Below, piece by piece: positions 1 through 36,242 of a DNA stretch of 36,242 nt; positions within the stretch are counted from its first letter, which is position 1; each line of letters opens with the position of its first letter. The notes under the pieces were generated by a model that had not been told where the DNA came from, did not search any database, and saw nothing but the letters and a program-made list of their open reading frames with translations. The translations under genes and the position numbers were made by a program. Origin of the DNA: Nostoc linckia FACHB-104. GTDB taxonomy: Bacteria; Cyanobacteriota; Cyanobacteriia; Cyanobacteriales; Nostocaceae. The DNA lies in the NCBI RefSeq assembly GCF_014696615.1, contig NZ_JACJQJ010000082.1:1-36242 (forward strand), written 5' to 3'.

Positions 1-99
1 AGCATTAAGGATAATCTTCTGAGACATCCTTCCATTGTTCAATAGCTTTAAAAGCTGTGGAGCTTGTTCCGCATAGCTTATAGCTTTTCTTAGTGCCAT
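1..99 (-). CDS. Partial unrecognised ORF running off the window
   Basis: An open frame of 33 codons starts at the ATG at 99-97 and runs off the left edge without a stop. Its start overlaps the last codons of the upstream membrane-protein gene (end at 90), an arrangement often seen with translational coupling. The peptide begins MALRKAISYAEQ and resembles nothing I recognise. The purine-rich stretch AGAGGA directly abuts the ATG, too close for a normal ribosome binding site. It may be a real coupled gene or chance open sequence. Confidence 0.3.
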   Translation of the reverse strand, partial: MALRKAISYAEQAPQLLKLLNNGRMSQKIILNA

Positions 100-509
100 T
101 CCTCTGTATTATTTGCTGCCCGTAGCGCTTCCGGTAGGACAGGTTGCATCAACTGATCGAGCAACAAGAGAACGATCGCCGCCGCTGCACCTACACCCAA
201 GCTCCACTTCATCTCAACGGCAAAAGATCGAGACTTAGCGGTGTGAAACACCCAATGATCAATCAAATGGGAGCTTAATCCAACACGATAGGCACAACCT
301 ATTCCGATAAGAATGCTGATTGCCAGTAGAATTGAATACTGTAGTCCTTGCAGAAGCATTAAAATCCCCAATGTTGGCACTTTTTCCAGTATTTCTGGAG
401 ACTGTTTCGCTAACTGTTGCTCGATTAAAGGAATAGACGTGATCGTGAACATGACAATTCCCACACTGCCCAATACAAATAAAATCCCGAATTGTTTCAG
501 AATTGCCAT
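90..509 (-). CDS. Membrane protein resembling the N-terminal half of a CPBP protease
   Basis: The protein has 139 residues and three predicted membrane segments, at about residues 5-25, 47-70 and 101-120. The order (hydrophobic N-terminus, a PLIEQQ-type loop, then a segment ending in a RVGL motif) resembles the start of cyanobacterial CPBP intramembrane proteases. The catalytic EExxxR and HxxxN motifs are absent because the chain ends soon after the third segment. I chose the ATG at 509 because GGAGGT lies just upstream at good spacing; a longer frame to 551 would overlap the preceding CPBP gene and has no better site. It lies 28 nt downstream of that gene, probably in one transcript. It may be a truncated protease or a short CPBP-like accessory protein; the family match is by eye. 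Confidence 0.6.
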   Translation of the reverse strand: MAILKQFGILFVLGSVGIVMFTITSIPLIEQQLAKQSPEILEKVPTLGILMLLQGLQYSILLAISILIGIGCAYRVGLSSHLIDHWVFHTAKSRSFAVEMKWSLGVGAAAAIVLLLLDQLMQPVLPEALRAANNTEEWH

Positions 510-537
510 TGGTTTAACCTCCAGATGATCCGTCCTA

Positions 538-1275
538 TTAGCCCATGCCAACGAACACCATCACCGGAATTGTGGGCAGGTTGAAAACAATATGAACGAC
601 GAGACCGGGCCAGATCGATCCGCTGCGACGGAAGACCTCAGCGGTAGCAAGACCCGCCACAATGGCCGCAGGAAAAACGATATTGATACCGTGCATGAGG
701 GCGAAGATCAAGGTGCTGCCCACGACCCCAACGAACGGACCGTAGCGCAGCAGCGCGTTGGTGACGATGCCCCGGTAGAGCAGTTCCTCGCCAAAGGGTG
801 AGAAGACGCTGATGAACACCGTAGACAAAACCAGAGACAGTAACCCGCCACGACCACCCTCTGCGTAAACATCCTGGACATTGTCCGTGTCCCCGGTGAT
901 CTGGATCCAGACCATGATCGCCAGACCCTTGAGTACAAAGGCAAGCAGCCCTACGCCAACACTGGTCAGAAGCCAGCGACTGGAGGTTCGGCGTACACCG
1001 AAGGCACTCAGGGAACGGATCCGCAGCCGCGCGGCTGCCGTGAACGCGATGAGGGTGGCGACGCCGGTCCATGCAGTCAAGATCAGTCCGTGGACCACGG
1101 GGTCAAGACCGAGTTGCTTGAACAGCGAAACGCCGCCGAACCCTATGATTAAATAGACGACGAGTCCGACGATAATCTCGGACCAGCCCGGACGGGAGGT
1201 ATTGCTAGGCCGAACCGAGGACGCGGAAGGGGGCTTTCCCGACTCCCCCAGGTGATTTGAAGAAACACGAGGCAT
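538..1275 (-). CDS. CPBP family intramembrane metalloprotease
   Basis: This 245-residue membrane protein carries the three CPBP (Abi/CAAX protease) motifs in order: EELLYRG (EExxxR), FALMHG (FxxxH) and HIVFN (HxxxN). These glutamates and histidines form the metal-dependent active site within the membrane. The N-terminal 30 residues are polar (Ser/Pro-rich), followed by several hydrophobic helices. Start ATG 1275 has AAGGAG about nine bases upstream. It sits 64 nt after another CPBP gene and 28 nt before a CPBP-like fragment. The DNA is GC-rich (43 of 60 bases at 1021-1080) compared with the surrounding sequence, which suggests horizontal acquisition. The substrate is unknown; members process prenylated proteins or peptides, or act in bacteriocin self-immunity. 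Confidence 0.9.
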   Translation of the reverse strand: MPRVSSNHLGESGKPPSASSVRPSNTSRPGWSEIIVGLVVYLIIGFGGVSLFKQLGLDPVVHGLILTAWTGVATLIAFTAAARLRIRSLSAFGVRRTSSRWLLTSVGVGLLAFVLKGLAIMVWIQITGDTDNVQDVYAEGGRGGLLSLVLSTVFISVFSPFGEELLYRGIVTNALLRYGPFVGVVGSTLIFALMHGINIVFPAAIVAGLATAEVFRRSGSIWPGLVVHIVFNLPTIPVMVFVGMG

Positions 1276-1339
1276 GATAATTGACTCCTTTTATCGGGTT
1301 GCTGACTTCAGTTGCTGATGGGTTCGGGATTTGCCGGGG

Positions 1340-2296
1340 TCACCAATGACCCTTCTGGTGGCTCTGGTAAAAGGATTGGGGCGACTCCTGCTTGAACACC
1401 CCGTAGGCGATCGCCAGGAACACGGGTACTGCAACCAGCATTGATAGTGCCCCGTAGGTCGCGTGGTACTTGCTGATTGTGAACAGAGCAGGTGAGGGCA
1501 AGGCACTTCCAGTGATGTCGAACAGGATTGCCCCGCTGATGTTGTTCGCGAAGTGTACGCCGATGGCGAGTTCAGTGGTTCCGTCAATCAACGAGACCAC
1601 AGTCCACACCAGACCCGGAACGAGGAAGTAGTTGGAAAAGATCGTGAGCCAGCCGCCCACGCTTACCTCCGGGTTGAGGAGGTGCGGCAGCGTAAATATT
1701 ACGGCTGGCACGAGCGCCAGAAAGACGCGGTTAGACCAAACAAGGCTCGCCCCCTGCACAATGTATCCGCGAAAGAAAAGCTCCTCGGTGGTAGTCTGGA
1801 TCGCGGTAAGAACCAGTGCGATCGGGACGAAGAGAGCGAACGTTAAGAGGTCGGAGTTAAAGGAGAAGGTATTCGGGTAGAACAGATACTGCCCCAGCCC
1901 ACCGATCAGGCAGTACGGCACGAACCACGCCACGAATCCGTGACCGACCCGGTGCCAGTCTATCCGCTCCCGCGCCGTGACGAGCGTCCGGGGGTGGCGG
2001 CGGTGGACCAGGGAGACAGCGATCAGGACTCCCGCGAGGAAGAACAGGAAACTCGCCATGACAAACAGGTAGTATTCCACGGGACCGAGCACTGAGGGGT
2101 CTGCCTGTCCGCCGAGCGCGAACGCGACGAGTACGCTAGCACCACTACCCACAACCAACCACGCAAAGAGGATGATCATCAGCCCCAGAGGATACCGCCA
2201 CCCCCGATACTTACCCCACCCAGCAGCATCCACGTAAGTCGCGTCTTTCACTTCCGTTCCGCTTCCCTGATGTCCTTGGGTTGCTTTAATCCTCAT
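1340..2296 (-). CDS. CPBP family intramembrane metalloprotease
   Basis: This is a 318-residue polytopic membrane protein. The motif TEELFFRG gives EExxxR, the following helix contains FTLPH, and HFANN matches the HxxxN motif near the C-terminus. About eight hydrophobic segments are visible, beginning at residue 36 after a polar N-terminal tail. The start ATG 2296 has AAGGAG eight bases upstream. It precedes the second CPBP gene by 64 nt on the same strand, so the two are probably co-transcribed. Like its neighbour it lies on GC-rich DNA unlike the HIP1-rich genes elsewhere in the window. The proteins share family motifs but otherwise look diverged, so they are not a recent duplication. The substrate is unknown. 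Confidence 0.88.
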   Translation of the reverse strand: MRIKATQGHQGSGTEVKDATYVDAAGWGKYRGWRYPLGLMIILFAWLVVGSGASVLVAFALGGQADPSVLGPVEYYLFVMASFLFFLAGVLIAVSLVHRRHPRTLVTARERIDWHRVGHGFVAWFVPYCLIGGLGQYLFYPNTFSFNSDLLTFALFVPIALVLTAIQTTTEELFFRGYIVQGASLVWSNRVFLALVPAVIFTLPHLLNPEVSVGGWLTIFSNYFLVPGLVWTVVSLIDGTTELAIGVHFANNISGAILFDITGSALPSPALFTISKYHATYGALSMLVAVPVFLAIAYGVFKQESPQSFYQSHQKGHW

Positions 2297-2363
2297 CTGT
2301 GTCTCCTTGATTTGTGCGTGGATGTAGTGCTTGGATCTGACCGCCAGTTACCTGGGAGGACGT

Positions 2364-2822
2364 TTACACTTTCCAGGGGAGCGGCGATCGATAAGGATTC
2401 TCCCGCATATCCAGCACTTCCCAAGTCACAGTGTTAACCTGTCCTGTAACGGGGATGTTGTAGCGTCGTTGTAAATCTCTCACCGCAGATTCTGTAATCG
2501 CGCCAAATGCACCATCAACAACCGCACCCCTCGGATTTCCCAACCTGACTCCAGCAGCATTTAAGAACCCATTATCTAAGAGAATTTGCTGCAACATTTG
2601 CACTCTTCTACCGCGATCGCCCTGTCTCAAGGTTGGCAATGTGAGATCCGTGTAGGCGGTTGCAACAAGAATAGGAGATTGTTGAGGTGGAGGGGTAGCG
2701 ATCGCCGGATACATTCGCAAAACCCCACCTACTCCCGTTATAACGATGATTGATAGAGTGGTTTTAGCAAGCATCCCAGTGATTCTAGAAATTGAGCGTC
2801 GTGTTGTAGTTAATTTCATCAT
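2364..2822 (-). CDS. Exported peptidoglycan-binding domain protein
   Basis: The protein has 152 residues. A basic N-terminus and a hydrophobic stretch at about residues 17-43, ending near an AIATP site, look like a signal peptide or membrane anchor. Residues 60-140 form a PG_binding_1 domain: LRQGDRGRRVQMLQQ, a Gly-rich turn, VDGAFGAITESAVRDLQ and VTGQVNTVTWEVL. This fold binds peptidoglycan, so the protein probably sits at the cell wall. No catalytic domain is attached. AGGAGA precedes two consecutive ATGs; either could be used. It ends 67 nt before the CPBP genes on the same strand. Its base composition matches the host better than theirs. Confidence 0.85.
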   Translation of the reverse strand: MMKLTTTRRSISRITGMLAKTTLSIIVITGVGGVLRMYPAIATPPPQQSPILVATAYTDLTLPTLRQGDRGRRVQMLQQILLDNGFLNAAGVRLGNPRGAVVDGAFGAITESAVRDLQRRYNIPVTGQVNTVTWEVLDMRENPYRSPLPWKV

Positions 2823-2983
2823 CTTTCTCCTGTTTGTCGCTATGAATAATTCGTATCGTGTTAGCGAACCTGTTTTGGGGTCATTCCAGTGAGGCGCTTA
2901 AGTTCAACAAAACAGGCAAAAGCTAGCCATCACGCATTCGATAGCTTACTAGCACTAACAAACAAGTCAGATATGAATAGAGC

Positions 2984-3541
2984 TTAGTGACTTGCAGCAA
3001 TAATGGCTGTCATCAACTCTGCCATTTTCCAGCGCCCAGTATATCGAATGTTATTGATAAATAGGGCTGGAGTAGCCGTTATTCCACTCTTGCATCCACT
3101 TTCGATATCTTCATTGACACGATCGACATGCACTTGTTTAGACAACTCTTTAAGAAATTGAGGGATATCAAGCCCTAAATCATTGGCGTACTCTACAAGA
3201 TAACCATTTTCTAACTTCTGTTGATGGGCAAACAAAGTGTCGTGCATTGACCAAAATTGTCCCTGAGCGGCGGCGGCAACGGCTGCTTGGGCTGCCCGTT
3301 GAGCTTGGGGATGAATCTGTGCTTGCGGAAAATGACGGAAGATAAAGCATAAATCATCTTCTCCAAAAGAAGTACTAAGTTCTCCTTTGAGCAATTTAAT
3401 CAGCTTGTAAACATCCGCACTTTTAGAGCATTGATAGTCTCCATACATCACCAGCACGACCTTAGCACTCAGCACACCTCGCATCCAATCCTGGGTTGAA
3501 GGGGTTACAAGTAAGGAACTGTGGCTATGATCGTCGTTCAT
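2984..3541 (-). CDS. DsbA/thioredoxin-like protein with a CxxS active site
   Basis: This 185-residue protein has the DsbA-type layout: strand VVLVMYGDYQ, active-site loop beginning at Cys38, a helical insertion with FRHFPQAQIHPQA, and a cis-proline loop TATPALFINN near residue 160. In most relatives the loop is CPYC; here it reads CSKS, so the second cysteine is replaced by serine. A further Cys lies in SGCKSG before the cis-proline. There is no signal peptide, so the protein is probably cytoplasmic. Relatives include stand-alone DsbA-like proteins and the C-terminal domain of some NhaA antiporters. A one-cysteine site would favour glutathione- or isomerase-type chemistry over disulfide formation, but this is inference. 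The start ATG 3541 has only a weak upstream site. Confidence 0.83.
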   Translation of the reverse strand: MNDDHSHSSLLVTPSTQDWMRGVLSAKVVLVMYGDYQCSKSADVYKLIKLLKGELSTSFGEDDLCFIFRHFPQAQIHPQAQRAAQAAVAAAAQGQFWSMHDTLFAHQQKLENGYLVEYANDLGLDIPQFLKELSKQVHVDRVNEDIESGCKSGITATPALFINNIRYTGRWKMAELMTAIIAASH

Positions 3542-3608
3542 TTTTCTACATTTGCATCAAGCATGGAACCTGGCAATTTACTTACTCAATCCATTGATTG
3601 CGTAACTG

Positions 3609-3854
3609 TTTGCATAAATTCAATATAGGCGATCGCCTTCAAGCTGTCTTCTATAGCGAGTTAAAATTTTTACAGTATAAATTGATAGAGCAATCATGCC
3701 ATCGTGGAGTAGAAGGCTAGTTATAACTCAAGTTAGAATCCCAATTCTATCGAAAGTACATCCTATAAATTAACAATGCCGCGTTTAACGGCAACAGTTA
3801 CAGCTTGGGTGCGTTCGTCCTTGACGTTGCCGTAGGCATCGCTCACATCTAACT
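3609..3854. repeat. Direct repeat, copy 1 (response-regulator 3' end plus flank)
   Basis: Positions 3609-3813 match 4886-5090 in the same orientation with 11 differences in 205 bases. A 24-base insertion in this copy (3814-3837) is followed by a further matching stretch (3838-3854 with 5091-5107). Copy 2 includes the 3' end of the response-regulator gene, so copy 1 holds a dead fragment of a related gene. Outside the fragment, the intergenic stretch 3542-3941 shows no other gene. Confidence 0.9.
3763..3854 (-). pseudogene. 3'-terminal fragment of a NarL-type response regulator
   Basis: Read on the minus strand, this stretch encodes LDVSD, then eight extra residues (AYGNVKDE), then RTQAVTVAVKRGIVNL and a TAG stop. 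It matches the last residues of the intact response regulator at 5040-5663 apart from the insertion, which keeps the frame, and one Ile-to-Thr change. Nothing upstream continues the receiver or helix-turn-helix domain. It is therefore a duplicated or recombined gene end, not a functional gene. Confidence 0.8.
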
Positions 3855-3941
3855 AGCAATAAGAAGCGCCTCCTACAACCAGGATGAGTACGATCCTGGT
3901 TGCGAAATGGCGGGTTGATTGATATTTGCTAGCTTCTGCAC

Positions 3942-4535
3942 TTAGTTGCGATCGCTGGCACGATCGATCAGTGCGTTTGAGGGCAAGCTCGGATCAAGTA
4001 CCTTGCGCGCACTGTCAACCCCTACAACGGGCAGTGTACCCGGATCAAGCATACCGAGTTGAACCAATACACTCGCCTGATCCCAGTAGAGATGTTCGTG
4101 GGCTAGCTTGTCGTCACGAAACTGAACAATTACTACCAATGCCACTTCAACCCGTTTAAGAGTCGGAGCAATGCCAGGTAGCATCCAGTCCATCTGGATG
4201 GTATGAGTGAACTTAAGTAGCATTTCATCGACGAGTTGATTGGTTCCGATTGTGCGCGAGACCGGAGTCAGCTCCATGTCCGGCGGCATCTGTGGAATGA
4301 AGTACTTGGAATAAAACTCGCGCAGTGCCGGTTTCCCTACTCCCCCAATCATTACCGGAATGCCGTTAACGTAAGCATCCTCAACCATCGTGGCGAGGGT
4401 ATCTTCAGTGTTGTGAGCGTCAAACTCAAGCCGCAGATGCTCATCCCAGAGTTCTTGCAAAAACTCCTGGGCTGGTGTCAAGTTGCTAGTTGCCTTTTTA
4501 TTTGCTTGTTCGTCTACAGATTGCTGTTTGACCAT
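3942..4535 (-). CDS. SnoaL/NTF2-like family protein
   Basis: This soluble 197-residue protein is likely an NTF2-like (SnoaL) cone-shaped fold. Signs are the N-terminal helix with LWDEHLRLEFDAHN, the motif MVEDAYVNGIPVMIGG, a LREFYSKYFIP segment and the strand QFRDDKLAHEHLYWDQ. The following ASVLVQLGMLDP is typical of a group of these proteins seen with carboxymethylenebutenolidase-like enzymes. The first 20 residues are polar and probably disordered. AGGAGA lies eight bases before ATG 4535. The gene sits between two direct copies of the response-regulator 3' end, so it may have entered by recombination. No catalytic residues can be assigned, and the ligand is unknown. Confidence 0.78.
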   Translation of the reverse strand: MVKQQSVDEQANKKATSNLTPAQEFLQELWDEHLRLEFDAHNTEDTLATMVEDAYVNGIPVMIGGVGKPALREFYSKYFIPQMPPDMELTPVSRTIGTNQLVDEMLLKFTHTIQMDWMLPGIAPTLKRVEVALVVIVQFRDDKLAHEHLYWDQASVLVQLGMLDPGTLPVVGVDSARKVLDPSLPSNALIDRASDRN

Positions 4536-4885
4536 GATTGGATTCTCCTAGTTCTATTTATTTCAAAAGCTGGGATTGACAATTAGCTTTGGGGTATTTT
4601 GTAGCTCCATTACCGCCTCGTCCTTTTTTCCGAAATTTTGAAGACTTTAAATTCTTTCAAGGTGTGATGACACCTGACTCCTGAGAAAGCTAATGGGTTT
4701 CCTTTTAGCGTCTACTCTTCCCGGCGGAAAACTTCGGATATCAACCGTGTAAAGGCACCAGATTGGTCGTATGAATCAGGATTTGAGCGTTTGCGATCGC
4801 CCGCTTCCGTCCCCTTTACATTTCTTTAGAGACAGCCTCTTACCGCTCTCAAGGAGCATGATTTGCCTGATTGGATGCACTTCTA
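4536..4885. other. Intergenic stretch with one short hairpin
   Basis: No gene is seen here. A 6-bp stem with a 4-base loop (AGGTGT, GATG, ACACCT) lies at 4660-4675; it has no T-tract and its role is unclear. The promoter of the SnoaL-like gene should lie between about 4540 and 4700. Confidence 0.4.
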
Positions 4886-5107
4886 TTTGCATAAACTCAA
4901 TATAGGCGATCGCCTTCAAGCTGTCGTCTATAGCAAGTTAAAATTTTTACACTATAAATTGATAGAGCAACAATGCCATCGTGGAGTAGAAGGCTGGTTC
5001 TAACTCAAGTTAGAATCCCAATTCTATCGAAAGTACATCTTATAAATTAACAATGCCACGTTTAACGGCAACAATTACAGCTTGGGTGCGATCGCTCACA
5101 TCTAACT
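4886..5107. repeat. Direct repeat, copy 2 (includes the live response-regulator 3' end)
   Basis: This is the parental-looking copy of the 3609-3854 repeat. The part at 5040-5107 codes for the C-terminus of the intact response regulator, and 4886-5039 is its 3' flank. The two copies point the same way and enclose the SnoaL-like gene. Recombination between them could delete that gene. Confidence 0.9.
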
Positions 5108-5663
5108 TATTCAAAATTCGATTGACATGAGATTTAACAGTGCCTTCACCAATACTCAAAGCAGCTGCAATATCGGCATTGCTCATTCCCTGCGCCAGTG
5201 AGCGGAGTACTTCTAGTTCTCGTTCACTCAGTTCTGGATTGCTGAGGCGCTGTACCAACTTTGCTCCTACATCAGGCGGAATATACTTCTGACCCCGATG
5301 AACGGTACGAATGGCATTCAGAAGCTCGTCAGGTTCAGTTTCTTTCAACAGATATCCTTTTGCGCCTGCCTGCAATCCCCGATAAATATCTTCGTCACTA
5401 TCATACGTGGTCAGTACAATAATCCGAGCAGATTTAGCAGTAGCACAAATTGCACCGATAGCAGCAACTCCTTCCACGCCCGGCATTCGGAGATCCATGA
5501 GCGTGACATCCGGTTGATGTTCCCCAAATAGAGCGATCGCTTGTTCCCCATTTTCGGCTTGGGCAATCACCTGCATATCTGGGTCACGGTTAATAATCGT
5601 GGCTAAACCTTGCCGAAAGATAGCATGATCGTCTGCAATGAGAACCCGAATGGCTTGGCTCAT
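5040..5663 (-). CDS. NarL/FixJ-family response regulator
   Basis: The 207-residue protein has a receiver domain (residues 5-120) and a LuxR-type helix-turn-helix (about 140-207). The acidic pocket Asp11-Asp12, the phospho-acceptor Asp57 in LMDLRMPG, the switch LTTYDSD and the lysine in GYLLKE are all present. The DNA-binding part contains ELSERELEVLRSLAQG and IGEGTVKSHVNRILNKL. ATG 5663 was chosen; an in-frame TTG at 5693 would overlap the kinase gene, whereas GGGAG over the kinase stop serves the ATG. The kinase gene ends 7 nt upstream, so the two are co-translated partners. Phosphorylation by that kinase should control promoter binding; targets are not evident. Confidence 0.95.
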   Translation of the reverse strand: MSQAIRVLIADDHAIFRQGLATIINRDPDMQVIAQAENGEQAIALFGEHQPDVTLMDLRMPGVEGVAAIGAICATAKSARIIVLTTYDSDEDIYRGLQAGAKGYLLKETEPDELLNAIRTVHRGQKYIPPDVGAKLVQRLSNPELSERELEVLRSLAQGMSNADIAAALSIGEGTVKSHVNRILNKLDVSDRTQAVIVAVKRGIVNL

Positions 5664-5670
5664 TGTGATG

Positions 5671-8607
5671 CTACTCCCGATCGACGGTAACAATCATCTC
5701 TGTTCCTTCTCCAGGTTGACTCCTAATCGTGAGTTGTGCGCCGATGCGCTCTGCCCGTTCACTCATGCCTAGTAAGCCAAAACCCTCAGAGGCTGGAATA
5801 CTTCCAACTCCAAAGCCCTGTCCATTGTCTTGCACGCGCAAGCAAACCCGATCGCGATCGTAGATTAGCTCCACTCGAATTTCATCAGCATTGGCGTGTC
5901 GAATCGCATTGGTTAAGGCTTCCTGCCCCATCCGCAGTAGATTACTCTCGACTTCAGTCGGCAGAGAATATACTGCACCCTCAATTTCATAATATAAAGT
6001 GGTATCCATTGCGGCAGTTCTGAGTTGAGCGACGAGACGATGTAGAGCGCTCTGTAGACTGCCTTCCTCCAAAAGCTGAGGACGGAGCGCTACTACCGAT
6101 CTCCGCGCTTCAACCAGTCCAGTTCGCGCCAATTCTTTGATCAGGTCTAGGTGTGCCTCAGTTGCTTCTAAATCATCCGTTAGCACCTGTTTTGCCGCTC
6201 CCACCTGAGCCAGAATGCCTGTAAACGCCTGAGCGAGTGTGTCGTGAATTTCACGCGCCATGCGGTTGCGTTCTTCCAAAATTGAGGCTGCTTCTGCTCG
6301 CTTTTGCAGCGTAATATCTCGCGCTATCCAAATCACCTGTTCGTGCCGAATCGGTGCAATGCGCGCTGAAAACCAGATTTCTCGTTCAGCTATCCACTGG
6401 CTGTATTCAACTGTGAGTACTTGTTGGGTTCTCAGCACCTGCTGAATGTAACTCAGGAATTCATCAGCTTGTTCCGTAGCATAGAGTTGATGCAGTGTTT
6501 TACCAATATACTCCTCCCTATGCAACTCTCCATATGACGGATTTCCTTTGATTGCGCCGATCACTTGCCCTTCAGCATTGAAGATACACAGCGGATCGGG
6601 AATGGCTGAAAAGAGCGCCCGTAGCTCTGCTTCAGAGGCTTGCAATGCTACTTCTGCCTGTTTGCGATCGCTAATATCCGCAAGCACCCCTTCGATGTAG
6701 TCATCGTCTGCATTCAGATAAGAAGAGAAAAGCCCCCAAAACACTGTCCCATCTCGTTTTCGCATCTGTGCTTCAAAGCTTCGCACTTCCCCATCCCGCT
6801 TCATCACCTCAATGCCTTGTTGGCGATCGCTGGGATTGACCCAATAGCCTATAGTGTGTTCAATCCCAATCATCTCTTGGGGTGAATCAAAACCAAACAG
6901 ATCGGCAAAGCGTTGATTGGCATTGAGAATTAATCCATCACAGGTGCGGGTTCGGTAGATGCCAACCTGCGAGTTTTCAAAGATAGTTCGGAACTTGGCT
7001 TCACTGCGTTGTAATGCCTCTTCTGCTTGTCTACGCTGGGTGGTGTCATTGCCAACCGATAAGATTTCAACGACATCTCCCTGTTCATTGAAGATGGCTT
7101 GATTTGACCAAACAACCCAAACTCGCCGACCGTCTCGACACAGGTTTTCACCCTCGCCTTGCGGGTACGATTGAGGATTACGAAGTAAATCATGGACAAA
7201 GGGTTTGACATCGCGTCCAGAGATTTCGATGTCTGGAATGATTGTTTCAAATAAGGTTCGCCCTAAAATCTGATGTTCTTCATAGCCAAGAAGCTTTACC
7301 CCATAATCGTTAATGTAGTGAATCCGTCCTTGCGGATCATAGCGAATGATAACGGAATTTGCGGTTTGGAGCAGGTTGCGATAATTTGCTTCACTTTGTC
7401 TCAATGCGGCTTCGGTTTGTTGACGTTCCGCGATCTCCTGCTGCAAAGCTTGAGTTTGCTCTTCTACCTTCCTTTCCAGTGTTTCGGAATAATCCGATAA
7501 CCGTTCATATAACCGAGCATTCTCCAGTGAAATTGCTGCCTGAGCAATCAACAGTTTAAGGACTTGTAAGCGATCGCTAGTAAACACTCCGGTACTGAAA
7601 TTGTTCTCCAGATAAAGTATGCCCATCAGCTGATTTTGCTTGAGAATGGGCATACACAGGAGCGATCGCGTTTGTTGGTTTTGAATATACCGATCAGTCA
7701 AAAAAGACGGTTCGCTGATTGCATTATCAAACACCAAAGTTTCAGATGTGCGTTCTACTGATTGGATGACGGAGACAGGAATTGTTGCACAGCTAGCAAC
7801 AGCGATCTTTTCCAGGTTACACTGTTTACTTCCACTGCACTGAGCCACAACAGTGAGCCGATCATCTTCCAGGAGAACCAGAGCGCCAGTTTCGGCTCCT
7901 GCATTTTCTATCACCACCTGCATCAACGTTGCAGTTAATTGATCGAGATGGATCATTTCTGAGATGGCTTGAGCCGCTTTCATCGCCGCACCCAAATCGA
8001 TCGCCGCAGTCGGATGACGGATCGTTTCATCGGTCACGATTGAATGTGATTGCCGAACTAGGTTGGTGTTGAGGAGTTGTGGATAGCGTTTTTCTAAATC
8101 TTTAACTTTAGCGGTTGCGCCCCAGCGATCGTAGCAATAGTGCGCCTCTTTCATGTAGGTTTGGGCAATTTTTGACCGACCTCGCGCCAAATAATGTTTT
8201 GCTGCTAATTCATAGGCGAGTGCTTCTTCCTGGATCAACTCATTTTCAGCAGCACCTGCGATCGCTCGCTCGTAAAACTCTTCAGCCTCAAAAAATTGCC
8301 CTAAGACTCGCGCTTTTTCTGCCTCGACTAGATGAAATTTATGTAGATAATTCATGGGAGCGTGTTCTGCCCATTTCTGCATCTTTTCTCGATTGATGTT
8401 AACACAATTGAGCCAAGCTACTTTTTGGCAGTTTGAAGCATCGAGCAGTAGGCTCAAAAGCGCCAGAGAGTAATACAAACAGAATACAGGTAAAACTGTT
8501 ATTGCTGTCACCTCTTCAAAATGTTGCCTTGCCACAACATCGGTTTGTACAGCTTGATGATATTCTCCAAATAGATAACACACTATAACTTTGTCTAGAT
8601 ACAGCAT
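5671..8607 (-). CDS. GAF-PAS sensor histidine kinase, likely truncated multi-kinase
   Basis: The protein has 978 residues. Residues 1-190 are a helical TPR-like region (YLARGRSKIAQTYMKEA), 205-365 a GAF domain, then a short coiled coil. Three PAS domains follow at about 405-530, 535-655 and 660-775. The HisKA_3 dimerisation helix carries the phospho-accepting His788 in REIHDTLAQ, and the HATPase domain begins near 890 (GQEALTNAIRHAN, DNGQGFG). The N-terminal region resembles the segment that follows the Ser/Thr kinase and AAA ATPase domains in giant cyanobacterial multi-kinases. Codons just before the ATG (EQALTHAIAIRDGT) still fit that family until a TAA near 8660, so the front of the gene appears lost. 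It is soluble, senses an unknown signal, and phosphorylates the adjacent response regulator. Confidence 0.9.
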   Translation of the reverse strand: MLYLDKVIVCYLFGEYHQAVQTDVVARQHFEEVTAITVLPVFCLYYSLALLSLLLDASNCQKVAWLNCVNINREKMQKWAEHAPMNYLHKFHLVEAEKARVLGQFFEAEEFYERAIAGAAENELIQEEALAYELAAKHYLARGRSKIAQTYMKEAHYCYDRWGATAKVKDLEKRYPQLLNTNLVRQSHSIVTDETIRHPTAAIDLGAAMKAAQAISEMIHLDQLTATLMQVVIENAGAETGALVLLEDDRLTVVAQCSGSKQCNLEKIAVASCATIPVSVIQSVERTSETLVFDNAISEPSFLTDRYIQNQQTRSLLCMPILKQNQLMGILYLENNFSTGVFTSDRLQVLKLLIAQAAISLENARLYERLSDYSETLERKVEEQTQALQQEIAERQQTEAALRQSEANYRNLLQTANSVIIRYDPQGRIHYINDYGVKLLGYEEHQILGRTLFETIIPDIEISGRDVKPFVHDLLRNPQSYPQGEGENLCRDGRRVWVVWSNQAIFNEQGDVVEILSVGNDTTQRRQAEEALQRSEAKFRTIFENSQVGIYRTRTCDGLILNANQRFADLFGFDSPQEMIGIEHTIGYWVNPSDRQQGIEVMKRDGEVRSFEAQMRKRDGTVFWGLFSSYLNADDDYIEGVLADISDRKQAEVALQASEAELRALFSAIPDPLCIFNAEGQVIGAIKGNPSYGELHREEYIGKTLHQLYATEQADEFLSYIQQVLRTQQVLTVEYSQWIAEREIWFSARIAPIRHEQVIWIARDITLQKRAEAASILEERNRMAREIHDTLAQAFTGILAQVGAAKQVLTDDLEATEAHLDLIKELARTGLVEARRSVVALRPQLLEEGSLQSALHRLVAQLRTAAMDTTLYYEIEGAVYSLPTEVESNLLRMGQEALTNAIRHANADEIRVELIYDRDRVCLRVQDNGQGFGVGSIPASEGFGLLGMSERAERIGAQLTIRSQPGEGTEMIVTVDRE

Positions 8608-8689
8608 TTGAATTGCAGTTCCGTCTCTAATTGCAATAGCGTGTGTTAAAGCCTGCTCTTATATTTGTGTCCATAATTTTCTCGTCCAA

Positions 8690-9463
8690 CTAACTACATT
8701 CACAGGGATACTGTCGCATCATCTGTTGCAAATCCACAGGCTCCCCTGAAGGTGTATAAACAACATTGCCAGACATTGCTGCAACTATCCTTTTGCTCTT
8801 TGCCCATTCATACCAAGCAATTACGTCTGCCGTCGCTGTGTTTTGAGGTTTTTTGCCTTCTTTACAAGCTGTGATAAAAACGCCAGTGGGTGAGTTGACT
8901 GATTGCCAAGTTTGGAGTGCTTCTTTGAGATATGCGATCGCCCCAGGCACATTTGCCCAATATTTCTTCACCACCCCCAAACATGGCTCTGGGTTTATTC
9001 GTAACCGCCGTAACTCTGTACAGACCTCAGCAATCTCGTGCTTGCTGGGCTTATCCGTACTTGAACTGACTTCAACTTCCGGCTCGGAATATTCCTCTTC
9101 ATGAGGGTCTATCTCACTCTTTGAGTTATCTTGTTCAATTTCATCAACAAAGCGAGTAATCTGAGGTTGCTCTGGTTGTGGTGCTTGGCAAACTGACTCA
9201 TATTCGCTTTCTTCTACTCCTTCATCCTTTACTTCCTCAACAGCAGTGTTGTTGTTTTTTAAAAGGTTTAAAGTAGTTTCAAATGTTGTCGGATTATTCG
9301 CACATCTTGTCGAAATATCTGGCACATCTGTGTCAATTTTTTCGCATCGTTGAGAATCGAGTAATTCTGTGAGCTTTTCCCGATTTAATTGATACTCACA
9401 AGCTGTATCCTTGGGAAATTTTTGAGCAGCCTGTTCCTTGATTAAATCATTAAAGTATTTCAC
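8690..9463 (-). CDS. Unrecognised acidic protein
   Basis: This is a 257-residue soluble protein that I cannot assign to a function. Residues 1-35 are helical. Residues 75-145 are strongly acidic and low in complexity (DEGVEESEYES, DPHEEEYSEPEVEV) and probably disordered. Residues 145-215 form a compact helical domain with ELRRLRINPEPCLGVVKKYW, GAIAYLKEALQTWQ and GVFITACKEGKKP. The C-terminus ends in cysteines (YPCECS). The layout (disordered acidic linker, then a small helical domain) recalls the C-terminal part of plasmid or phage replication accessory proteins, but this is only an impression. The start is a GTG at 9463 with a poor ribosome site, and no ATG lies nearby. It lies 82 nt upstream of the kinase gene. 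Confidence 0.6.
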   Translation of the reverse strand: MKYFNDLIKEQAAQKFPKDTACEYQLNREKLTELLDSQRCEKIDTDVPDISTRCANNPTTFETTLNLLKNNNTAVEEVKDEGVEESEYESVCQAPQPEQPQITRFVDEIEQDNSKSEIDPHEEEYSEPEVEVSSSTDKPSKHEIAEVCTELRRLRINPEPCLGVVKKYWANVPGAIAYLKEALQTWQSVNSPTGVFITACKEGKKPQNTATADVIAWYEWAKSKRIVAAMSGNVVYTPSGEPVDLQQMMRQYPCECS

Positions 9464-9534
9464 TGTCTAAACTGCCCCTTTCTTAAACCCCTACCCTTGA
9501 AAGTGCCCCCTTTCTCCCTCATCCTCCTTGTCTT

Positions 9535-10416
9535 CTAATCCCCAGTCCCTAACTGACAGCAAGGAACAATAGGCTTTTGACCAAACTCTTGTAAGCCAAC
9601 ATCTCCTAGCAATGTTTGCCAATCTGTGAGTAAGATTTGTGTTGCTGGTTGGCGGCGCATTTGGGCTAATAGAGTTATAGCGTCGTACCAGATGCCATTT
9701 TCAGCATAGAAAATAACTCGATCGCGATCGCCTAATTGCTGGGAGGGAAGATTATTGCTCAATTTGACTCGTTGAATCCAGCCGTTGACATTGACAGCTT
9801 GCGCTTCGCGATCGCAATTCATATTCAAAGTTAAATACCAATGGTAGTTTTTCCCTGGCTCTAATTTTACTGTTGATGGGAGAGTGAGAGCGATCGCTCC
9901 TGGTGTGTCGGTAACTGTGAAAGTTCCTTGATAAGTTTGCTGATAATTTCTTGGATCTGGATCGGTTTCGTCCCAGATTTCCAATTCGCCTACCTTGATA
10001 TCTTTTGGCTGATAAGGAACATAAAACCAAAGAGTAGGAGAAGCTTCCAAAGTTAATCCCCAAACATGGCTGATTCCTGACTCTGATTCTACAGATGGAA
10101 CTAAAGCCATGAGGCGTTCTTTAATTTCCAGCGCTGCACAACTATATCCGTCACGAGTTCCGCCGCCTTTGCGGTTTCCCGGTGCGCCTCGTGGTGACAG
10201 TGGCGGACGCTTAAACTGTATTGGGGAAGCAGTTGTGGGTCTAGGTTGAGGCTGCTGTGAGGAATTTTGCTTGATTGCGGATGCAGTTGAAGCCAGGATT
10301 TGTTGGCGATGTTGCAAAGGTTGGGCTTTTCCTTTGTTAGCAGCAGAACTCATCAGCGATAAAGCTAATGCTAAAGCAAGTCCCAGTTTCCAGCGATCAA
10401 ACTTAATCCCAGCCAC
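9535..10416 (-). CDS. DUF928 family exported protein
   Basis: The protein has about 293 residues. A hydrophobic stretch (LGLALALALSLMSSAA) near residues 11-27 is a likely signal peptide. A Pro/Gln-rich linker follows. The DUF928 domain begins with GAPGNRKGGGTRD and includes SCAAL, LTLEASPTLWFYVPY, GKNYHWYLTLNMNC and GIWYDAITLL, ending in a conserved-looking CCQ. DUF928 proteins are common in cyanobacteria, predicted to be periplasmic or surface-located, and of unknown function. I chose the GTG at 10416, six bases after GAGGAGG; a TTG at 10431 would bury that site in the coding sequence. It is the last gene of the CHAT-CHASE2 operon, 73 nt after it. Confidence 0.88.
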   Translation of the reverse strand: MAGIKFDRWKLGLALALALSLMSSAANKGKAQPLQHRQQILASTASAIKQNSSQQPQPRPTTASPIQFKRPPLSPRGAPGNRKGGGTRDGYSCAALEIKERLMALVPSVESESGISHVWGLTLEASPTLWFYVPYQPKDIKVGELEIWDETDPDPRNYQQTYQGTFTVTDTPGAIALTLPSTVKLEPGKNYHWYLTLNMNCDREAQAVNVNGWIQRVKLSNNLPSQQLGDRDRVIFYAENGIWYDAITLLAQMRRQPATQILLTDWQTLLGDVGLQEFGQKPIVPCCQLGTGD

Positions 10417-10489
10417 AATTTCCCTCCTCAACTTTATTCATGTTCAGTGTCGTTAATCATCCATGTTGTTGGGGTAAAGGGTGAAGAAT

Positions 10490-12814
10490 TTAACCTTTTG
10501 TCCTTAACCGCACCGTGTTGCTTGTGATGATGTAAGTGATCGCAACAGCAATTACTGAAGGAACCAAGGGCACACAAACGCCGATACTGAACAAAGACAA
10601 GCACAGGCTACCAAGAATGATTATGACTGAGGCGATCGCAATTCGCCGATAAACCAGCCCATGAAATACCCAGACGCATAAACCCCCCATAAGTGCCCAA
10701 CTCCCAATCCAAACTACATCTAATGTTTGGGGCCAAAACCGCAGTAAGGGGCGTTCTTGTTTGGCTATACTCAGCATTTGGCTCACCATTTGGGCGTGAA
10801 TCACTACACCAGGCATTTTCTTGTCAATTTCGTTACTAAAGGGAGTAGCAAAGCGATCGCCTACTGATTGAGCGACAACGCCAATCAACACAATCCTGTT
10901 TTTCACCCACTGGGGTTTAAAATCATTTTGGAGAACTTCTGTGAGCGTGACTTCCCTAGCGACTTTTGAGAAAGAACGATAACTGAGCAAGACTTGATGA
11001 CCGCGAGGGTCGATGTTGTGATAAAAGCCTGTATGCTTTTCTAAAGGTTGAAAAACGGTAGAGCCAAGCTGTAAATTCCCATCTGATGTTGCTTCTGGTT
11101 GAATACCTTCAGCATCGAGGTAACGTAAGGCTAATTCCGCACTGAAAGCATAAGCAGCTTGGCAAACTGAATCGCCTGGATTTAAATGCAACAAATAACG
11201 GCGCACTGTCCCATCGGGTTCAACTGCGATATCGCTAAAGCCGACATTCTCAGGGGGACTTGCTGGGGGTGAAGCAACTCCAAATTTGTTGGCTTTCGCT
11301 TCTGGGTGGCTGACTTCGCAGATTGTTACCAAGTTTGGGTTGTTTTTGATATGTGCAGCTAGCTGGCGATATCCTGGTTCTACAGGAAAATCGCGGTAGA
11401 TATCCAAGCCAATGGCTCTAGGTTGATGCGCCTGAAGTTTTTCGAGAGTTTGCAAAATGACGCGATCGCTTAGGGGATATTGTCGTTGCTGTTGAATATC
11501 TTGCTCTGTAACTTTTACAATCAGTAGACGCTCATCAATGCCGCGATCGCTTTGTAAGCGGGTCATCTGGTCAAAAGCCCACAATTCCACAGGCTGAAGT
11601 CCACCTAAAAAACGTACTGCCATGACTAAGCCAGTAGCTACCAAGCTTTTCACCAAGATATTTGGCAAATGCTGCCACTTCAGCCCAAAGCGATGTCGGT
11701 GCTTTTTCGGGCGTAAATCCTGCCAAGTCGGTGGCACTTCAGCCGGATTTTGATATATCATTGGTAACCAAGTAGCCCCAGGTAACTCCGTAAATTCCTC
11801 TAGGCGTTCTTGGGCATGGCGCACGGCGGTATATAAAGGTTGTCCGCCAGCATATTCTCGCAGAAATTCCTTGAGAAAGGATTGAGCGACGACATCGGGG
11901 ACAATCTCCTGCATGACAATAATAATCGGGACGTGTAAATCAGCTAACTGCTGGGCTAATCCCAATCCTTCACAGGAATTAAAAATGGCGATTTTTAAGC
12001 CTTTTTGCACTGCTTCTCGTAAAGCGTGTTTAAATTGGTCAGTTTCAATACTTTCCCTAGCGCTGAGACTAATTCGCCCCCTTTGTTCTATCGTTTGACT
12101 ATGCCCAGCAAAAAAGAAGATATCCCAGCCTTGAGTATCTCGTAGCTGGGCGATTAAATCTCGCGCTTGGGGTTGATGGTAGAAAACCGATTCTGTTTCC
12201 TGGAGATTTTCAATTGCTTGACGATCCGCAGCTAAATCTAGGTTTTGACTATCGCCAAAAATTGCCAACAACCGCACGCGATCACTTTGAGTTTGATGTT
12301 TGGCAATTTCCCAAGATTCATATTCTACCGGACTGTAGCTCACGCCGACATTGGGATAACTCGACAGCAAATCCCAGCTATGCCAAGGTAGTTTCCAGAG
12401 GATGGGATCTCTAGCTTTGATGGCTAACCGCAGCGTATCAGCTTGAGTAGCGAGTTCTTTGCTTAACCTTTCGCGGATTTTTTGCCATCCCAGTTCCCCG
12501 GAAGGTTGCAGCCATTCGTTAAGGTTAGCTTCCACCTGTCGCATTCTTTGCCAGCAGTCGTCTGTAATCTCCCTAGTAGCGCGATTTGTTGGTAGACTTT
12601 CTTCAATTTCCCACCCATCATTGCGAGCGATAGCGCTGAGACTACGAAAGGACTGTTGCCATAAAAAATACAAGCCTTCAATATCTGTATTAGCACCAAG
12701 TTTACCTTCAATTTCTCCCACAGGTGAACCGCCATCCTCTCTCAGTTCTAGGGATACTTCAAACCCTTGGTGAAAGTTTCCTCTGCCAATTTTTAGAACT
12801 GCTACCCTGGGCAT
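10490..12814 (-). CDS. CHAT-CHASE2 transmembrane sensor protease
   Basis: The 774-residue protein joins two domains. The N-terminal half ends in a CHAT (caspase HetF-associated) domain with the catalytic pair His238 (FFFAGHSQ) and Cys281 (IFNSCEGLG). A membrane helix near residue 388 leads into a CHASE2 sensor domain (DQMTRLQSDRGIDERLLIV, then RAIGLDIYRDFP) at about 405-690. Three membrane helices close the chain (about 690-762). CHASE2 is normally extracytoplasmic, so an outside signal may control a cytoplasmic caspase-like protease; this topology is known for the family but not tested here. The catalytic dyad is intact. The gene is third in the sigma-like/DUF1822/CHAT/DUF928 series. The substrate is unknown. 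Confidence 0.93.
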   Translation of the reverse strand: MPRVAVLKIGRGNFHQGFEVSLELREDGGSPVGEIEGKLGANTDIEGLYFLWQQSFRSLSAIARNDGWEIEESLPTNRATREITDDCWQRMRQVEANLNEWLQPSGELGWQKIRERLSKELATQADTLRLAIKARDPILWKLPWHSWDLLSSYPNVGVSYSPVEYESWEIAKHQTQSDRVRLLAIFGDSQNLDLAADRQAIENLQETESVFYHQPQARDLIAQLRDTQGWDIFFFAGHSQTIEQRGRISLSARESIETDQFKHALREAVQKGLKIAIFNSCEGLGLAQQLADLHVPIIIVMQEIVPDVVAQSFLKEFLREYAGGQPLYTAVRHAQERLEEFTELPGATWLPMIYQNPAEVPPTWQDLRPKKHRHRFGLKWQHLPNILVKSLVATGLVMAVRFLGGLQPVELWAFDQMTRLQSDRGIDERLLIVKVTEQDIQQQRQYPLSDRVILQTLEKLQAHQPRAIGLDIYRDFPVEPGYRQLAAHIKNNPNLVTICEVSHPEAKANKFGVASPPASPPENVGFSDIAVEPDGTVRRYLLHLNPGDSVCQAAYAFSAELALRYLDAEGIQPEATSDGNLQLGSTVFQPLEKHTGFYHNIDPRGHQVLLSYRSFSKVAREVTLTEVLQNDFKPQWVKNRIVLIGVVAQSVGDRFATPFSNEIDKKMPGVVIHAQMVSQMLSIAKQERPLLRFWPQTLDVVWIGSWALMGGLCVWVFHGLVYRRIAIASVIIILGSLCLSLFSIGVCVPLVPSVIAVAITYIITSNTVRLRTKG

Positions 12815-13114
12815 GGTTACTTACCGATTAATTGTTTCTCGCGCAAAGAAAAATATAAGTCAATAAAGTTCAGAGAAGATCACTTGTGGAAACAGCTAGC
12901 AGAATTGGGGGATTCTCCCCCAAACCCCCGATTGGGTGACGGTTGCGTCCCCCAAACCCCCTCCAAAATGATTGTTTTGTTGTCAATTTATTTTTTTAAC
13001 TGAACTGTATTGGAATATAAGTCGGTAAAGGGACAAAGGGGAAAGAGAAAGAAACGCCTTTTCCCTTTAACCTTTTCCCCATTACCCTTTCCCCATCAAT
13101 TTTTCGGCGGTTCG
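12815..13114. repeat. Intergenic spacer with pyrimidine/purine-rich low-complexity repeats
   Basis: This 300-base gap within the operon holds no gene. It has C-rich runs (CCCCCAAACCCCCGATT and CCCCCAAACCCCCTCC, 12919-12965) and an alternating purine and pyrimidine block at 13026-13098. Such repeats recur between genes of filamentous cyanobacteria. The spacing is large enough for a separate promoter for the CHAT-CHASE2 gene. Confidence 0.7.
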
Positions 13115-14554
13115 TTACCCCACAAACTCCTCACTCACCCTAACCTCATTTAACGTTACTTGCACCTGAAATTGGGTTCCTGGTGGCGGACTAAAGCCTA
13201 ACTGAAGAACTTTATCTTTTCCTTCACCTTGCTCATCGCTTCTTGTTTGGGCTTGCAAGCGAGTTTCCCCGCCAGAAATTACACTTAAAATGAGATTTGG
13301 TGGTAGCTTGTGTTGCTGGCTAATGGGTTGCACTTGTAGCCGCACGCCGATTTTATCCTCAGTTTTCGGTCGGATGGTGACAATTAGCGCGACTTTGCAA
13401 TCTCCTAGCTGCATTCCCAAATCAATTAGTCTGGCTCTACTAATACCAGCTTGGGGATGATGGGGAGCGATTTTACCTAAACTTAAAGCGGCTTCCCAAC
13501 GGGTTTCCTCATCGTTGGCGGTGTGTAACAATTCTATCAACGCTGCGATCGCTTCCGGATGACCAATGCCGATTTGTCCTAACACCCCGGCGGCTTGACA
13601 GCGTTCTTTTTCCGGGCGATTGGATTTGATCAGGCGAATTACGGGTGCGATCGCTTCCGCAGAAACGCTCATTTCTGCACTCCGCACTGCCCCTAATTCT
13701 GGTGGTGTTAAAAGCGCATCAACTGCTTGCCAGATTTCCGTAATTATGCTGTCTGCTTGCTGTAACCACTGCCGCAAGTTAACTGCTACATTTGCTGTTG
13801 GGGTTGTAGCTAACTGTAGGCGTTGCTGATATAGTTTTTGCCGCCACTGCTCGTCTACAATTAACGCTGCCCAATGTTCAAAAGGCACCGCCAGTCTGGG
13901 CGAATATACGGAAGGATTACTCAACTGGGTGCATAAATCCTCAGCTACTTGTGTTGATAACTGCGACGGTGCGGCTTGGGGGATAACATTCGACTGGGGA
14001 AGGAGTAGCATTTGGGTGATATCTTCCGCCAAAGCTTCCTGATGAATATAGTAAGTGCGATCGCTCTCATCATATATCCCCTGACTCTTGAGTTTTTGAT
14101 AGCTGACATATCCCCACAATCGCAGCCAAGATTGTTCAGGATTGCCTAAATTAATTTGCACAGCGAGGTAATAATCTTTGCGCCAGCTAGGAATATCAAC
14201 CCACTCGCAAGGAACAGCAAATTCTGCTAAATCGCTGGTGTCGCTAGGAATTAAAACTAAGCGAATTTCCCCTAAATCAATGGGAGTACCATTAACAAAT
14301 TCCCAGAGAGAATCCCACTTGGTAGCAGAGAAAATGCTGTTTTGATTGTTAGCTTGGGGATTATCTTCTGCTAACCAAGCCTCCAGCCAGGGAATAAAAG
14401 TTTTTAAGCACAAATAATTGAGATATGCTTGACAGCAAGCAGCAGCATTAGCGTGAGATTGGGATTGCTGCCAAGCTGCTTGTTGAAGCTCTTGTGATAA
14501 GGTCAACCAGAGCTGGTTAGGATAAATAGTGGCAAGTTTTCGCAAATTCAGCAT
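13115..14554 (-). CDS. DUF1822 family protein with HEAT-like repeats
   Basis: The 479-residue soluble protein starts with a DUF1822-type region (residues 1-250): helices around ELQQAAWQQSQ, a CCQAYLNYLCLKTFIPWLEAW stretch, and strands FAVPCEWVDIPSWRKDYYLA and WLRLWGYVSYQKLK. Residues 290-370 contain two HEAT-like repeats (AAGVLGQIGIGHPEAIAAL, then AALSLGKIAPHHPQ). A beta-rich C-terminal domain follows (VALIVTIRPKTEDKIG). DUF1822 is a cyanobacterial family of unknown function, often next to sigma-like and CHAT genes. It begins 9 nt after the sigma-like gene, so the two are co-translated. HEAT repeats usually bind proteins, so it may bridge the sigma-like protein and the CHAT protease; that is inference. 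Confidence 0.85.
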   Translation of the reverse strand: MLNLRKLATIYPNQLWLTLSQELQQAAWQQSQSHANAAACCQAYLNYLCLKTFIPWLEAWLAEDNPQANNQNSIFSATKWDSLWEFVNGTPIDLGEIRLVLIPSDTSDLAEFAVPCEWVDIPSWRKDYYLAVQINLGNPEQSWLRLWGYVSYQKLKSQGIYDESDRTYYIHQEALAEDITQMLLLPQSNVIPQAAPSQLSTQVAEDLCTQLSNPSVYSPRLAVPFEHWAALIVDEQWRQKLYQQRLQLATTPTANVAVNLRQWLQQADSIITEIWQAVDALLTPPELGAVRSAEMSVSAEAIAPVIRLIKSNRPEKERCQAAGVLGQIGIGHPEAIAALIELLHTANDEETRWEAALSLGKIAPHHPQAGISRARLIDLGMQLGDCKVALIVTIRPKTEDKIGVRLQVQPISQQHKLPPNLILSVISGGETRLQAQTRSDEQGEGKDKVLQLGFSPPPGTQFQVQVTLNEVRVSEEFVG

Positions 14555-14563
14555 ATTCTCTCC

Positions 14564-16345
14564 TTAATTCCTCTGGATTTCTTGGTAGAGCAAGTTTGTT
14601 GACAGCCAATCCTCAATAATTTCCCCGATGTGTTGAGTTTCTTTCTCTAGGGAAAGTCCAAAGCTGGTATCAATCCACTGAAGAAACAAACGCTGTAATT
14701 GCTGCTTGGCTGCGGCGAGCAGTTGGTCGGCATGAGAGTGAGATGTGATAATTTCAATATTATTTATGTCTTGTTTTTGAGCATATCTGAGTAACAAAAT
14801 CTCTTGCTGCGGCGGTGCTAATTGCTCAAAAGACTTTAATAATCCTGATTGAATCAGATTTTGGTAATAGTTTTTTAACCAGGATTTGATATAGTTACTT
14901 TGCCATTGCTTGAGTAAGTTTAAAAAGCTTTTTTCTAATTGATTGTGAGCTAAAGTCAACTTTGCTTGAACTTCTGCTTGGCTAATTGCTTTATCTTGGC
15001 TGAGAGTTTGAGTTAATTCACTAATATTGAGTTTTTGACCGTAACTAAGTTTAAGAATATGTTGTAATTCTGCATCTAAATCGGCAATTGCTGCCATTAA
15101 TTGCCCTTCTATAGGATTAACGCGTTGCAGACGAGCAAATTTTTCCGTTAAAAAGGTTTTAATATAAGCTGGAGGATGAAATTGTTCGCTGGTTAACTGC
15201 TGAAATTTTTCGATTAATGGCGTTTCCACATATTTGGAAATGTAGCGGGAGACAGTTCCCTGATGCACGCTCATCTTACTCGCAAACTGTTCTTGAGTTA
15301 ACAGCGCCAAGCGATGGGGATAGCACAAAGCCATCACAGCTTGGCGGTAAGATTTGGGAATTTGGCTGCGAGTTTTATCGAGGTTTTGCTCAATAATTTC
15401 CAGTTCCCTTGTTAAAGCCAAATCTACTGCTGGTAAAGACTCAGTTTGTTCTGATTCCGGCTCTACAGCTTCCCCATCAGCCACCTGTTCGTTACTATGA
15501 GCATCGTAAGGCACTTCAATAATTTGAGCAGATTGCTGTAAAGCATCAATACACAGATTCATCCATTTTTGCATCATTGCAGGTGTTACATCTGCACCCA
15601 CAGCTACTTGCAGAGGCGCACCTGGCTGGAACCGTTGCGAGTTGTAATCCTTAGCTGTGGCGACAAAATCAGCAAATTCTGGTTCCGGCCATTTTCCCCC
15701 TTCTCTTCGTTGGGGATTGTAGACGCGGTTATGTTTGTAAATCGGAATAAAATATCGCCAAGCAAAAAGATACTGAGAAATTTCCGGTTCCCTTGCACCA
15801 GTGTTATTGAGTGCGGCTCTAAGCCGTTCTTCCGCCTTTTGCAATTTTCTGTGACTATTGATATCGACATCACAAAGCAAATGCCATCTCGATTCCCAGT
15901 TTACATAGTCGCGAGTCACATTTCGCAGCACCCCTACCATGTAAGTTTTTAGACTCGCTCCACCATAGCCACTACTTTGATACTTACTGAGATATTGCCG
16001 TAATTTCTCCCGATTACACAGGTGTTCGTTCGTCAGTGCATATAAATTTTCCCCATAAGCAGCATAAAACGGGAGACGACACCAACTGCGCCAAATTAGA
16101 TAACAGCGATCGCGATCGAAGTAAGCTAATAAGTGCCAGTGAGCTAGCTTTTTTTCTGTTTCCGGTTGGGAATCATCATTAAGAATTTTGACAAAATAAT
16201 CTGCGTAGTCGTTCTCATCCCATTGGGGATGCAACTTAACTAGCTTTGCCATTCTCTCCCGTAAGCGATTTTCAATTAACCGTTTAAAGGGAGGATAACC
16301 GCTAGTTGCAGCGAAGTCATACAAAGTCCAGAATTGCTCACTCAT
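14564..16345 (-). CDS. Sigma-70-like helix-turn-helix regulator
   Basis: The protein has 593 residues and is all-helical and soluble. Residues 1-250 contain WDENDYADYFVKIL and a long region with SLKTYMVGVLRNVTRDYVNW that resembles sigma region 2. Around residue 350 a helix-turn-helix reads LTQEQFASKMSVHQGTVSRY, as in sigma region 4 or related regulators. A second helical half follows with repeated LSYGQKLNISELTQTL and LLLRYAQKQDINNIE segments that look like further region-4-type modules. It is much longer than ECF sigma factors. AGGAG lies seven bases before ATG 16345. It is first in the operon with DUF1822 and CHAT-CHASE2, and is transcribed away from the lanthipeptide genes. Sigma activity is a family-based guess. 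Confidence 0.68.
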   Translation of the reverse strand: MSEQFWTLYDFAATSGYPPFKRLIENRLRERMAKLVKLHPQWDENDYADYFVKILNDDSQPETEKKLAHWHLLAYFDRDRCYLIWRSWCRLPFYAAYGENLYALTNEHLCNREKLRQYLSKYQSSGYGGASLKTYMVGVLRNVTRDYVNWESRWHLLCDVDINSHRKLQKAEERLRAALNNTGAREPEISQYLFAWRYFIPIYKHNRVYNPQRREGGKWPEPEFADFVATAKDYNSQRFQPGAPLQVAVGADVTPAMMQKWMNLCIDALQQSAQIIEVPYDAHSNEQVADGEAVEPESEQTESLPAVDLALTRELEIIEQNLDKTRSQIPKSYRQAVMALCYPHRLALLTQEQFASKMSVHQGTVSRYISKYVETPLIEKFQQLTSEQFHPPAYIKTFLTEKFARLQRVNPIEGQLMAAIADLDAELQHILKLSYGQKLNISELTQTLSQDKAISQAEVQAKLTLAHNQLEKSFLNLLKQWQSNYIKSWLKNYYQNLIQSGLLKSFEQLAPPQQEILLLRYAQKQDINNIEIITSHSHADQLLAAAKQQLQRLFLQWIDTSFGLSLEKETQHIGEIIEDWLSTNLLYQEIQRN

Positions 16346-16882
16346 TTCACGCTCCTAGAACACTCCCCCTTGCTCCCCTGCTTTTTTACCATAAATTGCC
16401 CATTCCAGATCAAAAATTAGAGCTAAAACCCTTTCATCTGGTTATTGGGATGGCATTTAATTATTTATGCAAATAAATTCTCGTTCTTGAGACATATCCA
16501 AAAAATAAAATAATTGCAACCCAGCCAGAGCAATATTTTCAGCTATTTTATGGGGTAGAAAAACAGCTATTACATCGAGACAAGTGCATAAATCAAAAAA
16601 GCCTATGCCATTAACTCTGATGAAAGGGTTCACAACCTGCGAGGTAAAGCAAGCAAGCCAAATTCAATATTGTTAAGCACATTAGCAAGGTTGATTTCAG
16701 GCTGGTGTCTAACCGATGAATATTAATCAGCTATCTGTGATTAAAACCGGAATCTGGTTTTGCAAGAGTACATAAATTATTCCCAGCGATTAGGATTATT
16801 TACTGTCTTTATGCTTACCTTATTAGCGTTGAAAATATTTCCTTTCAGAACAATTACCTCATGTATATTAAGGAGAAAAATC
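16346..16882. promoter_or_regulatory. Divergent regulatory region with hairpin
   Basis: This 537-base AT-rich gap separates the sigma-like operon (minus) from the lanthipeptide genes (plus), so both promoters should lie here. A 6-bp inverted repeat, AAAACC/GGTTTT with a 7-base loop, sits at 16743-16761, about 120 bases before the first precursor; it could be an operator or a leader hairpin. I could not fix -10/-35 boxes. No gene is seen. Confidence 0.55.
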
Positions 16883-17104
16883 ATGTCTAACAATGACATT
16901 ATTCGCGCTTGGAAAGATGAAGAATATCGCAATAGCCTAACTGAAGAACAACGTTCTCAATTACCTGAAAATCCAGCAGGACTGATTGAACTACCTAATG
17001 AAGTGACAGAAACCGTAGCTGGTGGCGGCATCACCAAAGGAGTGTTATGTGTTGGTCGCAAGGGATTTTCCTATGGAATTGTTTGTGACATTATTAGAGG
17101 CTAA
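16883..17104 (+). CDS. Class II lanthipeptide precursor 1 (mersacidin/lichenicidin type)
   Basis: The precursor has 73 residues. The leader contains NNDIIRAWKDEEYRNSLTEE and LPENPAG, the hallmark of the mersacidin/lichenicidin family, and ends in VAGG at residues 45-48. Cleavage after Gly48 would release a 25-residue core with Thr51, Cys56, Ser63 and Cys68. Two thioether rings are possible (for example Thr51-Cys56 and Ser63-Cys68). The start ATG 16883 has AAGGAG eight bases upstream; a TTG extension to 16760 would add a long hydrophobic tail unlike the family and bury that site. The LanM, LanT and HlyD genes follow. The leader should recruit LanM, and the C39 domain of LanT should cut after the Gly-Gly. 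The core is glycine-rich and cationic at Arg59-Lys60 and Arg72. Confidence 0.92.
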   Translation: MSNNDIIRAWKDEEYRNSLTEEQRSQLPENPAGLIELPNEVTETVAGGGITKGVLCVGRKGFSYGIVCDIIRG

Positions 17105-17121
17105 TAGCACCATATTGATAT

Positions 17122-17149
17122 TAGAAAAACTGTTTATACATTTTTTCTA
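17122..17149 (+). terminator. Hairpin after the first precursor
   Basis: An 8-bp stem (TAGAAAAA/TTTTTCTA) with a 12-base loop begins 17 nt after the stop codon. It is AT-rich with no following T-tract, so it is a weak terminator at best; it may attenuate read-through or stabilise the precursor mRNA. The motif TTTTTCTAGTGTA at 17142-17154 recurs after the second precursor at 17540-17552. Confidence 0.4.
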
Positions 17150-17250
17150 GTGTATTAGTACAGAGCCAAACAAGATGGATTAGCCTATTTATTTCTCGGG
17201 AAATTTTACTGAGAATATAACAAGCAAATCCATATTAACAGCTTCAAGAT

Positions 17251-17276
17251 AGCAAAATCTCAGTTCATATTTTGCT
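17251..17276 (+). promoter_or_regulatory. Perfect hairpin upstream of the second precursor
   Basis: AGCAAAAT (17251-17258) and ATTTTGCT (17269-17276) can form an 8-bp stem with a 10-base loop, ending 29 bases before the start codon of precursor 2. An alternative pairing, ATTTT (17269-17273) with AAAAT (17278-17282), would exclude it. The arrangement could tune translation or mark an mRNA processing site between the two precursors. Function is not shown. Confidence 0.4.
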
Positions 17277-17305
17277 CAAAATCACCACATTAAAAGGAGA
17301 AAATC

Positions 17306-17539
17306 ATGTCTAACTTTGATATTATTCGTGCATGGAAAGACGAAGACTATCGCAATAGCTTAACTGAAGAACAACGTTCTCAATTACCTGAAAATCCTGC
17401 TGGTCAAATTCAACTTTCAGATGAGGAAATGGAAGCTGTAGCTGGCGGATATGTCGGTAAATTTAGGCTTCCTCCTGAGTTTTTTGCCGCACCGTCTACC
17501 TACTTTCTAACGGGTTGCGACGTTTTTCCCAACGGTTAA
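17306..17539 (+). CDS. Class II lanthipeptide precursor 2 (mersacidin/lichenicidin-type leader)
   Basis: The precursor has 77 residues. Its leader differs little from that of precursor 1 (NFDIIRAWKDEDYRNSLTEE, LPENPAG, VAGG at 45-48). The predicted 29-residue core is unrelated: it is rich in aromatics and proline, and has Ser64, Thr65 and Thr69 but only one cysteine, Cys71. At most one lanthionine ring can form; any other Ser/Thr would remain unmodified or become dehydro residues. AAAGGAGA lies just upstream of ATG 17306. LanM starts 33 nt after its stop codon. The two precursors could be halves of a two-peptide lantibiotic or independent products of one enzyme; the sequence cannot decide. 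Confidence 0.9.
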   Translation: MSNFDIIRAWKDEDYRNSLTEEQRSQLPENPAGQIQLSDEEMEAVAGGYVGKFRLPPEFFAAPSTYFLTGCDVFPNG

Positions 17540-17572
17540 TTTTTCTAGTGTAATCACACATTTCTAATCAAG

Positions 17573-20500
17573 ATGGGTGAGCCTTTTTGGTTCACCCTTA
17601 AACACCTACATCCTGACTTCATACATCAGCATACTGGAATGAACAAACAATGGTTTCAAGCTCTGACATTAGCTGAACGTATTACCTTACTAAATATATT
17701 TAATTCTCAAACATCCCAACAGCAAATCAATCCCGAAATAGCACAACAAAGAATGCAGCGCTGGCGGAAACAAAACTCATTTATGAGTGATGCTGATTGG
17801 GCGCAGCGTCTAAAATTAGATGGTATCACTGAAGAAGAATTTCTCAACATTTTGGGTACGCCAATGGAGGCGATAGACGATCGCGTAGCGTGTCCAGAGG
17901 ACTCTCGCTTTTCTCACCCAACATGGTTGTCACAAATAGAACAAGCATTTACTGAATTTGCTAACTCTGATTCTCAGACAGTTCTGCCTCAAGAAATTCT
18001 CAAAGAAAGCACCACTGGTTTTTTATATGCCATTGAACCACTTATAAAACAAGGCTTTAAGCAACTAAATCAAGAATTGCAGCAACTAATTCAGCACCAA
18101 TCAGAGTTACCGTTTGATGCTGATACTGTGATGGAGATATTACTATCAAATTTAACTAAAAAATTATTGCAGATATTACACAAAACAATGATTTTAGAAA
18201 TCAATGTGGCGCGACTGCAAGGATTATTAAATGGGGATACGCCAGACGAAAGATTTCAAAACTTCATTGCCAATTTAAGACAGCCTTCTCAAGCTTTGGC
18301 TTTGTTTCAAGAATATCCAGTTCTCGCACGCCAAATCAAAATTTGTATTGATCATTGGATGCAATTCAGTTTAGAGTTTCTGCGCCATCTTTGCGCTGAT
18401 TGGAGTGATATCTGCAAGCTGTTTAGTCCCGAAAATCAGCCAGGAGTACTGATAGAGTTACAAGGTAGTGCAGGGGATAGTCATCGGGGTGGCCGTTCTG
18501 TTCTGATTGCTAAATTTAGTTCTGGACTGCAGATTGTTTATAAACCGAGAACCCTAGCTGTTGATGTGCATTTCCAAGAATTACTTACTTGGCTCAACGA
18601 TCGCGGTACTCATCCACCATTTAAAACTCTCAAGATTCTACAACGTGATGATTATGGTTGGGTAGAATTTGTTAGTGCGGCTGGATGCAACACAAAAGCC
18701 GAAATTGAGCGTTTTTATGAACGTCAGGGTGGCTACTTAGCTTTACTCTACGCCTTACAAGCAACTGATTTTCACAGTGAGAACTTAATCGCCGCAGGTG
18801 AGCATCCTATTTTAATTGACTTAGAAGCTTTGTTTCATCCTCACTTTGAGCGAGTGGAACTTGTCAAATCAGATTTACTGGCTTACAAAAAAATAGCTTT
18901 CTCAGTTTTGAGCATTGGATTATTACCACAGCGAGTTTATGGCAATGCTGAATATGAAGGCGTTGATTTAAGTGGTTTGGGATCTGCACAAGGTCAACTC
19001 ACTCCCTATAAAGCACTCTATTTAGAAAACCAGGGAACCGATGAAATGTCTCTGAAGCGCAAGCGGATAGAGATGCCGGGAAACCAAAATCGACCAACTT
19101 ATAATGGGCAGGCAATCAATGTTTTGGAATATACAGATTCACTAATTATTGGGTTTACCAACATTTATCGGTTGCTGCTGAAACACCGAGACGAGTTACT
19201 GGCTGAAAATGGCCCTTTAGCTGGCTTTGCTGAGAATAAAGTGCGGGCTATTATGCGCCCCACATATATCTACAGCTTAATATTATTTGAAAGTTTTCAT
19301 CCCGATGTTTTGCGTAATGCCTTAGACCGCGATCGCCATTTTGATCGTCTCTGGCTAGGAATTGAACAAGAACCCCATTTGGCTCAAGTAATTACTGCTG
19401 AACGTCAGGATTTATGGCAAGGTGATGTTCCCCTCTTCACAACTCGTCCTAATTCACAGGATTTGTGGACTAGTTCTGGAGAGCGAATTGCCGATTTTTT
19501 TGCTGAATCAAGTATGGCTTCAGTTCAACGTCGTTTTCAGCAACTTGATGAAGCTGATTTAACACAACAACTGTGGTTTATTCGGGCTTCTCTGACTACA
19601 TTGGTAACGGCAAAAGAGCAAAGACAATCGCCTAGTTACTCTGTCACGGAAGTGCATCATTCTGCCAGTCGGGAGGAACTACTAGTAGCAGCACAGGCAA
19701 TAGGCGATCGCCTAGAAGCGTTAGCATTATCTAGCGAACAGGATGCCACTTGGATTGGTTTACAACTCACTCCCCAAGAAACATGGTTGCTGACTCCACT
19801 AAATATGGATCTGTATAACGGATTATCAGGAGTAGCATTATTTTTGGCTTATCTAAGTACTGCCACTGAGAAGGAAAGCTATAGCAATTTAGCTAAATCT
19901 GCATTAAATACTATTCTCCGCCAAGTAGATACCAACCGATCTCATGTCACATCCATTGGTTTTTTTGAGGGTTGGGGAGGAATTATCTATACTCTATCTC
20001 ATCTCAGTACGCTGTGGAATCAACCAACGCTGCTGAAAGAGGCACAAGAGATTGTTAAACATCTACCTGAGCTAATTGAAAAAGACGAACAACTAGATAT
20101 TATTAGCGGTGCAGCAGGGTGTATTGGTGGTTTAATTGCTCTGTATCGCTGTGCGCCATGCGATCGCACATTAGCTGCCGCCATCCAATGTGGCGATCGT
20201 CTCATTGCCTGCGCGCAAACGATACAGCATGGTATTGCTTGGAGTACGAAGCTATTAGATACAGCACCGTTAGCAGGGTTTTCTCATGGTGCGGCTGGGA
20301 TAGCTTGGGCGTTACTAGAGTTGGCATCTTTGACGGGTGAGCAGCGTTTTTACACAACTGCTTTAGCCGCCATTGAGTATGAGCGTAGCCTGTTTGTACC
20401 AGAAGTCGGCAACTGGTTGGATTTACGCAATTTTACGGCTCAAGTCATGAAAAAAGATGACAGCAAGCATAGCTGTATGACGGCATGGTGTCATGGTGCG

Positions 20501-20935
20501 CCAGGAATTGGGCTGGCTCGCTTGCGCTCTCTTCCACACCTGAGCGATCGCCAAATCCGTTCGGAAATTGACACAGCCCTGAACACCACAATAGCTCATG
20601 GCTTTGGCAGCAATCACTCCCTCTGTCACGGAGATTTAGGCAATCTAGAATTACTATTACAAGCCAGTCTCACCCTTAACGATCCACAATGGCAAACTCA
20701 AGTTGATCGCTTTGCTGCCATGATTCTTGCAAGTATAAACAAACACGGATGGCTCTGTGGTGTGCCTTTGGGAGTTGAAACCCCTGGATTAATGACTGGA
20801 CTTGCTGGCATTGGTTATGGATTGCTGCGACTAGCTAACCCAGAACTTGTTCCCTCAGTATTAGTGCTGGAGCCTCCTCAGCTTAACAGCCCAGTGCAGA
20901 CACAAATCGAATATGCGATCGCACCTCATAACTGA
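17573..20935 (+). CDS. lanM: Class II lanthipeptide synthetase LanM
   Basis: The 1120-residue bifunctional enzyme matches LanM length. The N-terminal dehydratase (DUF4135, to about 680) has the lysine-bearing strand FSSGLQIVYKPRTLAVDVHF and the catalytic-loop motif DFHSEN (His401, Asn404), followed by DLE at 416-418; it phosphorylates and eliminates Ser/Thr of the core. The cyclase domain starts near 743 (NMDLYNGLSGVALFLAYLS) and has GxxG repeats FSHGAAG and WCHGAPG. The zinc ligands Cys973, Cys1018 and His1019 (LCHGDLG) are present, the canonical Cys-Cys-His set, not the three-cysteine set of ProcM-type enzymes. The start at 17573 has a poor ribosome site; ATG 17639 is an alternative. The stop is 2 nt before lanT. 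Confidence 0.96.
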   Translation: MGEPFWFTLKHLHPDFIHQHTGMNKQWFQALTLAERITLLNIFNSQTSQQQINPEIAQQRMQRWRKQNSFMSDADWAQRLKLDGITEEEFLNILGTPMEAIDDRVACPEDSRFSHPTWLSQIEQAFTEFANSDSQTVLPQEILKESTTGFLYAIEPLIKQGFKQLNQELQQLIQHQSELPFDADTVMEILLSNLTKKLLQILHKTMILEINVARLQGLLNGDTPDERFQNFIANLRQPSQALALFQEYPVLARQIKICIDHWMQFSLEFLRHLCADWSDICKLFSPENQPGVLIELQGSAGDSHRGGRSVLIAKFSSGLQIVYKPRTLAVDVHFQELLTWLNDRGTHPPFKTLKILQRDDYGWVEFVSAAGCNTKAEIERFYERQGGYLALLYALQATDFHSENLIAAGEHPILIDLEALFHPHFERVELVKSDLLAYKKIAFSVLSIGLLPQRVYGNAEYEGVDLSGLGSAQGQLTPYKALYLENQGTDEMSLKRKRIEMPGNQNRPTYNGQAINVLEYTDSLIIGFTNIYRLLLKHRDELLAENGPLAGFAENKVRAIMRPTYIYSLILFESFHPDVLRNALDRDRHFDRLWLGIEQEPHLAQVITAERQDLWQGDVPLFTTRPNSQDLWTSSGERIADFFAESSMASVQRRFQQLDEADLTQQLWFIRASLTTLVTAKEQRQSPSYSVTEVHHSASREELLVAAQAIGDRLEALALSSEQDATWIGLQLTPQETWLLTPLNMDLYNGLSGVALFLAYLSTATEKESYSNLAKSALNTILRQVDTNRSHVTSIGFFEGWGGIIYTLSHLSTLWNQPTLLKEAQEIVKHLPELIEKDEQLDIISGAAGCIGGLIALYRCAPCDRTLAAAIQCGDRLIACAQTIQHGIAWSTKLLDTAPLAGFSHGAAGIAWALLELASLTGEQRFYTTALAAIEYERSLFVPEVGNWLDLRNFTAQVMKKDDSKHSCMTAWCHGAPGIGLARLRSLPHLSDRQIRSEIDTALNTTIAHGFGSNHSLCHGDLGNLELLLQASLTLNDPQWQTQVDRFAAMILASINKHGWLCGVPLGVETPGLMTGLAGIGYGLLRLANPELVPSVLVLEPPQLNSPVQTQIEYAIAPHN

Positions 20936-20937
20936 CA

Positions 20938-23133
20938 ATGAAATACCAGCTTGTGAAACAACATAGTGAAGAAGACTGTGGTGCTGCAAGTCTTGCTTCT
21001 ATTGCCAAATATTACGGTAAAACTTTCACCATTAGCCGCATTAGAGAAACTGTAGGAACTGGGCAACAAGGAACCACATTACTAGGACTGAAACGAGGCG
21101 CTGAAGCCCTTGGTTTCAATGCCAGGGCAGTGAAAGTACCTCTAGAAGCTTTCAACGAAAAAATTATACCCCTACCAGCGATTATCCATTGGAAAGGCTA
21201 TCATTGGGTGGTTTTATACGGCAAGCGGGGCAATAAATATGTTGTTGCTGATCCTGGTGTCGGTATCCGCTATCTAGAAAAAAAGTGGCTCTTAGAAGCG
21301 TGGACAGATGGAGTCATGCTGCTCCTAGAACCAGATGCAGTCCGCTTTTCTGCTCAGGAAGATGAAAAAGAAAAAATTGGTGGTTTTGGACGCTTCTTTA
21401 AGCGTTTGTGGCCATATCGCGCTATTCTTGCTCAAACTTTATTACTCAACTCGGTTCTCGGTCTACTGTCTCTCGCTTCGCCCTTTTTGCTGCAAATCCT
21501 CACCGATGATGTGCTGGTTCGTGGAGATACCCAACTCCTGACAAGCGTTGCTATTGGGGTGATTGCTATGCGTTTAGTTAGCAGCAGCTTGCGATTAGCA
21601 CAATCAAATCTCGTGGCTCACTTTGCCCAACGTCTGCAACTCGGATTAATTTTTGAATTTGGTCGGCAAATTCTCCAGTTACCTTTAAGTTATTACGAAT
21701 CTCGTCGCAGTGGTGAAATTGTTAGTCGTTTAGAAGATATTCAACAAATTAATCAGTTAATTTCTCAAGCTGTTGTTAGTCTACCTAGCCAACTATTTAT
21801 CGCTCTAGTTTCTCTAGGTTTCATGCTGTTTTACAGTATCAAACTCACAGTTTTAGCTGGTGCGATCGCTCTTTTAATGACTCTCTCTACAGTAGCTTTT
21901 TTGCCCACTCTCCAGCAAAAAATTCGCAGTGTTTTGGTATTATCAGCCGAAAACCAAGGGGTTCTGGTGGAAACTTTCAAAGGTGCAATTACCCTCAAAA
22001 CTACAGCCGCAGCACCCCAATTCTGGGAAGAATTTCAAAGTCGATTTAGTCGCCTTGCTAACTTTACCTTCCGCACTATTCAAATTAGTATTATCAACGG
22101 TATCTTTTCAAATTTAGTTTCTAGTATCGGTAGCATTGCCTTACTGTGGTTTGGCAGTACTCTGGTGATTAGTCAGGAATTAACTATTGGGATGCTATTA
22201 GCATTTAATAGCATGAATGCTAACTTTACCGCTTTTATTGAAACTACTATCGACTTTATTGATGAATTCACCCGTGCTAAAACTGCTACCCAACGTCTCA
22301 CAGAAGTTATTGAAGCTACCCCAGAAACTTTAGATGATTACCAAAAGCCTTGGGTAAAAATTAAGAGTAATGCAGACATCACCTGTACCAACCTGAACTT
22401 CCATCATGCAGGTAGAGTTGACTTACTAGAAGATTTCTCTTTGACTATTCCTGGTGGTAAAGTTATTGCCCTGATTGGTAAATCTGGCTGCGGTAAAAGT
22501 ACCCTGGCAAAATTGATTGCAGGTTTATATCAGCTTCAGTCTGGAAATATTCGCTTTGGAATTTATAACCTGGAAGACCTTTCTTTAGAATGTCTGCGCC
22601 AACAAGTGGTACTAGTTCCCCAAGAAGCGCACTTTTGGAGTCGTTCGATCATGGAAAACTTTCGTTTAGGTTCCCCTGACATTACCTTAGAGCAAATTAT
22701 CCAAGCTTGCCAGATTGCTGGGGCTGACGAGTTTATCAGCAAACTCCCCGATAAATATCAAACAGTCTTAGGAGAATTTGGGGCTAATCTTTCAGGTGGT
22801 CAAAAGCAGAGATTAGCGATCGCTCGCGCCATTGTCAATAATCCCCCAGTCTTGATTTTAGATGAATCCACTGGTGCGCTCGACCCCGTAAGTGAAGCTG
22901 AAGTCTTAAACCAGTTGCTAATTCATCGCCAGCATCAAACCACAATCTTAATTAGTCACCGTCCCAAAGTCATCCAACAAGCCGATTGGATCGTCATGTT
23001 AGAGCAAGGAAAACTCAAAATCCAAGGTTCTCCAGAAACCCTCAGCCATCAACCAGGCGACCATCTAAACTTTCTCGACGGCATTAATTTACCAACTAAA
23101 CCAGCCCCAATCAAATTTGCACACCACCATTGA
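20938..23133 (+). CDS. lanT: Peptidase-containing ABC transporter (LanT)
   Basis: The 731-residue protein has three domains. The N-terminal C39 peptidase carries Gln8, Cys14 (HSEEDCGAAS), His89 (GYHWVVLYG) and Asp105 (VADPG), so its active site is complete. It should cut precursors after the Gly-Gly motif. A six-helix membrane domain spans about residues 155-440. The ATPase domain has Walker A GKSGCGKST (514-522), signature LSGGQ (618-622), Walker B with Asp642-Glu643, and H-loop His674. It exports the mature peptide through the inner membrane, with the HlyD protein as partner. The start is 2 nt after the LanM stop, so they are translationally coupled. Confidence 0.96.
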   Translation: MKYQLVKQHSEEDCGAASLASIAKYYGKTFTISRIRETVGTGQQGTTLLGLKRGAEALGFNARAVKVPLEAFNEKIIPLPAIIHWKGYHWVVLYGKRGNKYVVADPGVGIRYLEKKWLLEAWTDGVMLLLEPDAVRFSAQEDEKEKIGGFGRFFKRLWPYRAILAQTLLLNSVLGLLSLASPFLLQILTDDVLVRGDTQLLTSVAIGVIAMRLVSSSLRLAQSNLVAHFAQRLQLGLIFEFGRQILQLPLSYYESRRSGEIVSRLEDIQQINQLISQAVVSLPSQLFIALVSLGFMLFYSIKLTVLAGAIALLMTLSTVAFLPTLQQKIRSVLVLSAENQGVLVETFKGAITLKTTAAAPQFWEEFQSRFSRLANFTFRTIQISIINGIFSNLVSSIGSIALLWFGSTLVISQELTIGMLLAFNSMNANFTAFIETTIDFIDEFTRAKTATQRLTEVIEATPETLDDYQKPWVKIKSNADITCTNLNFHHAGRVDLLEDFSLTIPGGKVIALIGKSGCGKSTLAKLIAGLYQLQSGNIRFGIYNLEDLSLECLRQQVVLVPQEAHFWSRSIMENFRLGSPDITLEQIIQACQIAGADEFISKLPDKYQTVLGEFGANLSGGQKQRLAIARAIVNNPPVLILDESTGALDPVSEAEVLNQLLIHRQHQTTILISHRPKVIQQADWIVMLEQGKLKIQGSPETLSHQPGDHLNFLDGINLPTKPAPIKFAHHH

Positions 23134-23158
23134 TAACAATGGGGGTTTGGTATTTGCG

Positions 23159-23212
23159 GTTTGGTGCTTTTCCCCTTTTCCCTTTTCCCCTTGTCCCCCT
23201 TTCCCCCAGTCC
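23159..23212. repeat. Pyrimidine-rich low-complexity tract
   Basis: A run of T and C blocks (TTTTCCCC, CCCTTTTCCCC, CCCCCTTTCCCCC) lies between the lanT stop codon and the HlyD start. Related tracts occur at 12919-13098 and 26918-26946. It is in frame with HlyD but would encode a Pro/Phe-rich stretch not seen in the family, so I treat it as an intergenic repeat. Confidence 0.65.
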
Positions 23213-23219
23213 CCACAAT

Positions 23220-24701
23220 ATGGTTAGCTACTTAAACCCCAACTCTCTACCCCCAGTTGAAAGCAGTGAATTTCTCCCACCGATTGGTAATTGGGCGAGA
23301 CTAGGTAGTTTAGTACTCGTCGGTGGTGTGGGGGGAGCGATCGCACTTGCTTCTGTGATTGAATATAAAGTTACCGTTAAAGGTCAAGCCAGCATCCGCC
23401 CTGCTGGAGAATTACGACTTGTACAAGCAGCCACCGAAGGACAAATTACCAACGTTTTTGTCAAAGAAAATCAGGTGGTAAAAAAAGGAGATGTCTTAGC
23501 TACTATCGATGACTCCCGCCTGCAAACGAAAAAAAGTCAACTGCAAAGCAATATCCAACAGACGCAACTGCAACTACTACAAATTGACGCTCAAATTAAG
23601 GCTTTAAATCGCCAAATCACAGCGGAAACCGAGCGCAAAAACCGGGCGGTGACTTCGGCTCAAGCGGAACTTAATCGTGTGCAACGCAATTATCAAGAAA
23701 AGCAAATTACTGTCAAGGCGGAAGTTGCAGAAGTTGAGGCGAACTTAAACAGAGCGCAACAAGAATGGCAGCAAGCACAAATCGAATTGCGTTCATCTCG
23801 TGCTAATCTACAATCAACAGAAGCAGCGTTAAAAGCAGCTCAAACAAAACGCGATCGCTATCAAAAGGTAGTTCAAGCTGGAGCGTTATCTCTCAATCAA
23901 TTAGAGGAAGTGCAGTTAGAAGTTGCTCAACAACAACAAGCAGTTGAGATGCGACAAGCCAGTATTGAAGCCCAACAGCAAATTATTGCCCAACAAAAAC
24001 AAGCAGTAGCCGCAGTGCGAGCCAAACTGCAACGAGTCCAAGCAGCTCTTAACCCCAGTAATGCAGAAATTGCGATCGCTCAACAGACTATCGCCCAAGA
24101 AAGTGCAGGCGGTGAAGCTACTCTCGCCACCCTCAACCGAGAATGGGAAGCACTGTTTCAGCAGCGAATTCAAATAAAAAATCAGCTTCAGCGCGACACC
24201 AGAGAACTGCAACAAGTCGAAAGCGAACTCAGCCAAACTCAGATCACAGTCACCGAAGATGGAATAATCTCTGGGCTAAATTTACGCAACCCAGGCCAAT
24301 CGGTACGTATAGGCGAAGAAATTGCTCAAATTGTCCCTAGCAATGCTCCCTTAGTGATTAAAGCTGCCGTTTCACCTGAAGATGTAAGTCAGTTAGCAAA
24401 AGGGCAAGAGGTACAGATGCAGGTTTCTGCCTGTCCCTATCCTGATTACGGCACTCTTAAAGGTGTAGTTAGTCACATTTCTGAAGATACCATTAAATCT
24501 CAAAAGGTTGAGGCTGTCTCCCCAGTCGCCAATACTTCTTTTTACGAGGTGACAATACTTCCCGATACTTTAACCTTGGGTAGCAGCAACCATCAGTGTA
24601 CTATTATACCAGGAATGCAAGGCAGGGCTGATATTATCTCTCGACGAGAGACAGTCCTGAAATTTATGCTGAGGAGAGCCAGGTTAATTACAAACTTGTG
24701 A
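23220..24701 (+). CDS. HlyD-family periplasmic adaptor protein
   Basis: The 493-residue protein has a short cytoplasmic N-terminus and one membrane helix (about residues 22-45, ARLGSLVLVGGVGGAIALA). It is followed by a biotinyl-lipoyl half-motif (GQITNVFVKENQVVKKGDVLA), a long coiled coil rich in Gln, Glu and Ala (about 100-330), then the returning lipoyl half (TVTEDGIISGLNLRNPGQSV) and a beta-barrel domain. These proteins link an inner-membrane ABC exporter to an outer-membrane channel; the partner here is LanT. The start ATG 23220 lies past a pyrimidine tract; an in-frame ATG at 23139 would add a low-complexity N-terminus. No TolC-like gene is in the window, so the channel must be encoded elsewhere. 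Confidence 0.93.
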   Translation: MVSYLNPNSLPPVESSEFLPPIGNWARLGSLVLVGGVGGAIALASVIEYKVTVKGQASIRPAGELRLVQAATEGQITNVFVKENQVVKKGDVLATIDDSRLQTKKSQLQSNIQQTQLQLLQIDAQIKALNRQITAETERKNRAVTSAQAELNRVQRNYQEKQITVKAEVAEVEANLNRAQQEWQQAQIELRSSRANLQSTEAALKAAQTKRDRYQKVVQAGALSLNQLEEVQLEVAQQQQAVEMRQASIEAQQQIIAQQKQAVAAVRAKLQRVQAALNPSNAEIAIAQQTIAQESAGGEATLATLNREWEALFQQRIQIKNQLQRDTRELQQVESELSQTQITVTEDGIISGLNLRNPGQSVRIGEEIAQIVPSNAPLVIKAAVSPEDVSQLAKGQEVQMQVSACPYPDYGTLKGVVSHISEDTIKSQKVEAVSPVANTSFYEVTILPDTLTLGSSNHQCTIIPGMQGRADIISRRETVLKFMLRRARLITNL

Positions 24702-24834
24702 ACCCAGATTTATCACAAAACTATCAGCAGACTTGACAGTGGAACTTTTCTCGCAAAAGTTAGAGTTAATTAGCAGCAATGGGATTTTGTGAGGTCGGGT
24801 AAAAAACAACGTCATTTTCATATTTATTCGTATC

Positions 24835-25677
24835 ATGAATATTTTTATAAAGTTTAGAATTTGTCAGCCTAATTCCTCTACTTTGCTCATTCATCAAGAT
24901 GCAGGATTAGCTTTTTGGCTATTTTTTTTACACTATTTTGGGGTTGTTATTTTCATCAATTCAATATTGGCAGTTATGCTTTGGGAAGCCAATTTACCTC
25001 GAACGCTTACCTGCTGGCGACAGCAGCAAACTACGACCTGTAATTATCGAGTTCCTGGTATCATAAATGGAAAGACAATTAAAATTACAGATGTAAAAAA
25101 GGCGATATCCTCACAGAGTGTGAACCAAGAAAATATTGTCCTTACTAGTTCACAACCTTGGGTTGTTCTAGAATCAACGTCTAATAATATTGAAAATATT
25201 AAATCCATTAATCAAGGTTTAGGACGATTAAATAGTGGTGATAAAATATGGGAAATGAATCTGTATGCGTCTGCAAATGTGAGTAAATTTATTGTGTTTT
25301 TCCTTCTACTTCCTGGGTTATTGCTGTTTATCTTAGGTCTGATAATAATTTTAAATCAAGGATACAATACGTTAGAAATAGATGCCAATGCTAATACAGT
25401 CAGTATGATCAGGCTGGGAAGATTCCGTTCGCAATTATCCCTCTTCACTCAACTGATTGCAGCCGATACTCAGATTGTAGGGCATCTAGGAATACTTTCT
25501 GAAAAATTTGGAATTTATGGTGGCGATTCTAAAAATCGACGAAGAAATTACCAAAATATCCGCCTGCTATTTGCAAGCCGCCGACCGTTTATATTTCATC
25601 AACAGAAATTTGCTCGAGATGGTAGTCAGGAAGTAGTAACTGCAATTAACTCGTTTATTTCTGAACACAAACCATAG
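24835..25677 (+). CDS. Unrecognised two-helix membrane protein
   Basis: The 280-residue protein has two membrane segments, at about 25-48 (LAFWLFFLHYFGVVIFINSI) and 150-175 (FIVFFLLLPGLLLFILGLII). Between them lies a soluble domain of about 100 residues that is probably periplasmic, and the last 100 residues are probably cytoplasmic (DANANTVSMIRLGRFRSQLS). I recognise no family. It begins 133 nt after the HlyD gene on the same strand, with no ribosome site visible, and its AT content is higher than that of the biosynthetic genes. Position suggests an accessory or immunity role in the lanthipeptide cluster, but nothing in the protein proves it. Confidence 0.72.
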   Translation: MNIFIKFRICQPNSSTLLIHQDAGLAFWLFFLHYFGVVIFINSILAVMLWEANLPRTLTCWRQQQTTTCNYRVPGIINGKTIKITDVKKAISSQSVNQENIVLTSSQPWVVLESTSNNIENIKSINQGLGRLNSGDKIWEMNLYASANVSKFIVFFLLLPGLLLFILGLIIILNQGYNTLEIDANANTVSMIRLGRFRSQLSLFTQLIAADTQIVGHLGILSEKFGIYGGDSKNRRRNYQNIRLLFASRRPFIFHQQKFARDGSQEVVTAINSFISEHKP

Positions 25678-25708
25678 ATGTTTTCATGAATATAATCAAA
25701 ATAATAAT

Positions 25709-26140
25709 ATGGTTAAATTTGGATTAGGATTCACTGCTTATATTTTATTTAGTTTTAGTCTGTTTTTTGCGACATCAAATACTATTAGTGGTGGGATAGT
25801 TTATTTATTTCTGCTTTTACCACTTTATGGAGTTGTTTTATTATTAACATGGCTTTTTATTGCTACTAATCGCACTAAAACAGTAAAAATAAAATACAAA
25901 ATTTGGGGCATAGTCTTAGCACTGCAATTAGCAACTTTACTGACATCGCCGGGAAATTGCTATGGAGTAAAACAAGGTAGTCGATGCTATTCTAATCTGC
26001 AAGTTTTGATAGAAAATATCCCACGTACCGGATATTCTAATTTACCCCATTGGACATTAGTGGAAGATGCATTTTTAGGACTTTTATTAGGATATGCAAT
26101 TGCATTATTATTGGGAATACGTAGCACGAAAAATTCATGA
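25709..26140 (+). CDS. Unrecognised four-helix membrane protein
   Basis: The 143-residue protein is largely hydrophobic, with membrane segments at about 4-24, 29-54, 65-85 and 113-134. A loop between helices 3 and 4 has paired cysteines (PGNCYGVKQGSRCYSN) that could form a disulfide on the outer side. It ends SARG-like (LGIRSTKNS). It follows the two-helix protein gene by 31 nt, probably in the same transcript. Small multi-helix proteins often give immunity to lantibiotics, but no immunity family is recognisable here. A DUF or novel status needs a profile search. Confidence 0.68.
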   Translation: MVKFGLGFTAYILFSFSLFFATSNTISGGIVYLFLLLPLYGVVLLLTWLFIATNRTKTVKIKYKIWGIVLALQLATLLTSPGNCYGVKQGSRCYSNLQVLIENIPRTGYSNLPHWTLVEDAFLGLLLGYAIALLLGIRSTKNS

Positions 26141-26274
26141 TAATGGAGTCTGATTGTTTGACTACAAAGTGCAGATATCAAATTAATTATGTCAGCATTC
26201 TTATCTTCAATATCTGAAATAGAAATTGTCTGACAATGGGAAGATTATATTAAAAATTAATCGGAGATATATCA

Positions 26275-26706
26275 ATGAATGCTACAGGTTGGCTCGAATC
26301 AAATCCAGATCGGTTTAGAGAACTATTTCACGCTATTATAACTAAATTGTCCGAAAAACAAGCTCGACTGGCAATTTGGACAATCGAGAATTTTGACTTA
26401 TCGCAATTTAAATATCAAATTATTGGATCTAACTCTCCATTTAAAGATAGTAACAGTAAATTGGCTGGTGATGGTTTATTAATTAAACTAGATCCTGTTC
26501 AAGTTGAAGCATTAACAGATACCCTGGAGAGTGGATTGGGTTCTAGTATTTTCCACATGGAAATTGAAGCGAATGGCAGCGTTCAATTTTCTGCCTATGA
26601 TGGATTATTGTATGCACTTTTCGGGGATGAGATTTCTCTAGATCTTCTAGAAGATCTCAAAGCTCGTGAGGTAATTTACAATTACGAAATTTACAATCCT
26701 GAATAG
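26275..26706 (+). CDS. Unrecognised small soluble protein
   Basis: The 143-residue soluble protein has no membrane segment or signal. The N-terminal third is helical (DRFRELFHAIITKLSEKQAR), the middle has a strand-rich part with a GDGLLIKLDPVQVEAL segment, and the C-terminus is acidic (ISLDLLEDLKAREV). I recognise no family. CGGAGA lies eight bases before ATG 26275, so it has its own ribosome site. It is 134 nt downstream of the four-helix protein, the last plus-strand gene before the convergent TPR-CHAT gene. Its acidity could suit binding a cationic peptide, but this is speculation. Confidence 0.65.
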   Translation: MNATGWLESNPDRFRELFHAIITKLSEKQARLAIWTIENFDLSQFKYQIIGSNSPFKDSNSKLAGDGLLIKLDPVQVEALTDTLESGLGSSIFHMEIEANGSVQFSAYDGLLYALFGDEISLDLLEDLKAREVIYNYEIYNPE

Positions 26707-26748
26707 TCCAATTTATTACTGCTCAGTTAATCTCAAAAAGCTGAAAAT

Positions 26749-26775
26749 TTGTAGCGATTGCGCGGATCGCTACAA
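26749..26775. terminator. Strong hairpin between convergent genes
   Basis: A perfect 10-bp stem (TTGTAGCGAT/ATCGCTACAA) with a 7-base loop lies 43 nt after the last plus-strand gene and about 200 nt before the end of the TPR-CHAT gene. It lacks a T-tract but the position fits a bidirectional terminator or mRNA-end stabiliser. Confidence 0.5.
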
Positions 26776-26850
26776 TGATTCTTAAGCAAATACCAGGGAA
26801 ATACTGCTCGGTTAAGGATTTTCAACTCGGAATTGGGTTTGGGGAAAAGG

Positions 26851-26946
26851 CTTCCCTGCGGGACGCTGTTCGCGAACGCCGTGAGCGTCAGCCGAACGGT
26901 TAAAGGTTTTTTCTTACCCCTTTTCCCCTTCCCCTTTTACCCTTAA
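26851..26946. repeat. Interspersed palindromic repeat and pyrimidine tract
   Basis: An inverted repeat GACGCT (26862-26867)/AGCGTC (26884-26889) encloses the palindrome GTTCGCGAAC (26868-26877). A run of T and C blocks follows at 26918-26946. Both types are common intergenic repeats in Nostocales. Confidence 0.65.
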
Positions 26947-26973
26947 CCGACAAGTATTGAATACCAAGGTGAT

Positions 26974-29900
26974 TTACAAGCCATTGCCAATGAGAATAAA
27001 CGGAGCCCAGTAAAAAGGGTGACTGAGGTGATGCCTTACTTGTGGTGATAAATTATCGTTGATGCCTCTTTGCTGACCGATGGTTGCATAGTTCCCAGTA
27101 ATTAGGGCGATTTGCGCTTGACGCAGAGCTTCGGCTTTTGTGGTTTTCCCTTGTGTTATTTTAGTATAAAAAGCATTCATTAAAGCTTGGGTACCACCGT
27201 CATCTACCGCCCATAAAGAAGCGATCGCAGCTCTTGCACCGGTTTGTTGCATCTGGTAGCCAAAACCGAGAATTTCCCTACCGTCACCTAACTGCTCTCC
27301 TAATCCAGTTTCACAAGCTGAAAGTACTACTAAATCGACATTCGGTAAGCGCCAATTTTGCATATCTCGTAGTGTAGCGCGATCGCCATTACCAAATAAA
27401 ATAAATGATTCTTCTGGTTGTCCATTGGTAAATGCAGCGTGAGTAGCCAGATGTACGACAGAGTAATCATTCATCTGCAATACAATATCTTGATTGAATT
27501 GCTGATCTAAGAGTTTTTTTGTCTGAGGAACAGTTTGCGCTAGATTTTCTACTTCTACACCTGCAAAGGGTAAGCCGGCGAATTTAAACCGCCGAGTTCC
27601 TACCTCAAAGCTATAGTTTCCTTGGGTAAAGGCGGCTGCTAAGACATTTAACTGATTCTGCGGTTTGGTGTTGAGGTCAGTTAAGCTCACAGCAGTGATA
27701 TTATTAATGCTGAAACGCTCGACTAACCATTGTTGACCATCATACAAGGCGGCTAGGGGAATATAACGCAGCTGTCCGTCTGGAGCGTAAATGATGGTTT
27801 TAGTTTTAGCTTGAGCTAAATCATTTTCTAGGGGTTTGATTAGCCAATCATAAAGCTGTTGAGCCGGAACTTTCACCCCAGGAGTACGTTTTGGTAACGC
27901 CGAACGAAATTCAGCGATCGCACGGTTGAGTTCTGCTTGTTTAACAGCAACGGTGCGGCGCAGTGGCGGTGCATAGGGAGTGACTAAAATCAGTTCTAAG
28001 CGATCGCTCAACACCAAAGGATAGATAATTACAGCATCTTGCTGAAGTTTTTTCAAGTTATCCTGTAAGGCGCTGGCGGAGGACTCTAAATTAAAACTCT
28101 GTCCTTGGGTGGTTTGCTGAAGTTGCCCGATCCATTCTCGCACTTTGGGGCTTTCGAGGAAAGCATTAAATTGTTTGGCAATCTCCTGCTGAGTTTTTCT
28201 CAAGGCGATGATCCGCTGGGTTTGGGCTGGTGTGCGCTTAGTAACTGGAAGGCTTTCGAGTTGAGCGAGTTCTTTACCTAGTGCGATCGCTTTATCAGTT
28301 TCCGTCGTCATCCCTTCGCGAATTTGTTGTTCTTGGGGACGTTCAGCAATACCAGTCGCAGTCTTATCGCTCCCCCGAACATTGCGGAGATAGTCTTCAA
28401 TTTCCTGGACTTTGAGTAAATCTAGCACCCGTTGCGCTTCCAAAACTCGGTTTTGTTGCAGCAAGATATCGGCTAGGTGGCGATAATCTTGAGCAATGGT
28501 TTGGGTGTAAGACTGCTGTTGTTGTTTGGGAAGTTCCCTGATATTTTTGCGAATCGCTTCTCTAACATTCACAGATTGTTTCAGGAAAATAATTGCTAAT
28601 TCTGGTTTATTCTGTTTTTCTAGTAAGTAACCGATAGTAGTTAAAGTATGTCCTTCACCTTCTTTATTACCAATTTCTTGAGCAATCACTAAACTTTGCT
28701 GCAAGAAATTTTGAGCTAATTCATATTGCCCTTGCTCAAAGTAAACCTTGCCGATAGCGTGGAGAGTTATGCCTTCGGAACGCCTGGAACCAAGTTGTTG
28801 GTAAATAGCTAAGGCTGACTGCAAAAAATCTAACGCTAATTGATATTTTTCTTGCTTGAAGTAAACAATCCCAATACTATAAAATGTCGTTCCTTCTAAT
28901 AATTTTTGTTCTTTTTTATCATTAACCTTTTTAATAACTTTTAAGGCTTGGCGATGTAAATCCAATGCTAATTCATACTTTCCTTGCCTAGAGTGAATAT
29001 TCCCTATAGCATTTAACGCTCTAGCTTCCCCCGCAATATCCCCAATCATCCCAACATCGATCTCTAATTCTGCAGGTCTTCTGGCAATTTTTAAGGCTTC
29101 TTGATAGGATTTTAAAGCTAGTTCGTATTGCCCTAGTACTTCATAAATTCGCGCCATATTGAACTCAACTCCTACCCAATCTCCTAAAACTTCGTAGCGA
29201 ATTGGTAAGGCTTGTTGATAGTAATCTAAAGCTAATTTATATTCTCCCAAACTGCTGTAAATTATAGCCATTTGGTTGAGAGTTTTCCATACTGTTTCTT
29301 GATGACTAAGCTTTTTGGCAATCTCTAAGACTTGGCGAAAATTCTCTAAAGCTTCGTTATATTGACCTCGCCGGGAAAGTTGACTACCTTGCTGATAGTA
29401 AATTCTCTCCATCAATTTGAGGCTAGATTGTTCTCCATATTTATCGCCTAGTTCCTGGTAAATTGATAAAGCTTGCTGGTAGTATTTTAATGCTTGTTGT
29501 TCATCTTGTTGAGCATCATAAATTTGCCCTATTTCATAGAAAGTCTTCGCAATACCTGCTTTATCTTCTAGCTGTTGATAAATCGATAAAGCTGTCTCTA
29601 ATGTTTTAATAGCTCTAGCATACTTCTCGTCTCTAGATTGCTCTATACCTTCTTTAAATATTTGATCGGCTTTGAGTTTTTCTCTTGTTTGACCAAAGAA
29701 AATCACCCCTCCTTCCGCTTTAAAAGTAGTAATTTGACCAGAATCAAAACGAATTTTTACACTTTCATAATTAACAAAACCACTGAGGGGAGGTTTACTC
29801 AGGAGAGTTGCTTTGTTATCAGTCAGTTTCTCAATTTCTTGTTGAATCGCCAACCCTTGCTGATAGGACTCTAAAGCTGCTTGATTTTGTCCTAACTTTT

Positions 29901-32724
29901 CATAAACTAATCCCATTTGAGTGAGAATTACTACTTCCCAAGGACGATTTTTTTGTTGACGAACAATTGCCAAAGCTTGTTGGTAAGATTGCAGAGCAAA
30001 TTGATATTGTTGTTTGAGATATTCTCCTTGGGAAGTGTAACTATTTCCCGCCGCAAACAGAACGACTGCTTCACCCTCCAACCTATTTATCTGCACAATG
30101 GGTTTTTTGGTTTCATCTTTGCCAACTTCGGTAATCAAAATTGCCTTCTTACCAGTGATTTCTTCCTCACTACGGTTGCTAATTTCTTGTTTAAATGCAA
30201 CTGCTTGCTGTCGATGTTCCTGCGCCGCTTGAGGTTGTCCTAGCTTTTCGTAAATTGTGCCAATACTGTTGAGGAGTGCTTCTGGATTTGGCCTGGCATA
30301 AGCTATTCTAAACCGACGAAAATATTCTTCTTGCCCATATCGACGAATCAGATATTCTTCAGAAAAATAGTAGCCTTGATTTTTAGGGTCACGAGCGATC
30401 GCCAATGCTTGTTGATAAGCTTGTAGGGCAGCTGGATACTGTCCTAAATTTTCGTAAGCCTTGCCAATCTGCGTCAGAAGAATAGGTATTTGGCTAGCAA
30501 TGCGGTTACCACTATTTTCTTTATTTGCAATTGCCAGAGATTCTTGGTAAGACTGTAAAGCAGCTTGGTGTTGTCCTAGTGCTGCGTAAACTTCCCCTAT
30601 GCTTCTTTTAATTCTCTGTTCCTGCTGATAGTAAGTTCCCTCTATTGTTAATCTCCGCCAGCGAGATTCTTTACTTTCCTGGCTTTCCATCTCTGCGCGG
30701 ATAATTTTTAAGGCTTCACTGTAGAAATTTAATGCAGCTTGGTATTGTCCTTGCGTTTTGTAAATATCCCCCATATTTGCGAGGGTGTCTTCTTCTTCAT
30801 TTTCTGTAAACCCTGCCCATCCAGCCAACCCTGCAATTACCTCTACTGTTTTTTGTCCAAAAGTAGTAAATTTACTAGAGATCACACCTGTTACCTTATT
30901 CTCCTGTATCGTTATCCCTGAGCTATTATTCACAACAGTAGTAATAGGAGTAGTAATCGGCTCTCCTTCTGCTATCTTAATTACACCTTTGGTAATCCCC
31001 TCATTCAATTGCATTCCTTCTTGGCTGGAAAAATTAACATCAGTACCATAAGCTACTCGAATAGTATGGGGTATTGGCTGTTTTGCTGCACGTTCATCTA
31101 CTTCTCGTCTAATTGCCAAGCTTTGCTTGTAACTATCTAAAGCTGCGGGAAATTGTGCCAAAGTTTCATAAATTGTCCCCATTTGATTGAGAATTACCCA
31201 TTCCCAAGGGCGATTCTGTTGTTGGCGCACAATTGCCAAGGCTTGCTGATAAGATTCTAAGGCGGCTTGGTATCGTCGGTTATTTGCATGAGCTGCGCCA
31301 TTTCTGTAATGGATGAGTGCTTCTCCATCCAACAGAGTGATTAAAGTCGGTCTTTTTTTTGGCGTGCTGTAAGTAATAAGCGTGCCTACTTTGACAATCT
31401 CTGTAGGAAAATTCACACCCATACCGATTTCTTGCCTAATTGCTAAAGCTTGCTCTTGATATTCCTGAGCGGTTTGAGGGTAGCCCAGGTTACTGTAGAT
31501 ATAGCCAATACTATCGAGGATTTTTTCTTCGAGAAAGCGATCGCCTATCTGTCGCGCTATTGGTAAAGCTTGTTTATAATACTCCAGAGCAGTTTCCGGC
31601 CGTTTACGCCCTTTATTGTTGTAAACAAACCCCATTCTATAGAGGATTTTAGCTTGCAAAGGGCGATCGCCAATCTCACGGGTAATAGCTAAAGCTTGCT
31701 CATACAAATCCAGTGAAATCGGTCTAAATTCCCTTTGCGGATCGAATCCCCAGATGTAGTCTTTGCCCAGATTTAAGATAACAGCTGCTTCCCCAGAGCG
31801 ATCGCCTACTTCACGCATCTTTGCTAAGGCTTGCTCGTAAAATTTTAAGGCTTCTTCCTGCTTATTTAAAGCTCCGTAACTCATGCCAATACCGTTAAGA
31901 CTCCAGCCAACGCCCGCACGGTTGCCCACAGAGCCCATAATAGCTAATGCTTGTTGGTAATACTTCAGAACATCTTTATACGATTTGATTTCTTCCGGCT
32001 TCTTAATAGCCTGGTAGTACAGCTTTAATTGGATATAACTCAAGTAAGTATTTCCCAATCCAATCAAGGTTAGAGCTTCCCCTGCTCTATCTTTCACCTC
32101 GCGCCGCATTAATAAAGCTTGCTCATAGAATTTCAGGGCATTTTCATACTTTCCTTGGGTTTCGTAAACTGCGGCGATATCATGCAAAGATGCGGCTTCC
32201 TCAGCACGGTTGCCCAATTCTCGTACAATTGCCAAGGCTTGTTCGTGATACTTCAGCGCAGTTTCAGTCTCACCCTGATGGCGATAAACATCCCCAAGAT
32301 GGTTGAGCGCTAATGCTTCCCCTAAGCGATGTTTTTGGTTGCGGAAAATGGTTAAAGCTGACTGCAAACTTTCTTGGGCTTTTTGATATTGACTCAGCCT
32401 GGTGTAAACTTCTCCTAGCTTGTTGAGGGTTTCGGCTACACGAGTATTATCTCCAATTGCCCGATAAATATTTAATGCTTGTTGAAAAGACTGTAATGCA
32501 TCTGGGAATTGGCTAGTCTCAAGCTGTTTATTCCCTTGATTGAAAAATTTCTCTGCTTTAGCTTTGGTGGGATTTGGGGTTTGAGCTAATACTTGGCGAT
32601 TTACTGCTAATTGCTCTTTTAAAACTTGTTCTTGAGCAACACAAAAGCTTACCAATCCATTACCAATTGCAAAGGTGGTTAATAAAGTAGCAAGCGTAAT
32701 TAGCTGAACTCTTTGGAATGGCAT
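26974..32724 (-). CDS. Giant exported TPR-CHAT protein
   Basis: The protein has 1916 residues. A hydrophobic N-terminus (LITLATLLTTFAIGNGLVSF) ending near CVAQEQ looks like a signal peptide. Well over twenty TPR units follow (typical core YEQALAIxREVGDRAGEA), broken by several beta-rich segments. Residues from about 1560 form a CHAT domain with catalytic His1762 (VHLATHAAF) and Cys1804 (LSACETGLG). TPRs bind partner proteins and CHAT domains act as caspase-like proteases, so this is probably a scaffolded periplasmic or surface protease; the target is unknown. It is longer than usual for TPR-CHAT proteins (about 900-1300 residues). The 227-base gap upstream (32725-32951) should hold its promoter; the ATG at 32724 has no clear ribosome site. 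Confidence 0.95.
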   Translation of the reverse strand: MPFQRVQLITLATLLTTFAIGNGLVSFCVAQEQVLKEQLAVNRQVLAQTPNPTKAKAEKFFNQGNKQLETSQFPDALQSFQQALNIYRAIGDNTRVAETLNKLGEVYTRLSQYQKAQESLQSALTIFRNQKHRLGEALALNHLGDVYRHQGETETALKYHEQALAIVRELGNRAEEAASLHDIAAVYETQGKYENALKFYEQALLMRREVKDRAGEALTLIGLGNTYLSYIQLKLYYQAIKKPEEIKSYKDVLKYYQQALAIMGSVGNRAGVGWSLNGIGMSYGALNKQEEALKFYEQALAKMREVGDRSGEAAVILNLGKDYIWGFDPQREFRPISLDLYEQALAITREIGDRPLQAKILYRMGFVYNNKGRKRPETALEYYKQALPIARQIGDRFLEEKILDSIGYIYSNLGYPQTAQEYQEQALAIRQEIGMGVNFPTEIVKVGTLITYSTPKKRPTLITLLDGEALIHYRNGAAHANNRRYQAALESYQQALAIVRQQQNRPWEWVILNQMGTIYETLAQFPAALDSYKQSLAIRREVDERAAKQPIPHTIRVAYGTDVNFSSQEGMQLNEGITKGVIKIAEGEPITTPITTVVNNSSGITIQENKVTGVISSKFTTFGQKTVEVIAGLAGWAGFTENEEEDTLANMGDIYKTQGQYQAALNFYSEALKIIRAEMESQESKESRWRRLTIEGTYYQQEQRIKRSIGEVYAALGQHQAALQSYQESLAIANKENSGNRIASQIPILLTQIGKAYENLGQYPAALQAYQQALAIARDPKNQGYYFSEEYLIRRYGQEEYFRRFRIAYARPNPEALLNSIGTIYEKLGQPQAAQEHRQQAVAFKQEISNRSEEEITGKKAILITEVGKDETKKPIVQINRLEGEAVVLFAAGNSYTSQGEYLKQQYQFALQSYQQALAIVRQQKNRPWEVVILTQMGLVYEKLGQNQAALESYQQGLAIQQEIEKLTDNKATLLSKPPLSGFVNYESVKIRFDSGQITTFKAEGGVIFFGQTREKLKADQIFKEGIEQSRDEKYARAIKTLETALSIYQQLEDKAGIAKTFYEIGQIYDAQQDEQQALKYYQQALSIYQELGDKYGEQSSLKLMERIYYQQGSQLSRRGQYNEALENFRQVLEIAKKLSHQETVWKTLNQMAIIYSSLGEYKLALDYYQQALPIRYEVLGDWVGVEFNMARIYEVLGQYELALKSYQEALKIARRPAELEIDVGMIGDIAGEARALNAIGNIHSRQGKYELALDLHRQALKVIKKVNDKKEQKLLEGTTFYSIGIVYFKQEKYQLALDFLQSALAIYQQLGSRRSEGITLHAIGKVYFEQGQYELAQNFLQQSLVIAQEIGNKEGEGHTLTTIGYLLEKQNKPELAIIFLKQSVNVREAIRKNIRELPKQQQQSYTQTIAQDYRHLADILLQQNRVLEAQRVLDLLKVQEIEDYLRNVRGSDKTATGIAERPQEQQIREGMTTETDKAIALGKELAQLESLPVTKRTPAQTQRIIALRKTQQEIAKQFNAFLESPKVREWIGQLQQTTQGQSFNLESSASALQDNLKKLQQDAVIIYPLVLSDRLELILVTPYAPPLRRTVAVKQAELNRAIAEFRSALPKRTPGVKVPAQQLYDWLIKPLENDLAQAKTKTIIYAPDGQLRYIPLAALYDGQQWLVERFSINNITAVSLTDLNTKPQNQLNVLAAAFTQGNYSFEVGTRRFKFAGLPFAGVEVENLAQTVPQTKKLLDQQFNQDIVLQMNDYSVVHLATHAAFTNGQPEESFILFGNGDRATLRDMQNWRLPNVDLVVLSACETGLGEQLGDGREILGFGYQMQQTGARAAIASLWAVDDGGTQALMNAFYTKITQGKTTKAEALRQAQIALITGNYATIGQQRGINDNLSPQVRHHLSHPFYWAPFILIGNGL

Positions 32725-32968
32725 CTAAAAACTACCCATTTTTTTGCAGCAGAAATTTATTTTTCTGTTAACATTAGCTAGAAATGCCCCTGTTTTAATG
32801 TTCTAAAACTTCCTTGAGTTTTGAATCAATGTTAGGTTAACATTGCCTTTCAAATTACACTGAGAAAAGTTCAATCTAGATACATAATTTTACATAAGTA
32901 ATTATAGCGATCGCCAAATAATAAAACTTCAGGACTGACGCAACTGGCACAGTGATCCTCTGGCATAA

Positions 32969-33067
32969 GAGTCAAGAGTCAAGAGTCAAGGGGAGCCAGC
33001 GCCGTGGGCGGGTTTCCCGACTTGAGGCGACTGGCGTTCAAAAATTTAGGTTTTTTGGACTCTTGAC
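32969..33067. repeat. Small inverted-repeat element with heptanucleotide repeats
   Basis: Three tandem GAGTCAA units fill 32969-32989. GTCAAGAGTC at 32971-32980 is the exact reverse complement of GACTCTTGAC at 33058-33067, so a stretch of about 97 bases is bounded by inverted repeats. Inside is GC-rich sequence of a type often interspersed in Nostoc-like genomes. It carries no gene and ends exactly where homology to a beta-lactamase begins, so it marks the break point. Confidence 0.65.
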
Positions 33068-34604
33068 AGAATGGTACGAAAAAATCACTATTCAACATCT
33101 GCTGGATCATAGAGCTGGTTTCACCAGAAGTGGGGATGTGGAAGGTGCGGCTAAGATGTTTGATGTGCCGCAAGATCAGCTGACCTATGAACAAGCACAT
33201 CGTCACTTTCTGCGTACCCGTGAACTGCTTTATGAGCCTGGAACAACTCCCCCTGATGGTCTAGATCCATACTCTAATCATGGCTTTGGCTTGTGGACTT
33301 TGCTCATAGAGAAGATATCGGGGAAATCCTATTTGGACTATGTTCGAGAAGACTTTCTCCAGCCGATGAAACTACACAATTCTGTGCAGCCAGAAAGAGC
33401 AAATCCAGATTCCTGTGATGCTTGGAATCATCAATACGATGCTGACCAAAAGCTGGAAGTATTTCCCTTTGAGGAACATGGTCTGGGCTTGGCTGCTGGG
33501 GGATTTAGAGCCTCGGCGCAGGATCTTCTTCGCTTGACGGCCTTACTCGATAAAAAGTACACCACAGCAGAGCTTGATAGCATGGGTTGGGGTAAGACAT
33601 CAAAGGGCAAACTACAACACAACGGTTTGATTGGCGGTGGAACGGCGTTTGTGGCGATGTTCCCCAAGGGCTATATATCTAGTACCAATGTGGATCTGAG
33701 CGAGGTTCACGTTGCCGTTGTTACCAATATCCGCACCAGCACTGGCGATTTAAGCAATCTGGCAGACAAAATCGTCCTCGCAGTACCTGTTTCTGATGTA
33801 CCTGCAACCTTCGATTTGTGGAAACAGCCCAATTCCAAATGTTCCTGCGAATACGTTCGACTTGGGGTAGCAGCAAACCAGTATCAGCAGGTTTTTAACG
33901 AAGCCACTAAATCAGGCTATCGGCTCGAATGGATTGATGGTTATACCGATGACGGAAAAGTATACTTCAATGTGATCTTCCGCACCAACAACCCAGCGAT
34001 CGCTTGGGTAAGTCATCACAACATGACCGCTACTACCTATCAGCAAAATTCCGACAAGTACCGCGATCAGGGTTTTTCGTTGGAACATATCGATTCTTAC
34101 GAGGTCGGTAATGAAATTCGTTATGCGGCTATCTGGATTAAATCCAGTGAGGCGTTTACCGCTTATCATGGCAAGACCCTAACAGATCATCAGCAGGCAT
34201 TCGATTCCCTAACCAATAATGGATGGAGACCCAAGGTCATATCTGTGGCTTCAGTGCAAGGTAAACTGTTTTATACTGCTCTGTATACTAAGAAAGCGAT
34301 CGGCAACTTTGAAGCCCGCTCATTTCTCACCCCCGCAGAATACCAGACCAAGTTCAATGACAACAGTGATAACGGGCGATATCTCCACTACCTGAACAGC
34401 TATGTCCACGAAGGGAAACCCCGCTTCAGTGCCATTTGGGCTTCTCTACCTAAAGTGTCTGGTTTCAAAGCCAACCACGGGCTGACTGAGAGTAAATTCC
34501 AAAGTATTTGGGAAGATATGCTCAGTGCCGGTTTTAGTACACAGGCGATCGCTGGCTATGAAGATGCTGGCAATGTTAGATTTGCTGCCTACTGGACTAA
34601 GTAG
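33068..34604 (+). pseudogene. 5'-truncated serine beta-lactamase-like gene with BTRD1-type repeats
   Basis: The open frame runs from a GTG at 32952 through the inverted-repeat element, but family sequence starts only near 33068 with EWYEKITIQHLLDHRAGF. The beta-lactamase/PBP4-like part has the PYSNHGFGL motif (YxN) and LQHNGLIGG (HxG). The upstream segment with the SxxK nucleophile is missing. From about 33865 come five repeats of roughly 45 residues (YQQVFNEATKSGYRLEWIDG, then YEVGNEIRYAAIWI and so on), like the bacterial tandem repeat domain 1 (BTRD1) found with serine hydrolases such as polyglycine hydrolases. Without the serine it should be inactive, though a protein could still be made. 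The 3' end looks intact. Confidence 0.8.
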
Positions 34605-34705
34605 ACAATTCAAATTCTTGCGATCGCTTATCTATGTTTCGTCTGAGGCTACTCATGATCTAACAGACGTTACACAATCCAGAGATGTGCTTGCATAGAA
34701 TGAGT

Positions 34706-34736
34706 GCGATCGCTTGGATTCATAAAAAGCGATCGC
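34706..34736. repeat. Inverted repeat built on HIP1 sites
   Basis: GCGATCGCTT (34706-34715) and AAGCGATCGC (34727-34736) form a perfect 10-bp stem with an 11-base loop. It lies between the beta-lactamase remnant and the helicase remnant, directly before the point where helicase homology starts. Confidence 0.6.
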
Positions 34737-34743
34737 TAATCTC

Positions 34744-35005
34744 GTGGTGCTTGCTCCTCTGAGATTTATTTACGTGTCTGCCACTGGTGCCACCAAAGTC
34801 TCAAACCTATCTTACGCATACCGTTTAGGGCTTTGGCAAACTGGCGATTTCCCATTCACCAAGCGTGAAGACTTTGTGGAGTTCATTAAAGTCGGTGGCA
34901 TTGCTGCAATGGAATGGAAGTTGTCTCCAGGGATTTGAAAGCATTGGGATTATATCTGGCGTGATCGCTATCTTTTGAAGGTGTAGAGTATGACACCTTA
35001 TCCTT
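34744..35005 (+). pseudogene. Fragment of a strawberry-notch family helicase, frameshifted
   Basis: Translation gives RFIYVSATGATKVSNLSY, then YRLGLWQTGDFPFTKREDF and GGIAAME, a clear match to the core of strawberry-notch (SBNO-type) helicase-like proteins. At 34909-34918 the five bases ATGGA are doubled, and the frame then stops at 34936. Skipping the duplicate restores MEVVSRDLKALGLYLA, then a TGA (34962-34964) where relatives have Arg (ARxLSF), then SLSFEGVEYDTL. Homology is lost beyond about 35005 and before 34747. It is a short relic of a gene that is normally well over 1000 residues, often found on plasmids and phages. Further decay is likely downstream. Confidence 0.8.
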
Positions 35006-35209
35006 CTTCTCAGAAACATTGAGGTCTACTGTATCGGATAAATGTTCTAATTTGATCCCCTTCTACTGCCACCATTTCTATAATGCCATCCTTTTTGAAA
35101 TAGCAGATCAATGTGGCGATCGCTGTTCTCCATACACTAGCACTGGCAGCCGTTTGTAAGCAGTGGCAAAAATTTTCTGGCTGGCATTTAATAAACCGCA
35201 TACAAAAGT

Positions 35210-35237
35210 AAGCCCTGGATTTTTATCAGGGCTTTTT
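35210..35237 (+). terminator. Rho-independent terminator
   Basis: An 8-bp stem (AAGCCCTG/CAGGGCTT) with a 9-base loop is followed by TTT on the plus strand. It is a classic intrinsic terminator. It lies after the helicase remnant, so it may be left over from that locus, as no intact gene precedes it. Confidence 0.7.
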
Positions 35238-35738
35238 AAGTATAAAAAGTATGTGGCTGTTTGTGATGGGGTGCTGGAAAGAAAAGCTGGCGGTAAAATA
35301 GAAATTTATGCGAGCGCTGATTCTATTTTGTAGTATGTCTTCGGCATATTTAAATTGTCCTAATATTCCCTACCGCAGATTTAGAGTTATTCCACCAGAC
35401 CTACACTAGTACCGCAAGGCGGAATTCACGCATTAAGACAGAGTAAGTGTTTTGTTGATTTTGTAGACGCAAAGCGGTGTTCGCGTAGCGTCTTTGCAGG
35501 AGAAGCAGTGCGCCCTTGCGGTTAAGAGACTTGTTCGCGTAGCGTCTCCCCTTGGGAGAAGCAACTGCTGCTCGCGTAGGGTATCCGAAGGATTCACCCG
35601 GAGGGCTTAAGGTAGGGTATGGTCTGTTTATTTACGCTATGCTGTACTAGTTTGATAGATATGAGGTGGTGTGGGTTGTGGGCGATAACTAGGCTAAAAC
35701 ACGGCATTCGCTTAGGCAGTTACAATTTTTCACATAAA
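35238..35738. repeat. Intergenic region with CGCGTAGCGTCT-type repeats
   Basis: No gene is seen in these 500 bases. GTTCGCGTAGCGTCT occurs at 35479-35493 and 35533-35547. The first copy sits in an inverted repeat (AGACGC 35465-35470/GCGTCT 35488-35493). A related CGCGTAGGGTATCC sequence follows near 35573. These are interspersed palindromic repeats typical of Nostocales genomes. Confidence 0.7.
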
Positions 35739-36185
35739 TCAAGATTGTGAAATTGACTTTGAACTAACAAAGACTGTTGGAATAGGCATCACCATTAACA
35801 TGACTAAGTTAGCAACCCAAAACAACACAACAATGCCAAACCCCACTAATGTCAAATAGGAAAATGTTAACTGTGTGAATCCGTCTATTAGTTGCCATAA
35901 CCGAAAAGCTGTGTAGAAAAAACCAATTGGTACAACAACACTTGGCACTAACCACTTACTAAAGGCGCGTTCGCTAATGATTTGCACTACGACTATCAAC
36001 AGGTAACTCCCCCAGAATACCCATGAAGATGTTTGTCTCCAATCTAGAGCTAACAAGCACATCGGTAACAAAACTCCAGCAATCAAGGCTAACTTGACCC
36101 ACCATCGCAGAAATTGCCATTGTTTCTCACTATATCCAATTTCAGTAGACCTAAAAGTTCTGCGATCGCTCTGTGATCGATACAT
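35739..36185 (-). CDS. Unrecognised four-helix membrane protein
   Basis: The protein has about 148 residues if it starts at ATG 36185. Four hydrophobic segments follow a basic, polar N-terminus (MYRSQSDRRTFRSTEIGYSE): VKLALIAGVLLPMCLLAL, WVFWGSYLLIVVVQII, WLVPSVVVPIGFFYTAF and LTLVGFGIVVLFWVANLVML. I recognise no family. A TTG at 36236 would add 17 basic residues, and the frame remains open nearly to the window edge, so the true start may lie outside. It is the only intact gene in the last 3.5 kb and shows no link to the other loci. Confidence 0.7.
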   Translation of the reverse strand: MYRSQSDRRTFRSTEIGYSEKQWQFLRWWVKLALIAGVLLPMCLLALDWRQTSSWVFWGSYLLIVVVQIISERAFSKWLVPSVVVPIGFFYTAFRLWQLIDGFTQLTFSYLTLVGFGIVVLFWVANLVMLMVMPIPTVFVSSKSISQS

Positions 36186-36242
36186 GCACACCTTACTGTT
36201 GCCTAAAAAACTGTACTTTTTGATACGCTTTTTCAAAAAGTC

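Follow-up and report, generated by a model that had tools for sequence, protein, structure and literature searches.

The stretch of Nostoc linckia FACHB-104 DNA analyzed here (the window; 36,242 nucleotides, positions 1 to 36,242 of contig NZ_JACJQJ010000082.1) probably carries a working class II lanthipeptide locus with two separate products, part of a modular family of loci that exchange the precursor core and the synthetase LanM as a block. The host genome (G000) comprises 9.39 Mb in 181 contigs. The genes for two precursors, A1 and A2, are followed by those for LanM, the C39-peptidase transporter LanT and an HlyD-family adaptor, all intact and in a row on the plus strand from 16883 to 24701, which confirms both the coordinates and the gene order given in the initial annotation.

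Precursors A1 (16883–17104, plus strand, 73 aa) and A2 (17306–17539, plus strand, 77 aa) score 67.3 and 74.7 bits with TIGR03898, the NCBIfam model of the mersacidin/lichenicidin family (cut-off 23.5; E 8e-19 and 4e-21, respectively), in keeping with the 48-residue leaders of this type that had been proposed. LanM (17573–20935, plus strand), a class II lanthipeptide synthetase with DUF4135 and LANC_like domains, reaches 1091.9 bits with TIGR03897 (cut-off 304; E = 0). For the precursors and LanM, these E-values exclude chance. In LanT (20938–23133, plus strand), Peptidase_C39 (E 5e-36), ABC_membrane and ABC_tran all lie above their Pfam cut-offs, and the protein matches PCAT (4ry2) over residues 2–701, with P-glycoproteins scoring higher via the ABC part. 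The adaptor (23220–24701, plus strand) contains HlyD_3 and Biotin_lipoyl_2 over their cut-offs. With their best NCBIfam models, both proteins stay short of the cut-off (LanT 444.3 with TIGR03796, cut-off 853.3; HlyD 170.5 with TIGR01843, cut-off 208.65) and are thus of those kinds, outside the named subfamilies. The HlyD reading frame is open from a TTG at 23130, but since the relative in genome G592 starts at the equivalent of the ATG at 23220, the latter is probably the start. Between A2 and LanM, a hairpin with a 9-bp stem around UUUUU (17575–17597, plus strand) overlaps the annotated LanM ATG at 17573; because this hairpin, present 5′ of LanM in Nostoc parmelioides as well, covers that codon, LanM may instead start at the ATG at 17639. 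The 101-base stretch with the hairpin has a z value of −3.8 here and the matching N. parmelioides stretch one of −3.6, both referring to the whole stretch; the hairpin is a probable attenuator or mRNA processing element. Downstream of the cluster, a 280-residue gene at 24835 had no NCBIfam or Pfam match and the two 143-residue genes past it no Pfam match, and a 1916-residue TPR-CHAT protein is encoded on the opposite strand (26974–32724).

The best solved relative of LanM is LicM2 (6st5, E 3e-147), the LanM of lichenicidin. In an alignment with CylM (5dzt) and LicM2, the dehydratase residues and a Cys/Cys-His zinc site are present, as the initial annotation had read by eye. With residue numbers counted along the printed alignment, D302, H304, K324, D399, H401, D416, E418, R558 and T564 align with CylM D252, H254, K274, D347, H349, D364, E366, R506 and T512, residues that act in catalysis, and C973, C1018 and H1019 align with the Cys/Cys-His triad of CylM. 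LanM thus combines dehydratase and LanC-like domains with the catalytic residues, and in both precursors a leader with a GG site precedes a core that contains Cys as well as Ser/Thr, so that profiles, domains and catalytic residues together support a class II lanthipeptide cluster that is complete and encodes two unlike cores. Filing the locus as prochlorosin-like or NHLP was rejected on profile scores and the zinc-site alignment: the Cys-Cys-Cys zinc site of ProcM-type enzymes is absent from LanM, no Nif11 family was reported for the leader, and the precursors score 18.5 and 26.6 bits with the NHLP precursor model TIGR03793 (cut-off 50.9). With the CTB family bacteriocin model NF038167 (cut-off 32), A2 scores 19.5 bits and A1 was not listed. 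Judged from its sequence, the locus is an ordinary class II lanthipeptide cluster with apparently new products; the A1 and A2 core strings had no match in open-licence PMC papers and, as far as that search reaches, the products appear to be new.

The two leaders had been called almost identical. This describes their first 33 residues, of which 31 agree, but is too strong for the whole leader, where 39 of 48 residues (81%) do. A1 consists of a 48-residue leader ending in GG and a 25-residue core, in which T3/C8 and S15/C20 form two (S/T)-x4-C units. Searching the examined loci by motif, we found A1-type cores in two other genomes, N. parmelioides and G753. Six such cores were picked by eye (A1, three from N. 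parmelioides and two of three from G753, the third G753 reading frame being disturbed and left unscored), and all six contain at least two units; in A1 and N. parmelioides cores 1 and 3 these occupy the same positions, 3–8 and 15–20, with Ser and Thr exchanged. At least two such motifs arose in 224 of 100000 shuffles of A1. From the conservation of both units, two non-overlapping rings are predicted for A1-type cores. The G753 locus (L153) carries its A1-type precursors in tandem at 5357–6419, one with a disturbed leader frame, an array consistent with ongoing repeat turnover.

A2 joins a leader of the same family to a 29-residue core with S16, T17, T21 and a single cysteine, Cys23. The core ends in 15 residues, PSTYFLTGCDVFPNG, that recur unchanged in G588 and G592, of the same genus as the window, and in G086, a member of another family; S16, T17, T21 and C23 are invariant in the four genomes. 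In each of the six pairwise comparisons, the 15 codons of the tail differ by 4 to 9 synonymous and 0 non-synonymous changes, while in the first half of the core G086 departs from the other genomes at 9 codons. With about 28% of random changes taken as synonymous, 9 independent changes would all be so with a chance of about 1e-5. Since only synonymous changes occur in all six pairs, the codon comparison indicates that the A2 tail is held fixed by purifying selection.

That the A2 core is widespread was rejected on genome samples. Among 386 genomes sampled across the phylum (E ≤ 1), 52 gave a match, with only G000 significant (2e-18) and the next at 0.02. Seven of 388 genomes matched in the order sample (E ≤ 0.01): G000, G592 and G086 are real, and the other four (E 0.008–0.009, one genus) are other frames without the tail. 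In the family sample, 4 of 208 genomes matched (E ≤ 0.01), namely G000, G588, G592 and, weakly, G728 (E 9e-4), which the motif check did not recover. Within its own family G086 is the only one of 27 genomes with the core, and the overall count of four (G000, G588, G592 and G086) refers to the sampled genomes, the samples overlapping. The A2 gene of G086 carries a YW leader that resembles the leader of the neighboring precursor, which suggests that the A2 core became attached to a local leader there.

The single cysteine, together with a tail that is invariant across two families whose LanMs are only 56% alike, might suggest that A2 is exported without a lanthionine, having escaped to another role such as signaling, and that A1 is the only lanthipeptide of the cluster. 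We consider this improbable, as in two genomes no precursor other than A2 was found next to the open LanM frame, and the three hydroxyl residues and the cysteine are invariant in all four. We favor A2 as a putative lanthipeptide, in which one cysteine would allow one ring at most.

Two adjoining unlike cores behind one leader family, next to an enzyme whose nearest solved relative is LicM2, also invite comparison with two-component lantibiotics such as haloduracin and lichenicidin, whose halves are active only together. The distribution of the cores in relatives speaks strongly against this. G588 and G592, with LanMs 91 and 92% identical to that of the window and LanTs 97% identical, carry A2 with open LanM and LanT frames, and A2 is the sole TIGR03898 gene found in each genome. 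The N. parmelioides locus has three A1-type precursors and no A2, and G749, which has the same three precursors and is taken to be the same genome, gave no further TIGR03898 match. Each peptide thus occurs without the other. In addition, the cluster has a single LanM, and by inspection neither core contains TxTxEC, the lipid II motif of mersacidin-like binders according to PMC7268733. As the two cores are not kept together in relatives, the two-component reading was rejected, and we regard it as very unlikely. By sequence comparison, the cores are not unique to G000, and A1 and A2 are evolutionarily separable products rather than a pair. In G592, the region upstream of A2 matches the window region upstream of A1 (86% identity over 196 bases that take in the start of the leader), and the precursor gene itself matches A2 at 96%, an arrangement such as a deletion between two leader repeats would leave.

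The clearest case of exchange is provided by two loci, L174 (in G723) and L143 (in G718), from two species of one genus that is different from that of the window. Compared in 200-base steps, their DNA is mostly 94–99% identical over the flanking trio of genes described below, the leader and LanT/HlyD, and drops to 51–70% from a point within the leader, past about codon 33, to at most about 400 bases before the end of lanM, with abrupt ends on both sides. Lower steps outside this block are confined to an intergenic part (71–84%, L143 4483–5018) and three single places (89–92%). The encoded proteins follow the same pattern, with identities of 98.6% for LanT, 99.2% over 374 residues for HlyD and 95.8% for the sigma-like protein, against 59.3% for LanM. 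Sharp breakpoints were mapped in this one pair.

Gene trees point the same way. The LanM data reject the clades {L142, L143, L174} (p-AU 6e-8) and {L149, L176} (1e-6), and the LanT data reject {L176, L142, L143} (7e-6), {L149, L161} (6e-14) and {window, L075, L076, L011, L012} (6e-4), the trees being of the quick kind and the clades named after the trees had been seen. Every rejected clade is supported at 100 in the tree of the other gene, and the clade that includes the window has an SH-aLRT of 100 in the LanM tree. In the LanT tree, the nearest relative of the window outside its genus is L173; compared with that locus, identities are 91% for LanT, 82% for HlyD, 72% for the sigma-like protein and 75% for the DUF1822 protein, but 56% for LanM, and the core is unrelated. 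N. parmelioides, with LanM at 79% and LanT at 89%, shares an A1-type core with the window. The tree conflict suggests that the window locus itself took part in exchange.

The trees and the following pairwise comparison (276 pairs) draw on 24 loci, chosen for having both LanM and LanT in the examined stretch. Cores were available on both sides in 253 of the 276 pairs, with 3 of the 4 L063 precursors entering the comparison since the pattern missed one, and in 46 of these pairs LanT was at least 85% identical. Eight of the 46 share a core (z ≥ 8), all with LanM at 70% or more, as against none of the 35 in which LanM is below 70%. Conversely, 15 pairs with cores on both sides have LanM at 70% or more; 10 share a core and 5 fall below z 8, these being G588 and G592 against N. 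parmelioides, with unlike cores despite LanMs at 80–81%, and three pairs with glycine-rich cores (LanM 72–82%, core z 3.6–5.9). One pair, L068/L148, sits on both thresholds. The A2 core is shared at a LanM identity of 56% between G086 and each of the window, G592 and G588. On these sequence comparisons, core and LanM seem to be exchanged as a unit between a constant leader and a constant exporter, with the A2 core as an exception.

That LanM simply evolves faster than LanT because diversifying selection acts on the cores, with no block exchange, would account for LanM being the less conserved of the two in 23 of 23 comparisons with the window, but we rejected it on the L174/L143 DNA breakpoints and consider it most unlikely, given the abrupt ends of a 51–70% block within DNA that is mostly 94–99% identical on both sides, the strong conflict of the LanM and LanT trees in both directions, and the contrast between N. 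parmelioides (LanM 79%, LanT 89%) and L173 (56% and 91%), each against the window. Block exchange thus remains the preferred reading, and plasmids are a possible vehicle: of five plasmid records found to match the A2 leader, two are from Trichormus and one from Dolichospermum.

Divergent to the cluster lie three genes on the minus strand (10490–16345), encoding a CHAT + CHASE2 protein (10490–12814), a DUF1822 protein (13115–14554) and a sigma-70 region-4-like protein (14564–16345; Sigma70_r4 25.3 bits at a cut-off of 24.1, a weak match). This trio is kept at 72–85% beside LanMs that are 56–58% alike: the sigma-like protein is 72–73% and the DUF1822 protein 75–77% identical in L142, L143, L173 and L174, beside unlike cores and LanMs, and the CHAT + CHASE2 protein has relatives in G720 (76%) and G744 (84%) that align over almost its full length. 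Of 44 loci, which are not independent of each other, 18 have a CHASE2 relative no more than 7 kb from the precursor, 16 of them on the opposite strand. Searches for CHASE2-type genes in 15 genomes, selected in part for a locus already showing one, gave 9–40 matches in each. The sigma-like gene or the trio is a possible regulator.

The host genome contains a second mersacidin-leader locus (L008, on contig C157) with LanM at 4253–7516 (60% identity) and a precursor at 7720–7956, whose glycine-rich core is of a type common to G587, G589 and G591; a CHASE2 relative is found at a distance of about 1.7 kb. Further LanM-like genes of 34 and 36% identity occur at L009 (C155) and L010 (C72), the latter partial. 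Another conserved core type, CTTCTGGTGFTHTCNWSC with near variants, occurs at L013, L025, L027, L030 and L032, in four genera of the order.

With mersacidin/lichenicidin-type clusters, the locus has in common the leader family, the LanM domains, the Cys/Cys-His zinc site, the GG site and a C39 LanT; unlike them, it has a cyanobacterial host and an HlyD adaptor and lacks TxTxEC, and neither an immunity gene nor a LanP was recognized among the window proteins scanned with NCBIfam/Pfam. To our knowledge, the A1 and A2 cores bear no similarity to mersacidin or lichenicidin. Prochlorosins (ProcA/ProcM) are likewise cyanobacterial, with a single synthetase that lies next to, or acts on, two or more cores behind a conserved leader, one conserved leader with variable cores being their theme in PMC10783134. 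The window differs in that its leader is not of the Nif11 type, its LanM is encoded within the cluster and shows a tendency to be exchanged together with the core, and its zinc site is Cys-Cys-His, as against the Cys-Cys-Cys given for prochlorosin-like enzymes in PMC11251773. That paper also reports that lanthipeptides largely match cyclase phylogenies, which agrees with a core that follows its LanM. Nostolysamides (npu, Nostoc punctiforme) are, according to PMC13060382, also class II lanthipeptides of Nostoc with a GG leader, a LanM and a C39 transporter, but they have a 78-residue Nif11 leader, a LanM of the ProcM clade and lipidation by a GNAT, and the 25-residue NpuA core has four cysteines as opposed to two in A1 and one in A2; the scans, which covered part of the window ORFs, named no GNAT. 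Roseocin-type two-component lantibiotics likewise combine unlike cores with a conserved leader in their two precursors (PMC10027976), whereas here relatives carry each core without the other.

Mersacidin-type leaders in cyanobacteria are already known in kind: the Trichormus and Dolichospermum plasmid hits are annotated with the name of the family, and a 2011 paper (PMC3140520) already listed LanM clusters of Nostoc and Anabaena. TIGR03898-type leaders are encoded by 29 of the 291 genomes sampled from the order and by 51 of the 217 sampled from the family, and our LanM scan of named genomes gave two matches only, both in Nostoc. Among the open-licence PMC papers that our searches brought up, including PMC12715929 and PMC3951391, no description was met of the A1 and A2 cores or of an exchange of core and LanM as a block in this cyanobacterial group.

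We propose that the single LanM would bind the leader common to A1 and A2, dehydrate Ser/Thr in both cores and then close thioether rings, and that LanT would cut behind the double glycine and export the presumably bioactive products together with HlyD. A1 would yield a two-ring peptide with rings 3–8 and 15–20 after loss of two waters (predicted [M+H]+ 2575.40), and A2 a one-ring peptide with the conserved tail after loss of one to three waters (predicted 3222.58, 3204.57 or 3186.56). In the course of evolution, the leader and LanT/HlyD would be kept while core and LanM are swapped through homologous recombination bounded by the leader on one side and the 3′ end of lanM on the other. In general terms, and here we put the chances at about even, mersacidin-leader loci of cyanobacteria may serve as plug-in sites, the start of the leader and the stretch from the 3′ end of lanM through lanT acting as arms, core and LanM being swapped under a fixed exporter and fixed flanks, and a few cores such as A2 being portable alone and held by selection.

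The locus offers two candidate new lanthipeptides whose masses, and in the case of A1 also ring positions, are predicted. In addition, the comparison points to LanMs that are natural chimeras and to a core transplanted in nature, both of which bear directly on the engineering question of which segments of synthetase, leader and core need to fit each other before a LanM accepts a new core. If the plug-in reading is true, single recombination events would change the product of such a locus wholesale, and the constancy of A2, portable between LanMs that are 56% identical, would suggest a fixed target or signal over an arms-race antibiotic.
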